Positions 1 through 64,000 of a DNA stretch of 64,000 nt are shown here, piece after piece (position 1 is the stretch's first letter; each line of letters opens with the position of its first letter). The notes under the pieces are model-generated. The model was not told the DNA's origin, searched no databases, and saw only the letters and a program-made list of their open reading frames with translations. The stretch covers positions 682,001-746,000 of the forward strand of contig NZ_JAMCOJ010000001.1 of NCBI RefSeq assembly GCF_023476645.1, written 5' to 3'. The position numbers were made by a program, and so were the translations under genes. The stretch is from Cellulophaga sp. 20_2_10. GTDB taxonomy: Bacteria; Bacteroidota; Bacteroidia; Flavobacteriales; Flavobacteriaceae.

Positions 1-51
1 GCATTAGTTGTAATGCTTTTAAATTCTTTACAAAATTGGTTTAAATTATTC

Positions 52-59
52 TATTTTTG
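52..59 (+). promoter_or_regulatory. -7 promoter element before smpB
   Basis: TATTTTTG matches the Bacteroidota sigma-A -7 consensus TAnnTTTG exactly. No good -33 TTTG lies 19-21 bases upstream; a TTGG at 36-39 is too close. If used, transcription would start close to the smpB start codon, giving a very short or absent leader. The upstream TTG at 57 lies inside this element, so it is unlikely to be the start codon. Confidence 0.4.
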
Positions 60-68
60 TACTCTATG

Positions 69-530
69 ATGCAGAAAAAAATAAATATAAAAAACAAAAG
101 AGCTAGGTTTGAGTATGAGCTTATTGATACTTATACAGCTGGCTTAGTATTATCTGGAACTGAGATAAAGTCTATTCGTGAAGGCAAAGCATCTATTACA
201 GAAAGTTTTTGCGAGTTTAACGATAGAGGTGAACTTTTTATTATAAATATGCAGGTAGACGAGTACTCTCACGGCTCTCACTACAATCACAAACCAAAGG
301 CAGAACGTAAGTTATTATTAAATAAAGGAGAATTAAAAAAGTTAGAGAAAGAAGTAAAAAATTCTGGACTAACAATTGTACCGCTTAATCTTTTTTTAAA
401 TGATAGAGGTCTTGCCAAAATAAACATATCATTAGCCAAGGGTAAAAAGCTACACGATAAACGAGACAGTATTAAAGATAGAGATAACAAAAGAGATTTA
501 GACCGCGTTAAAAAAAGTTTTAACAACTAG
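69..530 (+). CDS. smpB: SsrA-binding protein SmpB
   Basis: SmpB binds tmRNA and delivers it to stalled ribosomes for trans-translation. The protein shows the family core: an N-terminal [13 protein letters not shown] stretch, [14 protein letters not shown] with the tmRNA-contacting face, the central [13 protein letters not shown] motif, and a basic C-terminal tail ending in [15 protein letters not shown], which is disordered until it enters the mRNA channel. Length, about 154 residues, is normal. The frame extends to a TTG at 57, but that codon lies in a promoter element; ATG at 66 or 69 is the likely start, and 69 fits the usual MQKK beginning of relatives. The tmRNA gene itself is not in the window. 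The gene converges on pcm, and the two stop codons share a CTAG. Confidence 0.95.
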
Positions 531-1168
531 TTTTTATTTTCTAGAAGTGGTACAAATTTAAAAGAACCAAATTCCTGCTTTTCAAACTCTAACTCAGATT
601 TACGTACAAACAGCGTCATTATTTGGTCTACTACCCCAACTGGTATCACCAACCTACCTCCTATTTTTAATTGCGCTAGTAACGGCTTAGGCACTATTGG
701 CGCACCTGCCGTAACTATAATACCATCGTAAGGTGCTTCTTCTGGATACCCTTTATAACCATCTCCTAGAATTGCCTTTTTAGGTCTAATTCCCATTTTA
801 GGAAAAAACAACTTGTTCTTTTTAAATAACTGAGATTGTCTTTCTATAGTAAAAACACGCGCACCAAGTTGTAATAAAACTGCTGTTTGGTACCCACTAC
901 CTGTTCCTATTTCTAAAATAACATCGTTTGGCTTTACCTCTAACAATTGCGACTGAAAGGCAACAGTATAAGGCTGAGAAATTGTTTGCTCCGCTCCTAT
1001 AGGAAATGCTTTGTCTTGATAGGCGTGATCTTCAAAACTACTGTCTAAAAACAAATGTCTAGGCACCTTTTTAATTGCCTCAATTACCAATGTATCAGTA
1101 ATTCCTTTGGCTATTAAAATGTCTGCTAAAAGGTTGCGTTTACCACGGTGTTTTAAGGTATCCTTCAA
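527..1168 (-). CDS. pcm: Protein-L-isoaspartate O-methyltransferase
   Basis: Transfers a methyl group from S-adenosylmethionine to L-isoaspartyl residues, starting repair of aged proteins in the cytoplasm. The SAM-binding Rossmann motif [16 protein letters not shown] is at about residues 83-98. It is preceded by the family motif [10 protein letters not shown] and followed by [21 protein letters not shown] and the strand GGRLVIPVG. Length (213 residues) is typical. It stands alone on the minus strand, convergent with smpB, and the two genes overlap by four bases. A divergent gene begins 172 bases upstream. Family assignment is firm. Confidence 0.95.
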
Positions 1169-1306
1169 GGGTATTTATGGTTTAGTTTGAGATGCGAATT
1201 TAAGCATAAAAAACAGGATTTTCTAGTAAAAACTACTTGTAGAAATAGAATTATATATCTAAAATTAAACTTGTGCACTTACTAAGTTTAGAACAAACAT
1301 TATACG

Positions 1307-1314
1307 TATTTTTG
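1307..1314 (+). promoter_or_regulatory. -7 promoter element before the PhnA-like gene
   Basis: TATTTTTG is a perfect TAnnTTTG element 26 bases before the ATG at 1341, which would leave a leader of about 20 bases. A -33 TTTG at the usual spacing is not evident; the nearest candidate is TTTA at 1287-1290. Confidence 0.45.
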
Positions 1315-1340
1315 AAAAATAATAATTAAAGAAATATCGT

Positions 1341-1919
1341 ATGAGCATCGAAAGAGAATTAAGTAAACGAAGCCAAAACAAATGTGAACTTTGCTCCAAT
1401 GAAGAAAATTTAGCTCCTTATGCAGTTTTACCTGCTAAAAACGGAGATTTACAGGACACTATATTTGCTTGTGCTACATGTATTACGCAAATAGAAGATC
1501 CAGAGCAAACAGACCCTAACCACTGGCGCTGTTTAAATGACAGTATGTGGAGTGAGCAAATACCTGTACAAATTATTGCTTGGCGCATGCTTAGTAGATT
1601 GCGTAAAGAAGGTTGGCCACAAGATCTTTTAGATATGATGTATCTAGATGATGACAATTTAGAATGGGCAAAAGCAACAAATGAAGGTGAAGCCGACGAA
1701 GACAAAATAATACACAGAGACAGTAATGGTGTTATTATTAATGCTGGCGATAGTGTTGTTCTTATCAAAGATTTACCGGTTAAAGGATCTAGCATGATTG
1801 CTAAAAGAGGAACTGCAGTACGTAGGGTATCTTTAGATCACGAAAATGCAGAATACATAGAAGGTAAAGTAGACGGACAACAGGTTGTTATTATTACCAA
1901 GTACGTAAAAAAATTATAA
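1341..1919 (+). CDS. PhnA (YjdM)-like zinc-ribbon protein
   Basis: The protein begins with a treble-clef type zinc site, CELC near residue 16 and CATC near residue 44. A C-terminal SH3-like PhnA domain follows from about residue 125: DSNGVIINAGDSVVLIKDL, then KRGTAVRRVSL and a final VVIITKYVKKL strand. This layout is that of PhnA/YjdM. Despite the historical name 'alkylphosphonate uptake protein', the family is not shown to take up phosphonates and its function is unclear. At 192 residues it is longer than the E. coli protein because of an inserted middle segment. It may be cotranscribed with the PHP phosphatase gene 32 bases downstream, but no functional link is evident. Confidence 0.85.
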   Translation: MSIERELSKRSQNKCELCSNEENLAPYAVLPAKNGDLQDTIFACATCITQIEDPEQTDPNHWRCLNDSMWSEQIPVQIIAWRMLSRLRKEGWPQDLLDMMYLDDDNLEWAKATNEGEADEDKIIHRDSNGVIINAGDSVVLIKDLPVKGSSMIAKRGTAVRRVSLDHENAEYIEGKVDGQQVVIITKYVKKL

Positions 1920-1951
1920 GTTCTAAGTAACTCAAAGAGAAATACATTTTA

Positions 1952-2692
1952 ATGTTTCATTTTTTTAGTAAAAAATATTTTTTAGTTGACTATTTAGAGG
2001 GGTTTACAGATATTCATAATCACATTCTACCCGGTATAGATGACGGTGCAAAAACACCTGAAGAATCTATTGCCATTTTAAAAGGGTTTAAAGAATTTGG
2101 AGTAACTAATTTTATAGCTACACCACATATTATGAGTGGCTATTACCCAAACACACCGCAAACGATTAAAGCATCTTTGGCGCTGTTACAAAACGAACTA
2201 AAGAATAACAATCTGGACTCTTTTACCATAGAAGTTGCGGCAGAGCATATGGTAGATCCTTATTTTGAAAGCATCATAGATACAAAAACCTTTATGCCTT
2301 TAAAAGAAGATTTTATATTAATAGAGATGTCTTTTTTACAAGAATCTATTAATTTTAAAGCGGCTGTACAGAAATTAAATCAGTTACCAATTTCACCTAT
2401 TCTAGCACATCCAGAACGGTATGCTTTTGTACACAACAAATTTGGTGATTATCAGTATTACAAAGAGCTAGGTACATTTTTTCAATTAAACCTACTGTCG
2501 CTCTGTAATTATTATGGCCCAGAGGTACACAAAGCAGCTTTAAAACTATTGGATGCTAACATGTACAACTTTGCTGGTTCAGATGTTCATAATAGCAGGC
2601 AGCTAAAAACTCTAAAAGAAATAAAGCTACCATTAAAAACAATTGAAAAACTTAAACCAATTATAGAAAATACAAATTATAATTTTGGTTAA
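1952..2692 (+). CDS. CpsB/YwqE-type PHP-fold tyrosine phosphatase
   Basis: A manganese-dependent protein tyrosine phosphatase of the PHP superfamily that would dephosphorylate the Wzc-type autokinase. Metal-ligand motifs are visible: DIHNHILPGIDDGA near residues 19-32, TPHIMSGYYPN near residues 54-64, AEHMVD near residue 97, HPER near residue 151 and GSDVHN near residue 207. Length (246 residues) is typical of CpsB/YwqE. The gene converges on the wzc-like kinase gene, separated only by a bidirectional terminator. This kinase-phosphatase neighbourhood supports the assignment. Substrate is inferred from family and context. Confidence 0.9.
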   Translation: MFHFFSKKYFLVDYLEGFTDIHNHILPGIDDGAKTPEESIAILKGFKEFGVTNFIATPHIMSGYYPNTPQTIKASLALLQNELKNNNLDSFTIEVAAEHMVDPYFESIIDTKTFMPLKEDFILIEMSFLQESINFKAAVQKLNQLPISPILAHPERYAFVHNKFGDYQYYKELGTFFQLNLLSLCNYYGPEVHKAALKLLDANMYNFAGSDVHNSRQLKTLKEIKLPLKTIEKLKPIIENTNYNFG

Positions 2693-2733
2693 AATAAAAA
2701 TCCCAGCCTTAGTAGAGCTGGGATTTTTATTTT
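2691..2733. terminator. Bidirectional rho-independent terminator
   Basis: A perfect 17-bp inverted repeat pairs 2691-2707 with 2717-2733 around a 9-base loop. The GC-rich part is ATCCCAGC/GCTGGGAT, flanked by A-rich and T-rich arms, so it has a U-tract in either direction. It lies between the convergent PHP phosphatase and wzc-like genes and should end both transcripts. Confidence 0.9.
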
Positions 2734-2746
2734 ATAAATGGAATCT

Positions 2747-5122
2747 TTATTTTTTAAATAAATGCCACCATCTTTTCTTATTTACACCATAACCGTATCC
2801 GTATTTACCACCGTAACCTAAATCGGCTTCTGGTACATCATTCACAATAAAGCTAAGGTTATTAATCTTGCCTTCTTGTTTTAAGTGTATTGGGTGTTGT
2901 ATTACTTTATTTTCTGTAGAACCAGCTCTTGTAACATACAATAACTGATCTGCATACTTGCTTATTAATAACGTATCTGTAACCACAACCATAGGCGCTG
3001 TATCTACAATAACATAATCGTACTGCTCAGACACTTCTTCAAATAAGGTCTTCATCTTAGTACTCATTAATAACTCTGCCGGGTTTGGCGGAATTTTACC
3101 AGAGTAGATAATATCTAATTTAGTTTCTCCTAAAACGGTAGACTTAATTATATCACGAACACCAATATCAGATGTTAAGTACTCTGTAAGACCAACGTTT
3201 TTCTTTCTTGTATTTCCTTTTTCTTCAGAAGGATCAAAAAATGTATACAATTTAGGATTTCTAATATCTGCTCCTACCAACAATACTTTCTTATCTGTAT
3301 TTGCAAAAATAAGTGCCAAGTTAGATGCTAAAAAGGTTTTACCCTCTCCAGATACACTAGAAGTCATAAATACAATATTGTTCTTTTTACCATTGGTATT
3401 AGACTGCATAAAGTAATCTATATTAGTACGCAGAATTCTAAAAGCTTCTGCTTGTACAGATCTGTCGTTCTTTTTTACCAATCCTGGATTTTTACCTAAA
3501 CTTGGTATTTCTGCAAGCACTGGTATAGATCCTACTAGTTTTTCTAAATCTAATTTATTATGAATTTTGTTATCTAATAAATCGCTTACATATATAAATC
3601 CAAAAGGTATAAATAGACTTGCTACTAGTGCTAACAAATAAATATTTCTCTTTACAGGATATACAGGACCATACCCGTAATTGTACGCATTATCTATCGT
3701 TTTTAGTTTAGGAGTTGCAGATGCAAAAGCAATCTGAGACTCTTCTCTTCGTTGTAATAAAAACAAATAAATACCTTCTATACTATTTTGCTTTCTAGTT
3801 ATGTCTGTTAATTTTCTTTGGTTCGTTGGCGATGTATACAGCTTAGATCTAAACTGACTTACCTGCTTGCTTAAATTATTAACCTGCAATCCCAGCGCGT
3901 TTTTTGTACTAGATAAACTAGATGCCACTCCCTGCTTAATACCAGATAGCTGATCGTTTAAAGCAAGTACAGCTGGGTTATTAGCGCTCGCATTCTTTAA
4001 AAGATTATTTCTAGTAATAACCAATTCGTTGTATTTACTTACAGAGCTAGAAATAGAAGGATCTTGCATAACCCCGGTTGGTAAAACATTAAAACCATTT
4101 TGATTTTCAACCTGGTCTTTCATCGCATCTACAATTCCCAATTGTATTCTAGCACTCTCTAATTCTTGACTACTAGAGGTACTCATCGTATAATTAAAAC
4201 TGGTCTCCCCTTGAATATCGGAAACTCCTTTTTCACTTTTAAATTCTTGCTCTTCTTGGTCGTAACCAGACAAACTAGAGGCAATAACCTTTATTCTATC
4301 ATCAATAAAATTAGATGTTTTATCGGCGATAGCTTTTCTTGCGTCCAGTGCGTTTTTATTGTTTATTCTAATCAATTCATCTAGAACATCTTTGGCTTTT
4401 TGTTGGTCTACATCTGTTAAAAACAAATCTAACATTTTAGACCCCTTTTCTGTAGGCGCTATACTTACTTTTCCTCTATACGCTCCTGCTATTGCCTCTA
4501 CAGGACTAACTATAACCTTAAATTTTCTCCCTTTGTATCCTTTTGGGTTTGTAAAAGCTGGTGTTATTACAATATCACCTGCTGCTGTTGGCACTTTAGA
4601 TCCAAAAGTAAATTTCTTTACTTTAGATTCTGCTGTCTTAGAATACCCAAACTTATCTTCAGAGATGTAATTGATATAAAATGAAAGATTCGCTTTATCT
4701 ACAATAGAATCATGTTCTAAGAAGTTAAATGTAAACGGCGGTTTTTTATAAACTTCTGTTTCTAAAATCCGACCCTCTGTAAATACTCTTACATTTAGAT
4801 TTAAATTTTTAACTACCTCTATAAAATTAGATCTCGATTTAATAGATAGTATCTCATCCAACACCTCTACATCGCCATCCGAAGAAAACCCACCCATGTC
4901 TTTTAAAACACTCAACTCACTTTTAGAACCTTGTTCAGATATAATCTGAATTTTAGCAATAGCCGAATATTGAGGTACCGTATACCTGAGGTAAACAAAA
5001 GCTAGCGCCAATGCTAAAAACACAGAAACTACAAACCACTTCCAATGTTTGGTGTAGTTTTTAATAATTTCTTTAATGTCAATACCGCTTTTTATACCAC
5101 TACTGGTAGAATTTATTTCCAT
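2747..5122 (-). CDS. wzc: Wzc-like polysaccharide co-polymerase / tyrosine autokinase
   Basis: Inner-membrane protein that controls chain length and export of the polysaccharide, with a cytoplasmic BY-kinase domain. A Wzz-type N-terminus has its first membrane segment near residues 30-50. A long periplasmic region with coiled-coil/GNVR character follows, then a second membrane segment at about 493-513. The kinase domain has Walker A SSVSGEGKT (near 589-597), Walker A' VLLVGADIRNP (near 613) and Walker B VIVDTAP (near 704). The C-terminus carries YGGKYGYGYG, probably the phosphorylated tyrosine cluster, in an unusually Gly-Tyr repetitive form. It is last in the minus-strand operon after the Wza-like gene. 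The cognate phosphatase gene converges on it. Confidence 0.93.
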   Translation of the reverse strand: MEINSTSSGIKSGIDIKEIIKNYTKHWKWFVVSVFLALALAFVYLRYTVPQYSAIAKIQIISEQGSKSELSVLKDMGGFSSDGDVEVLDEILSIKSRSNFIEVVKNLNLNVRVFTEGRILETEVYKKPPFTFNFLEHDSIVDKANLSFYINYISEDKFGYSKTAESKVKKFTFGSKVPTAAGDIVITPAFTNPKGYKGRKFKVIVSPVEAIAGAYRGKVSIAPTEKGSKMLDLFLTDVDQQKAKDVLDELIRINNKNALDARKAIADKTSNFIDDRIKVIASSLSGYDQEEQEFKSEKGVSDIQGETSFNYTMSTSSSQELESARIQLGIVDAMKDQVENQNGFNVLPTGVMQDPSISSSVSKYNELVITRNNLLKNASANNPAVLALNDQLSGIKQGVASSLSSTKNALGLQVNNLSKQVSQFRSKLYTSPTNQRKLTDITRKQNSIEGIYLFLLQRREESQIAFASATPKLKTIDNAYNYGYGPVYPVKRNIYLLALVASLFIPFGFIYVSDLLDNKIHNKLDLEKLVGSIPVLAEIPSLGKNPGLVKKNDRSVQAEAFRILRTNIDYFMQSNTNGKKNNIVFMTSSVSGEGKTFLASNLALIFANTDKKVLLVGADIRNPKLYTFFDPSEEKGNTRKKNVGLTEYLTSDIGVRDIIKSTVLGETKLDIIYSGKIPPNPAELLMSTKMKTLFEEVSEQYDYVIVDTAPMVVVTDTLLISKYADQLLYVTRAGSTENKVIQHPIHLKQEGKINNLSFIVNDVPEADLGYGGKYGYGYGVNKKRWWHLFKK

Positions 5123-5158
5123 ATTTTTTAACGTCTAAATCTTTAATTGTATCTAATT

Positions 5159-5947
5159 TTAGTTTCTTAATAAAACGACAACCGTAGTTGTTAGTGTTAA
5201 TAATAAAGAAGCCACAGATAATGTTAAGGCTCTATTACTAGATTTAGATTCGTTAATTTTAGATTGATTTGGTTCTACGTAAATTACATCGTTTTGTGTA
5301 AGGTAATATACAGGAGAATTTAAAACTTCTTTTCTTGTTAAATCTATACGTGTAGACACTTTGGTACCATTAAAGTCTCTCATTACTAAAACGTTACTTC
5401 TATTCCCTGTAATATCTAAATCACCTGCCAAACCTAAGGCCTGTAATACTGTAATACGTTGTCCTGGAATATAAAATGTACCTGGAGATCTAACTTGTCC
5501 TAAAACAGTAATATTAAAACCATCTAAAGCTACAATTACTTGTGGATCTTTTAAAAGACCACCATCTATTAATTTACTTCGTACAGATGCTTTTACCTCA
5601 GGAATAGACATTCCCTTTACTTGTTGCACTCCTAAAACTGGCAATGTAATGTTACCATCTACATCTACTAAATAATACGTCATCCCAGCAGTTGCTTGTT
5701 CACCACTAGCCGTAACACCCGTAGACATATTAAAAGGTGCACTTGCAATTGGATTTTCACTTGTAATACTCAATGCTACTTTATCACCCACTTTTAATCT
5801 TGGCGTGTATGTTTCTGTAGCTACCATTGTTTCAAAAGCAGATAAGTTTTGAAAATAAACTACATCTTTTTTTGAAGCACAAGAAAATAAAATTGCAATG
5901 ATAAAAAATGGGAGAACTTTATTTAAAATTGATTGGATGGTTTTCAT
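5159..5947 (-). CDS. wza: Wza-like polysaccharide export outer-membrane lipoprotein
   Basis: Outer-membrane export channel protein. A lipoprotein signal peptide ends in FSC at about residues 22-24, so the mature protein would start at that cysteine. A polysaccharide biosynthesis/export domain follows (LKVGDKVALSI; DVDGNITLPVLGVQQVKG; GLLKDPQVIVAL), then an SLBB domain (ITVLGQVRSPGTFYIPG). A hydrophobic helix, LTLSVASLLLTLTTTVVVLL, closes the protein; many Bacteroidota homologues end this way. At 262 residues it is the short form without the extra SLBB repeats of E. coli Wza. It sits between the dehydratase gene and wzc in one operon. Confidence 0.92.
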   Translation of the reverse strand: MKTIQSILNKVLPFFIIAILFSCASKKDVVYFQNLSAFETMVATETYTPRLKVGDKVALSITSENPIASAPFNMSTGVTASGEQATAGMTYYLVDVDGNITLPVLGVQQVKGMSIPEVKASVRSKLIDGGLLKDPQVIVALDGFNITVLGQVRSPGTFYIPGQRITVLQALGLAGDLDITGNRSNVLVMRDFNGTKVSTRIDLTRKEVLNSPVYYLTQNDVIYVEPNQSKINESKSSNRALTLSVASLLLTLTTTVVVLLRN

Positions 5948-5961
5948 ATAGTTATGTTTAC

Positions 5962-7893
5962 TTAGTTAATGTTTGTTAGTATATTTTGTTCTTTGTCTTT
6001 TGCCATTTCTTTATCTACTTCGCAAAGGTCAGAATTGCTAGAGATAAACTCTGGAACTATTTGTTTCATTAAGCTTATGGTATTAGACTTAAAGAACATA
6101 TTATTTATACACAACTCATCTATTAAAGAACGTGTTTTTAAATAATCTAGTCCTCTTACTCTACTTATCATTATTTTTTTATGATACGTAGGCATTGTAT
6201 TTTCTCCATTCGCCAAAAGCTCTTCATACAACTTTTCTCCTGGTCTAAGTCCTGTAATTTTAATATCCATTTCTTCAGGATATTTTAAACCACAAAGTTT
6301 AATCATGTTCTTAGCAAGATCAAATATCTTAACAGATTTACCCATATCAAATATAAAGATCTCTCCGCCTTCTCCCATTGCTCCAGCCTCTAATACCAAT
6401 TGAGATGCTTCTGGAATAGTCATAAAAAAACGAGTTACATTTTTGTGTGTCACGGTTAACGGACCTCCTTTATCTATTTGTTTTTTAAATAACGGAATTA
6501 CAGACCCATTAGAACCTAAAACATTACCAAAACGAGTCGTAATAAACTTCGTTTTTTGTTCTTGCTGCATGCAACTAATATACATTTCTGCAATTCGTTT
6601 GGTACCCCCCATAACATTGGTTGGGTTTACCGCTTTATCTGTAGATACAAACACAAATTTTTCTACATTGTGCTGTATTGCCAAATCTGCCAACACCTTT
6701 GTACCCGCAACATTAATTTTTATGGCCTCATAAGAATTATACTCCATTAAAGGAACATGCTTGTATGCTGCTGCATGAAATATAATACTTGGATTGTGCT
6801 CTGTAAAAATATGGTTTAGTCTATTCTTGTCTCTAATATCGCCAACAATAGGTAAGAAGTTATGAAATCCGTTTTGTTTTAATTCCTGTTGTAAATCGTA
6901 CAAAGCAGATTCTGCTTGGTCTATAACAATTAAAGATTTATAATCGTATTTGCATATTTGGCGCACCAACTCGCTCCCTATAGAACCTGCACCACCTGTA
7001 ACTACAACTACTTTATCTTTTAATTCCCCAGATATTTTAGAATTTTCAATAGTTATGGGTGCTCTATCTAATAGATCTTCAATCTGTACTTGTTTAATCT
7101 GCGAGAATTTTAATTCCCCATTAATCCAATCTTCAACTGGCGGTACAATTTTAACCTTCACAGGATAATCTACCATACCCTCTACCAACTCTCTTAACGC
7201 TGTAGGGTTTATATTCTGAATAGAAAAAATAACCTCAGAGATACTATTTGCAACAATAAACTCCTCATTAAGATCTTGTTTACTGTATACCTTAACTCCG
7301 TTTATACTTTTGCCTACCTTTTTGTTATTGTTATCTATATACCCAACAACCTTTACATTAGATTTAGAATGGTTTGTAATGGCACTGTGTGTAATAATAC
7401 CAGACTCACCTGCTCCATATATTAGAACACGCTTTGTATTGTGTAAGCTTTTATTAACTATGGTATTGTATAAAGATTTAAATAAGTATCTAGAAGCAGA
7501 TAATGCCAAAAAGCCTATTAAACTGTGTACAATAATAATCTGTAAAGGAATGGTTGTCCACCCAAAAACAGCCAATTTCTTATTCGCCAAGACCAATAAA
7601 ATCATCAAAATACTAGACAAGCAAATCGCGTTAAAAATGTTGTAGACATCTTTAACCCCTGTATGTCTAACAACTCCTTTATAAGAACCTGTTATTAAAA
7701 AAGCCACGGTAGAAACAACAGCCACTATAGGAATCTGAAACGGCAGTTGTGCCACATCAAATTCCAACGTTAAATTATATCTAATAAGGTAAGATAGGAT
7801 AAAGGCAATTATCATAACAACCACATCTATACCCAAGACAAGCCATTTAGAGGCATATCTAGCTACATTATTATTTAAGTAATTTTTAATCAT
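5962..7893 (-). CDS. Membrane UDP-N-acetylhexosamine 4,6-dehydratase (PglF/WbpM/CapD type)
   Basis: Makes the UDP-4-keto-6-deoxy-HexNAc intermediate for bacillosamine- or FucNAc-type sugars. The first ~125 residues hold four membrane helices. A first Rossmann-like domain follows (VLIYGAGESGI near residue 157), then the catalytic SDR domain (VVVTGGAGSIGSELV near residue 297). The active site reads STDKAVNPTNVMGGTK, with Met in place of the usual SDR Tyr, as in PglF/WbpM. Length (643 residues) fits the large membrane class. It overlaps the aminotransferase gene by four bases, so the two act in sequence on the same intermediate. Whether the product is bacillosamine or another sugar cannot be told. 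Confidence 0.9.
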   Translation of the reverse strand: MIKNYLNNNVARYASKWLVLGIDVVVMIIAFILSYLIRYNLTLEFDVAQLPFQIPIVAVVSTVAFLITGSYKGVVRHTGVKDVYNIFNAICLSSILMILLVLANKKLAVFGWTTIPLQIIIVHSLIGFLALSASRYLFKSLYNTIVNKSLHNTKRVLIYGAGESGIITHSAITNHSKSNVKVVGYIDNNNKKVGKSINGVKVYSKQDLNEEFIVANSISEVIFSIQNINPTALRELVEGMVDYPVKVKIVPPVEDWINGELKFSQIKQVQIEDLLDRAPITIENSKISGELKDKVVVVTGGAGSIGSELVRQICKYDYKSLIVIDQAESALYDLQQELKQNGFHNFLPIVGDIRDKNRLNHIFTEHNPSIIFHAAAYKHVPLMEYNSYEAIKINVAGTKVLADLAIQHNVEKFVFVSTDKAVNPTNVMGGTKRIAEMYISCMQQEQKTKFITTRFGNVLGSNGSVIPLFKKQIDKGGPLTVTHKNVTRFFMTIPEASQLVLEAGAMGEGGEIFIFDMGKSVKIFDLAKNMIKLCGLKYPEEMDIKITGLRPGEKLYEELLANGENTMPTYHKKIMISRVRGLDYLKTRSLIDELCINNMFFKSNTISLMKQIVPEFISSNSDLCEVDKEMAKDKEQNILTNIN

Positions 7894-9017
7894 AAAAACT
7901 TAGACTTTATAATACGTACAACTCTTTCTAAATCTTCTTTTTCTAAATTAGAACCACTTGGCAAACACAAGCCTCTTTCAAAAAGATTTTCAGATGTTCC
8001 ATCCATATAACTAGCACAACCGTTAAAGACAGGTTGTAAATGCATCGGTTTCCATAACGGACGGGACTCTATATTTTCCTCTAACAATAGTAATCTAATT
8101 TCTTCTCTAACTTTAAAAGATGGTGTTAAAATACAACTTAGCCATCTATTAGAAAAAGAACCTTCTGGTTCGTTTAAAAATTCAATTTCTTCTATTGTTT
8201 GTAAATTATCGTAATAATACTGATAATTTGCTCTTCTAGCCGCTACTCTTTCATCTAAAACAAGCATTTGTCCACGACCAATTCCGGCCAAGACATTACT
8301 CATTCTATAATTGTACCCAACAACGCTATGTTGGTAATGAGGAGCATCTTCTCTAGCCTGTGTCGCTAAGAAAATTGCTTTATTCTTTATGTTTTCATCC
8401 TTGGTAACCAATGCGCCGCCACCAGATGTTGTAATTATTTTATTTCCATTAAAAGATAAAATACCAATAGCACCAAAACTACCACATTTTTCACCTTTAA
8501 ATGTACTCCCTAAAGCTTCTGCACTATCTTCTACTACAGGAATATCAAATTCTTTTGCAACAGCTGTAATTTCGGTAACATTATACGGCATCCCATACAA
8601 ATGTACCGCTACTATTGCCTTAGGTTTTTTACCCTTTGCAATTCTATCTACAATAGCTTCTTTTAATAATTTAGGAGACATATTCCAAGTGTCTACTTCA
8701 CAGTCTACAAATACAGGAGTAGCACCCAAATATTTTATTGGGTTGGCAGATGCAGAAAAAGTAAATGTCTGACATAGCACCTCGTCACCAGCAGAAACAC
8801 CTAATATCTCTAATGCCAAATGTATTGCTCCTGTTCCAGAACTAAGCGCTGCAGTAAACACATTACTATCTATATAGGTTGCTATTGCATTTTCAAAAGA
8901 AGTAACATTTGGTCCCAAAGGAGCTATCCAATTGGTGTCAAAAGCTTCTTTTACAAATTTTTGTTCCTCTCCACCCATGTGCGGAGATGACAACCATATT
9001 TTACTTTGTTCTGGCAT
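7890..9017 (-). CDS. PLP-dependent sugar 4-aminotransferase (DegT/DnrJ/EryC1/StrS; PglE-like)
   Basis: Would transaminate the 4-keto sugar made by the neighbouring dehydratase, giving a UDP-4-amino sugar. The family core is clear: NWIAPLGPNVTSFE, ALSSGTGAIHLAL, QTFTFSASANPI, VVEDSAEALGS, and the PLP lysine in SFNGNKIITTSGGG at about residue 190. The C-terminal RPLWKPMHLQP is typical of PglE/WbpE-like members. It is the first gene of the minus-strand export operon and starts about 50 bases below a -7 element. Partner N-acetyltransferase (PglD-like) and phosphotransferase (PglC-like) activities are encoded 20 kb away in the same locus. Confidence 0.9.
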   Translation of the reverse strand: MPEQSKIWLSSPHMGGEEQKFVKEAFDTNWIAPLGPNVTSFENAIATYIDSNVFTAALSSGTGAIHLALEILGVSAGDEVLCQTFTFSASANPIKYLGATPVFVDCEVDTWNMSPKLLKEAIVDRIAKGKKPKAIVAVHLYGMPYNVTEITAVAKEFDIPVVEDSAEALGSTFKGEKCGSFGAIGILSFNGNKIITTSGGGALVTKDENIKNKAIFLATQAREDAPHYQHSVVGYNYRMSNVLAGIGRGQMLVLDERVAARRANYQYYYDNLQTIEEIEFLNEPEGSFSNRWLSCILTPSFKVREEIRLLLLEENIESRPLWKPMHLQPVFNGCASYMDGTSENLFERGLCLPSGSNLEKEDLERVVRIIKSKFL

Positions 9018-9066
9018 ATATTTAATTTAATACGAATAAAAGTGTTTCCTATTCTCTACTAATTTT

Positions 9067-9074
9067 CAAATTTA
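9067..9074 (-). promoter_or_regulatory. -7 promoter element for the export operon
   Basis: Read on the minus strand this is TAAATTTG, a perfect TAnnTTTG element, about 50 bases upstream of the aminotransferase start. No -33 TTTG is seen at 19-21 bases, so an activator may be needed. The tandem CGAT element lies about 40 bases further upstream. Confidence 0.4.
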
Positions 9075-9110
9075 TCGTAATTTTTTTCATTTAAGGAGTA
9101 GTACTTTAAT

Positions 9111-9138
9111 AAATCGGTAAACTTGTATAAAAATCGAT
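9111..9138 (-). promoter_or_regulatory. Tandem CGAT direct-repeat element (site A)
   Basis: On the minus strand two CGATTT cores occur in the same orientation with their CGAT cores 20 bases apart, separated by an A/T spacer containing GTTTA. The same architecture recurs at 24.2 and 50.6 kb. The downstream core is 96 bases before the aminotransferase start codon. Two same-face repeats about two helical turns apart suggest a dimeric activator; LytTR-type regulators bind in this geometry, but the regulator here is unknown. Confidence 0.5.
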
Positions 9139-9306
9139 TAAATACTGTGTAAGGCTTTACTTAGCACCCAATCTTTCTTCAATTTAGAGTTACACCAACT
9201 TTAATGCCAAGAATAAAAATAACAATCCTGCCCTATATGAGGCTCCTACAAAACAATAACAAAAAACTCTTTTTTGCTTCACTTTTTACACGCTGGTTTT
9301 TTTAGC

Positions 9307-9316
9307 TAAAATCGAC
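9307..9316 (+). promoter_or_regulatory. Single TAAAATCGAC motif copy
   Basis: TAAAATCGAC occurs here and again, identical over ten bases, at 24325-24334. Both copies are in the plus-facing part of a divergent intergenic region, about 170-190 bases before a plus-strand start codon. It shares the ATCGA core with the tandem elements. It may be an extra binding site or chance in AT-rich sequence. Confidence 0.3.
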
Positions 9317-9486
9317 TTTATTTAGACACAAAAATTAAAATAAATTAGCTCCTAAACGGCAATTTTAAAAGAGATATTAAAACTTTAACCACTATAAATT
9401 ACAATTCATCGGAAATAACATTGCTTTAAATAAAAAAGCAGTTATTTCGCACTTTAAATTCACTCGTATATTTTCAAAAACAATAA

Positions 9487-10485
9487 ATGGATATTACAAC
9501 ATTACAACTAGACGCTAACTTGCATATTTTAGTAACTGGCGGTGCCGGTTTTATTGGCTCTAATTTAATTGAAGCTTTACTAAAAAATGGCAATAAAGTT
9601 ACTTGTTTAGACAACTTTGCTACAGGACACAAGAAAAACATAGAACAACACTTTAACAACCCAAAATTTACATTAATAGAGGGCGACATTCGTACTTTAG
9701 ACGATTGTAAAAAAGCAACTACAGGCGTAGATTACATTTTACACCAAGCTGCTTTGGGTTCTGTTCCTAGATCTATAAACGATCCTATTACAAGTAATGC
9801 TGTTAATGTATCTGGTTTTTTAAATATGTTAGTCGCTGCAAGAGATAATGGTGTAAAACGTTTTGTTTATGCTGCTAGCTCATCTACGTATGGCGATTCT
9901 AAAGGTTTACCTAAGGTAGAACATGTGATAGGAAAACCGTTGTCTCCGTACGCCATAACAAAATATGTGAATGAATTGTATGCTGATATTTTTTCTAAAA
10001 CATACGGTATAGAAACGGTTGGCTTGCGTTATTTTAATGTCTTTGGACGAAAACAAGATCCTAAAGGGGCTTATGCCGCTGTTATTCCTAAATTTGTAAT
10101 GCAGTTTATGGATTACGAGTCTCCTAAAATTAACGGAGACGGATCTTTTTCTAGAGATTTTACGTATATAGACAATGTAATACAAATGAATGTTTTAGCG
10201 CTGACTACAACCAACAAAGAAGCTGTAAATACAGTGTACAATGTTGCTTGTGGCGAGCGTACAGACTTAAATGAGTTAACTACTTTGTTAAAAGAATACC
10301 TAAGTAAGTTTGACCCTAAAATTAAAGATGTTGCTGTTACGTTTGGTCCAGAAAGACAAGGAGATGTACCACACTCTTTGGCCTCTATAGACAAAGCTAA
10401 AAACTTATTAAATTACAACCCACAATACACCATTGAAGATGGCCTAAAAGAAGCCGTAGATTGGTACTGGGAAAATTTAAAATAA
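9487..10485 (+). CDS. UDP-N-acetylhexosamine 4-epimerase (WbpP/TviC-like)
   Basis: An extended SDR enzyme that would interconvert UDP-GlcNAc/UDP-GalNAc or the uronate forms. The NAD-binding motif ILVTGGAGFIGSNLIEAL is at about residues 14-31. The catalytic Ser/Tyr-Lys set lies in ASSSTYGDS and SPYAITKYVNELY near residues 155-168, and LRYFNVFGRKQDP follows. The match to WbpP/TviC is stronger than to GalE. The nucleotide-sugar dehydrogenase gene starts 22 bases downstream, the same pairing as tviC/tviB in Vi antigen and wbpP/wbpO. First gene of the plus-strand operon. Direction and exact substrate are inferred from the pairing. Confidence 0.9.
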   Translation: MDITTLQLDANLHILVTGGAGFIGSNLIEALLKNGNKVTCLDNFATGHKKNIEQHFNNPKFTLIEGDIRTLDDCKKATTGVDYILHQAALGSVPRSINDPITSNAVNVSGFLNMLVAARDNGVKRFVYAASSSTYGDSKGLPKVEHVIGKPLSPYAITKYVNELYADIFSKTYGIETVGLRYFNVFGRKQDPKGAYAAVIPKFVMQFMDYESPKINGDGSFSRDFTYIDNVIQMNVLALTTTNKEAVNTVYNVACGERTDLNELTTLLKEYLSKFDPKIKDVAVTFGPERQGDVPHSLASIDKAKNLLNYNPQYTIEDGLKEAVDWYWENLK

Positions 10486-10507
10486 TTTAAGAAATAAACA
10501 CTACATT

Positions 10508-11791
10508 ATGAGTACTTTAAAAATTGCTGTAATAGGATTAGGATATGTGGGCTTGCCATTAGCACGCTTGTTTGCAACCAAATATCCTGTAATTGGTTTT
10601 GATATTAACCAAGGTAGAATTGCTGAATTACAATCTGGAACAGATAGCACCCTAGAAGTTGAAGATGCTGTGTTGCAAGGTGTATTGCGTACAAATGCGC
10701 AAATGGACACTGGTTTGTTTTGCTCTCACAATTTAGAAGACATTAAAGACTGTAACTATTTTGTGATAACAGTACCTACGCCTGTAGATAAAAATAACAG
10801 ACCAGATTTAACTCCATTATACAAGTCTAGTGAGACTGTTGGTAAGGTGTTAAAAAAGGGAGATATTGTAATTTACGAATCTACGGTGTACCCAGGTGCA
10901 ACAGAAGAAGAGTGTATTCCTGTATTAGAAAAAGTTAGTGGTTTAAAATTTAATGTAGATTTCTTTGCTGGCTATTCTCCAGAACGTATAAACCCGGGAG
11001 ATAAGGAGCATACGGTAGAAAAAATATTAAAAGTAACTTCTGGTTCTACACCAGAAATAGGACAAAAAGTAGATGCGCTATACAAATCTGTGATTACAGC
11101 AGGCACCCATTTAGCACCAACTATAAAAGTAGCCGAAGCGGCAAAAGTAATAGAGAACTCGCAACGAGATATTAATATTGCCTTTGTAAACGAGCTGGCT
11201 AAAATATTTAACTTAATGGATATAGATACACATGCTGTACTAGAAGCCGCTGGTACAAAATGGAACTTTTTACCATTTAAGCCAGGTTTGGTTGGTGGTC
11301 ACTGTATCGGTGTAGATCCTTATTATTTGGCACAAAGAGCCCAAGAATTTGGGTACCATCCAGAAATTATATTAGCAGGTAGACGTTTAAACGACAGCAT
11401 GGGTGGCTATGTAGGTTCTGAGGTTATTAAACTAATGCTACAAGAAGATATAAAAATTAAGAACGCGAATGTTTTAGTCTTGGGTATTACATTTAAAGAA
11501 AACTGCCCAGATGTACGTAACACACGCGCTGTAGATGTTATACAACAACTAGAGAGTTATAGTACACAGGTTACAATTTACGATCCTTGGGCTAACCCAG
11601 CAGAAGTAGTACATGAATACAATTTAGAAACAACTACCACCGTACCTCAAGGTACTTATGATGCAATTATATTAACCGTTGCACACAAAGAGTTTTTGGA
11701 GCTAGACCTACAATCTTTACTTAAGCCAAATGGTATTTTGTATGATGTTAAAGGCATACTAGATCCTAAAACAGTACACGGAAGACTATAA
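10508..11791 (+). CDS. UDP-N-acetylhexosamine 6-dehydrogenase (TviB/WbpO-like)
   Basis: Oxidises C6 of a UDP-HexNAc to the uronic acid in two NAD-dependent steps. The Rossmann motif AVIGLGYVGLPLARLF is at residues 7-22. Also present are ESTVYPGATEEEC, the GYSPERINPGDKEH loop and the catalytic cysteine in GGHCIGVDPYYLA near residue 258. The C-terminal UDP-binding domain includes GITFKENCPDVRNTRA. Length (427 residues) is typical of the WbpO/TviB branch. With the preceding epimerase it should give a UDP-GalNAcA- or GlcNAcA-type donor, so the polysaccharide is probably acidic. GlcNAc versus GalNAc preference cannot be decided from sequence alone. Confidence 0.9.
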   Translation: MSTLKIAVIGLGYVGLPLARLFATKYPVIGFDINQGRIAELQSGTDSTLEVEDAVLQGVLRTNAQMDTGLFCSHNLEDIKDCNYFVITVPTPVDKNNRPDLTPLYKSSETVGKVLKKGDIVIYESTVYPGATEEECIPVLEKVSGLKFNVDFFAGYSPERINPGDKEHTVEKILKVTSGSTPEIGQKVDALYKSVITAGTHLAPTIKVAEAAKVIENSQRDINIAFVNELAKIFNLMDIDTHAVLEAAGTKWNFLPFKPGLVGGHCIGVDPYYLAQRAQEFGYHPEIILAGRRLNDSMGGYVGSEVIKLMLQEDIKIKNANVLVLGITFKENCPDVRNTRAVDVIQQLESYSTQVTIYDPWANPAEVVHEYNLETTTTVPQGTYDAIILTVAHKEFLELDLQSLLKPNGILYDVKGILDPKTVHGRL

Positions 11792-11831
11792 TACTAGCAA
11801 CCACTAGTTGTAAACATAAAACCAAACCATT

Positions 11832-13361
11832 TTGAGTCAATTAAAAAAAGGAGCCTTTTTAAATTATGCCACTATATTTTTAACAAATGTAGTGGGCATC
11901 TTATTAACTCCTTTTATTTTAAGTTACATAGGAGCTTCAGAATATGGTATATATATTACCATAGGCGCGCTAGTAGGTACAATATCTTTATTAGATTTTG
12001 GACTAAATAGTACCATTGTACGTTTTGTAGCCAAGTATAGAGCAGAGAAAGATAAAAAGGGGGAAGAAAACTTTTTGGCAACCACCATGCTTATTTTCTT
12101 TGTGATATCTGCAGTAATTGTAATTATAGGACTTGTGTTTTACAATTACTTTATAGACTCCTATTTTACAAAAATGAATGGGGAAGAAATTAAAATAGCC
12201 AAGACCATATTTGGTATTTTAATTTTTAACCTAGCTATAAGTTTGCCAGGTGCTGCTTTTACGGGCATTTGCTACGGTTACGAATCTTTTGTATTTCCTA
12301 AGACATTAAATATTATTCGGTATATAACACGCTCTCTTACTGTTGTAGCGGTATTAACATTAGGTGGCAAAGCTATTTCACTTGTTATTCTAGATACCGT
12401 ATTTAACTTACTAATTATTGTAATTACATTAACTTTTGTCTTTAAGAAATTGAAGGTTAGAATAAAATTACACAGTTTTTCTTTTGTTTTTATAAAGCAA
12501 ATTTTTAGTTATTCTGGGTGGATTTTTGTCTTTGCACTAGTGAGTATTTTCCAATGGAAAGCAGGTCACTGGGTATTAGGTAGTACAAGCCCTCCAGAAG
12601 TATTAACCATTTATGGTATTGGTATTACATTAGGTACCTATTACGGAGCATTCTCTACTGCTATTTCTGGCGTGTTTTTACCAAGAGCAACACAGATGAC
12701 TGTAGGCAAAGCTACAGGAGAAGAATTAACAGATATGATGATAAAGATTGGAAGACTTTCCTTTATTGTCCTGATGTTTATTTTTGGAGCATTTTTGTTT
12801 TTCGGACATCAATTTGTTTTGTTATGGGTCGGTAAAACATTAGGAGCAGAAGGTAGTTATGAAGCTTGGCTCATTGCTATTATGATAATGGCAGCATATA
12901 CATTACCACTTGTACAAGGTTTTGGAAACTCAATTTTAGAAGCAAAAAGTAAATTAGCATTTAAAGCGATTCTATACCTTTCTTTTATGATACTTGGTAC
13001 CATACTAGGTGCGGTATTAGCGCAAGAAAATGGTGCTTTGGGTATGATTACTGGTTCTGTAGTTGCTTGGGTTATAGTGCAAAATGTAATGAATTTTTAT
13101 TACCACAAAAAAATAGGCTTAAATATTATTCGTTTTTTTAAACAACTTTTAAGCAAAACAGGTATTGCCATACTACTGGTATTTGGTATAGCTTATTTTA
13201 TAAACCTCATACCAGGTGAAGATTGGTTTAATTTTATATACAAGGCTATACTTTACACTATAGTATATGGCACACTTATGTATACTTTAGGCTTAATTCC
13301 TTTTGAGAAAGATTTATTTAAAAAGCCCATGAATAGCTTATTAAAAAAAATACGTAAATGA
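11832..13361 (+). CDS. wzx: Wzx-type lipid-linked oligosaccharide flippase
   Basis: Inner-membrane MATE/MOP-superfamily protein that would move the undecaprenyl-linked repeat unit to the periplasm. The N-terminus LKKGAFLNYATIFLTNVVG and LTPFILSYIGASEYGIY is typical of Wzx. About 12-14 hydrophobic helices are spread over 509 residues. The start is a TTG at 11832; no ATG is available near the conserved N-terminus, so a TTG start is likely. The only flippase in the window, it sits downstream of the precursor genes and overlaps the next gene by four bases (ATGA). Confidence 0.9.
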   Translation: MSQLKKGAFLNYATIFLTNVVGILLTPFILSYIGASEYGIYITIGALVGTISLLDFGLNSTIVRFVAKYRAEKDKKGEENFLATTMLIFFVISAVIVIIGLVFYNYFIDSYFTKMNGEEIKIAKTIFGILIFNLAISLPGAAFTGICYGYESFVFPKTLNIIRYITRSLTVVAVLTLGGKAISLVILDTVFNLLIIVITLTFVFKKLKVRIKLHSFSFVFIKQIFSYSGWIFVFALVSIFQWKAGHWVLGSTSPPEVLTIYGIGITLGTYYGAFSTAISGVFLPRATQMTVGKATGEELTDMMIKIGRLSFIVLMFIFGAFLFFGHQFVLLWVGKTLGAEGSYEAWLIAIMIMAAYTLPLVQGFGNSILEAKSKLAFKAILYLSFMILGTILGAVLAQENGALGMITGSVVAWVIVQNVMNFYYHKKIGLNIIRFFKQLLSKTGIAILLVFGIAYFINLIPGEDWFNFIYKAILYTIVYGTLMYTLGLIPFEKDLFKKPMNSLLKKIRK

Positions 13362-14638
13362 AAAAATGTACATTAAAGAATATATCATTTACTAATGATA
13401 ATTCTACAATAGAATATGACTATGAACTAAGTAAGGATATCCAAAAATATTTTAATAAAGAAAATCCTTATTACGTAACTTATGAAAAAGAGATAAGTAA
13501 TACTCCTAGTAGCATTGCCGTAATACCTTTTTTAGCAAATATTATGCCTATAGCATGGTTTGCAGGATTTGATGTAGTGGTAGATGAAGTAGATGAAATA
13601 TTTTTTAACTCCTTAACCGAATTAAAAAAAGAGTTTACAAAGTACCACCCAAACAAAACAATTAAAGGAGAACTTATTTCAAAAAAATTAGTGAAAAATA
13701 TAATTTCTGGTACAGAAACTGCTTTACTATTTAGTGGCGGTCTAGACTCTTTTGAGTCCTATACTAGAAATTATGAAAGTAATCCTTACTTAATATCTAT
13801 TCATGGTGCAGATGTAGAAATAAATGATCACAAACGATGGGAAGATTTTAAACGTTACAATACGGAAGAAGAAATCGTAGCAAATGACAAATTGTGTTAT
13901 ATTAGTACAAATGTACGTGACTTCTACACCTATAAGGTTGATCTTTTAGTAAATATTGGCTGGTGGGGTAAAATACAACATGGCATGTCATTGTTAGGTG
14001 TTATAGCTCCTTTAGGTTATCAACTGGGAATTTCCAAAATTCTTATTGGATCTTCTAATACAGAGGAAGTTGATTTTGGCTGGGGGTCTTCACCTAATAT
14101 AGATGAAAAGATGAAATGGTCTAATAGTACTGTAATTCATGATGGATACCATTTACGACGAACCGATAAAATTGACAATATTGTAGCTTTTACTAAAAAT
14201 AACCATACTCCCATAAAATTAAGAGTCTGTTATTCAGAGTTAAGAGATGGGTATAATTGTAGTATTTGCGCAAAGTGCCAACGTACCATTTTTGGATTAC
14301 TTTTAGCCAATAGCAACCCAAACGATTATGGCTTTAAAGTACCTGCTAATATATACTCGTTACTTTTAAATAATTTTAAAGCAAATACGGTAATGTCTAC
14401 AGGTGTAAAGTATGAATGGAAGTGCTTGCAGAAAAAGGCATCAGAAATAACCGATTTTTTTGTTCTGAACAACAAAGAAACTGAAAAACAAAGTATTCAA
14501 ACATTTATTAATTTGGATTTAGAAAGCCTTGTAAATGTTGATTTAGAAAAAACGAAACCCATTTTTAAGCTTAAATTTATACTACGACATAAATTTAGAA
14601 ACGCTTATAAGACGTATAAAAAAATTAGATATAATTAA
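13358..14638 (+). CDS. QueC-like PP-loop ATP pyrophosphatase-fold protein of unknown role
   Basis: The PP-loop signature SGGLDS is at residues 126-131. A zinc-type cysteine cluster follows at 291, 301, 304 and 307 (CX9CX2CX2C), close to the pattern of 7-cyano-7-deazaguanine synthase QueC. The protein is 426 residues, about twice the length of QueC, with an N-terminal extension of ~120 residues and a C-terminal extension of ~110. No other queuosine gene is nearby. It lies inside the polysaccharide operon, overlapping wzx by four bases. PP-loop enzymes adenylate a substrate, and QueC adenylates a carboxylate before amide and nitrile formation. Amidation of a uronic acid or another carboxylate is therefore possible but is inference. 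Fold assignment is fairly secure; function is unknown. Confidence 0.65.
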   Translation: MKKCTLKNISFTNDNSTIEYDYELSKDIQKYFNKENPYYVTYEKEISNTPSSIAVIPFLANIMPIAWFAGFDVVVDEVDEIFFNSLTELKKEFTKYHPNKTIKGELISKKLVKNIISGTETALLFSGGLDSFESYTRNYESNPYLISIHGADVEINDHKRWEDFKRYNTEEEIVANDKLCYISTNVRDFYTYKVDLLVNIGWWGKIQHGMSLLGVIAPLGYQLGISKILIGSSNTEEVDFGWGSSPNIDEKMKWSNSTVIHDGYHLRRTDKIDNIVAFTKNNHTPIKLRVCYSELRDGYNCSICAKCQRTIFGLLLANSNPNDYGFKVPANIYSLLLNNFKANTVMSTGVKYEWKCLQKKASEITDFFVLNNKETEKQSIQTFINLDLESLVNVDLEKTKPIFKLKFILRHKFRNAYKTYKKIRYN

Positions 14639-14688
14639 TTTACACACGACCATTAACTCTAGTATTAGTAATACTAAAACAAAAAAAT

Positions 14689-15657
14689 ATGAAATACGGA
14701 CTATTAACTTATGATGAAAACAAACGTTTTTTTAATGTTGGTGATAATATTCAAAGCTTAGCAGCCAAACAATTTATTCCACAAGTTGATGAATTTATCA
14801 ATCGTGAAAAGTTAGCAGATTACAAAGGAGATAAAACAAAACTAATCCTAAACGGTTGGTTTACCCACAATATAAAAAACTGGGTACCTTCTGAAGATAT
14901 AGACCCAATCTTTGTTTCTTTTCATATGAACAATACTGCTGCACCTTTTATGTTAAGTGAAAAAGGAATTGCATATTTAAAAAAGCATGCACCTATAGGT
15001 TGTAGAGATCAATTTACTGCGGATACTTTAAAAGCTAAAGGGATTGATGCGTATTTCTCAGGTTGCCTAACACTAACACTGGATACCTACAAAGTAGACG
15101 ATAGTGAGCGTACAGATGATATTTACATTGTAGATCCATTATATAGTTACCCCAGAGCTGGTAAAGTTTTTTATAGTACAAAACATACTATTAAAAATAT
15201 TTTAAATGGTACTGCATTTCAATTAGGAAAAAAACAAAAACACCTTAAAAACTTTATTAGTAAGGAAGTTTTAGAAAGCGCACATTTTGTAAATCAAGAA
15301 CCTCCCGCAAATACCTATTCAGATGAAGAAAAGTTTGCTATGGCAGAAGATTTATTACACAAATATGCCAAAGCAAAACTGGTTATAACATCGAGAATAC
15401 ATTGCGCATTGCCTTGTTTGGCTATGGGTACACCTGTGATATTTGTTAATGGATTTGATAGTTTTGTAGACTCATGTAGATTCGATGGTATCCTAGAATT
15501 GTTTAATAGAATAGATATTGATAGTAAAACCGGTTCATATACTGCTAATTTTGATTTACCTGGAAAAGTTACCAAAGACACTATGGTTAAAAATTTAGAA
15601 AAACACCATAAGCTAGCAGATAGCTTAAAAAAAATTGTCAATCAAAAAGTTAAATGA
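14689..15657 (+). CDS. Polysaccharide pyruvyl transferase family protein
   Basis: A member of the PS_pyruv_trans/CsaB-like family, which transfers pyruvate from phosphoenolpyruvate to form ketals on sugars. Seen in the sequence: N-terminal YGLLTYDENKRFFNVGDNIQS, central SGCLTLTL, and the C-terminal family motif TSRIHCALPCLAMGTPVIF with the conserved Arg and His. It is 322 residues, cytoplasmic, with no signal peptide. It follows the PP-loop gene after a 50-base gap. Some family members have other activities, so a pyruvyl substituent on the repeat unit is likely but unproven. Confidence 0.8.
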   Translation: MKYGLLTYDENKRFFNVGDNIQSLAAKQFIPQVDEFINREKLADYKGDKTKLILNGWFTHNIKNWVPSEDIDPIFVSFHMNNTAAPFMLSEKGIAYLKKHAPIGCRDQFTADTLKAKGIDAYFSGCLTLTLDTYKVDDSERTDDIYIVDPLYSYPRAGKVFYSTKHTIKNILNGTAFQLGKKQKHLKNFISKEVLESAHFVNQEPPANTYSDEEKFAMAEDLLHKYAKAKLVITSRIHCALPCLAMGTPVIFVNGFDSFVDSCRFDGILELFNRIDIDSKTGSYTANFDLPGKVTKDTMVKNLEKHHKLADSLKKIVNQKVK

Positions 15658-15677
15658 TACTTAAAAAAGAATAAATT

Positions 15678-16421
15678 ATGATACCAAAAGTTATTCACTA
15701 TTGTTGGTTTGGAAGAGGGAAAATGCCCCGGTTGGCAGAAATATGCATTGCATCTTGGAAAAAATATTTACCAGAATATGAACTCTACCTTTGGAATGAA
15801 GATTCATTTGATGTAAACAGCTGCCAATTTACTAAAGAGGCTTATGAAGCTAAAAAATATGCTTTTGTAACTGATTATGTTCGTCTCTACGCCTTAAAGC
15901 ATCACGGAGGTGTTTATATGGATACCGATGTAGAAGTATTAAAAAACTTAGATAGATTTCTTAAATATCCAGCTTTTTCTGGTTTTGAAGATGAAATAAA
16001 TATACCGACAGGAATAATGGCTAGTGTAAAAGATGGTAAATGGGTTAATTACCTTATATCATATTACGACAATAAACCATTTAAACTAGAAAACGGTACA
16101 TTAGATACCTTAACAAACACGTTTATAATAGGTGATATGACTAAGAAATTAGGGTTTATACCTAATAATAAATATCAATGTATTGATAATGAATTGCATC
16201 TTTTTCCTAAAGATTACTTTTGTCCAAAGTCACAAGTAACGGGGAAAATCGAAGCTACAGAAAACACCTATTGCATACACCATTTTTCTGGGTCTTGGAT
16301 GCCTATGAAAAAAAAGCGTATGACTGCTATAAAAAAATGGTTAATGAGAATCATTGGTGTAAAAAATGTTGAATTTTTAATAAAGATTCTTAATCTAAAA
16401 GCATTAAAAAAGCACATATGA
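15678..16421 (+). CDS. Capsular polysaccharide glycosyltransferase (GT32-like, DXD)
   Basis: A short glycosyltransferase of the 'glycosyltransferase sugar-binding region containing DXD' type. It begins IPKVIHYCWFGRGKMP, contains EYELYLWNEDSF, and has the metal-binding DXD as GGVYMDTDVEVL at about residues 75-86. The C-terminal CIHHFSGSW is the usual closing motif of this family. At 247 residues it is normal for the class. It overlaps the UDP-GlcNAc 2-epimerase gene by four bases. It is expected to add one sugar to the lipid-linked repeat; donor and linkage are unknown. Confidence 0.87.
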   Translation: MIPKVIHYCWFGRGKMPRLAEICIASWKKYLPEYELYLWNEDSFDVNSCQFTKEAYEAKKYAFVTDYVRLYALKHHGGVYMDTDVEVLKNLDRFLKYPAFSGFEDEINIPTGIMASVKDGKWVNYLISYYDNKPFKLENGTLDTLTNTFIIGDMTKKLGFIPNNKYQCIDNELHLFPKDYFCPKSQVTGKIEATENTYCIHHFSGSWMPMKKKRMTAIKKWLMRIIGVKNVEFLIKILNLKALKKHI

Positions 16422-17590
16422 AAAAAGTATTATTAGTATTCGGAACTAGACCTGAAGCCATAAAAATGGCCCCTTTATTAAAAGAGTTTAAAAAATATCC
16501 AGATTCGTTTGAAACATTGGTATGTGTCACTGCGCAACATAGGGAAATGTTAGATCAAGTTTTAGATCTTTTTAATATTATACCAGACTTTGACTTAAAT
16601 CTTATGAAACAAGGTCAAGATTTATATGATATTACCTCCAGAGTTTTATTAAATATGAGAACTGTGTTAGCAGAAACTAAACCCGATTTAGTATTAGTTC
16701 ACGGAGATACAACTACTTCTACAGCAACAGCCTTAGCCTCTTTTTATCAAAAAATTCCTGTTGCACATATAGAAGCTGGTCTACGTACACACAACATCTA
16801 CTCGCCTTGGCCTGAGGAAATGAATAGGCAGTTAACAGGAAGAATAGCTGCTTTTAATTTTGCCCCTACGGAGCTAAGTCAAGAAAACTTACTTAAGGAA
16901 GGAATTTCAGAGAAAAACGTAATTGTAACTGGAAATACTGTAATAGATGCTCTACAATTAGTTCTTAAAAAGATTGAAGAGGATATAGAAATTAAGGAAA
17001 ACATTTATAAAATTCTTAAAAATAATCATCTTGATCAAGAAACTATTGAAAATTGGATCAATAACAAACGTAAACTAGTCCTAATAACAGGACATAGGAG
17101 GGAGAATTTTGGAGAAGGATTTTTGAATATATGTAAGGCGATAAAAGAACTTTCTGAAAAGCATAAAAATGTAGATTTCTTATATCCTATGCATTTGAAT
17201 CCAAATGTAAGAGAACCTATAAATGAAGTTTTTGGTAGTGATAGCAATAAATCAAATGTCTTTTTTATAGAGCCATTAGAGTACCTGCCATTCGTATTTT
17301 TAATGAGTAAAAGTTACCTTGTCTTGACGGATTCGGGAGGAATTCAGGAAGAAGCTCCAGGAATAGGAAAACCCGTTTTAGTCATGAGAAACACTACAGA
17401 AAGACCAGAAGGTATCCTTGCGGGAACTGTTAAATTAGTAGGAACTGATAAGGATATAATATGTAATGAGGTATCCACTCTACTCGAAAATAATGACTTG
17501 TATTTAAAAATGTCTGAAGCTAATAATCCTTATGGTGATGGTTTAGCTTCTGAAAAAATAGTTGCTTTTTTAAAAGACAATTTAAAGTAA
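16418..17590 (+). CDS. wecB: UDP-N-acetylglucosamine 2-epimerase (non-hydrolysing)
   Basis: Converts UDP-GlcNAc to UDP-ManNAc in the cytoplasm. Family motifs are in order: VFGTRPEAIKMAPLL (residues 6-20), HGDTTTSTATALA, HIEAGLRTHNIYSPWPEE, ITGHRRENFGEG and DSGGIQEEAPGIGKPVLVM followed by NTTERPEGI. Length (390 residues) is typical. It overlaps the upstream glycosyltransferase by four bases and precedes another after eight bases. It would supply ManNAc, or ManNAcA if the dehydrogenase in this operon accepts UDP-ManNAc. Confidence 0.94.
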   Translation: MKKVLLVFGTRPEAIKMAPLLKEFKKYPDSFETLVCVTAQHREMLDQVLDLFNIIPDFDLNLMKQGQDLYDITSRVLLNMRTVLAETKPDLVLVHGDTTTSTATALASFYQKIPVAHIEAGLRTHNIYSPWPEEMNRQLTGRIAAFNFAPTELSQENLLKEGISEKNVIVTGNTVIDALQLVLKKIEEDIEIKENIYKILKNNHLDQETIENWINNKRKLVLITGHRRENFGEGFLNICKAIKELSEKHKNVDFLYPMHLNPNVREPINEVFGSDSNKSNVFFIEPLEYLPFVFLMSKSYLVLTDSGGIQEEAPGIGKPVLVMRNTTERPEGILAGTVKLVGTDKDIICNEVSTLLENNDLYLKMSEANNPYGDGLASEKIVAFLKDNLK

Positions 17591-17598
17591 AGTACTAC

Positions 17599-18729
17599 AT
17601 GAAGAAAATAGTTTATTTAACGGATCAAATGTATTTACACGGTGGTGCAGAACGTGTACTTACCAACAAAGCAAACTATTTTATTAAACATAATTTAGCT
17701 GAAATTTATATAATTACAACAGAACAGCAAAATAAAAAACCTTGTTATGATATAAATTCTAATGTAAAATTTATTGATTTAGAAATAAACTATGACCGTA
17801 ATAAATCTTATTTTCACCCAAAAAATGTACTGAAATTACCTAAACATTTTTTAAATTTAAAAAAAGAATTAAATAAAATTAAGCCAGATAATATAGTAAC
17901 ATTAAGCCTACAGTTTGATTATTATTTTCTACCCTTTATTTTAAAAGGAATTCAAAAAATTAAAGAATTTCATTCTTCAAGATACTTTAGATCTATAGAA
18001 AGAAAAAAGAATAAATCGTTTTTTAAAAAGCAATTTTATAAATTTAATGATTACATCGAGTCTAAATATGATTCTTTAGTGTTATTAACCATTGATGAAA
18101 AACAACACTTTAAATCTGATAATATTGCAATAATTCCAAATGCAATTTCACATTATCCAAGTAAACAAAGTAATTTAAATAATAACAAAGCCATCAGTGC
18201 TGGCCGCATAGCTCCTGTAAAACAGTTTGACAAATTAATAGAAGCATGGTCGTATGTTGCCAAATCGATTCCTGACTGGAAATTAGAAATTTACGGAGAA
18301 GGTAGTAAACAAGATCTTGATGAGTTACAAAAAAAAATAAATAAATTAAACTTATCGGAAATCATTTTTTTGCGTGGTCAAACAAATGATTTGGAATCCA
18401 AAATGCTAGAAGCATCCCTGTATGTAATGTCTTCTAAAACAGAATGTTTTCCTATGGTATTACTAGAAGCTATGTCTTGTGGGTTGCCTGTTATCTCTTT
18501 TAATTGTCCATATGGTCCAAAAAATATTATAACAGATACTAAAGATGGTTTTCTAACCCCAGCAGATGACATTAAAGGATTAGGTAGTAAAATAATAGAA
18601 GTTATACATAATAAAAAAGAACTAGAAATACTATCTATCAATGCTCGTATGAAAGCTAAACTATTTTTACCAGAAACAGTAATGCAGAAATGGTTAAAGT
18701 TATTTAACATAAAAAATATAACTAAATAA
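17599..18729 (+). CDS. Glycosyltransferase family 4 protein
   Basis: A GT-B glycosyltransferase. The N-terminal acceptor domain contains HGGAERVLTNKANYF. The C-terminal nucleotide-sugar domain begins AISAGRIAPVKQFDKLIEAW and holds the EX7E-type motif TECFPMVLLEAMSCGLPVISF near residues 281-301. Length is 376 residues. Coding sequence is visibly more A-rich than the flanking sugar-nucleotide genes, as often seen for horizontally exchanged assembly genes. Donor sugar unknown. Confidence 0.88.
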   Translation: MKKIVYLTDQMYLHGGAERVLTNKANYFIKHNLAEIYIITTEQQNKKPCYDINSNVKFIDLEINYDRNKSYFHPKNVLKLPKHFLNLKKELNKIKPDNIVTLSLQFDYYFLPFILKGIQKIKEFHSSRYFRSIERKKNKSFFKKQFYKFNDYIESKYDSLVLLTIDEKQHFKSDNIAIIPNAISHYPSKQSNLNNNKAISAGRIAPVKQFDKLIEAWSYVAKSIPDWKLEIYGEGSKQDLDELQKKINKLNLSEIIFLRGQTNDLESKMLEASLYVMSSKTECFPMVLLEAMSCGLPVISFNCPYGPKNIITDTKDGFLTPADDIKGLGSKIIEVIHNKKELEILSINARMKAKLFLPETVMQKWLKLFNIKNITK

Positions 18730-18745
18730 TAGCAACCTCAAACCA

Positions 18746-19846
18746 ATGATAACTTTTGTTCCTTTAGAAAATTATTATGATATCTACATTTACTTTGCCT
18801 TATTTTTAGTTTTGGCAAACGTATTACACGCCTATACAGTACCTCTAAATAATAGAAAAAATATTTCGTTTTTAAAAGTTTCGGGAATTATTCTTTTGTT
18901 TGGGTTAATACTATATATTGGTTTAAGACCGATTAGTGGACGTTATTTTGGAGATATGAATACATATTCTAAATATTTTTTTCATTATGCAAATGGAGGA
19001 TCAATCACTACAGATAAAGACCTTTTCTTTCATTACTATGTAAAAACACTTAGTATGTTTACTTCTGTATATGGCATGTTTCTCACCAGTGCCTTTATAT
19101 ACATTTATCCAATGTACAAATTATCCAAAAAATTATTTCCCTCTTATTGGTTCTATATGTTTTTTGTTTTTGTAGTTTCTTTTTCTTTTTGGTCCTATGG
19201 TACTAATGGTATACGAAATGGACTAGCTACATCGCTTTTTTTATGGGGCTTATGTTACCGCAATAATAAAGTTTTTATGTCTTTATTTTTTATAGTTGCT
19301 GCTATGTTTCACAAAACCACACTTTTGCCAATTGCAGCCTATTGTCTTACTATGCTATATAACAAGCCTAGGCTTTATTTTTTAGGCTGGCTGGCTTCAA
19401 TACCCTTATCCTTAGTAATGGGTAGTGTATGGATTTCTTTATTTGCTAGTTTAGGGTTTGGAGACGATCGTTTGGCAGGTTATTTAACAGGTGAAGTAGA
19501 CGCCTCTGCATTTAGTAGCACAGGATTTCGATGGGATTTTGTAATCTATAGTGCTTCTGCTGTCTTTGTTGGTTGGTATTTTATTTATAAGAAAAAATTC
19601 AACGATAAATTTTACAACCATATTTTTAACACCTACTTAATTTGCAATGCATTCTGGATTTTAGTCATACGCGCTAATTTTTCAAATCGATTTGCCTATT
19701 TATCATGGTTTCTTATCGGTCTTGTCATTATCTACCCGTTTATTAAACAAAAATATTACCCTAAACAAGCAGTTACAATTGCTAAAGTGATTGTCTTATA
19801 TTTTTCATTTACCTTCTTAATGTACTTCGTGTACTATGCAAAATAA
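18746..19846 (+). CDS. wzy: EpsG-family polysaccharide polymerase (Wzy)
   Basis: A polytopic inner-membrane protein of 366 residues with about ten hydrophobic helices. EpsG-type signature: GLRPISGRYFGDMNTYSKYF after the second helix, then WSYGTNGIRNGLATSLFLWG and MFHKTTLLPIAAY. It is the only polymerase candidate in the window. It is surrounded by glycosyltransferase genes and would polymerise flipped repeat units in the periplasm. Wzy sequences vary, but the GxRNGLA and FHK motifs make the EpsG family call good. Confidence 0.88.
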   Translation: MITFVPLENYYDIYIYFALFLVLANVLHAYTVPLNNRKNISFLKVSGIILLFGLILYIGLRPISGRYFGDMNTYSKYFFHYANGGSITTDKDLFFHYYVKTLSMFTSVYGMFLTSAFIYIYPMYKLSKKLFPSYWFYMFFVFVVSFSFWSYGTNGIRNGLATSLFLWGLCYRNNKVFMSLFFIVAAMFHKTTLLPIAAYCLTMLYNKPRLYFLGWLASIPLSLVMGSVWISLFASLGFGDDRLAGYLTGEVDASAFSSTGFRWDFVIYSASAVFVGWYFIYKKKFNDKFYNHIFNTYLICNAFWILVIRANFSNRFAYLSWFLIGLVIIYPFIKQKYYPKQAVTIAKVIVLYFSFTFLMYFVYYAK

Positions 19847-19851
19847 TTCTT

Positions 19852-20739
19852 ATGCAAAAAACAATAACTGTATTTACCCCTACGTACAATCGAGCCTACT
19901 GTTTAGACCAGGTGTACCAAAGTTTGCTAAAACAAACCAATCAAGATTTTTTATGGTTGGTTATAGATGATGGTTCTACAGATACAACCAAAGAACTAGT
20001 TGCAAGTTGGATTGCTGAGGGTAAAATTGCCATACAATACCACTTCCAAGAAAATTTAGGCATGCACGGTGGTCACAATGCTGCCTATAGACTAATTACT
20101 ACAGAATTAAATGTTTGTATAGATTCTGATGATTTTATGCCTGTAGATGCTGTAGAAAAAATACTATACCACTACCCTCGTATTAAAGACAACTCTAAAT
20201 TTGCCGGTTTCGTTGGCTTAGATGCCGATAAAAAAGGAGCCATCATAGGTTCTAAAATACCAGAAACGCTAAAAGAAACCACATTATCGGAGGTTTATAG
20301 CGTACATAAGGTTAAAGGAGACAAAAAAATAGTTTATAAAACGGAAGTCGTAAAAAAATACCCCGCTTATCCTATATACTCTGGAGAGCGTTTTGTACCT
20401 CTAGGGACACTTTATTTAATGATTGACCAAGACTATAAACTAAAACCAATTAATGAAGTCCTTTGCATTGTTGAATATTTAGAGGATGGTTCTTCTAAAA
20501 ATATATTAAGGCAATATAAAAAACACCCCGCAGGATTTTTATATTCGCGAGTTATAGAGATGAATTACTCTAAAAGTATTAAATATACTTTTACAAGAGC
20601 TATGCACTACATATCTTCTTGTCTTTTTTTAAAAAGAATAAATATTTTTAAAAACAACCCTAAAAAGGTAATTACTTTCTTTGCCATACCACTTGGAGTA
20701 TTGATGCACATCTATATCTTACTAAAAATAAAAAAATGA
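19852..20739 (+). CDS. Glycosyltransferase family 2 protein
   Basis: A GT-A fold inverting glycosyltransferase. N-terminal ITVFTPTYNRAYCLDQVYQS and VIDDGSTDTTKELV carry the nucleotide-binding aspartate, and CIDSDDFMPVDAVEKI the metal-binding acidic motif near residues 88-103. The LGMHGGHNAAY segment is typical of this subgroup. It is 295 residues with a hydrophobic C-terminal stretch (FFAIPLGVLMHIYILL) that may anchor it to the membrane. It overlaps the following glycosyltransferase gene by four bases. Confidence 0.9.
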   Translation: MQKTITVFTPTYNRAYCLDQVYQSLLKQTNQDFLWLVIDDGSTDTTKELVASWIAEGKIAIQYHFQENLGMHGGHNAAYRLITTELNVCIDSDDFMPVDAVEKILYHYPRIKDNSKFAGFVGLDADKKGAIIGSKIPETLKETTLSEVYSVHKVKGDKKIVYKTEVVKKYPAYPIYSGERFVPLGTLYLMIDQDYKLKPINEVLCIVEYLEDGSSKNILRQYKKHPAGFLYSRVIEMNYSKSIKYTFTRAMHYISSCLFLKRINIFKNNPKKVITFFAIPLGVLMHIYILLKIKK

Positions 20740-21836
20740 AAATTCTTCAAATTATAAATAACCTGCAAACAGGTGGCGCAGAAAAACTTTTATTAGAATC
20801 TATCCCTCTTTTTAATAAAGAAGAAAATATAATGATGGATTTGGTAGTTTTAAATAATAACAATGCCCCTTTTTTTAAAGAATTTAAAAAAAAGAGTGCT
20901 ACTAAAATATTTATTTTATCTAAAGGAACTCCTTATAATCCAAGTTATATTTTAAAAATAATACCATTTTTAAAAAAATACGACGTCGTACACGTTCATT
21001 TATTCCCAAGCTTATATTGGGTAGCACTGGCTAAAATCTTAAGTTTTTCTAAAGCTAAACTAATATATACTGAACATAATACCTCTAACAGAAGAAGAGA
21101 AAAATTAGTTTTTAAGATAATAGATAAACTAATCTATTCTCAATATTCTAAAATTATAACTATTTCTGATGATGTAGATATAGAACTAAAAAAACATCTA
21201 AAATTTAAAGATTCAAGATTTGAACTTATACAGAATGGCGTTAATTTAAATACTATTAAAAACGAAACAGGCTATTTAAAGTCCGAGTTAGCTAAAAATA
21301 TAAATGAGAATCATAAAATACTTTTACAAGTTTCATCTTTTACAACTCAAAAAGATCAAAAGACACTCATAAAATCACTAGAGCACCTTGACAAAAATAT
21401 AATAGCTGTATTAGTTGGTGATGGGCCCTTAAAGGTTGAGTGTGAAGAATTAGCTCATAAGTTAAACTTAACTGACAGAGTATTTTTCTTAGGTATACGT
21501 ATGGATGTTCCCAAAATATTAAAAACGGCAGACATTATTGTTTTATCAACTCATTATGAAGGCTTGTCATTAGCCTCTATTGAAGGTTTAGCCTCTGGTA
21601 GGCCATTTATAGCATCGGATGTTCCTGGCCTAAAAGATATCGTCAGAGGCGCTGGTTTACTTTTTGAAGAAAATGACAGCATAATGTTAGCAAAGCATAT
21701 TGTAAATTTGCTGAGAGACAATTCGTATTATAATGAAATAGCGGGTAAATGTTTAAAAAGAGCTGAAAATTATGATATCAACGAAACAATAAATAAACAA
21801 ATAACTTTATATCAAACTATAAGTCAAGAAGTCTGA
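20736..21836 (+). CDS. Glycosyltransferase family 4 protein
   Basis: A GT-B enzyme of 366 residues. The N-terminal glycine loop NLQTGGAEKLLLES is at residues 9-22, VVHVHLFPSLYW near 85 and IYTEHNTSNRR near 107. The C-terminal donor domain has LLQVSSFTTQKDQKTLIKSL and STHYEGLSLASIEGLASGRP near 268-287 with the conserved glutamates. It is the last gene of the first plus-strand operon, followed by a 358-base gap with a terminator. Donor unknown. Confidence 0.88.
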   Translation: MKILQIINNLQTGGAEKLLLESIPLFNKEENIMMDLVVLNNNNAPFFKEFKKKSATKIFILSKGTPYNPSYILKIIPFLKKYDVVHVHLFPSLYWVALAKILSFSKAKLIYTEHNTSNRRREKLVFKIIDKLIYSQYSKIITISDDVDIELKKHLKFKDSRFELIQNGVNLNTIKNETGYLKSELAKNINENHKILLQVSSFTTQKDQKTLIKSLEHLDKNIIAVLVGDGPLKVECEELAHKLNLTDRVFFLGIRMDVPKILKTADIIVLSTHYEGLSLASIEGLASGRPFIASDVPGLKDIVRGAGLLFEENDSIMLAKHIVNLLRDNSYYNEIAGKCLKRAENYDINETINKQITLYQTISQEV

Positions 21837-22194
21837 AAAACTATGAAATAAAGATTTATTTAAATATTGCTTTCTAATCATAATTTATTAAATATCGCGT
21901 TGATAATGAAATTATAAAGCAAAATTAAAAGATTTACACTCTATCATAGTTATAAAATATTTATTGTATACATAAAACCACATTCAATTTTAATTTATCC
22001 ATAAGCCCTAAATATTTTCATTTAACATTTTTTCAGAAAAGCTTAATATATAAATGATTTAAAGAAAAAATCATCTTAATTTATTTTTATTAGACTAAAT
22101 ATAAAAAAAGTAATTAAATTAAAAAAACGTCTAAAATTATCAATTAGACGTTTTTCTAATATAACTAATAATTAATCAAGGTATATCTAACCTT
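21837..22194. other. AT-rich convergent intergenic region
   Basis: A 358-base gap between the last gene of the first assembly operon and the convergent beta-helix gene. It is strongly AT-rich with no convincing reading frame or RNA gene. The only clear element is the terminator hairpin at 22123-22155. The base composition suggests decayed or exchanged sequence, but no recognisable remnant is visible. Confidence 0.7.
22123..22155. terminator. Bidirectional rho-independent terminator
   Basis: AAAAACGTCTAA (22123-22134) pairs with TTAGACGTTTTT (22144-22155) around a 9-base loop. The perfect 12-bp stem has A- and T-rich outer arms, so it can work in both directions. It lies about 40 bases past the stop of the beta-helix gene and about 290 past the glycosyltransferase stop. 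Confidence 0.85.
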
Positions 22195-24189
22195 TTAATT
22201 ACAATTATTGTTAATAACAATAACTTCATTTTTTGCTGTAGTAGAGGCTATATCAATACACTTTAAATTATCAGTAGATGGATGCGTAATTTGATTGTTT
22301 TCTAAAACTATATCTTCATTTACACCCCTCAAACCTATTCCGTGACTATTATTTGTATCAATAATATTATTTAATATTACAATCTTACTAGCAGAAGCTA
22401 ATTGGATACCTCCCTTTAAGATATTTTCTTTAAAGGAAACACCTAATGCATTAGAAAATATTGTTATTCCCGAAGTTGTAAAGTTATTTTTGAACACATT
22501 AACTTTAAAATCCCTAGAGGTGCTAATACTATTATTTAATTGAACAAAATAAAGCGGGTTAGAAGCTACACTTATTTCATTTTCATAAATATTTACATTA
22601 TTAACATTTGCAATATGTGCCGCAATCCCTTTACTATTTTTGTTACTACTGTTTATAATATTCCTAAATATCTCCATATCAGCAGATTCTTTCAACTGCA
22701 CCCCAGTAACACAATTATTTATTCTATTTTCGAAAATTTTTATATTTTTATAATTTGCAGATATACCAACACCATAACCAGTAATAGAATTACCTGATAT
22801 TTCGTTACTAAAAACAGTTTCACCTCCACCACCTGCAATAATTGCAGGTTTACCAGGGTTAATGGGTGCAGTAAACGTATTATTTCTAATTTTAGCATTG
22901 GACGCATAGCTCCAGCTTACAACACTTTCTAAATCATTGTTCTCAATTATTATATCGTCGCCAGCATATATATGAAAAGCTCCTTGTCTACTCCCTCTTT
23001 CCTTATTGCCTCTAATTATTACGTTTTGCACTTTTTGGTAATAAATAAACTCTCCAGTAGAGGCATCACGTTTACGTACAGGTTCAATATTAATGGCATA
23101 ACCAACTGTACCTCCGTCAGAATTTGCTGTTGGTTGCGAACTGTCAATAAACGTATTATTTTCAATAGTTATATTATATCCGTCGGTTAACACTAAACTC
23201 ATCCTACGTACCTTATCAAAAACACAGTTCTTAACAATTACATTATTGGTCGGATTATAATGTGCATCAAACGTAAAACCTAGTGAAGCTATGTTTACAC
23301 CTCCAGCAGACCCCATAGTCATTGTAATACCGTCTAATATTACATTGCTGCTAGCCCGAACGGTAAGTAAGTGTGCTCCAACCTCATCATATTCTTCATC
23401 ATACTCTCGTAAATTTCGATCACCATACAGAAGACCGCCTATTACATTTACGTTTTTAACCTCTCTAATAGCCAAAAGTGTCGCATTAGTACTGTTTTCA
23501 GTTGGAAATACACGTAATACGGTATTATCAGACATAAATAAAGTAAAATCGGAAGGAATATTAACAGCCTCTAAACTAGGATAAAAATTACGATTAGAAT
23601 TGGTACTTGTAACCTTCGAAACTTCAAAGTAGGCATCAAAGGTATCAATTTTAAAGGTGGTTGCCCCAAAACTCTGGGTAACCTCCATTAAATCTTCTAA
23701 ATTATCATTATTTTTTTGTGCAATTTCTGAAGTTGTTTTTCCTTGCACTAATTCCCAACGGTTAGGGTGTAATATAAAAGTTTCACTAAGTAAACTAACA
23801 TTACCTGCTATTGTCAATTTATGGTTTAATAAATTACCATCTATTTTACCTTCACTAGCAAAATTTAATGTTCCATTAATAATTTCACCACCTTTGTACT
23901 CTAAAGTAACTCCTGAAGGTATGCTTATGGCAGCACCTTTAAGATCTATTTGGCATTCTACAGCCAAAGTAGTACCTACCTCCAAATTGGCTATTGAGTA
24001 GTCACAAGGTGTGGTATTAATTTTTAAATCGTCTACAGCGGTAGCATCTGGTTCTGGAACTGGTTCTGGCGTTTCTGCCTCTTCGATAATATTAGACAAC
24101 AAATCTTCTTGCGTGCAAGAGGTTACTGGCGCTATTAGCAATAAACTAAAAACTAAAACTTTTACTAGGGATAATGGTTGCTTGTACAT
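22195..24189 (-). CDS. Right-handed parallel beta-helix repeat lipoprotein
   Basis: A large surface or periplasmic protein, 664 residues from ATG at 24189. That start gives a lipoprotein signal (LVFSLLLIAPVTSC); the open frame extends 29 codons upstream but that stretch has no signal character. The N-terminal region includes CQIDLKGAAISIPSGVTLEY and GGEIINGTLNF. From about residue 190 to the end there are many beta-helix rungs of the N-x-I/V-x-x-N-x-F/I type, such as ITIENNTFID, IIENNDLESV and IKIFENRINN. The fold is shared by polysaccharide lyases, mannuronan C5-epimerases and adhesins; no catalytic signature is clear. Its place within the locus suggests action on, or attachment to, the polysaccharide. 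Confidence 0.82.
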   Translation of the reverse strand: MYKQPLSLVKVLVFSLLLIAPVTSCTQEDLLSNIIEEAETPEPVPEPDATAVDDLKINTTPCDYSIANLEVGTTLAVECQIDLKGAAISIPSGVTLEYKGGEIINGTLNFASEGKIDGNLLNHKLTIAGNVSLLSETFILHPNRWELVQGKTTSEIAQKNNDNLEDLMEVTQSFGATTFKIDTFDAYFEVSKVTSTNSNRNFYPSLEAVNIPSDFTLFMSDNTVLRVFPTENSTNATLLAIREVKNVNVIGGLLYGDRNLREYDEEYDEVGAHLLTVRASSNVILDGITMTMGSAGGVNIASLGFTFDAHYNPTNNVIVKNCVFDKVRRMSLVLTDGYNITIENNTFIDSSQPTANSDGGTVGYAINIEPVRKRDASTGEFIYYQKVQNVIIRGNKERGSRQGAFHIYAGDDIIIENNDLESVVSWSYASNAKIRNNTFTAPINPGKPAIIAGGGGETVFSNEISGNSITGYGVGISANYKNIKIFENRINNCVTGVQLKESADMEIFRNIINSSNKNSKGIAAHIANVNNVNIYENEISVASNPLYFVQLNNSISTSRDFKVNVFKNNFTTSGITIFSNALGVSFKENILKGGIQLASASKIVILNNIIDTNNSHGIGLRGVNEDIVLENNQITHPSTDNLKCIDIASTTAKNEVIVINNNCN

Positions 24190-24210
24190 ACTACTTTTAA
24201 TGTTGGGGTT

Positions 24211-24218
24211 TAAAGATA
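24211..24218 (-). promoter_or_regulatory. Candidate -7 element for the beta-helix gene
   Basis: On the minus strand this reads TATCTTTA, seven of eight positions of TAnnTTTG counting the Ns. It is 22 bases before the start at 24189. An alternative TAAAATTG lies at 24219-24226. The usual -33 position is taken by the downstream half of the tandem CGAT element. Confidence 0.3.
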
Positions 24219-24232
24219 CAATTTTAACGTAA

Positions 24233-24262
24233 TAATCGATTAAATGTTCATAAAAATCGACA
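24233..24262 (-). promoter_or_regulatory. Tandem CGAT direct-repeat element (site B)
   Basis: Minus strand: GTCGATTTTTAT, spacer, then TTTAATCGATTATT, with the CGAT cores 21 bases apart. The first half matches site A over TCGATTTTTAT. The downstream core is 46 bases before the start codon of the beta-helix lipoprotein, overlapping where a -33 box would be. This is the position expected for an activator. Confidence 0.5.
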
Positions 24263-24324
24263 ACTAACTTAAACAATTACGCTACAAACTTAATTCCAGA
24301 CGTTTACACCCCTATTTTTAGTGA

Positions 24325-24334
24325 TAAAATCGAC
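24325..24334 (+). promoter_or_regulatory. Single TAAAATCGAC motif copy
   Basis: Identical over ten bases to the copy at 9307-9316 and similarly placed, about 190 bases before the next plus-strand start codon. Role uncertain. Confidence 0.3.
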
Positions 24335-24478
24335 GAACTACCTAATTTGTAGTATTTATCTGTATATGAACAAGGCATATACTTTTAATTAAACTCACTT
24401 TTTTATGGTTTTAGTATAACCGTTACCGTTAAAAAACACCTTTAATAGATTAATTATGACATAAATAGGTTTTATACC

Positions 24479-24486
24479 TAGCTTTG
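24479..24486 (+). promoter_or_regulatory. -7 promoter element for the second assembly operon
   Basis: TAGCTTTG is a perfect TAnnTTTG, 34 bases before the ATG at 24520. A weak -33-like TTATG ends 20 bases upstream (24454-24458). It probably drives the genes from the acyltransferase onward. Confidence 0.45.
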
Positions 24487-24519
24487 CTGTTCTAAAAATT
24501 GTGTTAGACAAACATTCGA

Positions 24520-25545
24520 ATGGAAAGTAAAAGAGTATACTACATTGATAATTTAAGAGTTTTAGCCTGTTTTTTAGTAATTTTAACCCATTCCGCGATG
24601 GCTACGAAAGACTCATATGGTATCTATGCTGTAATAGTTTCACTAGTAAGTTCTCCTAGTTCTGAGTTATTTTTAACTATTTCTGGAGCTCTTTTACTCC
24701 CTACTCGTATTAAAATGAAAGATTTTTATGTGAAAAGATTTTCTAGGTTGGCATTACCTGTTTTATTTTGGTCTTTAATTATTTTGTTCGTTGATTATAT
24801 TACAGGTGCAAGTACATTAGGAATAACCATAAAAAAATTAATTTTAATTCCTTTGTCTCCAGTTACTGGTGTCTATTGGTTTATATATACTATATGTGGT
24901 TTATATTTATTAGCCCCAATAATTTCACCCTGGATAATAGCTTCAACTAAAAAAGAATACCAGTTTATATTACTATTATGGTTATCTACTATTTTACTAC
25001 CATATATTAGTTTTGTTCTGCCTGATTTTTATCATATAGATGGTAACTACTATTTTATTTTAAATTATTTCGGCGGCTTTTTAGGGTATATGCTACTTGG
25101 TGTATATTTAAGAAAGTATCCTATTGTATTACCCAAACCAAAAGCCATAGCTGTTATTTTATCACTAATTGTAATTGCGGTTTTACCTATATTATATTGT
25201 TATTTATTTAAAAGAGACTTAATCACGACTATCAATAATAACTTATCTATTTCTAGTGTATTATTAGTTACTGCCATTTTTATCTTCTTTCAAAATTTTG
25301 GTTCAACCAATGTTAAATTCAATAATTTCATCAACTATTTAGCGAAATATACTTTTGGGATATACTTGGTACATATCATGATTGTAAGAAACGTTGTTTG
25401 GCACATTTACTCCTTATTTAGAGTAGAACCTTTAAACCCTTTAATTGAAACTCCATTAATAGCTATAGTGTCTATGATAATATGCTATGCTTGTGTTAAG
25501 TTAATTTCAAAACTACCACAGAGTAAAAATATAGTAGGCGTATAA
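24520..25545 (+). CDS. Acyltransferase family 3 (OafA/WecH-like) membrane protein
   Basis: A polytopic inner-membrane O-acyltransferase of about ten helices and 341 residues, expected to acetylate a sugar of the repeat unit. It begins RVYYIDNLRVLACFLVILTHSA with the conserved arginine and the catalytic-type histidine of the family. It contains VKRFSRLALPVLFWSLIILF and ends with the helix group around YTFGIYLVHIMIVR. There is no C-terminal SGNH domain, so it is the single-domain form. First gene of the second plus-strand block. Confidence 0.88.
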   Translation: MESKRVYYIDNLRVLACFLVILTHSAMATKDSYGIYAVIVSLVSSPSSELFLTISGALLLPTRIKMKDFYVKRFSRLALPVLFWSLIILFVDYITGASTLGITIKKLILIPLSPVTGVYWFIYTICGLYLLAPIISPWIIASTKKEYQFILLLWLSTILLPYISFVLPDFYHIDGNYYFILNYFGGFLGYMLLGVYLRKYPIVLPKPKAIAVILSLIVIAVLPILYCYLFKRDLITTINNNLSISSVLLVTAIFIFFQNFGSTNVKFNNFINYLAKYTFGIYLVHIMIVRNVVWHIYSLFRVEPLNPLIETPLIAIVSMIICYACVKLISKLPQSKNIVGV

Positions 25546-25580
25546 AACCATAACTTTACCTTGCAAGGCCAATCAGTATT

Positions 25581-26729
25581 ATGAAAAAGAAATTAATTCG
25601 TGTTACCACAATTCCCAACTCATTGGGCAAACTACTTACAGGACAATTAAGTTACATGAGTACCTACTATGATGTAATTGGTGTTTCTAGTGGTGGTAGC
25701 GCCTTAGAAGATGTACGCAAACAAGAGGGTGTTCCTGTTATAGCTGTAGAGTTAACCCGTAAAATAACGCCTTTAAAAGATTTAAAATCGGTGTACGGTT
25801 TGTATAAAATATTTAAAAAAGAAAAGCCTTTTATAGTGCATAGTCACACCCCTAAGGCCGGTACTGCTGCTATGCTTGCTGCAAAATTAGCTGGTGTACC
25901 GCACAGATTACACACTATTGCTGGTTTGCCATTGTTAGAAGCTACAGGAACAAAGAGAACCATTTTAAACCTAGTTGAAAAAATTACCTATGCTTGTGCT
26001 ACTAAAATTTATCCTAATTCTTTTGGGCTGCAAGACATTATTATAAAAGAAAAATTTACACGTAAAGACAAGCTAAAAGTAATTGGCAAAGGTAGTTCTA
26101 ACGGTATAGATACCAACCATTTTAACCCCGACTTATATAGCGCAGCAGACAATTTAAAATTACGAACAGAGTTAGGTTTTGCAGCTGAAGATATCGTTTT
26201 TACATTTGTTGGTAGATTAGTTGCAGACAAAGGTATTAATGAGTTACTACTCGCTTTTAAAAAATTAGCGGCTCTAAAAAAGAACGTAAAACTATTGTTG
26301 GTGGGTACGTTTGAGACAGAATTAGACCCACTTAACAAAGCGTCTTTAGATTACATTTACAATAACGATACGGTTATAGGTATTGGTTGGCAAGAAGATG
26401 TTAGGCCTTATTTTGCAATCTCTGATGCGTTAACGTTCCCTAGCTACAGAGAGGGGTTCCCTAATGTTGTTATGCAAGCTGGCGCTATGAAACTGTATAG
26501 TATAGTAACAGATATAAACGGTTGTAACGAAATTATACAAGAAGGTATTAATGGTACTATTATACCGGTAAAAGATGCAGATGCGTTGTACACTAAAATG
26601 CTTCAGTTTTATGAGCAAAAAGACAGCTTATACAGCCCTGAAACTTGCAGAACTATCATGATTAATAATTACGAACGCGCTTACATTTGGGAACAATTAC
26701 ACAAAGAATACAGCTCATTAGAAAAATAA
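25581..26729 (+). CDS. Glycosyltransferase family 4 (PglA/WbpU-like)
   Basis: A GT-B enzyme of 382 residues. It resembles enzymes that add a second sugar to a bacillosamine- or FucNAc-type lipid-linked acceptor: N-terminal VTTIPNSLGKLLTGQLSYM, the HSHTPKAGTAAMLAAKLAGV stretch near residue 93, and HTIAGLPLLEATGTKR. The donor domain has FVGRLVADKGINELLLAF and SYREGFPNVVMQAGAM near 284-299. The PglC-like phosphotransferase encoded 5 kb downstream fits this reading. Acceptor identity is inferred from family resemblance only. Confidence 0.88.
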   Translation: MKKKLIRVTTIPNSLGKLLTGQLSYMSTYYDVIGVSSGGSALEDVRKQEGVPVIAVELTRKITPLKDLKSVYGLYKIFKKEKPFIVHSHTPKAGTAAMLAAKLAGVPHRLHTIAGLPLLEATGTKRTILNLVEKITYACATKIYPNSFGLQDIIIKEKFTRKDKLKVIGKGSSNGIDTNHFNPDLYSAADNLKLRTELGFAAEDIVFTFVGRLVADKGINELLLAFKKLAALKKNVKLLLVGTFETELDPLNKASLDYIYNNDTVIGIGWQEDVRPYFAISDALTFPSYREGFPNVVMQAGAMKLYSIVTDINGCNEIIQEGINGTIIPVKDADALYTKMLQFYEQKDSLYSPETCRTIMINNYERAYIWEQLHKEYSSLEK

Positions 26730-26776
26730 ACCTACTTTTTTAAGTATTTTCTGATAGTATTAAGAATATACCACGA

Positions 26777-26838
26777 CTATGTACTGATATTTGGATTTTT
26801 AATAATCAACCAACTAAAAACCAGTACATAGGCCTATG
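26777..26838. repeat. Inverted repeat and start-codon palindrome before the CapK-like gene
   Basis: CTATGTACTG (26777-26786) is exactly complementary to CAGTACATAG (26822-26831). The right arm runs into the perfect 12-base palindrome CATAGGCCTATG (26827-26838), whose last three bases are the ATG of the next gene. In mRNA either pairing would place the start region in or next to a stem. It may affect translation or be an operator; the 35-base loop is long for a stable hairpin. Confidence 0.4.
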
Positions 26839-28143
26839 GGAATAGCAGCTAAATGTAGAAATTTCGCTTTTTGGACTCTTGATACTCTTAAAGGAGGTGC
26901 CGTAAAAAAAGAATTGAAGTCTATTCAGTCTTTTTATAGCTCTTCCAAAGAAAAACAGCTACAAGAACAACGAACTGCTTTAACCTCTTTATTGCATAGT
27001 GCTGTAACCACTACTGAATTTTACAAAGAATATAGTGGTGTTACAAACTTAGAAGATTATCCTGTGGTAGATAAAAATACCATAAAGGCTAATTTTAAGG
27101 CTATTACATCAAAAACCCTAAAACCAGAAAAATTAATTTCTGTGAGTACTAGTGGTTCTACAGGTACGCCTTTTAAAGTGTACCAAACTTCTGTAAAGAA
27201 AAAAAGAAATACCGCAGACACCCTCTATTTTGCAAAGTTGGCTGGTTTTACAATTGGGCAAAAATTACTATACCTTCGTTTTTGGGCCGCATACTACAAA
27301 AAGCCCAAACTTTTAGCCTATTTACAAAACACAGAACAATTAGACGTTAGTAAACTAACCGACGATTACATTAAAAAATTAGTAGCCAATTTACAAAAAG
27401 ACAGTGCTCCTAAAGGCTGGCTTGGTTACCCATCTGGCTTTGAGACTATTTGTAAATATTTAGACAAAGTAAACGCACCACCCTTAGACTGCAACGTACA
27501 ATCTACAATTGCAATTGCAGAGGGCTTATCCCCTACGGTACAGTCTAAAATGGAATATTATTTTAAAGCGCCTACCGTATCTAGATATTCTAATGTTGAA
27601 AATGGCATACTGGCGCAACAACTGCCCAAACAGACTTATTTTACCATAAACTGGGCAAGTTATAGGATAGAAATACTGGATTTAGACAAAGACATCCCTG
27701 CAAAAAAAGGGGCACTTGGACGCATTGTTGTTACAGATTTATACAATACAGCTACGCATATGATCCGTTATGATACTGGTGATGTGGGTTCTTTTTACGA
27801 GACCGATACAACTGCTTTACCAATGCTTAAAAGCGTTGAAGGAAGAAAAATGGATGTATTGTACAAAACAAATGGAGATGCATTAAACCCATTTACAATG
27901 CATGCTTATGTGTACGACTTTCATGAGGTAGAACAATTACAATTTATACAAACAGCAGAAAAAGAATATCAAATAAAAATAAACACAACGACCAATTTTT
28001 TAAGGGAAGATGAATTAGTTGCCTTGTTTAAAAATGACATAGGTACCGATGCTACCATACACGTAGACTATGTACATGAAATTGCATCTTTAAAATCTGG
28101 AAAAAGAAAAATAGCAATTAACCACTATAAAAAAAGCCTGTAG
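26836..28143 (+). CDS. CapK/PaaK-like adenylate-forming enzyme
   Basis: Member of the phenylacetate-CoA ligase/coenzyme F390 synthetase-like family often found in capsule loci as CapK. The AMP-binding P-loop VSTSGSTGTPFKVYQTS is at about residues 103-119. Also seen are GLSPTVQSKMEYYF, SRYSNVENGILAQQ, the motif LGRIVVTDLYN and the hinge-region RYDTGDVGSF near residue 314. Length is 435 residues. It should activate a carboxylic acid as an acyl-adenylate. Whether it passes the acyl group to CoA, a sugar amine or an amino acid is unknown. The adjacent ATP-grasp gene and downstream FemAB/GNAT genes suggest acyl or amide decoration. Confidence 0.85.
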   Translation: MGIAAKCRNFAFWTLDTLKGGAVKKELKSIQSFYSSSKEKQLQEQRTALTSLLHSAVTTTEFYKEYSGVTNLEDYPVVDKNTIKANFKAITSKTLKPEKLISVSTSGSTGTPFKVYQTSVKKKRNTADTLYFAKLAGFTIGQKLLYLRFWAAYYKKPKLLAYLQNTEQLDVSKLTDDYIKKLVANLQKDSAPKGWLGYPSGFETICKYLDKVNAPPLDCNVQSTIAIAEGLSPTVQSKMEYYFKAPTVSRYSNVENGILAQQLPKQTYFTINWASYRIEILDLDKDIPAKKGALGRIVVTDLYNTATHMIRYDTGDVGSFYETDTTALPMLKSVEGRKMDVLYKTNGDALNPFTMHAYVYDFHEVEQLQFIQTAEKEYQIKINTTTNFLREDELVALFKNDIGTDATIHVDYVHEIASLKSGKRKIAINHYKKSL

Positions 28144-28165
28144 CCCACGCATTTAAAATATAGCA

Positions 28166-29191
28166 ATGAAAAAAACAAACATACTTTTTACGTGCGCAGG
28201 CAGAAGAAATTACCTTATTAATTATTTTAAAGAAGCTCTAGACGGCAACGGTCTTGTGCTAGCTACCGATATGCTTGCAAATGCACCTGCTTTAATAGAC
28301 GCAGACATCGCTAAAATAGTTCCTAGCATTTATGATGAGGACTATATAAATTGCATAACAGAAATTTGTAAAGAGTACCATGTAGATGCTATAATTTCTT
28401 TAAACGACTTAGAGCTGCCCATATTAGCCAAACATAAAGAGGAACTACAAGAAATTGGCGTTGCTGTACTTATCTCTAGCGAAGCGATTATAGACATTGC
28501 TTTTGACAAATGGAAAACCTATAATTTTTTAGTTGAAAATGATATTTTAACGCCAAAAACATATATAGACTACACCTTAGCTTTAGAAGCCGTAAAGGCC
28601 AATAAATTAAGTTTTCCTTTGGTACTTAAGCCTAGATGGGGAAGCGGTTCTATAGGCATAGAAGTGGTAGATACTAAAGAAGAACTTGTATTGGTATACA
28701 AACTATTGCAATTAAAGTTAAAAAAATCTATTCTTAACAATGCTAGTAAAAACAGCATGAACCAGGCCATACTAATACAAGAAAAGATTAACGGTATAGA
28801 ATATGGACTAGATGTTTTAAATAATTTTGAGGGAGATTACTATGGTACTTTTGCAAGGGAAAAACTATACATGCGATCTGGAGAAACAGACAAAGCCACC
28901 TCCGTAATACACCCAGAAATAACTGCTATAGGAGAAACTATTGCTAAAAAACTAAAACATACGGGCAACTTAGATTGTGATGTTTTTATTGCGAATGATA
29001 AAATTTACGTATTAGAGCTAAATCCTAGATTTGGAGGCGGTTACCCTTTTTCTCATGAAGCAGGCATAAATACCGCTGCAATTTATATCGCATGGTTAAA
29101 AGGCCATACAGACATTGCTAAATTTAATACCTACAAAAGCGGAATAACCTACGTTAAATGTGACCGATTGTTAAAAATAAACACACTATAA
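28166..29191 (+). CDS. ATP-grasp domain carboxylate-amine ligase-like protein
   Basis: The N-terminal pre-ATP-grasp domain starts NILFTCAGRRNYLINYF and includes AIISLNDLELPILAKHK. The ATP-grasp domain follows: LVLKPRWGSGSIGIEVV near residue 151, ILIQEKINGIEYGLDV, and the metal-binding VLELNPRFGGGYPFSHEAG near residue 284. Length is 341 residues. Relatives are carbamoyl-phosphate synthase-like ligases found in polysaccharide and antibiotic clusters. It would join a carboxylate to an amine through an acyl phosphate, plausibly linking an amino acid to an aminosugar or uronic acid; this is inference. It is 22 bases after the CapK-like gene and last in this sub-operon. Confidence 0.82.
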   Translation: MKKTNILFTCAGRRNYLINYFKEALDGNGLVLATDMLANAPALIDADIAKIVPSIYDEDYINCITEICKEYHVDAIISLNDLELPILAKHKEELQEIGVAVLISSEAIIDIAFDKWKTYNFLVENDILTPKTYIDYTLALEAVKANKLSFPLVLKPRWGSGSIGIEVVDTKEELVLVYKLLQLKLKKSILNNASKNSMNQAILIQEKINGIEYGLDVLNNFEGDYYGTFAREKLYMRSGETDKATSVIHPEITAIGETIAKKLKHTGNLDCDVFIANDKIYVLELNPRFGGGYPFSHEAGINTAAIYIAWLKGHTDIAKFNTYKSGITYVKCDRLLKINTL

Positions 29192-29331
29192 ACCTTCAAT
29201 AATCAAACTATTAACAAGGCTTAATATTATCATTAACACTACACAAAACCGCATAATTTTCTTGTTAATAACAGGCGTAAGTGATGCGTTAATCTAATTA
29301 ATACTACACTATATCTAGAACTCTGTATATA

Positions 29332-29363
29332 TTGGTGTACCCTTCTTTTTTTAGTTATTTTTG
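29332..29363 (+). promoter_or_regulatory. Promoter before the DegT-like/PglC block
   Basis: TTGG at 29332-29335 is followed after 20 bases by TATTTTTG at 29356-29363, a perfect TAnnTTTG -7 with an acceptable -33. The ATG of the next gene is at 29391, leaving a leader of about 20 bases. This is the best full promoter in the window and suggests the genes from 29391 onward form a separate transcription unit. Confidence 0.55.
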
Positions 29364-29390
29364 GCATGAAATTAGCAAGTAGTATTATTC

Positions 29391-30461
29391 ATGAAAAACA
29401 AAGCAGGTTTAGGTTCTTTTTTTCACAGTACAGATGCTGATAAAATCACTGATTTTAATACCTTAGAATACATTCCGGAATATGAATTATTCTATACAGG
29501 AAGACACGCTATTAAGTATATTTTTGATAAACTTAGTGCGGAGCAAACCATTGAAAAAATATGGCTTCCTACGTATTATTGTCAGCATGTTACCAGTTGG
29601 TTGCAAAACTGTTATTCCAACATACATTTTTACACCATAGATCCTTTTAACGCATTGCATAATTTAAACATATTAGATTTTGCGACTGAAAAAGACATTG
29701 TTCTTTTAAATAATTTTTGGGGATTTTTCTCTTATACTATTCCGACTACAGCAAACAGACCTATTTGTATTGAAGACCATTCTCACGGCTGGTTAAGTAC
29801 TGGGTGCTTAAAAAGTACAGCAGATTATTGTGTGGCTTCTTTGCGTAAAACATTGCCCATTGCATTAGGAGGTATTTTATGGCAACCCAATAAAGAAAAG
29901 ATTAAAATAGCTAATATAGAAATTTTACCAAATACAGCCTTTTACAACAATTGGGACGCTATTACTACCGCAATGGATCTTAAAAAAGAATACATAGCTA
30001 GTACTGTAGACTCCAGCGCAAAAGACAGGTATTTAGAACTTATAGGCACATCAGAAACCTACTTACAACAGCAGTATGATGTAGTTTCGCTAAAAGAAGA
30101 ACATAAAACGTATATTAATTCTTATATTCAGAAAGCGTATACCGCTTATAAAAAGCATAATTTTGAGTACCTTTTAGAGCATATACATTTAAATAGTAAC
30201 TTTAACATTCTAACAGACACTAAAAACACACCTTTTGGTCTGCATTTGGTATTTAAAGATAGAGCCGCTTTTTTAAGTTTAAAAGCATTTTTAATTGGCA
30301 AAGATATTTACCCATCTGAACTATGGCCTGGAAATGAAAAAACCGATAGCTGGTCTTATCTATTAAATATACATATAGACTTTAGGTACAACACTACAGA
30401 TATGATGCATATAACCACCTCAGTTAACCAATGGGGAATGCATTTTTCTGAAAACAATTAA
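29391..30461 (+). CDS. Divergent DegT/DnrJ-like PLP-fold protein
   Basis: It resembles a type-I PLP aminotransferase of the DegT class but is divergent. Recognisable parts are ELFYTGRHAIKYIFDKL, IWLPTYYCQHVTSWL, CIEDHSHGW (the PLP-contacting Asp region, near residue 125) and VASLRKTLPIALGGIL, which contains the expected Schiff-base lysine near residue 155. Length (356 residues) is close to normal. The gene opens the block that also encodes the PglC- and PglD-like proteins, so it may act on a sugar nucleotide. Relatives with SLRK-type sites also occur near FemAB-like genes. Substrate unknown. Confidence 0.7.
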   Translation: MKNKAGLGSFFHSTDADKITDFNTLEYIPEYELFYTGRHAIKYIFDKLSAEQTIEKIWLPTYYCQHVTSWLQNCYSNIHFYTIDPFNALHNLNILDFATEKDIVLLNNFWGFFSYTIPTTANRPICIEDHSHGWLSTGCLKSTADYCVASLRKTLPIALGGILWQPNKEKIKIANIEILPNTAFYNNWDAITTAMDLKKEYIASTVDSSAKDRYLELIGTSETYLQQQYDVVSLKEEHKTYINSYIQKAYTAYKKHNFEYLLEHIHLNSNFNILTDTKNTPFGLHLVFKDRAAFLSLKAFLIGKDIYPSELWPGNEKTDSWSYLLNIHIDFRYNTTDMMHITTSVNQWGMHFSENN

Positions 30462-30500
30462 GTTAAACCAAAACAACAACTGCCAAAACAATTAAAAAAA

Positions 30501-31103
30501 ATGTACATTAATTTTTTTAAAAGACTATTAGATTTTCTTCTTGCCGGTTTAGGATTTATTTTCTTATTCCCGCTATTCTTTACTGTTGCCATTGTTCTAT
30601 TCTTTTTAAACAACGGAAAAGTTTTCTTTTTTCATCCTAGACCAGGTAAAAATGAGAAAATATTTAAAGTAATTAAGTTTAAATCTATGACCGATAAAAA
30701 AGATGCGAACGGAGAATTATTACCGTTTCATTTACGAGTTACAAAATTTGGAAACTTTATACGTAAGTATTCTTTAGACGAAATACCACAATTGCTAAAT
30801 GTTTTAAAAAATGACATGAGCCTTGTTGGTCCTAGACCCTTATTGGTAGAGTACTTGCCATTATATAATAGTTTTCAAAAGCAAAGACATTTGGCAAAAC
30901 CCGGAATTACAGGCTGGGCACAAGTAAATGGTAGAAATTCTATTTCTTGGGAACAAAAATTTGAGTTAGATGTTTGGTATGTAGAAAACAGATCTTTTAA
31001 AACGGACTTTAAAATTATACTCTTAACCGTAAAGAAAGTGTTTTTTAAAGAAGGTGTTAATAATAGTGACAACCTAAACATGACTACGTTTACAGGGTCA
31101 TAA
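30501..31103 (+). CDS. Initiating undecaprenyl-phosphate sugar phosphotransferase (PglC-like)
   Basis: A small polyprenyl-phosphate hexose-1-phosphate transferase, 200 residues, of the monotopic PglC type. A re-entrant membrane helix near residues 5-35 (LLDFLLAGLGFIFLFPLFF) is followed by FKVIKFKSMTD, the DE catalytic dyad in YSLDEIPQLLNVLKNDMSLV, GPRPLLVEYLPLY and KPGITGWAQVNGRN. It starts each repeat unit by moving a phosphosugar from UDP to undecaprenyl phosphate. It is the only initiating transferase in the window. It is immediately followed by the PglD-FemAB fusion gene. Confidence 0.92.
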   Translation: MYINFFKRLLDFLLAGLGFIFLFPLFFTVAIVLFFLNNGKVFFFHPRPGKNEKIFKVIKFKSMTDKKDANGELLPFHLRVTKFGNFIRKYSLDEIPQLLNVLKNDMSLVGPRPLLVEYLPLYNSFQKQRHLAKPGITGWAQVNGRNSISWEQKFELDVWYVENRSFKTDFKIILLTVKKVFFKEGVNNSDNLNMTTFTGS

Positions 31104-31151
31104 TAATACGTCAATTTTATAATATTTCAACTTAATTATAAATTTTTATTT

Positions 31152-32882
31152 ATGAGAATAAAAAACACCGTTATATTAGGGTCTGGTTCTTATGGAGAAG
31201 TTTTTTTAAATTATTTAAAAGAACAAGGACACAACGTTATTGGTTTTTTTGATGATAATTTAAATAATAGCAAAAAAATAATCTTTGGTGTACCTGTCAT
31301 AGGCACATTCAATGATTTGCTAACTGAAAAATCAAAAAAAAATATTGATTACATATACTGCCCAATTGGAGATAATGAAATACGATATAAATATTTAGAA
31401 AAATTGATGGATTATGGATATGATATTCCAAACTTCATACATAAATCTGTAATCTTCGAGAGTGAATCAATAAAAGGTAAAGGTATTTATTTATTGCCAG
31501 GTGTTATTATTATGCCTCATACCATAATTAAAAGTTTTGTCATAATAAGTATGGGAAGTAAAATTGCACATCATACAATAATTGAAGATGGTGTGTTTGT
31601 ATCTACTGGAGTTAATGTTGGCGCCAACATAACGATAAAAAGAAAATCTTTTTTAGGAATTAGTTCAACTATTATGACAGGTGTAAATAGTGTCGGTGAA
31701 AATGCAGTCATTGGCTGTGGTGCAGTGGTTATTCGTAATGTAGAAAAAAATCATATTGTAGCCGGTGTTCCCGCTAAAACATTGAAAATAAAAAAAAATG
31801 TTGCAACAAAAAAGAAAGCTAAAGAATACAATTTATTTGTAAAAGAATTAAAAACATTAGAAGAAATAAATATCTATAAAGAATTATTAACTAATTACTG
31901 GTGTGATAACGTATACTACAGCTATGAGTATTTAAAGTATTATGAAAATTCTACTGATGAATTGCGTTATTTTTTACTAACTGAAGACGGTATACCGGCT
32001 ACAATAATGCCATTTTATATTCGTAAAATTGATGGTATTGAAAATTATAAGGATGTAATTACACCGTATGGCTATGGCGGCCCTTTATGTAAAGATTGCT
32101 CTAAAACCAAAATATTAAACCATTTTTGGTCCATGGTAGATGGTTGGTATTATAAGAACAATATTGTATCAGAATTTGTACGTTTTAACCTTAATGGCAA
32201 TCATGTAAACTACACAGGAGAGCTGTCTGCAACCTTGCGTAATGTAAAAGGTACCGTTAAAGAAAATGATGAGGACCAATGGAACGCTTTTTCTACCAAG
32301 GTTAGAAATAATTATAGAAAAGCAGAAAGCCACGAGCTTACATTTAAAATATGGGAAGGTAAAGATATTACAGATAGCGTAATTACAGCATTTCATGATG
32401 TGTATATAGAAACAATGGAACGCAACCATGCTAGTGCTATCTATTTTTTTCCAAAACAATATTTTGAAAGTATAATATATACAAACCGCGATAATTTTGC
32501 TATTGCAATAAGCTACAAAGACGGCATAGCTGTTTCTGTAGAACTTATAATTATAAACAATAGTACGCTTTACGCATTTTTAGGAGGTACACGCGCTGCA
32601 TATTTTGAATGCAGACCAAATGATTTTTTAAGAGTTGAGATCCTAAAATGGGCTGTACAACAAGAAAAGAAATCCTATATTCTTGGTGGCGGGCTAAAAG
32701 ATGATGACGGTTTATATAAAAGTAAAAAAGTATTTTTCCCTAAAGATGATGATGTCATTTTCTATACCGGAAGAAAAATAATAAATAAAGAAATATACGA
32801 CTCACTATCTGAACCTACTGTTTCTGCCACAGCATGTGATGAAGTTTGTAATTATTTTCCAACCTATAGAAGACCTTACTAA
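31152..32882 (+). CDS. Fusion: PglD-like sugar N-acetyltransferase + FemAB-like GNAT domain
   Basis: Two proteins in one frame of 576 residues. Residues 1 to ~215 are a PglD/NeuD-type acetyltransferase: a Rossmann-like domain (VILGSGSYGEVFLNYL; GFFDDNL), then left-handed beta-helix hexapeptide repeats (LLPGVIIMPHTIIKS; AHHTIIEDGVFVSTG; GCGAVVIRNV) closing with AGVPAKTLKIKK. Residues ~225-576 are a FemAB-like domain: YYSYEYLKYYENS, TPYGYGGPLC, KVRNNYRKAE and the closing LGGGLKDDDGLYKSKKVFF. The second half resembles the next gene product. PglD would acetylate a UDP-4-amino sugar made by the PglF/PglE-like enzymes. The FemAB half suggests transfer of an aminoacyl or acyl group. The fusion is in clean frame with no sign of a sequencing error. 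Confidence 0.82.
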   Translation: MRIKNTVILGSGSYGEVFLNYLKEQGHNVIGFFDDNLNNSKKIIFGVPVIGTFNDLLTEKSKKNIDYIYCPIGDNEIRYKYLEKLMDYGYDIPNFIHKSVIFESESIKGKGIYLLPGVIIMPHTIIKSFVIISMGSKIAHHTIIEDGVFVSTGVNVGANITIKRKSFLGISSTIMTGVNSVGENAVIGCGAVVIRNVEKNHIVAGVPAKTLKIKKNVATKKKAKEYNLFVKELKTLEEINIYKELLTNYWCDNVYYSYEYLKYYENSTDELRYFLLTEDGIPATIMPFYIRKIDGIENYKDVITPYGYGGPLCKDCSKTKILNHFWSMVDGWYYKNNIVSEFVRFNLNGNHVNYTGELSATLRNVKGTVKENDEDQWNAFSTKVRNNYRKAESHELTFKIWEGKDITDSVITAFHDVYIETMERNHASAIYFFPKQYFESIIYTNRDNFAIAISYKDGIAVSVELIIINNSTLYAFLGGTRAAYFECRPNDFLRVEILKWAVQQEKKSYILGGGLKDDDGLYKSKKVFFPKDDDVIFYTGRKIINKEIYDSLSEPTVSATACDEVCNYFPTYRRPY

Positions 32883-32893
32883 GGATGTAGTGT

Positions 32894-33928
32894 ATGATGA
32901 AAATAATAGGAAATAAAAAAGAGTGGGATGCTCTTTTAGATAAGGTAGCTGGGTATGATTTTTATCATACCTATGACTACCATATCAATTGTGCGCATGA
33001 TCATGAAGAGATTGCACTTATTTCCTATACAACACAAGACACTATTATTGCATTTCCTATACTTATAAGACCTATTAAAAACAGTTCTTTTTTTGATGTT
33101 ACTTCGGTGTATGGTTATGGAGGGCCGCTAAGTAAAAACATAACAGCAGAGACCAACCTTACTCCGTTTTACAACAAGCTACGCATCTATTTTCAGAAGA
33201 AGCATATCATATGTGCCTATAGTAGTTTAAACCCATTTATAGACAATCAGAAAAGAATTTTATCTGGTCTAGGAAAAATTGAAAACATAGGTAAAATAGT
33301 AAACCTAAATCTAAAGCAAACCTTAGAAGAACAAGAGGCTAATTTTTCTAAAACCACAAAGCGATATATTAATAGAAACAAAAAATTGTTTTACTCTAGA
33401 ATTGGTAAAACAAAAGAAGATGTTGCTATTTTTATTGACATGTATTACAAAACAATGTCTAGGTTACAGGCCAGTGAAAATTATTTTTTTAAAGAAGATT
33501 ATTTCTACGATATTTTAAAAAGCGAACAATACCATGCAGAAATTGTTTTTGCGGTTACCAAAGACACCAATACAATTGCTTCTGCTGCTCTAATTATAAA
33601 AACAGATAAAACCATAATACAATATCATTTATCTGGTACCTTGGAAGAATACAAGCACCTATCTCCTATTCGGTTTATTTTAAATGAGGTACGTATACAA
33701 GGAACATTAGAAGGGTATTCTTATTTTAATCTAGGTGGTGGTTTTGGTGGAAATCACGATTCTTTATTCGATTTTAAAGCTTCGTTCTCCAATGATTATA
33801 AAAAATTTAAGGTGTGGAAATACATCCTAAATGCCAAAGAATACAATGCGTTGTCTAGTGAGAACAAAAATTTAACGCCCTTGCTTAAAACATCTTTTTT
33901 TCCGTTATATCGATACAATAAATACTAA
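32894..33928 (+). CDS. FemAB-like GNAT-fold transferase
   Basis: A stand-alone 344-residue protein similar to the C-terminal half of the preceding fusion. Both carry YGYGGPL near the first domain, a basic KRYINRNKKLF-type stretch, and the closing LGGGFGGNHDSLFDFKASFS motif (residues ~277-296), which is the FemAB/peptidoglycan-bridge GNAT signature. Classical FemABX proteins transfer amino acids from aminoacyl-tRNA to lipid II, and related proteins modify polysaccharides. Here the polysaccharide context favours modification of the repeat unit. No membrane segment or signal peptide, so it is cytoplasmic. Spacing to the fusion gene is 11 bases. Confidence 0.8.
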   Translation: MMKIIGNKKEWDALLDKVAGYDFYHTYDYHINCAHDHEEIALISYTTQDTIIAFPILIRPIKNSSFFDVTSVYGYGGPLSKNITAETNLTPFYNKLRIYFQKKHIICAYSSLNPFIDNQKRILSGLGKIENIGKIVNLNLKQTLEEQEANFSKTTKRYINRNKKLFYSRIGKTKEDVAIFIDMYYKTMSRLQASENYFFKEDYFYDILKSEQYHAEIVFAVTKDTNTIASAALIIKTDKTIIQYHLSGTLEEYKHLSPIRFILNEVRIQGTLEGYSYFNLGGGFGGNHDSLFDFKASFSNDYKKFKVWKYILNAKEYNALSSENKNLTPLLKTSFFPLYRYNKY

Positions 33929-33971
33929 CTTGTATACATATTAATCTAATTAATAGATAAACAGGCCTCTT

Positions 33972-34796
33972 ATGAATATTTTAGATGAAATTTTAGAGTT
34001 AAGCACAACTGTAGAAGAATTAACTACAGTAGACGCTAACTCATTTAAAAACATTCTTTTTAGTAAAAAACAACCTGTAGTTCTAAAAGGGTATGCTAAA
34101 AATTGGGGTGCAACAAAAAAATGGAGTTTAGAGTATTTAATAAATTTAGCCGATAATAAAGAAATAAGCTTACTCTCTGGTAATTACATACAAGGAGAAA
34201 CCAAATACCAAAAATCTACACTTAAGCGTTATTTAGAAAAATTAAAAGCGGCAAATACCGATGCTAACTTTAAAGACTATTTAACCACACTAGATATCTT
34301 TAACTATTTGCCTAATTTAAGTGGAGATACAGATTTTTCAATTTTTGAACAACACACTGCTGTGAATGACATAGCCGCGTGGATTGGTCCTAAAGGAACC
34401 GTTACAGGTTTCCATAACGATTCTGGAGATAACATGTACGCGCAAATTAAGGGTGAAAAATTATTTATTATTGTACCTCCTACACATGCTAAAAGCGTAT
34501 ACCCAAGTTCTAAATATATAAATGGCGCCGTAGCAAGTAAAATTGATCTTGCTAATTTTAATGCTGAAGAATTTACGAACTTTAAAAATGTTCCGTTTTA
34601 CAAAGTTATACTACAACCTGGAGATGTCTTATTTTTACCAAAAAAATGGTGGCATTATGTACAGGCCTTAGATAGCTCTATTAGTATTAGTAACTTTGGC
34701 TATACAAAACCAGAAATATTAAAAATGAGGCTCCTTAACTTTTTACATAGAAGAGGTTATTACAAACCAAATAATTGTTATTGTTGCACTAAGTAA
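33972..34796 (+). CDS. JmjC-like cupin (Cupin_8) putative Fe(II)/2-oxoglutarate dioxygenase
   Basis: A 274-residue protein with the Cupin_8 layout: KKQPVVLKGYAKNW near residue 34, TAVNDIAAWIGPKGTVTGFH then ND giving the HxD iron site near residue 150, AQIKGEKLFIIVPP, and the distal histidine in FLPKKWWHYVQAL near residue 226. Both iron ligands are present, so it is probably an active hydroxylase. The C-terminus ends NNCYCCTK, three cysteines in four residues, an odd tail for this family. It sits between the FemAB-like gene and the first of the GNAT-family paralogues. Substrate unknown; an amino-acid or acyl substituent of the polysaccharide is possible. Confidence 0.8.
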   Translation: MNILDEILELSTTVEELTTVDANSFKNILFSKKQPVVLKGYAKNWGATKKWSLEYLINLADNKEISLLSGNYIQGETKYQKSTLKRYLEKLKAANTDANFKDYLTTLDIFNYLPNLSGDTDFSIFEQHTAVNDIAAWIGPKGTVTGFHNDSGDNMYAQIKGEKLFIIVPPTHAKSVYPSSKYINGAVASKIDLANFNAEEFTNFKNVPFYKVILQPGDVLFLPKKWWHYVQALDSSISISNFGYTKPEILKMRLLNFLHRRGYYKPNNCYCCTK

Positions 34797-34853
34797 CCAC
34801 GTATTACCACTTAAAAAAATAATTCTACGAGCCGCTATATTACTATAAAAGTT

Positions 34854-36017
34854 ATGTTTCTTACTACAAAAGATTTTTATACAGAGTTTACCGAAAATAG
34901 GCACATACTCCCCTACTACATTAAATTAGAGAGCAACTACAATACAAAAACATTTTACAGCTTAGAAGATGATGCACTACCTATTTCTAATCTAAAATGT
35001 GTTTCTATTAAATTATTTCCTAAGTATTTAACGCCCCATTTTTATACAGATGCTGGTATAGGTGTAAAAAAAGTATTTCAGAAAGATGTACATGGTTGTG
35101 CCATACATCTTACAGAGAAAACAACTATAGATTTATTTTTAAGGAAAGAGTATTCTAAAAAATTTAGAACTAGTATTAATAGATCTGTAAACAGATTTGA
35201 GCTTTGCTTTAATTACAGTTACATCATGATAACGGAAGGTATTACTGCAGAGAAATACCGCTCTTTAATGGATGCGTTACATACCATGTTAGTGCATCGT
35301 TTTAACCAAAGAAATGAGCCCAATGATGTGCTTGCAAACTGGGACCATTACTACGCTCTAGTTTTTAATTTAGTAAACACCAAAAAGGCTTCTATCTTTG
35401 TTATTTACAGCAATGACGAGCCTATAAACATTTGTATAAATTATCATTTCAATACTATTTTATTTATTTCAATCGCTTCATTTAATCCTAATTTTTCTAA
35501 ATTTTCGTTGGGTAATATTTCCATCTATAAAATTATAGAATGGTCTCTTAATAACGATTACGAATTGCTAGATATGGGGTATGGAGATTTAGAATATAAA
35601 AGATTTTGGAGCAATTACATGTACGCATATGAAAATCATATTGTGTACTCAAAAAAAATAAATTATCGTTTTATTGCCGCTATTGAGGTTTCAAAAATAA
35701 AATTTAAAAACTTTTTAAAATCGTATAAAATAGCAGAAAAACGTACTAAATTAAAAGCGTTACTTCGTGAAAATAAAAAGAAATTAAACAACAGTACCAA
35801 ATATACAACTACACCTTTAACAGACTACATTACAACTAATTTACCCACTTTAGAATATGATGACACTAGTTTTAGTCTAATAGCCAAACCTGTTTATGAT
35901 TATCTTTTTTTACAAGCTACATCTATAGATACTATTGCCATATTTGAAATAGAAAAGGCTAAAGAGTACCTAATTGTAGGCCCTAAAGCAATGGAGAAAA
36001 TAACCATAACAGCGTAA
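34854..36017 (+). CDS. CelD/BcsL-type GNAT protein, array member 1
   Basis: First of eight related proteins in 34.9-46.9 kb. It is separated from the other seven by the MBOAT and SGNH genes. The GNAT core, about residues 83-265, includes a basic helix (KKFRTSINRSVNRFE), MLVHRFNQRNE, KKASIFVIYSNDEPINICI and the closing MGYGDLEYKRFWSNYMY, which matches the Acetyltransf_6 (CelD/BcsL, BioF2-like) pattern. A charged linker is followed by a C-terminal tail from about residue 338 (FSLIAKPVYDYLF). Closest within the set is the last member at 45.7 kb: both share INxxxNYHF/ISLNYHF-type strands and an M-G-x-G-x3-YKR ending. Probably a cytoplasmic acyl or aminoacyl transferase; substrate unknown. Confidence 0.75.
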   Translation: MFLTTKDFYTEFTENRHILPYYIKLESNYNTKTFYSLEDDALPISNLKCVSIKLFPKYLTPHFYTDAGIGVKKVFQKDVHGCAIHLTEKTTIDLFLRKEYSKKFRTSINRSVNRFELCFNYSYIMITEGITAEKYRSLMDALHTMLVHRFNQRNEPNDVLANWDHYYALVFNLVNTKKASIFVIYSNDEPINICINYHFNTILFISIASFNPNFSKFSLGNISIYKIIEWSLNNDYELLDMGYGDLEYKRFWSNYMYAYENHIVYSKKINYRFIAAIEVSKIKFKNFLKSYKIAEKRTKLKALLRENKKKLNNSTKYTTTPLTDYITTNLPTLEYDDTSFSLIAKPVYDYLFLQATSIDTIAIFEIEKAKEYLIVGPKAMEKITITA

Positions 36018-36147
36018 TTTTTTTCAGTTAAGACTGGCATAAAGCGTAACTTATCTTGTATTTTAACATTTCAGCATTTTTAAGCCTATTCTAATAATGA
36101 AATAGCTAATTTAGCTTGTTACTAAGCACCTTATAACTACAACTAAA

Positions 36148-37596
36148 ATGTTATTTAATTCGTTTGAATTTTTATATTTTTTACCGCTTATTGTTATAGG
36201 TTTCTATTGCATACCTCATAAGTTTAGATGGATATGGCTACTAATTGGTAGTTATTATTTTTATATGAAATCTGAACCTGCTTTAGTTTTATTACTAATA
36301 GCATCTACTTTAGTAGATTATTTCTGTGCCCTTAGAATTTATGCTACCGATATACAAAGAACAAAAAAGATATTTGCCGGTATCAGTATTTTTGTAAACA
36401 TAGGCATACTAATAGCCTTTAAGTATTTGTTCTTTTTCTCTACGTCTCTTGCCAGTCTATTAGAATTTTTTGGAATAGCTGCACCTCTTGAAGAGGCCGA
36501 ACAAAGTTACCATATAAGTCAGATTTTACTACCCGTAGGAATTTCGTTCTACACTTTTCAGACCATGAGTTACACCATTGATGTGTATAGAGGAAATGTA
36601 AAACCAGAAAAACACTTAGGTATTTTTGCTTTATATGTGGGTTATTTTCCGCAGCTAGTTGCTGGCCCAATAGAGAGAGCATCTACTTTATTACCACAGC
36701 TAAAGAAAAAGGTAACTATTAATATTAAAAATATTGAACAAGGCCTAATTATGATGGCTTGGGGATTTTTTTTAAAAATTGTAGTTGCAGATAGATTAGG
36801 TATATATGTAGATGAAGCGTATGCAGATCCAGAAAGTCCTCACGGCTTTTCTTTAATACTAGGCGCTATCTTCTTTATGTTCCAGATCTATTATGATTTC
36901 TCTGCGTATACAACCATTGCAATAGGTACTGCTAAAATATTAGGTGTAGATTTAATGCAGAATTTTGACAGACCAATTTTCGCGAAAAATAGTTCCGATT
37001 TTTGGCAACGATGGCATATATCCCTAATGTTATGGCTTAAAGATTATATTTACTTGCCTTTAATAAACAAAGTAAAACTTAAAAAGTTAACCGCTACATT
37101 AATTGTATTTTTTATTGTTGGTTTATGGCACGGAGCCAACTGGACTTTTGTTGTCTGGAGTATGCTAAATGCCTTGCTAATTATTTTGGAAGTAAGTATT
37201 GTTAAACCTAGTAAAAAGGCATTAATTGCAAAATTTAAATTTCTAGAATTTTTCTTAAATAAAATTCATTGGTTTTTTGGCTTTGCTTACTTTTTAGTAT
37301 CTCTAGTATTCTTTAGATCTTCATCTGTATCTAGCGCTGTAGTTTACATAAAAAGTATGTTTAATTTAAGAAGTTTACATATAAACTTGCTTAACAATTA
37401 TCTAGAATTATTTTTATGCGTACTTTTTATAATCATTGTACAACTAATTCATTACTACAAAGGAAACGATAAAGTCTATGAGCTAGTTTTAGATAAACCT
37501 CAATACCGTAAATGGCTCATATGCTTTGCTTATATCTTAGTTATTGTGTTATTTGGAATTAACAGACAGAACTCTTTCATCTATTTTCAATTTTAA
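36148..37596 (+). CDS. MBOAT O-acyltransferase (AlgI/PatA-like), copy 1
   Basis: Polytopic inner-membrane protein, 482 residues, that would pass acetyl groups across the membrane for O-acetylation of the polysaccharide. AlgI hallmarks are LPVGISFYTFQTMSYTIDVY (near residue 130), YFPQLVAGPIERAS, FQIYYDFSAYTTIAIG, FWQRWHISLMLWLKDYIYLP and the catalytic histidine in VGLWHGANWTFVVW near residue 328. It ends in SFIYFQF, as does the second copy at 47.9 kb. The SGNH partner gene follows directly, starting 5 bases after its stop. A 130-base gap lies upstream. Confidence 0.92.
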   Translation: MLFNSFEFLYFLPLIVIGFYCIPHKFRWIWLLIGSYYFYMKSEPALVLLLIASTLVDYFCALRIYATDIQRTKKIFAGISIFVNIGILIAFKYLFFFSTSLASLLEFFGIAAPLEEAEQSYHISQILLPVGISFYTFQTMSYTIDVYRGNVKPEKHLGIFALYVGYFPQLVAGPIERASTLLPQLKKKVTINIKNIEQGLIMMAWGFFLKIVVADRLGIYVDEAYADPESPHGFSLILGAIFFMFQIYYDFSAYTTIAIGTAKILGVDLMQNFDRPIFAKNSSDFWQRWHISLMLWLKDYIYLPLINKVKLKKLTATLIVFFIVGLWHGANWTFVVWSMLNALLIILEVSIVKPSKKALIAKFKFLEFFLNKIHWFFGFAYFLVSLVFFRSSSVSSAVVYIKSMFNLRSLHINLLNNYLELFLCVLFIIIVQLIHYYKGNDKVYELVLDKPQYRKWLICFAYILVIVLFGINRQNSFIYFQF

Positions 37597-37600
37597 TCTT

Positions 37601-38560
37601 ATGAAACATTTCTTATTAAAAATAATTCTGTTTTGTGTAGTATTAGCTGGTGTGTACTTTAGTTTTATGTATAAAGTATCTAATGGCTATGTAGATGAAA
37701 ACTATCCGAAATTTTGCCAAGAAGCAGGAAGCCTTATCATAGGAGTATCTACTGCCAGTCAAGGGATTTCGCCTCAAATATTGGAAGACAATTTAAGTGA
37801 GTTTAATTTAGAGAAACCAATGGTTAATTTTGCCATTAACTTTGAGCAATCTCAGTACGGAGACACCTATTTAAACGCTATAAAAAAGAAGTTAAAAAAA
37901 TCGGACAAGAACGGTTTATTCATTTTATCTGTTTCTCCTATTAGTTTTAGCTCCGTCAAAAACTTAGAGGAATCTGCTATAGAAAAACTAGATCAAGAGA
38001 AAATTCTGGGTAAAATTACTAATTTTACTTCTGCTCCAAATTTTGATTATATTAGTAATTGTTATCCTATTTCTTTATACAATGCATTTTACCCAACCAA
38101 TAAATGGGATAACTTAGTAGTACACCCTGACGGATGGAACGAGTTTAAATTAAAAAGTGAATCGTATACCGTTACCAAAGAAGATATTAGTGATTGGAAA
38201 AAAAAGACAATAGAATTTCAAGATAAATTTTTAAAAACACAAAAAATAAGTAAAACTAGATTTTTAAGCTTTACTAAAACAATAGACTTTTTAAAACAAA
38301 AAGGAACTGTTTTTATAGTACGCATGCCCTTAACCCCAGAAAGTCTACAACTCGAAAATGAAGAATGGAAAAATTTTAATTTTCAGTTTGACAGCATTGC
38401 CAAAGTAAAAAACATTTCGTTTTTAGATTATTCTGAAACAAATTCTGAGTACAAAACATATGATGGAACGCATATGGTATCTGAAAGTGCTAAAAAGTTT
38501 AGTAAAACCTTAAGCGATGATGTTAAAAGTATCCTTTTATCTGATTCCATAAAAAAGTAG
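37601..38560 (+). CDS. SGNH-like periplasmic O-acetylation partner (AlgJ/X- or DltD-like), copy 1
   Basis: 319 residues from the ATG at 37601. An earlier in-frame ATG at 37544 lies inside the MBOAT gene and lacks signal character. An N-terminal membrane anchor (LKIILFCVVLAGVYFSFMY) puts the catalytic part in the periplasm. The block-I nucleophile is in LIIGVSTASQGI (Ser50) and the Asp-His pair in YDGTHMVSESA (Asp288, His291), so a catalytic triad is plausible although the GDS form is replaced by GVS. Overall similarity is to DltD/AlgJ-type partners of MBOAT proteins. It directly follows the MBOAT gene. Confidence 0.72.
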   Translation: MKHFLLKIILFCVVLAGVYFSFMYKVSNGYVDENYPKFCQEAGSLIIGVSTASQGISPQILEDNLSEFNLEKPMVNFAINFEQSQYGDTYLNAIKKKLKKSDKNGLFILSVSPISFSSVKNLEESAIEKLDQEKILGKITNFTSAPNFDYISNCYPISLYNAFYPTNKWDNLVVHPDGWNEFKLKSESYTVTKEDISDWKKKTIEFQDKFLKTQKISKTRFLSFTKTIDFLKQKGTVFIVRMPLTPESLQLENEEWKNFNFQFDSIAKVKNISFLDYSETNSEYKTYDGTHMVSESAKKFSKTLSDDVKSILLSDSIKK

Positions 38561-38572
38561 TTCTATTAAAAA

Positions 38573-39820
38573 ATGATACACAACAATCCTTTTCTTAGCA
38601 AAACATTTCTAAAGAAGTGGTTTCGTCATTTTTTAGATGACCAAAAGGAAGTATCATTTAAACTATTTCCGGACCTTACCTTTTTTAAAAGCGCTAAAAA
38701 ACCAATATTCATAAATAGTGCGAAGACAAATACAAAAGGAATTAGTTACACTATTGCAACGAAAGAAAGTGATACTACCTTAAAAAAGACCTTTTTAATC
38801 TATGATGTACACTCCTTTTTTAACACCCCAAGTGTTTTAAACGACACTAGATATAAAATAAAAAAAACGGTACAATACCCTGGTTACTTATGTGAGTTAG
38901 AAGACTTTTTAAGTGTTAAGGAGTACATGCAAAAAAGGCTAAGCAAAAATAGTAATTACAAGTTTAATCTCTACAAAAGAAAGCTAGAACACTCTTTTGA
39001 CATTCGATATAACATGTATTATGGAGCCATTACTAAAGAAAAATACAATTTTCTTTTTTCTGTCTTTAAAAAGTTACTTGTAAAACGTTTTAATGACAAA
39101 CAGGAGACTAATAATAATTTAAACCCAAAAGAATGGGACTTTTATTTTGATGTTACCTACCCAATGCTGCTAGAGAAAAAGGCTGCATTATTTGTTACCT
39201 ACAACAAGGAAACACCCATTGCAATTACCTTATTGTATTTTTCTGACACTATTGCCTTTGATACCATTAGAGTGTTTGATATTGATTATGCGCCCTTTAG
39301 ACTTGGTACTATTAGTATTATAAAACAACTAGATTGGTGTATTACCAATGGTGTTAAGTTTTTAGATTTCTCTAAGGGTTATTACGAATATAAAGAACGT
39401 TGGGCAACAACAACGTATAATTTTGAATACCATATTATTTATGATTCTAAGTCTATGGTATCTAAGGCTACAATGGGCATAACCTTACTTTTTTTCAAGT
39501 TTAAAAATTATTTAAGGGATAAAAACATTCATAAAAAATTTCATCAACTTACTTTTGCCCTTAAAAACAATACTAAAAAAACAGAAAAAATAATTCCTGT
39601 AAAAAACAATACAACTCCAGTAAAAGAAAACTTAAAAGAGATCCCTATTTTTGATACTGAAAATGAAAATCTTTTAAAATATGTATATGCTTTTTTATAC
39701 AAGAAATCAGAAAAATTAAATGATATAACGCTCTATAAAATAACAGACCAACGAAATTGTTATTATATTAAAGGGGTACAAAACGTTGCTACTTTTATAG
39801 CTTATAATTTAGAAGAATAA
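38573..39820 (+). CDS. CelD/BcsL-type GNAT protein, array member 2
   Basis: Longest member (415 residues) and first of the seven uninterrupted copies; it starts 12 bases after the SGNH gene. Core signals: NYKFNLYKRKLEHSFDIRY, ITKEKYNFLFSVFKKLLVKR, KAALFVTYNKETPIAITLLY, FDIDYAPFRLG and FSKGYYEYKERWATTTYNF. A lysine-rich linker (residues ~310-355) is followed by the shared tail with LLKYVYAFLY and YYIKGVQ. There is no membrane segment or signal. The N-terminal ~100 residues are the least conserved part and may set substrate specificity. Confidence 0.75.
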   Translation: MIHNNPFLSKTFLKKWFRHFLDDQKEVSFKLFPDLTFFKSAKKPIFINSAKTNTKGISYTIATKESDTTLKKTFLIYDVHSFFNTPSVLNDTRYKIKKTVQYPGYLCELEDFLSVKEYMQKRLSKNSNYKFNLYKRKLEHSFDIRYNMYYGAITKEKYNFLFSVFKKLLVKRFNDKQETNNNLNPKEWDFYFDVTYPMLLEKKAALFVTYNKETPIAITLLYFSDTIAFDTIRVFDIDYAPFRLGTISIIKQLDWCITNGVKFLDFSKGYYEYKERWATTTYNFEYHIIYDSKSMVSKATMGITLLFFKFKNYLRDKNIHKKFHQLTFALKNNTKKTEKIIPVKNNTTPVKENLKEIPIFDTENENLLKYVYAFLYKKSEKLNDITLYKITDQRNCYYIKGVQNVATFIAYNLEE

Positions 39821-39828
39821 GGTACCGT

Positions 39829-40770
39829 ATGCTTGAAAAATATTTCTCAAAAAAATTAACAAACTTTGTTTTCTGTCTATTTATAGAGAGAAGCAAGCCT
39901 TCATTTTTTGATGATACCTTATACAACTCAATTACAAGCACCCCTATTACAGGAACTAAAAGCTTGGATCTTGATTCGTCTAGCAGACACCTTGTCCTAA
40001 ATATACCAAGTTACATACAACTTACCGAGCACAAAGAAAATTTAGGGAATTTAAGATGTATAGATGTACCGCAATACAAAGGCTTTTTAGTAAACCTTAA
40101 GGGCCAAGATAGTGCTGCTAATTTTTTGCAAGATCAGCTAAGTAAAAGAAATCAGAAAAATTTACGCTCCAAACAGAAAAAACTAGAAAGCAGCTGTAAA
40201 ATTACAAGCAGTGTTTATTTTGGCGATATTGAAAAAGATACTTATTCCTTAATTTTTAAAACATTTTATAGCTTATTAAAAGACAGGTTTGACCAAAAAA
40301 AGACCCATAACAGATACCTTGCAGATTGGGATAACTTACAAGCTTATGTGTATCACAAAATTCTAAAAAAAGAAGCGTCACTATTTGTTTTGCACGACAA
40401 TGAAAAGCCTATTGGCATTACTTTAAATTTTCATATTGGAGATATCGTTTTTAGTCATATACAAGCCTATGATGTTGACTATGCTATATATAACATAGGA
40501 GATATTTGTATGGTAAACCATATTACTTGGTGCATACAGCATAATGTTAGTATTTTTGATTTGTCTATGGGAGAGACCTATTACAAACTAAAATGGAGTA
40601 ATTACCAGTATCACTTTTACAATAGATTGTACTACAATAACAACGCTATAGTAGATATGGCTTGGGTAAAAATAACCCTTCTAAAATTTAGATTATTACA
40701 GTATTTAAGAGATAAACAAATTCTAGGAAAATACTTTTCTTTAGACAAACTCTTGTACAAACTTAACTAA
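39829..40770 (+). CDS. CelD/BcsL-type GNAT protein, array member 3 (tail-less)
   Basis: Shortest member, 313 residues. It has the full GNAT core (KNLRSKQKKLESSCKI; VYFGDIEKDTYSLIFKTF; KKEASLFVLHDNEKPIGITL; YDVDYAIYNIG; LSMGETYYKLKWSNYQYHFY) but stops after KYFSLDKLLYKLN, so the linker and C-terminal tail found in the other seven are absent. The reading frame ends cleanly at a TAA and the next gene starts 38 bases later. I see no remnant of the tail in those 38 bases, so this looks like a natural form rather than a recent frameshift. Confidence 0.75.
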   Translation: MLEKYFSKKLTNFVFCLFIERSKPSFFDDTLYNSITSTPITGTKSLDLDSSSRHLVLNIPSYIQLTEHKENLGNLRCIDVPQYKGFLVNLKGQDSAANFLQDQLSKRNQKNLRSKQKKLESSCKITSSVYFGDIEKDTYSLIFKTFYSLLKDRFDQKKTHNRYLADWDNLQAYVYHKILKKEASLFVLHDNEKPIGITLNFHIGDIVFSHIQAYDVDYAIYNIGDICMVNHITWCIQHNVSIFDLSMGETYYKLKWSNYQYHFYNRLYYNNNAIVDMAWVKITLLKFRLLQYLRDKQILGKYFSLDKLLYKLN

Positions 40771-40808
40771 TAAAAAAACTAGGCTTAGGCTATCGTAAAT
40801 AAAAAAAG

Positions 40809-41987
40809 ATGTTAATAAACATAGACTTTCTAGACCGTATACTTCTAAAGCCAAAGGCTTTATCGGTTTTCTATGTTCAATTAAAAAATAAGATTACCAC
40901 TAGCGTTCTCTATACAAACAAGTCTGCTACGCCTTTAGATTTTAATAAAAAAGCATACCTATTTGATGATGTTCCAGGTTATATAGCACCAACAATTGCC
41001 ACAAATAACAACATAAAACTTATAAAGCTTAACACCTATAAAGGTTCTATGATTAATTTAAGTGCCTATGAAAGTGTTGATCACTATTTAAAAGCAAATT
41101 TTAGTAGTGACAGGAGGTCTAAATTTAAAACATACAAAAAGAGATTAGATAAGTGCTTTAATATTACCTATAAAACTTATTATGGAAATATAGATAAAGT
41201 AGAATACGATCGTCTATTTGTGTGTTTTTCTGAAATGATAAAAACTAGGTTTGAGGATCTAGAAGCAAACCATTATGCGCTAGATAACTGGAGTCTTTTT
41301 GAAGACAATTGTTATGATTTAATTCACGCCAAGAAAGCTACTTTATTTGTAATTTATGATAGTAATAAACCTATAAGTATTTCTTTTAATCCTGTATTAG
41401 GTGATGTTGCTTATGGCTACCTTAGATCTTTTGATATTGACTATTCTAAATTCTATCTTGGGTTTATAGACACCATATGGGAATTAGAATGGTGTTTTTT
41501 AAATAAGATTGCCTTTTTTGATTTGCTAAAAGGATCTTACGCTTACAAAGCAAAATTTACAAACACCTCTTATTTCTTTCAAAAGCAAATAGCATTTAAT
41601 CCAAAATCTTTACGCTCATCTATTTCTGCTGTTGCACAAGCTTTTAAAGTAAAGAGCTTCTATACCTTAATTAGTTTCTTAAAACTCCTAAACATAGATA
41701 GCGTATACCATAACTTTAGAAACAAAAAAAAGGCCGCGCAGATAAATAGCAAAAAAGAAAAAAGCCCCTATTCTGCTCTGGACAATACGGTAGCTGCTGT
41801 TTCTACTAAAAATACCCAAGAAATAAATATGAATTCCAATGAGTATTCATTTTTAAAAAAACCAGTGTACGATTTTCTATACACGAGTCAAGAATCTATA
41901 AACAATACAACTGTATACAAGATACTAGAAGAAGACAATGCCTATATAGTTAAAGGATTAAATAAGAACAGAAAAATAATGTATTAG
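40809..41987 (+). CDS. CelD/BcsL-type GNAT protein, array member 4
   Basis: 392 residues. Core at about 85-265: basic helix RRSKFKTYKKRLDKCFNITY (101-120), YYGNIDKVEYDRLF, KATLFVIYDSNKPISIS (176-192), FDIDYSKFYLG and LLKGSYAYKAKF (239-250). The usual Trp after YKxx is Phe here and in member 5. The linker spans ~300-342. The shared tail is at 344-388 (FLKKPVYDFLYTSQE, then VYKILEEDNAYIVKG). Members 4 and 5 are a close pair: 23 of 29 positions agree across the YKKRL...YDRLF segment. A recent duplication is likely. Confidence 0.75.
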   Translation: MLINIDFLDRILLKPKALSVFYVQLKNKITTSVLYTNKSATPLDFNKKAYLFDDVPGYIAPTIATNNNIKLIKLNTYKGSMINLSAYESVDHYLKANFSSDRRSKFKTYKKRLDKCFNITYKTYYGNIDKVEYDRLFVCFSEMIKTRFEDLEANHYALDNWSLFEDNCYDLIHAKKATLFVIYDSNKPISISFNPVLGDVAYGYLRSFDIDYSKFYLGFIDTIWELEWCFLNKIAFFDLLKGSYAYKAKFTNTSYFFQKQIAFNPKSLRSSISAVAQAFKVKSFYTLISFLKLLNIDSVYHNFRNKKKAAQINSKKEKSPYSALDNTVAAVSTKNTQEINMNSNEYSFLKKPVYDFLYTSQESINNTTVYKILEEDNAYIVKGLNKNRKIMY

Positions 41988-42042
41988 TGAATCAGTTTTT
42001 AGTACATATCGTTTTAAAAAAGTTAATTAAAACTATTCTTCT

Positions 42043-43236
42043 ATGAGGCATATCGATTTTTTTGACCTTCTTTTAGTATCCAAAGATTTTGCTTTCTATT
42101 TTAAAAAAATAAAAAGTAAGGTCTCCAAGAATGTACTATACACAAACACGGAGCCTTCTTTATATAAGCCAAGTAAGGAAGTGTACAAAATAGTAGACAT
42201 CCCTGATTATATGGAAGTAGAATTACATAACAGTTCTACTAAATTAAAAAGTATAGATATAAACACCTATAAGGGATCTATGGTTAATTTAACCAAGTAT
42301 AGCAACCTTAAAGAGTTCCTTACTAAACATTTTAATGCAAAAAAAAGAGCTCAATTTAACACCTATAAAAAACGATTAGAAAAATGCTTTAACATAAGCT
42401 ATAAAGTCTATTTTGGTAACATTGAAAAGGCGGAATATGATCGTCTTTTTAAAAAGTTTCCTGAAATGATAAAAAAACGTTTTGACCTACTAGGTACGGA
42501 GCATTATGATTTAGCTGTTTGGGATAGGTACGAGCAAAATAGCTTTTCTTTAATAAATGAAAAAAGAGCATGTCTATTTGTAATTTATGATGGCAACAAC
42601 CCTATTAGCATCTCGTTAACTCCAGTAATGGGCAAAGTTTTATACGGCTTTGTAAGAGGTTTTGATGTTAACTACTCTAAATTTTATCTAGGATTTACAG
42701 ATTTAATTTTTCAATTAGAATGGTGCTTCAACAATAATATGGAAGTTTTTGATTTAGTCAAAGGTGTTTTCCCTTATAAATCCAAGTTTACAAATAGTAC
42801 GTATTACTTTCAGAATAAAATAATATACAATACTACATCTGTATCATCTACCTGTATTGCTTTGGCTAAATCTTTAAAAATTAAAAGCTTTTATTTTATA
42901 GTCAAATTGCTCAAAAAAATTAATATAGATACCCTATACCATAGCTATATAAATAAAAAGAATGATGAAAAAAAGATTGAAAAGCTCAGTTTAAATAACG
43001 AATGTATGTTGTACAAAACAACAATCTTAACTTCTGATTTTATAGTCTCTAAAAACCATAACACAATAGATATACGTAAAAGTGAAAATTCTTTTCTAAG
43101 AAAAACTGTTTATGACATTCTATATACTTTGCAAGAACCCATTACTTCTATTACTATTTATAAAGAAACAGAGGAACGTTATATTTTAAAAGGAATAAAA
43201 AAAAGCTATAAAATAACCGCAACTAAAGCACTGTAA
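42043..43236 (+). CDS. CelD/BcsL-type GNAT protein, array member 5
   Basis: 397 residues. Close sister of member 4: FNTYKKRLEKCFNISYK, YFGNIEKAEYDRLF, RACLFVIYDGNNPISISL, FDVNYSKFYLG, LVKGVFPYKSKFTNSTYYF. It shares with member 4 the Phe in place of Trp after YKxx and an N-P/T-P-V strand before the core centre. Linker ~305-345. The tail has FLRKTVYDILYTLQE and YILKGIKK. The next gene begins two bases after its stop, so the two are surely cotranscribed. Confidence 0.75.
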   Translation: MRHIDFFDLLLVSKDFAFYFKKIKSKVSKNVLYTNTEPSLYKPSKEVYKIVDIPDYMEVELHNSSTKLKSIDINTYKGSMVNLTKYSNLKEFLTKHFNAKKRAQFNTYKKRLEKCFNISYKVYFGNIEKAEYDRLFKKFPEMIKKRFDLLGTEHYDLAVWDRYEQNSFSLINEKRACLFVIYDGNNPISISLTPVMGKVLYGFVRGFDVNYSKFYLGFTDLIFQLEWCFNNNMEVFDLVKGVFPYKSKFTNSTYYFQNKIIYNTTSVSSTCIALAKSLKIKSFYFIVKLLKKINIDTLYHSYINKKNDEKKIEKLSLNNECMLYKTTILTSDFIVSKNHNTIDIRKSENSFLRKTVYDILYTLQEPITSITIYKETEERYILKGIKKSYKITATKAL

Positions 43237-43238
43237 CT

Positions 43239-44420
43239 ATGGCTAAACATACTAAAACTGTATTTTTAAAAGGCCTGTTTTTTAACGACAACACCTTGCC
43301 TTTTTTTGAAAAAATAGCATACCAAACAAAAACGATATACACCACAAAAAACACCAATATAAAATATAACAAAAACACATTTTATGAGGTGGTTGATGTA
43401 CCAGATTACTTAGATATAGATATACCTAACGAGGCCGTAAAATTAAAAAAAATACAATTAAAAACACTTAAAGGCTATTTAGTTGAAACAAAAAAATATA
43501 CCACAGTAGAAGAATACCTTACGGCTAATTTTGGCACTAAAAGCAGGTCTAATTTAAGACGCTATAACAATAGGCTAGAAAAATGTTTCAACATTACTTA
43601 CACTTGTTATTACGGAGATATCTCTAAAGAAAAATACAATAGTTTATTCGTAGCTCTTAAAGCTTTATTAATTAGACGGTTTGAAGAAAAAAAAGAAAAC
43701 AACTATGAGTTGCGTCACTTTGATGAATACCAGGATACCATCTACAATTTAATTGTAAAGAAAGAGGCTAGCATTTTTGTTATTTATAATGACCAAAAAC
43801 CTATTAGTATACGCATTAATATGTTTAAGGAAACACTTGGCTACTACATCATGAGTTGCTATGATATAGATTACTCTAAATTTCATTTAGGTTCCTTAGA
43901 TATGCTTAAAAACATAGAGTGGTGCATAAAAAACAACATCATAACATATGATCTTCTAAAAGGTTATGATTATTATAAAAAGGATTGGAAAACCACTACT
44001 TTTGATTTTTACAACTACCTAATTTATGATCCTAGCGCTATACAAGCTACGTTTAATGCTTATGCTAAAAAAGCAAAAACAAAAGCTACGTACAAAATTT
44101 ACGATACGCTAAAAAAAATACATTTTATTACATACTATAAAAAAGTAAAGCAAAAATTACACAGAAAGGCACCTAGCGTTAGTACAGAAAAAAAAGTAAC
44201 GCACACTAAATTAGAAGTAAACGAACGAACTGCGAACAGTGTTCAACTAGATTTTGATAAGAATGAAGCTTATTTTTATTTAAAAAGACCTATTTTTAAT
44301 CTGCTCTTTACGTCTCAAGAACATTCTAAAGATATTAAGGTTTATAAAAACTTAGAAGATGTAAATAATTTCTACGTAATAGGAAAAAACAATAAGTGGT
44401 CTTTACATCTTATAGATTAG
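43239..44420 (+). CDS. CelD/BcsL-type GNAT protein, array member 6
   Basis: 393 residues. Core signals: KSRSNLRRYNNRLEKCFNIT, YYGDISKEKYNSLFVALKAL, KEASIFVIYNDQKPISIRIN, YDIDYSKFHLGSLDMLKNIE and LLKGYDYYKKDWKTTTFDF, with the usual Trp. The N-terminus FLKGLFFNDNTLPFFEKIAY matches those of members 7 and 8. The tail begins FYLKRPIFNLLFTSQE and ends YVIGKNNKWSLHLID. Cytoplasmic, basic protein; substrate unknown. Confidence 0.75.
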   Translation: MAKHTKTVFLKGLFFNDNTLPFFEKIAYQTKTIYTTKNTNIKYNKNTFYEVVDVPDYLDIDIPNEAVKLKKIQLKTLKGYLVETKKYTTVEEYLTANFGTKSRSNLRRYNNRLEKCFNITYTCYYGDISKEKYNSLFVALKALLIRRFEEKKENNYELRHFDEYQDTIYNLIVKKEASIFVIYNDQKPISIRINMFKETLGYYIMSCYDIDYSKFHLGSLDMLKNIEWCIKNNIITYDLLKGYDYYKKDWKTTTFDFYNYLIYDPSAIQATFNAYAKKAKTKATYKIYDTLKKIHFITYYKKVKQKLHRKAPSVSTEKKVTHTKLEVNERTANSVQLDFDKNEAYFYLKRPIFNLLFTSQEHSKDIKVYKNLEDVNNFYVIGKNNKWSLHLID

Positions 44421-44500
44421 ATCGTACTTACACAACCATGATCACAATACTTATTTTAAACAAAGCGTTACACTTATAGATCGCGTTTTAGTAAACATTT

Positions 44501-45709
44501 ATGTTAAACAATTTGGAACCACATACTAAATTTTCATTTTTCCTTGATCTCTTTTTTAAAGACAAGACTTTTCCGTGGTTTTATAATAAAATAACAAATA
44601 ACTACTTAAAAACTGTTGTTTACAATAGCGATCATACGCTGCATAAAACAGCTACTATAGAAACGTGTATTGTATATGATATTCCTAATTATTTAGACAT
44701 AAAAACCACAATACAAGAGGCCGACTTAAAAGAAATTAGATTCCCTCTTTACAATGGCTATGCCGTTTATTTTGGCAATCATGCTACTTGCGATGCTTTC
44801 TTACATGACCAAGTAGGTAAATCTAGAACAAACAAGCTTAGAAGACATCAAAATAGACTAGACTTATCTATTGCCCCAACCTATACTATGTATTACGGTG
44901 CAATTGAAGAAATAGAATACAAAAGGTTATTTAAAGAATTAAAACGAATAACAGCCTTACGTTTTACCCAAAAAGAAGAGTCAAATTTTGAATTGCCATA
45001 TTTAAACTATTATGAAGAAATAATGTTTAAAATGATTCTTACCAAAAAAGCAAGTATCTATGTAATTTATGACAAAGATAAACCCATAAATATTACGCTA
45101 AATTTTATAGACGGACAAACGATGCTTCACTTTAATAGTTGTTTTGATGTTGATTATAGTATGTATAATCTAGGGCATTTAAACACCATAAAACACCTGC
45201 GTTGGTGTTACGATAATAACATAAAGTTATTTGATATGGGCAGGGGAGATTTTTTTCATAAACGTCAGTGGATAAACAAAACATACCTATACCAAGAGCA
45301 TATTATATATAATTCTAAATCTGTAACGGCTACACTAAAAGCAAAAAAAACAATCGCATTTTACAAGCTTCGTTTTAAAATGGTAGCCGTATTAAAAAAA
45401 ATGAAATTTCATTTAATATATGGCAAATACATTAAATATAAATACAGATTATTTAATAAAAAAGACACAAAAAATAACCACATATACACTTTAAGTACTG
45501 GTGTAGCCATACCAAAAGATGCAAACATAGTTCAGATTAATTATTTAGATGAAGAATACAACAACCTCTTATTTTATGTAAATGATTTTTTACACAAGAA
45601 TTTTGAAAAAAACTCAGCTATTTGTGTTTACAAAGACACTAAATTAGCGAACACTTATTATATTAAGGGTGAAAAAAACACTCAAAAGATACGTATTAAA
45701 TCATCATAA
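44501..45709 (+). CDS. CelD/BcsL-type GNAT protein, array member 7
   Basis: 402 residues, preceded by an 80-base gap, one of the largest inside the array. Core signals: SRTNKLRRHQNRLDLSIAPT, YYGAIEEIEYKRLFKELKRI, KKASIYVIYDKDKPINITLN, FDVDYSMYNLGHLNTIKHLR and MGRGDFFHKRQWINKTYLY, where the usual YK is replaced by HK. The tail carries NNLLFYVNDFLHKN and YYIKGEKNTQ. It appears intact. Its core-closing motif is the most divergent of the set. Confidence 0.75.
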   Translation: MLNNLEPHTKFSFFLDLFFKDKTFPWFYNKITNNYLKTVVYNSDHTLHKTATIETCIVYDIPNYLDIKTTIQEADLKEIRFPLYNGYAVYFGNHATCDAFLHDQVGKSRTNKLRRHQNRLDLSIAPTYTMYYGAIEEIEYKRLFKELKRITALRFTQKEESNFELPYLNYYEEIMFKMILTKKASIYVIYDKDKPINITLNFIDGQTMLHFNSCFDVDYSMYNLGHLNTIKHLRWCYDNNIKLFDMGRGDFFHKRQWINKTYLYQEHIIYNSKSVTATLKAKKTIAFYKLRFKMVAVLKKMKFHLIYGKYIKYKYRLFNKKDTKNNHIYTLSTGVAIPKDANIVQINYLDEEYNNLLFYVNDFLHKNFEKNSAICVYKDTKLANTYYIKGEKNTQKIRIKSS

Positions 45710-45728
45710 ATAGTTAGAATACCCTGCA

Positions 45729-46892
45729 ATGATTTCAACCAATAAAATAATATTTAACACACACTTATTCAAAGGTAATTCTATCCCTGCTATAGTTACT
45801 TCTCTAACCTATTTTAACGAGCAGCTAGAGAACACTACGAGTAACAATGCTATAAACACCAAGAACTTATCTTTAAGTTTGGTGCCAAGTTATATTAAAC
45901 TACACATAAAAGACACTACTATAGCGCATAAAATAATAACTCAGAACAATTGGGGTTATGCTATACATTTAAATTCAGATTCTACAATTGACACTTATTT
46001 ACAACGTCAATTTAAGTCTAAATACAGAAGTATAATTCGTAGGTATGTAAATAGGTTAGAAGCTTGTTTTTCTATAACCTACAAATTGTATCATGGTGAT
46101 ATTTCTAAAGATACTTACGATTTTATTTTTAACTCGTTAAAAGAAATGATTGTAAATAGATTTAAACAAAGAAATGAAGAAAACAAAGAGCTCTATAAAT
46201 GGGATGTTTTACGAGATGAAACTTACGAGAAAATTAAAAACAAACAAGCTTCCCTTTTTGTTATTTATGATGAAGACAAACCTATAGAAATTTCTTTAAA
46301 CTATCATTTTGGTACTATGTTATTTAGTACTATTTCCTCTTACGACATTAATTATTCTAAATTTGGATTAGGTCATGTTGAAATATACAAACAAGTAGAA
46401 TGGTGTTGTGCTAACAACTATGTTCTTTATGAAATGGGCGTTGGTGGTATGGATTACAAAAGAAGGTGGAGCGATACAATTTATAATTTTGAACACCATA
46501 TTACGTATTCTAAAACCAGTCTACTGTCTAAGATTAAAGGAGAAACAGAGATCTTTAAAATAAAGCTTAAAGAAAATTTAAAGGCGAAAAAACTAAATGA
46601 AATAATTCCGAACCTTAAAAACAAGTTTTTAAAAGGCAAACAATTTGAAGAAGCGGATGAAAACATTACTGTTTCTGCAATAACAAAAACCAACGGTACA
46701 GAACAATTTAATTTAAATAGTTCAAAAGAAATTGCAATTGATACTACGGACTATAATTTTTTAAAAAAATACATGTATGATTTTGCTTATACAACTACAA
46801 AGCACGTAGATACTATAAAGACATATCTAATAGAAGAGAACAATTACCTAATTGTGAGTGAAAATGAATATCAAAAAGTTAGCAAAAACTAA
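45729..46892 (+). CDS. CelD/BcsL-type GNAT protein, array member 8
   Basis: 387 residues, last of the array and the same length as member 1, which it resembles most: AIHLNSDSTIDTYLQRQF, YRSIIRRYVNRLEACFSITY, MIVNRFKQRNEENKEL, KQASLFVIYDEDKPIEISLN, YHFGTMLFSTISSYDINYSK and MGVGGMDYKRRWSDTIYNF. The tail is FLKKYMYDFAYTT then YLIEENNYLIVSENEYQ. Its stop is 14 bases from the convergent SGNH gene, with a short AU-rich inverted repeat between them. Confidence 0.75.
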   Translation: MISTNKIIFNTHLFKGNSIPAIVTSLTYFNEQLENTTSNNAINTKNLSLSLVPSYIKLHIKDTTIAHKIITQNNWGYAIHLNSDSTIDTYLQRQFKSKYRSIIRRYVNRLEACFSITYKLYHGDISKDTYDFIFNSLKEMIVNRFKQRNEENKELYKWDVLRDETYEKIKNKQASLFVIYDEDKPIEISLNYHFGTMLFSTISSYDINYSKFGLGHVEIYKQVEWCCANNYVLYEMGVGGMDYKRRWSDTIYNFEHHITYSKTSLLSKIKGETEIFKIKLKENLKAKKLNEIIPNLKNKFLKGKQFEEADENITVSAITKTNGTEQFNLNSSKEIAIDTTDYNFLKKYMYDFAYTTTKHVDTIKTYLIEENNYLIVSENEYQKVSKN

Positions 46893-46912
46893 AATAGTAG
46901 TGATCACTATTT
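46892..46912. terminator. Weak inverted repeat between convergent genes
   Basis: AAATAGT pairs with ACTATTT around a 7-base loop, overlapping the stop codons of both converging genes. The stem is short and AU-rich with no U-tract, so termination here is only a possibility. No better terminator is seen. Confidence 0.25.
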
Positions 46913-47869
46913 CACCAACTGAATATTTTCATTTTTAATATAATCTACAATTTCATCTGCAACTATACTTCTACCATTATTATTCCAATGCATATCGTAG
47001 ATGAGTGTCGTATTTTTACGAGATTCCTTAAGTTTTTCACCTATCCCAATATATTTATAGTTTTTTTCTTTTAAATAATCTAAAAACTTAGGAGGGGTAT
47101 TAGTTTCATCTAATAAAAAACAGAATTTCGCTTTATTAAAACCATATAGATTTATCAGGGAATTTAGGTTATCAATTCTAGTTTCTACTTCTTTATCTAA
47201 GTCTACTTCTTTAGGACTTACATTTCTATTTTTTTCTTTTCTAAAGTTTTTTAAATTAGCTACAAAATCTGTTATAGGCTTTAAAGCTCCAATACTTTTT
47301 GTATAGACTAAAAGCTTACAGTGTTTAAGAGCTCTGTTAAAAGGCGACTCTAAGGACATACGAGATTTCTCGACCTCGTACTTATCTCTAAATAAATCAT
47401 TCTCATATTTTAAGCCCAAAACCACAATATCTATGTATTTAAACTGATCCTTATATTGACTAATAAGATGTAATTGATCAGCCATATCATAACCCGCATA
47501 ACCATATTCATAAACAGATATAGTATCTATTCTGTTTTCTATTTTTTTTCCTATAGAGTTATAATAATTTTGATGAAAGCCTTCTATAAAAGAATCACCT
47601 ACCAAAGCTACCTCAAAATTCTCCTTGGTAGCTTTAAATTCTCTGTAAGAGTTAAAGCCAAACTTATTAATATGAAACTCAGAAAAATTTTGTCTTCTAT
47701 TACCTGTAACAGAATAACCAGATTGATTCGGCCTCCACTTTTCTACCTGATAATCATCTACATATCTTGTCGGAGCATCTTTAGCCAAATGGAACACACG
47801 TACAAGAACTTCTAAACATAAGAGTAGAAGAAAAAAATATAATCCAATTTTTATAATTAGTTTTTTCAT
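46907..47869 (-). CDS. SGNH/GDSL-type O-acetylation partner protein, copy 2
   Basis: 320 residues with an N-terminal membrane anchor (IIKIGLYFFLLLLCLEVLVRV). The nucleophile block GDSF is at residues 91-94 and the C-terminal Asp-His block is in YDMHWNNNGRSIVADEI, so the SGNH triad is complete. The family is the periplasmic acetyl-transfer partner of MBOAT proteins (AlgJ/AlgX-like). It directly follows the second MBOAT gene, two bases apart on the minus strand. Its sequence differs clearly from the copy at 37.6 kb, so the two pairs may target different positions. Confidence 0.8.
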   Translation of the reverse strand: MKKLIIKIGLYFFLLLLCLEVLVRVFHLAKDAPTRYVDDYQVEKWRPNQSGYSVTGNRRQNFSEFHINKFGFNSYREFKATKENFEVALVGDSFIEGFHQNYYNSIGKKIENRIDTISVYEYGYAGYDMADQLHLISQYKDQFKYIDIVVLGLKYENDLFRDKYEVEKSRMSLESPFNRALKHCKLLVYTKSIGALKPITDFVANLKNFRKEKNRNVSPKEVDLDKEVETRIDNLNSLINLYGFNKAKFCFLLDETNTPPKFLDYLKEKNYKYIGIGEKLKESRKNTTLIYDMHWNNNGRSIVADEIVDYIKNENIQLVK

Positions 47870-47871
47870 AT

Positions 47872-49326
47872 CTAAAATTGAAAATAAATAAACGATCTAT
47901 TTACACCATCATCATAAAATAATAGCATTAAAAAAATCACAAGTGTATAAATAATAAATCGTACTATTTTTGATTTAAATTTAAAAGGGTTTCTCTCATC
48001 TTTTCTAATCATATATTCATAAATAACAAAAATAATAACCAATACATAATAATCTATCATCCTATATCCCATAGGGTGAGTATATGGCTCAAAAGCAAAA
48101 TTTGTACAAATTTGTTTAATAAACTTAAAAGAATCAGTAATAGACTCTGATCTAAAGAAAATTCTAGAAAAAGTAACTATTCCAAAAGTTAGTAAAACCT
48201 GAAAAAATTCTTTAATAGACGGCAATACAGTATTCTGAGCTACTACACTATTTTTATATATAGAATTACGCCCTAATAAAAAAACAGGAATAAAGGCTAC
48301 CGCATGAAACGCTCCCCAAAATATGAATGTCCAATTTGCTCCGTGCCAAAATCCACTAACCAAAAAAACAATAGTAATATTTCTAATAGATATTAATTTA
48401 CTTACACGAGAACCACCTAATGGAATATAAATGTAATGCCTAAACCAGGTAGACAAAGAAATATGCCATCTTTGCCAATACTCTGCCACATTTCGAGAAA
48501 AATTAGGGAATTTGAAGTTAGACATCAATTCTACACCAAATAATTTAGCCGTACCAATAGCAATATCCGTATATCCACTAAAGTCTCCATAAACTTGAAA
48601 ACTAAATAATGTAACTCCTAATATTAAAGTAGATCCGGGGTAGCTAGCGTAATTAGCAAAAATATCATCTACTATAGGAGCTAAAGCATCTGCAATAACT
48701 AATTTTTTAAAAAGGCCCCATAAAATTAATTTTAAACCACTAACAATCTGATCATAGTTAAAAACCCTTTTGTTTTCTATCTGCTTAAGTAAGTTTGAAG
48801 CTCTTTCTATTGGTCCCGCAACCAATTGCGGGAAAAAACTAACAAAAGTTGCAAAGTTCAAAAAGTTCCGAGTTGGCTTAAGTCTTTTATAATAAATATC
48901 CAAAGAATAAGACATTGTTTGAAACGTATAAAAAGAAATACCTACTGGTAAAATTATTCGTAATGTCCAAGTGCTCTTAATTGAATATCCAAAGAGCTGA
49001 AACATATCAATAAAAGAATCAATAAAAAAATTATAATACTTAAAAAAACCAAGTAAAGACAGGTTGAAAATCACACTACACCAAAGCCATAATTTTTTCC
49101 TCTTAGCATTATCACTATTCCTATCTATATAAATCCCTACAAAAAAATCTACTAATGTACTTGCTAAAATTAAGAAAAGAAAACGCCAATCCCATAACCC
49201 GTAAAAAAAATAACTAGCAATTAAAATTAGTATATTTTGATTACGTATTTTCTTCGGAAAAACTATCCAATAGAGTATAAACACTATTGGTAAAAAAATT
49301 GCAAAATCTATGGAATTAAAAAGCAT
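47872..49326 (-). CDS. MBOAT O-acyltransferase (AlgI-like), copy 2
   Basis: 484 residues, polytopic. Hallmarks are LPVGISFYTFQTMSYSLDIY, SFFPQLVAGPIERASNLL, FQVYGDFSGYTDIAIG, YWQRWHISLSTWFRHYIYIP with LGGSR next, and the catalytic histidine in SGFWHGANWTFIFW. It ends SFIYFQF like copy 1. The RHYIYIPLGGSR form is the canonical AlgI/DltB-type one, whereas copy 1 reads KDYIYLPL. It is transcribed away from the OmpA-like gene, 18 bases downstream of it on the same strand, and precedes its SGNH partner. Confidence 0.92.
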   Translation of the reverse strand: MLFNSIDFAIFLPIVFILYWIVFPKKIRNQNILILIASYFFYGLWDWRFLFLILASTLVDFFVGIYIDRNSDNAKRKKLWLWCSVIFNLSLLGFFKYYNFFIDSFIDMFQLFGYSIKSTWTLRIILPVGISFYTFQTMSYSLDIYYKRLKPTRNFLNFATFVSFFPQLVAGPIERASNLLKQIENKRVFNYDQIVSGLKLILWGLFKKLVIADALAPIVDDIFANYASYPGSTLILGVTLFSFQVYGDFSGYTDIAIGTAKLFGVELMSNFKFPNFSRNVAEYWQRWHISLSTWFRHYIYIPLGGSRVSKLISIRNITIVFLVSGFWHGANWTFIFWGAFHAVAFIPVFLLGRNSIYKNSVVAQNTVLPSIKEFFQVLLTFGIVTFSRIFFRSESITDSFKFIKQICTNFAFEPYTHPMGYRMIDYYVLVIIFVIYEYMIRKDERNPFKFKSKIVRFIIYTLVIFLMLLFYDDGVNRSFIYFQF

Positions 49327-49344
49327 TTAATTTAGTAGTTAAAA

Positions 49345-50526
49345 TTATATTTCGTCTATAATTATTTCTATTCTACGGTTTACTCGGTGTTCTTTCTCTG
49401 TACAATATACACCATTTGTACAATTATTTAAAAGATCTTTTTCTCCGTAAGCTTCTGCTGTTACTCGTTCTACCCGTATTTCTTTAGAAATTATATAATC
49501 TAAAGATCTTTGCATACGCTTAGCAGACAACATTAAATTGTAGCTATCTGAGCCTCTAGAATCTGTATATGCACCTAATTTAATGGTTACTGTTGAGTTT
49601 TCTTTTAATAAACCAGTTATTTTATCCAAAATAGTTTTCGATTTAGCATCTAAATACGAACTATTTAAAGCAAAGTTTACACTACCAAAACTATTAATTT
49701 TTGATTGCAAATCTTCTCTTAGCTGCTTTTTAGCTTCTAATTTATCTTTCTCTATTTGAGCTAAACGTGCTGACTCCTCTTCTCTTTTAAGACGTTCTGC
49801 TACTAATCTAGCTTCATCTTCTTGCTTTTTAGCTATGGCAGTAGAATCTGCAATACGTTGCTGTTCTTTTAAAATTTGTTCTATTTGCGCTTGTTTTTCT
49901 ACGCCTTTTTTAGAAAGGCCTTTTTCTGTTTTAAATTGATAAACAACTCCTACAGCATGTTGTATATGGTTTGTAACTCCGTCACCTTTATTCATTGCCC
50001 ATTTACCAGAAGAGCTAAAATCTAAACCAATGCGTTCTGTAATCCAAGTTCTAAACCCTACAACGGCATTATAGGTTCCTCTCCCTTTATTATTAGCATC
50101 TGAGTATCCTAAACCTACACCTACGTAAGGATCAAACCAAGCAGTTTCTCCTACTAACTTATTTAAGTCGTAACTAATTCTACTATCAATAGCATAATAA
50201 TTTGACTCTTTAGGGTTTACTATGCCATCTATTGTTTTACCTACTTTGTACTTATTGTAACTACCAATAGCTTCTAGTCCTATTCCGCTTTCAAAATATT
50301 TTCCAATACTAACCCTAGACGGAAAAGCAACAGAATTCCACTGCTTATCTACATCTAACAATTTATCAAAAACATCTCCTGAATCATCTACAACATTATA
50401 TCCTAGACCAAACATCCAAGAACTTTTAACAATGCTATCTTTAGCGGTAAGCTGTAAATCCTGAGCCCATGCAGAGCCCATTGTGTGAAGTAAAATAACT
50501 AAAATCCCAACCTTAATCTTTTTCAT
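49345..50526 (-). CDS. OmpA-family protein with N-terminal beta-barrel
   Basis: Signal peptide at residues 1-22 (cleavage after SAWA). An outer-membrane beta-barrel domain spans about 30-200 (FDPYVGVGLGYSDANN; AVVGFRTWITERIGLDF; HAVGVVYQF). A charged coiled-coil linker follows at ~205-275, then a C-terminal OmpA peptidoglycan-binding domain (VNFALNSSYLDAKSKTILDK; KLGAYTDSRGSDSYNLMLS; HRVNRRIEIIID). Two cysteines (NNCTNGVYCTEKEHR) lie in the OmpA domain, as in many Bacteroidota members. It leads the minus-strand MBOAT-SGNH group. Upstream it has a perfect -7 element and the tandem CGAT element. Confidence 0.9.
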   Translation of the reverse strand: MKKIKVGILVILLHTMGSAWAQDLQLTAKDSIVKSSWMFGLGYNVVDDSGDVFDKLLDVDKQWNSVAFPSRVSIGKYFESGIGLEAIGSYNKYKVGKTIDGIVNPKESNYYAIDSRISYDLNKLVGETAWFDPYVGVGLGYSDANNKGRGTYNAVVGFRTWITERIGLDFSSSGKWAMNKGDGVTNHIQHAVGVVYQFKTEKGLSKKGVEKQAQIEQILKEQQRIADSTAIAKKQEDEARLVAERLKREEESARLAQIEKDKLEAKKQLREDLQSKINSFGSVNFALNSSYLDAKSKTILDKITGLLKENSTVTIKLGAYTDSRGSDSYNLMLSAKRMQRSLDYIISKEIRVERVTAEAYGEKDLLNNCTNGVYCTEKEHRVNRRIEIIIDEI

Positions 50527-50568
50527 AATCTAATTTCCCCAAATTAAGATTACGAAGTTATCTTGTAA

Positions 50569-50576
50569 CAAAACTA
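50569..50576 (-). promoter_or_regulatory. -7 promoter element for the OmpA-like gene
   Basis: On the minus strand this reads TAGTTTTG, a perfect TAnnTTTG, about 43 bases before the start codon. There is no -33 TTTG at normal spacing; the tandem CGAT element begins 11 bases further upstream, consistent with activator dependence. Confidence 0.45.
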
Positions 50577-50585
50577 CACCCAATA

Positions 50586-50615
50586 AAATCGTATAAAGAG
50601 CGAATTTTATCGACG
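50586..50615 (-). promoter_or_regulatory. Tandem CGAT direct-repeat element (site C)
   Basis: Minus strand: GTCGATAAAATT, spacer, then TTTATACGATTTTATT, with CGAT cores 21 bases apart, the same layout as sites A and B. The downstream core is about 62 bases before the OmpA-like start codon and 11 bases upstream of the -7 element. Confidence 0.5.
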
Positions 50616-50636
50616 AGGAACTGTATTTAACAAAAC

Positions 50637-51782
50637 TTATTGATGCAAATTTTTGTAGTACTTTTTAAAGGCATCTTCATAGATTTTTTCATACATAGGA
50701 AGAATGTTTACGATGTCAAACTTATGCGCCTCTTTTTCTGCGTTATCCTTAAATCTGTTTAAAGTTTCATCGTCCTTTAAAATCTTTAATGCATTTAATG
50801 CCATATCATCTACATCACCAACATTACTCATATACCCTGTTACGCCATCTACATTAACTTCTGGTATACCACCCGTGTTACTAGATATTACGGGCACTCT
50901 ATGCATCATTGCTTCCAATGCTGCTAAACCAAAACTTTCTGTTTCTGATGGCAATAAGAATAAATCTGTAAAACATAAAATACGATCTACCTCGTTGCTG
51001 TTTCCTAAAAAAACAACTTTATCTTTTATTCCTAATTCTTCTGCTAATTGTTCTGCTTTCGCTTTTTCTGGACCCTCACCTACCATGACCAATTTGGCTG
51101 CAGTCTTATCTTGAATCTGCTTAAATATTTGCACAACATCAGGTATCCTTTTTACTTTTCTGAAGTTACTTATGTGCGTTATAATTCGCTCATCATCATT
51201 TGCCATTAAAGAACGTTGACAATCTGTATAATCTGCGTTATAATTGGTTTTATCTATAAAATTTGGGACTACATGTATTTCATTTTTTATATGAAAAAGA
51301 TCTAATGTACTTTGCTTTAAATTTTCTGATACAGACGTAACTACCTCAGATTTATTAATACTAAATGTTACTGCTGGTTTGTAAAACGGGTGCTTACCTA
51401 CCAATGTAATATCTGTACCGTGTAGTGTTGTTACCATAGGAATATAAATTCCTTCTTCCTCTAGCATCTTTTTTGCCATATACCCCGCATATGCGTGTGG
51501 TATTGCATAATGCACGTGTAACATTTCTATACCAAAAAACTTAACAGTATCTACTAATTTACTAGATAAAGCCAACTCGTATGGCTGGTATTGAAACAAT
51601 GGATATTCTGGTACGTTTACTTCATGAAAATGTATACGCTCGTTTAAAAGCTCTAACCTTACCGGCTGTCTATACGTTACAAAATGTATCTCATGTCCTC
51701 TATTTGCAAGAGCAATTCCTAACTCAGTGGCAACTACACCACTTCCTCCAAACGTTGGGTAACAAACTATAGCTATTTTCAT
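50637..51782 (-). CDS. bshA: N-acetyl-alpha-D-glucosaminyl L-malate synthase (bacillithiol pathway)
   Basis: First enzyme of bacillithiol synthesis: a GT4 glycosyltransferase joining GlcNAc to L-malate. BshA-specific features are CYPTFGGSGVVATELGIAL (residues 7-25), HVHYAIPHAYAGYMAKKML, TTLHGTDITLVGKHP and VVPNFIDKTNY. The donor-site motif LLPSETESFGLAALEAMMH is near residue 278. Length (381 residues) is typical. It is cotranscribed with the GH3 fusion gene, whose stop lies 17 bases upstream. Other bsh genes are not in the window. Confidence 0.95.
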   Translation of the reverse strand: MKIAIVCYPTFGGSGVVATELGIALANRGHEIHFVTYRQPVRLELLNERIHFHEVNVPEYPLFQYQPYELALSSKLVDTVKFFGIEMLHVHYAIPHAYAGYMAKKMLEEEGIYIPMVTTLHGTDITLVGKHPFYKPAVTFSINKSEVVTSVSENLKQSTLDLFHIKNEIHVVPNFIDKTNYNADYTDCQRSLMANDDERIITHISNFRKVKRIPDVVQIFKQIQDKTAAKLVMVGEGPEKAKAEQLAEELGIKDKVVFLGNSNEVDRILCFTDLFLLPSETESFGLAALEAMMHRVPVISSNTGGIPEVNVDGVTGYMSNVGDVDDMALNALKILKDDETLNRFKDNAEKEAHKFDIVNILPMYEKIYEDAFKKYYKNLHQ

Positions 51783-51799
51783 TATAACAAAATTACTAT

Positions 51800-54736
51800 T
51801 TAATTTAGTATAGAGTCGTAAATTACTTGTTGAATTCTTGTTCTTAACCCAGATTTAACTAAAAGGTTGTTGTTTTGGGTAGGATACGTTCTGTTAGACA
51901 AAAACACATACACTATTTCTTCTTCTGGATCTGCCCATGTATAAGTTCCTGTAAAACCACTATGACCAAAACTTTTTCTTGACACACAGCCACAGGTAGA
52001 CCCGGATCCTTTTATTTGTGGCTTATCAAAACCTACACCTCTACGTACATCTTCATCACAAAAATAGCAGGTATTAAACTTTTTAATAGTACGCTCATTA
52101 AAATAGCGGGTGCCACCATAATAACCACCTTGTAAGTACATTTGCATAATTTTAGCAACATCATTGGCGTTGCTAAATAAGCCTGCATGACCACCTACGC
52201 CACCTTGCATTGCTGCTCCCATATCATGCACATAACCTTGCACGGTTGCATAGCGGTAATAATTATCTTTTTCAGAAGGTACTATCATATCTTTAGAAAA
52301 CTTGTCTAAAGGGTTGTAAGCTGTTCGGTTGGCTCCTATAGATTGATACAGAAAACCATCTACCAACTTATCTAAACCATCATTATACGTATCTTCTATA
52401 TATTTTTTAAATACATAATAACCTACATCACTATACCGATACCTATTAGATTTTAAATCTTGCCTCCCTATTCTATTGTAAATAGAATCTTTGTAGGCTT
52501 TTGTTAAATATAAATGATCAAAAACTTTATAGGGATAATCTGCAGATTCTTCACTACTATAAAACTCTTTAGATGGTTTTCTATTCTTATCCAGCGTACT
52601 TACATAAAAAGCGATCCAAGCGGGTAATCTACCATAATGAGACAACGCTTTTAAAACAGTTACATCTTTTAACTCCGTGTCTGCATATGCAGGATTTAGG
52701 TCTTTAAATGTATTGTTTAGCGCAATTTTATTCTCCTCCTCCATTTTCATAATCATAGGTAAGGTCCCTAAGATTTTTGTTACTGAAGCTAAATCGTATA
52801 TGTAGTTGTTTGTAATTTTATCGGTAGACTCGTAAGTTGGCTTACCAAAACTTTTATTGTAAATTATTTTACCTTTTCTAGCTACTAAAACTTGAGCTCC
52901 GGGAAACATTAAAGAATCTATACCCGCCAACACCATAGTATCTATTTTCTGCAAGCCGTATCTACTTAAACCAACACGTTCAGGATAATCGTACCCCAAT
53001 CGTTTTAACGGTTCAAATTTAATTCCCGTACCTACAGGGTATTCAGAACTTATAGAAACAGGCAACTTGCCTTTTGCTCCTATTGCTCCAAATAATAATT
53101 GTGCTGTTTTTTGTTGCGCTAAAGTGCTATTTTGGTAGCCCATAACCACAACATCTAACGCAGACATATCTATATCTAAAAGTGAATATGGTTTTGCAAA
53201 ATTAACCAAGATTGAATTGGATGTTCTTAAAGCCGATACTGCTTTTACTATTTCTAAATCTTTTTGAGAAAATCGATACGATTTCCATGGACTACCATTA
53301 CTCTTATGATGCCCTATAATTACAATATTAAATTGCTTTAATTTTTGCAACAGTATTTGTAAATTATCTTCTTTTACTTCTGTAATAGTCGTGTAGTTTT
53401 TTAACTCTTGTACAAAGTCATCACCAGATGCATCTCCCAAACTTAGATAGGCAATTTTTTTATTCTCTAATTTTACAACAGGAATTAAGTCTAGCTTATT
53501 TTTTACAACGGTAATTGCTTCTTCAATGGCCTCTTCATACACCAAGTCATTTTCTAATGTATTTAAGTCTTCATACAAATTTTTAAGGCTTACTAACTTG
53601 TGCTTGTGTAACCCTGCTTTGTATTTGGCTTTTAAAATCTTCTTTACAGAAAAGGCCAATCGCTCTTCAGAAATAACACCATAATTAAAAGCTTCTATTA
53701 TTTTTTGTTTTCCTTTTGCTACATCTAAAGGCATCAATAAAATATCGTTCCCCGCTAAAAAAGCTGTTAAATCTGCATCTCCAGGATTTGTATAGTCCGC
53801 AACACCTTTCATATTTAAAGCATCAGTAAAAACCAAGCCTTTAAACTGTAGTTCTTTTTGCAATAAATTAGTTACTATATTTTCTGATAAAGATGAAGGG
53901 TAATTTGGTTTTTCCTCTAAACTAGGAATATTTAAATGCGCGATCATTACACTACTTAATCCACCGTGTTTTATAAGTTCCTTAAAAGGATATAACTCTA
54001 TACTATCTAACCTTTCTTTAGAAAAATTAATAATAGGTAATGTTTTATGAGAATCTGTAGCGGTGTCTCCGTGGCCTGGAAAATGCTTTCCGCTAGACAA
54101 TACCCCTGCTTTCTCAAAACCGTTTACAAAAGCAATCCCCTTTTTAGCAACGTTCTCTTTTTGTTCTCCAAAAGATCTGTTTCCTATTATAGGGTTTAAT
54201 GGGTTGGTATTAATATCGATATCTGGAGCAAAATTTATATGTACTCCAAGACGCTTGGCGTGTTTGCCAATTTGCGCTGCTACTTTTTCTACAACTGCAT
54301 TGTTTTTAATTGCTCCCAAGGTCATATTCCAAGGAAACGCGTAGGTAGAATCTAAACGCATAGCCAATCCCCATTCTGCATCCATACCAATAAGTAAAGG
54401 TATTTTTGAAGCTTTTTGGTAGCTGTTGGTCAATTTTGCTTGACGCACAGGACCTCCTGTAGAAAATATAACACCTCCTATGTGTTCCTTAGCAACAAGC
54501 TCCTTAATTTTAGTAGTTGCTTGTTTACTTTGATCAGACGCTACACTGACCATAAACAATTGCCCAACTTTTTCATCTAAAGTCATGGCATTATACTGGT
54601 CATCTACCCATCTTTTTTGCAACACATAATCCTTAGTTAGTAAAGGATCTATGGTGGGTAATAACGAATCTAATTCCTGAGCATTAACTACTAAAAAACT
54701 AAAAAAAAATAAAGGAATTGATAAAAATAACCGCAT
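51800..54736 (-). CDS. GH3 beta-N-acetylhexosaminidase fused to a class C beta-lactamase-like domain
   Basis: A 978-residue exported protein with signal peptide at 1-19. The N-terminal GH3 (NagZ-like) domain spans about 30-380, with GKHFPGHGDTATDSHKTLP and the nucleophile aspartate in VFTDALNMKGV near residue 303. A GH3 C-terminal-type domain spans ~400-590. The serine hydrolase domain spans ~610-970, with SVTK (the SxxK motif near 650), a RYSDVGYYV second motif and HSGFTG as the third. This fusion recurs in Bacteroidota and probably acts on peptidoglycan fragments or their esters. It is first in an operon with bshA. No catalytic residue is evidently missing. Confidence 0.9.
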   Translation of the reverse strand: MRLFLSIPLFFFSFLVVNAQELDSLLPTIDPLLTKDYVLQKRWVDDQYNAMTLDEKVGQLFMVSVASDQSKQATTKIKELVAKEHIGGVIFSTGGPVRQAKLTNSYQKASKIPLLIGMDAEWGLAMRLDSTYAFPWNMTLGAIKNNAVVEKVAAQIGKHAKRLGVHINFAPDIDINTNPLNPIIGNRSFGEQKENVAKKGIAFVNGFEKAGVLSSGKHFPGHGDTATDSHKTLPIINFSKERLDSIELYPFKELIKHGGLSSVMIAHLNIPSLEEKPNYPSSLSENIVTNLLQKELQFKGLVFTDALNMKGVADYTNPGDADLTAFLAGNDILLMPLDVAKGKQKIIEAFNYGVISEERLAFSVKKILKAKYKAGLHKHKLVSLKNLYEDLNTLENDLVYEEAIEEAITVVKNKLDLIPVVKLENKKIAYLSLGDASGDDFVQELKNYTTITEVKEDNLQILLQKLKQFNIVIIGHHKSNGSPWKSYRFSQKDLEIVKAVSALRTSNSILVNFAKPYSLLDIDMSALDVVVMGYQNSTLAQQKTAQLLFGAIGAKGKLPVSISSEYPVGTGIKFEPLKRLGYDYPERVGLSRYGLQKIDTMVLAGIDSLMFPGAQVLVARKGKIIYNKSFGKPTYESTDKITNNYIYDLASVTKILGTLPMIMKMEEENKIALNNTFKDLNPAYADTELKDVTVLKALSHYGRLPAWIAFYVSTLDKNRKPSKEFYSSEESADYPYKVFDHLYLTKAYKDSIYNRIGRQDLKSNRYRYSDVGYYVFKKYIEDTYNDGLDKLVDGFLYQSIGANRTAYNPLDKFSKDMIVPSEKDNYYRYATVQGYVHDMGAAMQGGVGGHAGLFSNANDVAKIMQMYLQGGYYGGTRYFNERTIKKFNTCYFCDEDVRRGVGFDKPQIKGSGSTCGCVSRKSFGHSGFTGTYTWADPEEEIVYVFLSNRTYPTQNNNLLVKSGLRTRIQQVIYDSILN

Positions 54737-54829
54737 AAAATAGGGTAAAACAGGTTTGTTCTTGGGTAAACTTTTAGGTTAAGAACTTTGTTCTAGATAA
54801 TAGAAGCAAAAAAAGACTTGGGAAACTTT

Positions 54830-55318
54830 TTATACCACCATAAATCTACCGTGCCAACTTTCTTCTGCTGGAACTTCCCAATGATTTACATACTCGTGCT
54901 TGTTAGCTACCAAGTTGTTAAATACAATGGTCTTTTTAGAAACCGACTTATTTTTTGCCATTTTCTTAAAGTCGATTAAATTCTTGTATGCAATAAACTC
55001 TCCTTGCTTGTAAGAGACATTCATTTTATCTAACAAGTCTATCTCGTACTTTTTCTCTAAAGACTGAATAAAATGTACAGATGCATCTATAGAACAACCT
55101 GTTGCAGATGCATTGGTTTGGTCTAAAGCTAAAATGATAAAACGTTTGTACTTAATTTCGTAACCAGCAGTAAGCTCACTACCGTGCGCTGTCCAGTCTA
55201 CGATAAAAGTCTTTAAACCTTCTTCAATTTCTGATAATTCTTGCTCCGTTAAAGACCTACTGGCCTGGTATATCCAAACACGAGATGTGTCTGACAATTC
55301 TTTAAAATCTACTAACAT
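54830..55318 (-). CDS. Conserved Bacteroidota protein of unknown function
   Basis: 162 residues, cytoplasmic. Homologues are often labelled 'ABC transporter ATPase', but there is no Walker A, Walker B or ABC signature, so that name is not supported. Visible features are SRVWIYQASRSLTEQELSEI at the N-terminus, WTAHGSELTAGYEIKYKRF, the motif ATGCSIDASVHFIQSLEKKY with a conserved cysteine, and a C-terminal VPAEESWHGRFMV. It lies downstream of the two Fe-S protein genes and is probably in their operon, 68 bases after the last. Function unknown. Confidence 0.8.
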   Translation of the reverse strand: MLVDFKELSDTSRVWIYQASRSLTEQELSEIEEGLKTFIVDWTAHGSELTAGYEIKYKRFIILALDQTNASATGCSIDASVHFIQSLEKKYEIDLLDKMNVSYKQGEFIAYKNLIDFKKMAKNKSVSKKTIVFNNLVANKHEYVNHWEVPAEESWHGRFMVV

Positions 55319-55342
55319 ATATATTTTTATTAAAAGTAAATA

Positions 55343-55365
55343 GACGTTTTATAGTTAAAAACGTC
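55343..55365. terminator. Possible weak terminator hairpin
   Basis: GACGTTTT pairs with AAAACGTC around a 7-base loop in the gap between the Fe-S gene and the following minus-strand gene. The tract after it on the minus strand is only partly T-rich, so it may attenuate rather than end transcription. Confidence 0.35.
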
Positions 55366-55386
55366 CACACTACCTATAAGATTATT

Positions 55387-56178
55387 TTACAAATCTTCTG
55401 CATTAGCAATAAGTTCTGCAATATCTAGAACTTCTACATCTCCTTCTTTTTCTTTACTCTTAACACCGTCCGTCATCATTGTATTACAAAAAGGACAACC
55501 CGCTGCTATAATGTCTGGCTTAGTACCTAATGCTTGTTCTGTACGTTCTACGTTCACATCTTTAGTTCCCTTTTCCGGTTCTTTAAACATTTGCGCACCA
55601 CCTGCACCACAACACAATCCTTTTTTCTTGCAGTTTTTCATTTCTACAAGTTCTGCATCTAACTTACGTATTAAATCTCTAGGCGCTTCATAAACACCAT
55701 TTGCTCTACCCAAGTAACAAGGATCGTGAAAAGTAATACGTTTTCCTTTGTATTGGCCGCCTTCCATTGTTATTTTACCCTCAGTCAATAAATCTTTTAA
55801 AAACTGTGTATGGTGCACAACCTCGTAGTTACCGCCTAAACCTGGATATTCGTTTTTAATTGTATTAAAACAGTGAGGACAAGCTGTTACTACCTTTTTT
55901 ACTTCATAAGCATTCATCACCTCTATATTGGTAACGGCTTGCATTTGAAACAAAAACTCGTTTCCTGCTCTTTTTGCAGGATCACCAGTACAACTTTCTT
56001 CAGTACCTAAAACAGCAAAACTTACGTTTGCTTTATTTAATATTTTTACAAATGCTTTGGTAATTTTTTTAGCTCTATCATCAAAACTTCCTGCACAGCC
56101 AACCCAAAATAATACTTCTGGTTGTTTACCCTCGGCAAATAACTCTGCCATTGTTGGCACTTTTAATTCGTTACTCAT
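55387..56178 (-). CDS. CCG-domain Fe-S oxidoreductase subunit (HdrB/GlcF-like)
   Basis: 263 residues with the two CCG-type cysteine motifs that bind a non-cubane or 4Fe-4S cluster: CPHCFNTIKNEYPGLGG near residue 115 and CKKKGLCCGAGGAQMF near residue 183. CPFCNTMM near residue 230 completes the second set. It starts PTMAELFAEGKQPEVLFWVG and has no membrane segment. It is paired with the membrane 4Fe-4S protein encoded 19 bases upstream, the usual HdrB-HdrC-like combination. It is likely a cytoplasmic electron-transfer module; the electron partner is unknown. Confidence 0.88.
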   Translation of the reverse strand: MSNELKVPTMAELFAEGKQPEVLFWVGCAGSFDDRAKKITKAFVKILNKANVSFAVLGTEESCTGDPAKRAGNEFLFQMQAVTNIEVMNAYEVKKVVTACPHCFNTIKNEYPGLGGNYEVVHHTQFLKDLLTEGKITMEGGQYKGKRITFHDPCYLGRANGVYEAPRDLIRKLDAELVEMKNCKKKGLCCGAGGAQMFKEPEKGTKDVNVERTEQALGTKPDIIAAGCPFCNTMMTDGVKSKEKEGDVEVLDIAELIANAEDL

Positions 56179-56197
56179 AAATATTTTGGATTTCTAT

Positions 56198-57532
56198 TTA
56201 AGATTCGTTTTTCCAGTTTAACCTATCCATTTGATTAAATGGCCAAGGCGCTCCGTTATTTTCTATATTCCCCATCATATTATTTAAATCTGATGGTGCT
56301 GCAGATTGCTCCATTACCAAGTAACGACGCATATCCATAATAATAGATAATGGATCTATACTTACAGGGCAAGCCTCTGTACAAGCATTACAAGATGTAC
56401 AAGCCCACAATTCTTCTGGAGTAATATAATCTCCTAATAATTGTTTACCGTCTGCAACAAACTCGCCTTTATTTTTATCTATATTTTCACCTACTTCATG
56501 TAATCTATCTCTAGTATCCATCATTATCTTTCTTGGAGATAATAATTTCCCTGTTTGATTTGCTGGACACTCACTTGTACATCTACCACATTCTGTACAC
56601 GTATATGAGTTAAGCAATTGTACCCAATTTAAATCTGTAACGTCTGATACTCCAAACTTATCTGGCTCACCTGTTTCTTCTGCTCCTTCTGCTGGTGCAG
56701 CAAAAGGATCTGCATCTGGATCCATCATCATTTTAACTTCTGCAGTTACAGCTGCTAAATTATCTAACTGTCCTTTTGGTTTTACTTTACCGTAATACGT
56801 ATTAGGGAAAGCCAATAGAATATGTAAATGTTTAGAATAGTATAAATAATTTAAGAACAATAAAATACCCGTAATATGCATCCACCAAGCCGAACGTTCT
56901 ACAACTATTAAACTCGCCTCTGACATACCACCAAATATTGGTGCTATAAACTGACTAATAGGAAAAGAACCCGCCTTAACATAATGCAGTGCATCTATAG
57001 TTTGCAATTGAAAGTCCGCCCCGTTCATTGTTAAAAACAGAACCATTAATACCAATTCTATATACAGAATTAAATTACCATCTTTTTTAGCCCAGCCTTT
57101 CATCTCCGGGTTCATAAAACGTTTAACTCTAATTACATTTCTTCTAATCCAGAAAATAACAACAGAAACAATGACTAAGAATGCTAAAATTTCAAATGAA
57201 GCAATTAACACATCATAAACAGCTCCAAGCGGAGCAAAAATACGGTGTGTACCTAGTAAACCATCAATAACAATTTCTAATACCTCTATGTTAATTATAA
57301 TAAAACCAACATACACAATAATGTGTAAAATACCAGGAATAGGACGTACTACCATTTTGGTTTGTCCTAAGGCAATACGAGCCATATTTTTCCAACGCAA
57401 TGGTTTATTATCGCTTACATCTACATCTCTTCCCAATTTAATATTACGGGAAAGTGTTTTAACATTTTTTGCAAAAAATCCTACACCGGCAACTAATACC
57501 AGTAAGAAAATAATGTTGGGAAGGTACTCCAT
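56198..57532 (-). CDS. Membrane 4Fe-4S electron-transfer protein (HdrC/NarI-like)
   Basis: 444 residues. About five membrane helices in the first ~240 residues resemble a quinone-facing cytochrome b-type (NarI/HdrE) segment. A cytoplasmic ferredoxin part has two clusters, CTECGRCTSECPANQ near residue 315 and CTSCNACTEACPVSIDP near residue 385. It should pass electrons between the quinone pool and the CCG-domain subunit encoded next. The genes upstream on this strand (MCE protein and amidase) are closely spaced but functionally unrelated. Confidence 0.88.
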   Translation of the reverse strand: MEYLPNIIFLLVLVAGVGFFAKNVKTLSRNIKLGRDVDVSDNKPLRWKNMARIALGQTKMVVRPIPGILHIIVYVGFIIINIEVLEIVIDGLLGTHRIFAPLGAVYDVLIASFEILAFLVIVSVVIFWIRRNVIRVKRFMNPEMKGWAKKDGNLILYIELVLMVLFLTMNGADFQLQTIDALHYVKAGSFPISQFIAPIFGGMSEASLIVVERSAWWMHITGILLFLNYLYYSKHLHILLAFPNTYYGKVKPKGQLDNLAAVTAEVKMMMDPDADPFAAPAEGAEETGEPDKFGVSDVTDLNWVQLLNSYTCTECGRCTSECPANQTGKLLSPRKIMMDTRDRLHEVGENIDKNKGEFVADGKQLLGDYITPEELWACTSCNACTEACPVSIDPLSIIMDMRRYLVMEQSAAPSDLNNMMGNIENNGAPWPFNQMDRLNWKNES

Positions 57533-57545
57533 ATATAATAGTTAG

Positions 57546-58511
57546 TTAGTTTTTTATTTCAGCTGCAGGATCGTTTTCCGGTAACTCGTATTCTTTTTGT
57601 TTTTTTCCAAAAACAGAAACATTTACATAACGTTTAGGATTTAATCTAAAGTCTTGTAACAATAGATCTAACTCCTTAGATGCTCCTGCCAGATTATTGT
57701 AAAGTTCTTCATTGTTCATTAATTTTCCTAATGAACCTTCGCCTTTATCTATCTTAGTTAGTAATTTATCTAAGTTCGTTACTGTTTTTTGTAAACCAGC
57801 AATACTCTTATCTAGTTCAGCTTCAGATAAGGCCGTTGATATTTTAGAGAAATCGTCTGTTATCTTTTTAATATTAGACAAAGAACCTTCTAACTCCTCC
57901 TTATTATTGGCCATAATGCTATTAAGAGAGTTTGTAGTTACTTTAAAACTTTTAATTAAATCGTTTAAACCAGAAATACTACTTTGCAAGTCTTTCTTTG
58001 TTTTTACATCTAGTATATCATTAAAGCTAACTAAAAGAGAATCTGCATTAGATATTGCTCCTTCTACTTTAGTCTGCAAGGGTGCTAAATTTTGTTGTAC
58101 TAAATCTGTTAAACCTGGCTTTGTATTTGTTACCAATGTATCTCCAGATTCCGCTAGTTTAGCATCGTCAAAAACAGGAATAATTTGTATTCCCTTACCT
58201 CCAATAATACCCGTGTCATATAATTCTGCTATACTGTTTTTGGAGAATTCAAAATCATTCTCTACAGTAAAAGTTACTAATAACTTTCCTGTTTTATCCT
58301 TAAATCTAATATCATTTACTTTACCAACACTAAAGCCGTTTATAGATACTTGTGTCCCTGGCTGTAGACCTCCTACATCATCATATATAGCATAAAATGT
58401 TTTACTATTATCAAACAATGGTGTTGCCTTTAAATAGCTAAACCCTAAAATAAATAGCAATATTCCGCCAATTACAATTATCCCTGTTTTAATTTCTCTA
58501 GATAGTTTCAA
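57546..58511 (-). CDS. MlaD-like MCE-domain lipid transport protein
   Basis: 321 residues. One N-terminal membrane helix (TGIIVIGGILLFILGFSYLKA) is followed by an MCE domain at about 35-120 (VGGLQPGTQVSINGFSVGKV; SIAELYDTGIIGGKGIQII). A long helical, coiled-coil region runs from about 140 to 280. It is the periplasmic lipid-binding part of an Mla-type ABC system for phospholipid traffic. The permease and ATPase genes are not in this window. It follows the amidase gene by 40 bases on the same strand. Confidence 0.9.
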   Translation of the reverse strand: MKLSREIKTGIIVIGGILLFILGFSYLKATPLFDNSKTFYAIYDDVGGLQPGTQVSINGFSVGKVNDIRFKDKTGKLLVTFTVENDFEFSKNSIAELYDTGIIGGKGIQIIPVFDDAKLAESGDTLVTNTKPGLTDLVQQNLAPLQTKVEGAISNADSLLVSFNDILDVKTKKDLQSSISGLNDLIKSFKVTTNSLNSIMANNKEELEGSLSNIKKITDDFSKISTALSEAELDKSIAGLQKTVTNLDKLLTKIDKGEGSLGKLMNNEELYNNLAGASKELDLLLQDFRLNPKRYVNVSVFGKKQKEYELPENDPAAEIKN

Positions 58512-58551
58512 TAGAAATATGTTTTGCTCTAAATTTAATTAGAATTATAAA

Positions 58552-59829
58552 TTATTCTTTTGTGTACTTAATTGCTTCTTTTATAGTAATTCTCTTGCCG
58601 TCTTTATATGCTACAATATAAGAAGAAGTATACCCTTTTAAATCTGCATTAGACTTAATTAATTTAGCATCGTAATGAGATTTGGCGTGCCCGCTCATAT
58701 AACGATACATTTTATTTACTGGTTCTTTTGATAACGCTCTTAACCCTTTAAAATTATCTGAAACTAAAGGTATAGATTTAGAACTGGCAAATAACTGTAC
58801 CCTAAACTCTAAATTACTACTTGTTGCTAGCTGTTCTTCAACCTCTTTAGGCTTCGTTTCGGTTTTAACAACAACCTCTTTCTCTTTAGGCGCTTCTACA
58901 ACTATTACAGGCTTTTTTTCTTCTGGTTTTTTTTCTTCTACTTTTTTCTCTTCAACTACTTTCACTTCTGCTTGTACCACTTCTTTAGGTTCTGGTGTGG
59001 CTGTAGATGCTGAAATTGCATTAGACACAAGCTGATCCATATAGGCCAAAACAGATTCCGCAATTGCCGTACCCATTTCTAATTGTCCTGATTTAGAATT
59101 TAAGTAAGCTCCTTCTCCTTTATTTGTTAAAAAACCTGTTTCTACCAGTACACTTGGCATAAATGTTTGGTGTAATACTATAAAACCAGCTTGTTTAACT
59201 TTACGGTCTGTACGCTTTAATTTTTTAGAAAATTTATCTTGTAACAACTTAGCCAATGCAATACTTTGGTCTAAAAACTCTTCTTGCATTATCGTTAAAC
59301 CAATTACAGACTCTGGCGAATTAATGTTGTACTCAGAATAATTTGCCTGGTAGTTGTCCTCTAAATAAATAACTGAGTTCTCTTTTTTAGCAATATCAAA
59401 ATTTTGCTTATTCGCGTGTAAACCTAAAACAAAAGTCCCTGCTCCGTGTGCATCTGATGTATGCGAATCACAATGTACAGACACAAATAAATCTGCATTT
59501 GCCTTATTGGCAATTTGTCCACGTTCAAACAAATCTACAAACGTATCGTCTTTTCTTGTGTACAAAACCTTAATATTTGGATTCTGAGACAATAACTCCC
59601 CTGCCTTTAAGACTATATTTAAGGCTATATTCTTTTCTAAATACCCATTACCTAAGTTCCCTGGATCGTGCCCACCGTGACCTGCATCTAACACAACCAC
59701 AAACTTATCTTGGGCAGAAACTGTATTAAAAACAATACTTAAAGAAGACAACAAAAAGGTAAGCACCAATACTCCTACTGATGAAAACTTGGTACATTTT
59801 AATATATAATTATTAAATCTTTTATTCAT
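58552..59829 (-). CDS. N-acetylmuramoyl-L-alanine amidase with C-terminal SPOR-like domain
   Basis: 425 residues with an N-terminal signal or anchor segment. The Amidase_3 domain spans about 42-265, with zinc ligands in VVLDAGHGGHDPGN, the glutamate of LEKNIALN and SVHCDSH, and the catalytic glutamate in SVLVETGFLTN. A low-complexity Lys-Glu-Pro linker (~280-335) with repeated EEKK/PEEKKP units follows. A SPOR-like domain ends the protein (FRVQLFASSKSIPL; SYIVAYKDGKRITI) and would bind denuded septal glycan. It cleaves stem peptides during cell separation. The gene is divergent from the LptD-like gene. Confidence 0.92.
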   Translation of the reverse strand: MNKRFNNYILKCTKFSSVGVLVLTFLLSSLSIVFNTVSAQDKFVVVLDAGHGGHDPGNLGNGYLEKNIALNIVLKAGELLSQNPNIKVLYTRKDDTFVDLFERGQIANKANADLFVSVHCDSHTSDAHGAGTFVLGLHANKQNFDIAKKENSVIYLEDNYQANYSEYNINSPESVIGLTIMQEEFLDQSIALAKLLQDKFSKKLKRTDRKVKQAGFIVLHQTFMPSVLVETGFLTNKGEGAYLNSKSGQLEMGTAIAESVLAYMDQLVSNAISASTATPEPKEVVQAEVKVVEEKKVEEKKPEEKKPVIVVEAPKEKEVVVKTETKPKEVEEQLATSSNLEFRVQLFASSKSIPLVSDNFKGLRALSKEPVNKMYRYMSGHAKSHYDAKLIKSNADLKGYTSSYIVAYKDGKRITIKEAIKYTKE

Positions 59830-59876
59830 TTAGGTTAAATTTATTCTAATGCGTATTCTAAAATAAAAAATATGCG

Positions 59877-59884
59877 TAAGTTTG
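59877..59884 (+). promoter_or_regulatory. -7 promoter element before the LptD-like gene
   Basis: TAAGTTTG is a perfect TAnnTTTG. It contains the in-frame TTG at 59882, which therefore cannot be translated from this promoter. This supports the downstream TTG at 59933 as start. No clear -33 box. Confidence 0.4.
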
Positions 59885-59932
59885 AAACCCGAAATACCGA
59901 GCCAAATCAATACAAAAATAGGATTTATAGCC

Positions 59933-62629
59933 TTGCAATCAAATAAACATCGTTTACTTTTTTATTTACTCCTATTTCTAGGGGTTTTAAGCCTATCTGC
60001 ACAAGAAGATAAGGTAATTCCATTAACTGTAAAGAAACAAAAAGATTCCATAGTAGCTCCTTTAATTCCTGCGGATATTATAAACAAGTCGCAAAAAAAA
60101 GACAGTATTACACAAGATTCTTCTAAAACCAAAGAACCTTTACTTGTAGATCTAGTAAAAAGGAAGGCAGAAGGCTATATGCGCTACGATCGTAAGGAGC
60201 AAAAAATCTATTTGTATGATAAAGCAGAACTGTACTACCAAGATACGGAATTAAAAGCGGGTATTATTATAATGGACCTTGCTAAAAATGAAGTGTACGC
60301 AGGTCGTATAAAAGATTCTACTGGTGTCTATTCTCAACTACCAGATTTTAAACAAGGTAGTCAAGTTGTTAAACCAGATTCTATTCGGTTTAATTTTGAT
60401 ACACAAAAAGCACTTATCTGGAACTCTAGAACAGAACAACAAGCTGGTTTAGGTAGTATTGGTAGCGATGCTATGAAAGTGTATGCCGAAAAAACTAAAA
60501 AAGAAAACGACTCTGTTTATTTTATGAGTAGAGCTAGAATAACGACCTCTAACGATACTGTTAATCCTGATTACTACATACTAGTTCGTAAAGGTAAATT
60601 TGTGCCTGGTAAAAAAATGATAGCTGGTTATAGTAATATGTACATTGCAGATGTACCTACTCCTATAGCGCTGCCTTTTGCATATTTCCCTATGAGTACA
60701 GGTAATACGGCAGGTTTAATTTTCCCTACCTTTGGTAGTGATCCTGACCGAGGCTATTTTTTACAGAATGGTGGTTATTATTTTCCTATAAACGAATTTG
60801 TAGATCTAACCCTACAGGGAGATTTCTACACCAACGGTAGTTATGGTTTTAGAGGACAATCTACCTATATTAAAAGGTACAAATACAGGGGTAATGTTAA
60901 TATTAGGTATGAGAATCAGATAAATAGTCAAAAAGGTTTTGATGATTACAGTAGGGCTACCAACTACAACATACAAATATCGCACACACAGGATCCTAAA
61001 AACAATCCAAATTCTAGGCTTTCTGCAAGTGTAAACTTAGGTAGTAGCGATTATTATAGAAGTTCGTTAAACCAATACAACGTACCAAATACACAAAACA
61101 ACAACTTATCATCATCTGTATCGTATTCAAAAACGTTTCCTGAGTACCCTTCTGTAAACCTTAGTTTAACGGCTACACACAACCAAAACACAAACACAGA
61201 TGTTATAAACCTTACGTTACCTACAATGCAGGCAAGTATGGAACGTATTTTTCCGTTTGCTAAAAAAGATGGATTAAAAAAAGGAATTATACAGAATATT
61301 AATTTCCAGTATGATGTTAATGCCCAAAACCAAATAACAACTTCAGATTCTCTTTTCTTTAAGTCTGAAATGTTTGACGATGCAAAAGTAGGCGCAAGAC
61401 ACAGAATACCAATTAGCACAAACTTTAAAGTTTTTAAACAATTAAGTGTTAGTCTTGGTGGTTCTTATGAAGATGTATGGACATTAGAAACATACGATAA
61501 GTTTTACGATGCTGCTACCGATGCTGTGATTTCTGAAAAAATTAATGGTTTTGACCGTTACAACAAATACAGCTATAGTGCCAGTTTAGGAACTACAATG
61601 TATGGTACTTGGACATTTGACGAAAGCAAAAACATCCAGGCCATTAGACATACCATGAGGCCTTCTATTGGATACAGCTACTCCCCTTCTTTTGAAAAAA
61701 CTTATGATGAGTATATGAATGCCGATGGTGAATATATTCAATACAGTAGGTTTGAAGGCACCTTAAATGGAGCCCCAGGACTTACCCAAAGTAGCTCGCT
61801 TAGTTTTTCGTTACAAAACACTTTAGAAGCTAAGGTAAAAGACAAGGATTCTACAGCAACAGAACCTAAAAAGATATCATTGTTAAGCAGTTTTAATATT
61901 TCTACCAACTATAATTTTCAAGCAGATTCTCTACGTTTAAGTCCGTTTAGAATTAATGGTGGTACCACCATATTGAATAAGAAAATGTCTATTAACTTTT
62001 CTGCTAATTTAGATCCTTATGCTATAGATAACAAGGGAACTAGAATTAACACCCTTAATATTAATAATGGCGGTAGCTTAGCTAGATTAACTAGTGCTAG
62101 AGCCAATATTGGTTACTCTTTAAGCAGTAAAATGTTTAATAAAAAAGAAGGCGAAGATGATGATGAGGAAGAAGACGATTCTTATGTAGCTACCAGTGGT
62201 GGTAGAACAGATGATTTATTTGGTACTTCTGATAATTTTAGCGACTCTAGACCCGGTACTAGAGGTGATGAAGATGAAGAGGTTGAAGAAAACCCGCTAT
62301 ACAGAAATGCAATTCCTTGGGATGTTAGATTGGCTTATGCAGTTAGCTATAGCAACCCTAACAGGCAAGATGAAATTAGCAACCACTCGTTAATGTTCTC
62401 TGGAAATGTTGACTTAACTCCAAGATGGAAAGTTGGAGTATCTTCTGGTTACGATTTTAAAAATCAAGGTTTTTCTTTAACACAATTGCGTTTTGAAAGA
62501 GATCTTAAGAGTTTTAGGCTTAACTTTAACTGGACACCATTTGGTACATACGAAAGATGGTATTTCTTTATAGGAATTAAGAGTAGCATACTTAAAGACC
62601 TTAAATGGGAACAAAGAAGTCAGAGATAA
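59933..62629 (+). CDS. LptD-like outer-membrane LPS assembly protein
   Basis: Outer-membrane protein of the OstA/LptD class that inserts LPS into the outer leaflet. Starting at TTG 59933 (898 residues) gives a normal signal peptide, HRLLFYLLLFLGVLSLSAQ; the open frame reaches TTG 59882, but that lies in a promoter element. The N-terminal OstA-like part has YMRYDRKEQKIYLYDKAELY. A long beta-rich barrel region follows (FPTFGSDPDRGYFLQNGGYY; GSYGFRGQSTYIKRY; IRHTMRPSIGYSYSPSFE). A very acidic insert at about residues 740-790 (EGEDDDEEEDD; DEDEEVEEN) interrupts the barrel region. Bacteroidota LptD-like proteins are divergent, so the call rests on architecture. Confidence 0.85.
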   Translation: MQSNKHRLLFYLLLFLGVLSLSAQEDKVIPLTVKKQKDSIVAPLIPADIINKSQKKDSITQDSSKTKEPLLVDLVKRKAEGYMRYDRKEQKIYLYDKAELYYQDTELKAGIIIMDLAKNEVYAGRIKDSTGVYSQLPDFKQGSQVVKPDSIRFNFDTQKALIWNSRTEQQAGLGSIGSDAMKVYAEKTKKENDSVYFMSRARITTSNDTVNPDYYILVRKGKFVPGKKMIAGYSNMYIADVPTPIALPFAYFPMSTGNTAGLIFPTFGSDPDRGYFLQNGGYYFPINEFVDLTLQGDFYTNGSYGFRGQSTYIKRYKYRGNVNIRYENQINSQKGFDDYSRATNYNIQISHTQDPKNNPNSRLSASVNLGSSDYYRSSLNQYNVPNTQNNNLSSSVSYSKTFPEYPSVNLSLTATHNQNTNTDVINLTLPTMQASMERIFPFAKKDGLKKGIIQNINFQYDVNAQNQITTSDSLFFKSEMFDDAKVGARHRIPISTNFKVFKQLSVSLGGSYEDVWTLETYDKFYDAATDAVISEKINGFDRYNKYSYSASLGTTMYGTWTFDESKNIQAIRHTMRPSIGYSYSPSFEKTYDEYMNADGEYIQYSRFEGTLNGAPGLTQSSSLSFSLQNTLEAKVKDKDSTATEPKKISLLSSFNISTNYNFQADSLRLSPFRINGGTTILNKKMSINFSANLDPYAIDNKGTRINTLNINNGGSLARLTSARANIGYSLSSKMFNKKEGEDDDEEEDDSYVATSGGRTDDLFGTSDNFSDSRPGTRGDEDEEVEENPLYRNAIPWDVRLAYAVSYSNPNRQDEISNHSLMFSGNVDLTPRWKVGVSSGYDFKNQGFSLTQLRFERDLKSFRLNFNWTPFGTYERWYFFIGIKSSILKDLKWEQRSQR

Positions 62630-62676
62630 TAGAGGTATTATTTATTCTTTTACATTAATTAAAACTACTAATTAAG

Positions 62677-63057
62677 ATGAAAAAAATTATTACAACGGTA
62701 CATGCACCTGCTCCTATAGGACCATATAACCAAGCTGTTTTAACTGGCAATACGTTATATATTTCTGGTCAAATACCAATAGATCCAAAAACAGGAGATT
62801 TGGTAGAGGGTGATATTAAAGCTGAAACTAAACAGAGTATGGAAAACTTAAAAGCTATACTAACAGAAGCCGGAATGACATTTGAAAACGTAGTGAAATC
62901 TTGTATTTTTGTAAACGATATGCATCAGTTTGCAGAAATTAACGAAGTTTATGGTTCTTACTTTAATGCAGATACTGCACCCGCAAGAGAAACGGTAGAA
63001 GTAGCTAACTTACCTAAATTTGTTAACGTAGAAATTTCTATGATTGCTGTTCAATAA
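62677..63057 (+). CDS. ridA: RidA-family enamine/imine deaminase
   Basis: 126 residues. RidA hydrolyses reactive 2-aminoacrylate-type enamines and imines in the cytoplasm. Family motifs are APAPIGPYNQAVLTGNTLY, ISGQIPIDPKTGDLVEGDI, the SMENLKAILTEAGMTFENVV helix, CIFVNDM and the catalytic arginine in APARETVEVANLP near residue 104. Length is normal. It is followed by a strong terminator. Confidence 0.93.
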   Translation: MKKIITTVHAPAPIGPYNQAVLTGNTLYISGQIPIDPKTGDLVEGDIKAETKQSMENLKAILTEAGMTFENVVKSCIFVNDMHQFAEINEVYGSYFNADTAPARETVEVANLPKFVNVEISMIAVQ

Positions 63058-63081
63058 GTAAAACAACAAAAATAAAAGCAT

Positions 63082-63116
63082 AAAAAAAGCGTAACTCTAA
63101 AAGGTTACGCTTTTTT
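63082..63116. terminator. Bidirectional rho-independent terminator
   Basis: AAAAAAGCGTAAC (63083-63095) pairs with GTTACGCTTTTTT (63104-63116) around an 8-base loop. The perfect stem with A/T tails lies between the convergent ridA and N-acetylglucosamine kinase genes and should stop both transcripts. Confidence 0.9.
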
Positions 63117-63147
63117 ATTTATAAGCTATTTAACAACTACACTAGTA

Positions 63148-63999
63148 TTAAATAGTGCTTCTATGAAAGTCTACCAATCCTTCAATTGGCCTTCTTCTTA
63201 TAACACCTAAAATAAGGTCGTTTCTTTCTATAACTTTAGCTAATTCATCTCTTAAAAAATAAGAAATACTACCCACAAAATTTACAGGTACTTTAGTAGC
63301 CAATTCAAACTGCATTACATTGTTATTAATAAACTGTTGCAATCCTTTATTAATAACGCCTCTAGAATAAGGATGATCTTTATTCTCTATAATAAACCTA
63401 GCAAAAGTTGCCAAGTATGTATTTGGATTAGGCTGTTTGTATAAATTTTCTTTTATAACATCTGCTTCTAAATCATATTCAGCTGCAAACTTATCTGCCA
63501 AATCCTTAGGTATTTTATGAAAATAGTAATCTCTTAGTAGTTTTCTTCCAAAGAAGTTACCACTACCGTCATCCATTAAAATATACCCTAAAGATGTTAC
63601 TTTTTGATGCACATTTTCTCCATCATAATAACTACAATTAGACCCTGTACCTAAAATACAAACAATACCAGGATCACCAAGCTTTGTAGTAGCGTGTATT
63701 GCCGCATAAGTATCTTCTTTTACCTCCGCTACCGCGTTAGGGAAAAAGACCTTAAAAATATCTTTTAAAAATAAGCGCATACGCTCAGTACCACAACCAG
63801 CTCCATAGAAATGTAACTTGGTAACTTTCTCTTTGTTTTTAGACAATTCAAAGTTATTAGCCAACCTATCTTCTATAACCTCTCTAGTTAATACTTCTGG
63901 ACTTAAACCTAAGGTTTGCGTCATAAACAATTGCTCGCCTTTATCATTCAAGGCAATCCAATCTGACTTAGTAGCACCGCTATCTACAATTAAAATCAT
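63148..63999 (-). CDS. N-acetylglucosamine kinase-like protein (BadF/BadG/BcrA/BcrD ATPase family)
   Basis: 283 residues, complete; its start codon lies at the very end of the window. ASKHA-fold sugar kinase: phosphate-1 motif ILIVDSGATKSDWIAL at residues 2-17, YGAGCGTERM near residue 65, ILGTGSNCSYYDG near residue 110 and LMDDGSGNFFGRKLL near residue 142. C-terminal VNFVGSISYFLRDEL resembles the adenosine loop. It would phosphorylate GlcNAc released by peptidoglycan or chitin turnover. Its promoter lies outside the window. Confidence 0.88.
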   Translation of the reverse strand: MILIVDSGATKSDWIALNDKGEQLFMTQTLGLSPEVLTREVIEDRLANNFELSKNKEKVTKLHFYGAGCGTERMRLFLKDIFKVFFPNAVAEVKEDTYAAIHATTKLGDPGIVCILGTGSNCSYYDGENVHQKVTSLGYILMDDGSGNFFGRKLLRDYYFHKIPKDLADKFAAEYDLEADVIKENLYKQPNPNTYLATFARFIIENKDHPYSRGVINKGLQQFINNNVMQFELATKVPVNFVGSISYFLRDELAKVIERNDLILGVIRRRPIEGLVDFHRSTI

Positions 64000-64000
64000 A

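Follow-up and report, generated by a model that had tools for sequence, protein, structure and literature searches.

In FemABX systems (FemX/FemA/FemB, MurM/MurN) several position-specific paralogues work on one precursor. The genes for HfsK, a protein of the Caulobacter holdfast, and its paralogues form, to our knowledge, no tandem ordered array. Three paralogues are described for HfsK; for two of these, cross-complementation was reported to fail, and HfsK function requires a C-terminal extension (PMC5362036, accessible part). Catalytic features in print are Lys305 of FemX and Phe328-Lys329 of DhpH-C (PMC12945691, accessible part), and N-[3-hydroxybutyryl]-alanyl-Qui4N makes a sugar amine that bears a chain of two acyl units known chemistry (PMC3210612, accessible part). 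In the open-licence literature we found no description of a tandem set in which FemX-like enzymes hold fixed positions and follow, as an ordered block, a common first member, and the accessible sections of papers on related enzymes and polymers, including PMC12419801, contain nothing on arrays.

A candidate for such a set lies in a 64,000-nucleotide stretch of the genome of Cellulophaga sp. 20_2_10 (the window; contig NZ_JAMCOJ010000001.1, positions 682,001 to 746,000). The gene content of the window (Table 1) marks it as a Wzx/Wzy capsule locus of Cellulophaga and bears out the polysaccharide setting proposed for the array in an earlier note made from the sequence alone. The PseB-like and LegC-like pair is the likely source of a 4-amino sugar, and we infer that the EpsG-family protein is likely the Wzy polymerase. 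We favour, with a probability of roughly 0.55, a reading of the array as an ordered cassette whose members are FemX-like double-GNAT transferases. Each gene holds a fixed position, A to F with H in addition, and each enzyme would perform its own step, in which an acyl or aminoacyl group is transferred in the cytoplasm to the undecaprenyl-linked repeat before the latter is flipped. A would act first and the remaining members later; afterwards, the MBOAT and the membrane-anchored SGNH protein encoded upstream would probably, as a pair, add an ester group in the periplasm. For the single parts of this reading, a lipid-linked glycan is quite probably the acceptor and a separate specificity at each position is probable, an aminoacyl donor, for example aminoacyl-tRNA, is somewhat short of an even chance, and it is doubtful that the later enzymes work on the product of earlier ones.

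Table 1. Predicted features of the locus, with positions counted from the first letter of the window.
Feature	Position	Strand	Remarks
Wzc-type chain-length protein/kinase and Wza-type export protein	2747..5947	-	
PseB-like UDP-GlcNAc 4,6-dehydratase and LegC-like aminotransferase	5962..9017	-	Pfam above cut-off, NCBIfam models below
Wzx-type flippase (Polysacc_synt)	11832..13361	+	
EpsG-family protein	18746..19846	+	
CapK/PaaK-like adenylate-forming enzyme	26836..28143	+	below cut-offs; no Pfam match
PylC-like ATP-grasp enzyme	28166..29191	+	
Short initiating sugar-phosphate transferase (Bac_transf)	30501..31103	+	
NeuD/PglD-type sugar acetyltransferase fused to FemAB-like/PF13480 domain	31152..32882	+	
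Second FemAB-like PF13480 protein	32894..33928	+	outside array family
Cupin_8/JmjC-type protein	33972..34796	+	
Group H member, 387 aa	34854..36017	+	PF13480
MBOAT acyltransferase	36148..37596	+	immediately upstream of SGNH gene and array; DltB is best NCBIfam model, score below cut-off
SGNH/GDSL-like protein, N-terminal helix	37601..38560	+	start taken at ATG; longest ORF opens with TTG at 37544
Group A member, 415 aa	38573..39820	+	PF13480; type that stands alone in other genomes
Group B member, 313 aa	39829..40770	+	PF13480; without C-terminal module
Group C member, copy 1, 392 aa	40809..41987	+	PF13480
Group C member, copy 2, 397 aa	42043..43236	+	PF13480; 47% identity to copy 1
Group D member, 393 aa	43239..44420	+	PF13480
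Group E member, 402 aa	44501..45709	+	PF13480
Group F member, 387 aa	45729..46892	+	PF13480; AlphaFold pLDDT 92.2, FemX-like double-GNAT and C-terminal module

The eight related ORFs of the earlier note were confirmed at their coordinates: all lie on the plus strand, encode 313–415 aa and have no internal stops, and the motifs quoted for them are present in the alignment consensus. All eight pass the model PF13480 Acetyltransf_6 (E 2.1e-5 to 6.6e-12; 25.1–46.2 bits against the Pfam gathering cut-off of 22 bits). Identity to the last gene (F) is 26–34% over the full alignment and 31–38% in local matches, and a genome-wide search with this gene (E <= 0.001) returned these eight and no others, as did a search with the eight-member alignment at 1e-10. 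Seven of the genes are contiguous (38573–46892), with intergenic gaps of 2–80 bases; the H gene is set apart from them by the MBOAT and SGNH-type genes. Group B members elsewhere mostly have 313–343 aa. A role in defence was rejected, as PADLOC gave only weak matches, to two of the eight members.

Six orthologue groups, A-B-C(-C)-D-E-F, accommodate seven of the eight genes. Of 36 named Flavobacteriaceae loci, 22 have this series complete and ordered, 17 of them from genomes outside the training of the group profiles; the loci are mutually related, so that these and the following counts of order and position are not independent. Other genera of the family share most of the set in unchanged order, C is duplicated in several genomes, and in a tree of 126 members the clades follow position. 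Among 72 loci, 15 have at least three of the groups on the main strand, and full order was found in 14 of these; of the gene pairs, 205 of 215 stood in the expected order. The count omits members without assignment or on the opposite strand, for example the A of L078. The sole out-of-order locus, L070, carries two extra A genes. No group could be assigned to several members in Arenibacter (L107–L109), in G385/G218 and in the A-Y-X-H arrays. The groups' distance matrices are correlated (six comparisons, r 0.71–0.98; 0 of 1000 permutations in each). Apart from the window, group H members of the 72-locus set stand at the end of seven arrays, which belong to other genera. Where a locus has one copy, this is A in 24 of 27 cases, and A leads in 41 of 44 multi-copy loci if a leading H is skipped (38 if it is not), compared with 17.5 expected by random order and a maximum of 28 among 20,000 random orders; the leading place of A may reflect only that it is the ancestral gene. 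By these comparisons of sequences, the array is inherited as an ordered block behind a common first member, A.

The median identity is 50% between orthologues but 33% between paralogues within one genome, and recent tandem amplification is ruled out because orthologues across genomes are closer than neighbours. The best cross-genome match falls into a member's own group in 180 of 180 cases, the group labels themselves being similarity-based. Seven orthologue pairs with Cellulophaga fucicola gave dN/dS values of 0.14–0.19, and C copy 1 compared with the same C. fucicola C gene gave 0.30. Group-specific residues are located at positions 200 and 203 (strand 197–205) and 236–238 (strand 233–238, just ahead of Lys244). 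With positional groups, specific residues and purifying selection, the array conforms to the earlier description of one family whose members are intact yet distinct. A six-frame scan of 57 loci ruled out widespread decay: broken copies were confined to one Arenibacter genome (in the set twice, as L079 and L115) and L118, and the remaining partial matches lay at contig ends or were members that match less of the model. Short ORFs in relatives are largely an artefact of counting ATG starts only.

The AlphaFold model, made for the F member, has a double-GNAT fold, followed at the C-terminus by an additional module that comprises one helix and three strands. Foldseek matched it to FemX with an E-value of 2e-8 (TM ~0.4, identity ~11%). 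Among the best 29 of 83 matches (E <= 0.001), 24 were FemX/FemA, MprF-type, Sbb17/Sba18 or ATE1 structures, including six chains from a single putative lysyl-PG synthase; the other five were proteins of unknown function, and the first acetyltransferase appeared at rank 30. According to this model, the nearest folds are FemX and other aminoacyl-tRNA-dependent enzymes, and PF13480 proteins in general may have this fold irrespective of the donor. The label GNAT from the earlier note thus stands for the predicted fold, though as a double-GNAT, FemX-like and not a classical single GNAT type; it is less well supported in its acyl-CoA sense, as the CoA pyrophosphate loop [QR]xxGx[GA] was found near Gly215 in 0 of 118 aligned members (in a scan without positive control). 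Arg144, Gly215 and Lys244 are invariant in these 118 members and the basic helix is net positive in every one, while position 243 is Y or F in 97, H in 17 and another residue in 4. By motif pattern, not by superposition, Lys244 would correspond to FemX Lys305. The PF02388 (FemABX) model matched none of the eight at E <= 1, PF04339 FemAB_like matched one member below its cut-off, and PF04377 ATE_C gave sub-threshold matches to two. Searches of PDB sequences with the array proteins gave chance matches only, none of them convincing, and no residue-level alignment to FemX.

The partners named in the earlier note (FemAB-like, CapK-like, ATP-grasp and cupin genes) proved inconstant. Outside the window, in 20-kb stretches around 13 A-to-F loci, the two FemAB-like genes have relatives near 6 and 4 of these loci, CapK near 5, the cupin near 2 and the ATP-grasp enzyme near 1, whereas MBOAT and SGNH are each found near 11, the SGNH protein compared with 1 of 58 other loci. 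Ser50 and Asp288-x-x-His291 of the SGNH protein are invariant in 23 aligned rows, and its fold search listed DltD at rank 12 (E 7e-3). The two MBOATs in the window score 134 and 146 bits against a DltB cut-off of 375. No DltA-like relative, no complete Dlt set (DltA, DltB, DltC and DltD together), no carrier protein by pattern and no tRNA gene was found in the window. DltA-like adenylating enzymes are encoded near 7 of the 13 A-to-F loci (tblastn; 9 by looser clustering) and small carrier-protein-like ORFs near four arrays in other genomes, with two of four such ORFs scanned passing the Pfam PP-binding cut-off (the L077 ORF lay outside that scan); these genes make acyl-carrier donors possible.

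The same genes would fit a parallel decoration, the view taken in the earlier note, in which each member N- or O-acylates its own free site of the repeat from acyl-CoA or an acyl-carrier donor, independently of the others. It accords with the PF13480 label, with the CapK-like ligase in the window despite its scores below the cut-offs, and with the N-acyl 4-amino sugars known from marine polysaccharides (PMC3210612, accessible part). We nevertheless hold it to be rather unlikely: the CoA loop is absent from all 118 aligned members, and sources of amines are few, with one sugar aminotransferase above the Pfam cut-off among 38 window proteins scanned and relatives of it near none of the 13 A-to-F loci (20-kb stretches only). 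Moreover, five glycosyltransferases and one initiating enzyme allow about six sugars, compared with ten PF13480 proteins. A DegT-like enzyme at 29391–30461, suggested by a resemblance seen by eye, was discarded for want of support from Pfam, NCBIfam or the PDB.

It is unlikely, too, that the array works as a non-ribosomal assembly line, in which A would put the first amino acid or acyl unit on one amine of the lipid-linked repeat and B to F (or, as an alternative set, Y-X-H) would each extend it by a single specified unit from aminoacyl-tRNA, to an oligopeptide side chain of about six residues with a defined sequence. That sequence would then be written by gene content, perhaps by gene order; if the steps are sequential, the side chain would be predictable from gene content. 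Whether the donor belongs to the CoA, carrier-protein or tRNA class can be tested using one operon of a culturable marine bacterium. Alternatively, the enzymes might act on a protein or a membrane lipid, the locus being a mere neighbour, as the nearest folds include those of MprF, which modifies lipid, and ATE1, which modifies protein, and ATE_C was matched, if below threshold, by two of the eight members. This is improbable, because the window has a Wzx/Wzy set and an initiating sugar transferase is encoded near 56 of 71 loci outside it. Redundant paralogues retained for dosage or recombination, without separate roles, would suit the tandem layout and the duplications of C but are highly improbable given purifying selection, the closeness of positional orthologues across genomes compared with same-genome neighbours, and best matches within the own (similarity-based) group.

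A pseudaminic acid O-chain should need a NeuB/PseI enzyme, and the two NeuB-family genes of C. fucicola (DSM 24786, which we take to be the strain of the published O-polysaccharide study) lie on a different contig from the array. The array is therefore unlikely to make the O-chain published for this species, which consists of Gal-Glc-pseudaminic acid (PMC3210612).

Compared with known systems, the ordered cassette proposed here shares features with several. The MBOAT is nearest to DltB and its SGNH partner has DltD among its fold matches, as in Dlt D-alanylation, but in the window neither a DltA-like relative nor a carrier protein was found, and the MBOAT scores below the DltB cut-off. The aminoacyl-tRNA-dependent tailoring enzymes DhpH-C, VlmA, PacB and Orf11 have a FemX-like fold, and DhpH-C has a catalytic Lys (PMC12945691, accessible part), to which Lys244 of the array would correspond by motif pattern; Sbb17 is similar in fold according to Foldseek. 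These enzymes act on small-molecule antibiotics and are not arrays. HfsK provides a precedent for GNAT/Fem-like proteins tied to exopolysaccharide synthesis (PMC5362036, accessible part), and polysaccharides with N-acyl-aminoacyl 4-amino sugars carry two units (PMC3210612, accessible part), compared with six or more enzymes in the array. FemABX enzymes resemble the array in the predicted double-GNAT fold (the nearest in Foldseek) and the basic helix, and an aromatic residue before Lys244 in most array members is a candidate counterpart of the FemABX aromatic-Lys pair, whereas the array stands apart by the absence of PF02388, by up to eight members per locus, by a capsule instead of a peptidoglycan context and by the extra C-terminal module.

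The array in the window is genuine and conserved, and as a gene system it is unusual. As the earlier note had claimed, eight intact reading frames of one family are present, seven of them in a tight run on one strand, and searches of the whole window genome found no ninth member. An MBOAT gene followed by an SGNH-type gene lies 5' of this run. If the ATG at 37601 is taken as the SGNH start codon, the two gaps measure 4 and 12 bases. Also in the window are genes of the Wzc, Wza and Wzx types, an EpsG-type protein as the likely polymerase, a short initiating transferase, a 4,6-dehydratase and aminotransferase pair and, within the locus, five glycosyltransferases. This gene set identifies a Wzx/Wzy capsule or exopolysaccharide locus, in line with the polysaccharide locus proposed previously. 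Elsewhere in the window, a NeuD/PglD-type acetyltransferase is fused to a FemAB-like domain, which suggests a common sugar amine as the target of both activities.

Coordinates of the array, its neighbours and related features
Feature	Sequence	Position	Strand
Beta-helix protein	window	22195-24276	-
NeuD/PglD-FemAB-like fusion	window	31152-32882	
MBOAT	window	36148-37596	+
SGNH/GDSL-like	window	37601-38560	+
Two C copies	window	40809-43236	
Second MBOAT and SGNH-like pair	window	46907-49326	-
Two additional A-type genes	L070	4331-6812	-
366-aa protein	L071	17782-18882	

In the family tree, members fall into clades by position (groups A-F and H). Profile assignment recovered the complete order A-B-C(-C)-D-E-F in 22 of 36 named loci. 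Deviating sets lack E (L086), comprise A-B-E-F only (L090, L092), run B-C-D-E-F with A on the opposite strand (L091) or start at C at a contig end (L105); Arenibacter L107-L109, L115 and L118 and Flavivirga L120 hold other or unassigned members. In Arenibacter sp. F26102 (L079/L115), two array members are in pieces and others of the same array are open.

The window plus 20 and 51 fetched loci gave a set of 72 loci from 69 genomes, in which A is present in 67. Group A accounts for 24 of 27 one-copy loci; L161 and L164 carry a single unassigned member, and L185 a lone B whose genome has its A at L162. L154 starts at Y without any assigned A, and in L163 no member could be placed in a group. Two-member loci are A-A (7), A-B (6) or others (4). 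A also belongs to a second type of array, A-Y-X-H and its variants. Of the loci in this set that carry H, the seven outside Cellulophaga all have it in last position, and three from Cellulophaga have it upstream of A. A is therefore a shared first member, behind which alternative sets follow. Such nesting would be expected from sequential enzyme action, but also from plain ancestry of A. At L070, two additional A-type genes lie about 5 kb from a full A-to-F array.

Seven gene pairs between the window and C. fucicola gave dN/dS values of 0.14-0.19; when copy 1 of window C was compared with that species' one C gene, the value was 0.30. The two window C copies share 47% identity. C. fucicola has one C gene (63% and 69% identical to them), so the genus has seen the loss or gain of a copy. 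Of 56 columns with good conservation inside the groups, 26 are the same in every group and 9 differ between at least three of them. Among the differing columns are 200 and 203, both on strand 197-205, as well as 236-238, which fall on strand 233-238 immediately ahead of the invariant Lys244.

Relatives of the neighbouring genes were counted inside 20-kb stretches around the 13 A-to-F loci outside the window; a separate clustering gave slightly higher counts for some partners. SGNH and MBOAT each occur near 11 loci, the initiating transferase near 10, a DltA-like enzyme and the uncharacterised protein c11 near 7 each, two FemAB-like genes near 6 and 4, CapK near 5, a cupin gene near 2 and an ATP-grasp gene near 1. 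The recurring unit is therefore MBOAT-SGNH-A-to-F, and not the array with the ATP-grasp and cupin genes that the earlier note had grouped with it. The array SGNH gene was present in 24 of 36 named loci and near 1 of 58 non-A-to-F loci. Its protein model has an SGNH-like fold at pLDDT 85.1 (69-79 for the other four); just four Foldseek matches reach E 0.001, one being a designed protein, and DltD ranks 12th. Across 23 aligned rows, Ser50 and Asp288-x-x-His291 do not vary.

Further genes were observed near arrays. Convergent with the window array lies another pair of an MBOAT and an SGNH-like gene. Relatives of the SGNH-like protein in this pair occur near 7/27 loci with one copy, 12/21 with two to three copies, 4/13 of the A-to-F type and 6/10 others. 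For a right-handed beta-helix protein, possibly a polymer-modifying enzyme, 9 of 21 loci (counting the window) hold a relative close to the array, on the opposite strand in all 9. The 366-aa protein of L071, without Pfam or NCBIfam match, has relatives in 7 of 21 loci and occurs together with a DltA-like adenylating enzyme near arrays.

The earlier GNAT label has weaker support in its acyl-CoA sense. The CoA loop is found in none of 118 aligned members, and in a Foldseek search with the F model (pLDDT 92.2) FemX ranks first and the first acetyltransferase 30th. TM-scores near 0.4 to FemX indicate, for the predicted F structure, architecture in common and not FemABX membership. The F model has a C-terminal helix and three strands, a module missing in B. 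FemX transfer is substrate-assisted and uses one Lys, according to PMC12945691; by analogy, the array enzymes might perform FemX-like substrate-assisted transfer using one Lys.

Within Cellulophaga, 4 of 18 genomes carry the family, window genome included. At least one member occurs in 89 of 397 sampled Flavobacteriaceae genomes (with scoring limited to four candidates per genome). Among 395 sampled genomes of the class, only the window genome and one more Flavobacteriaceae matched, and none outside this family. Scanning named genomes with the F group retrieved 36 Flavobacteriaceae loci (L085-L120; at least 10 from genomes also present in another locus set used here), in genera including Flavivirga, Allomuricauda, Flagellimonas, Arenibacter, Flaviramulus, Wocania, Gaetbulibacter and Hyunsoonleella. 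The scan's other 13 loci come mostly from Deltaproteobacteria or Myxococcales; they are distant, and their matches are short and weak. At least four members, fragments among them, were counted in 33 of the 36 loci; the remaining three (L113, L116, L117) are truncated by contig ends.

A literature search, mostly without subscription journals, found no published report of such an ordered array. HfsK (PMC5362036) is the nearest studied case. The enzyme class is already known; what is new is that its members form an ordered and nested set by position.
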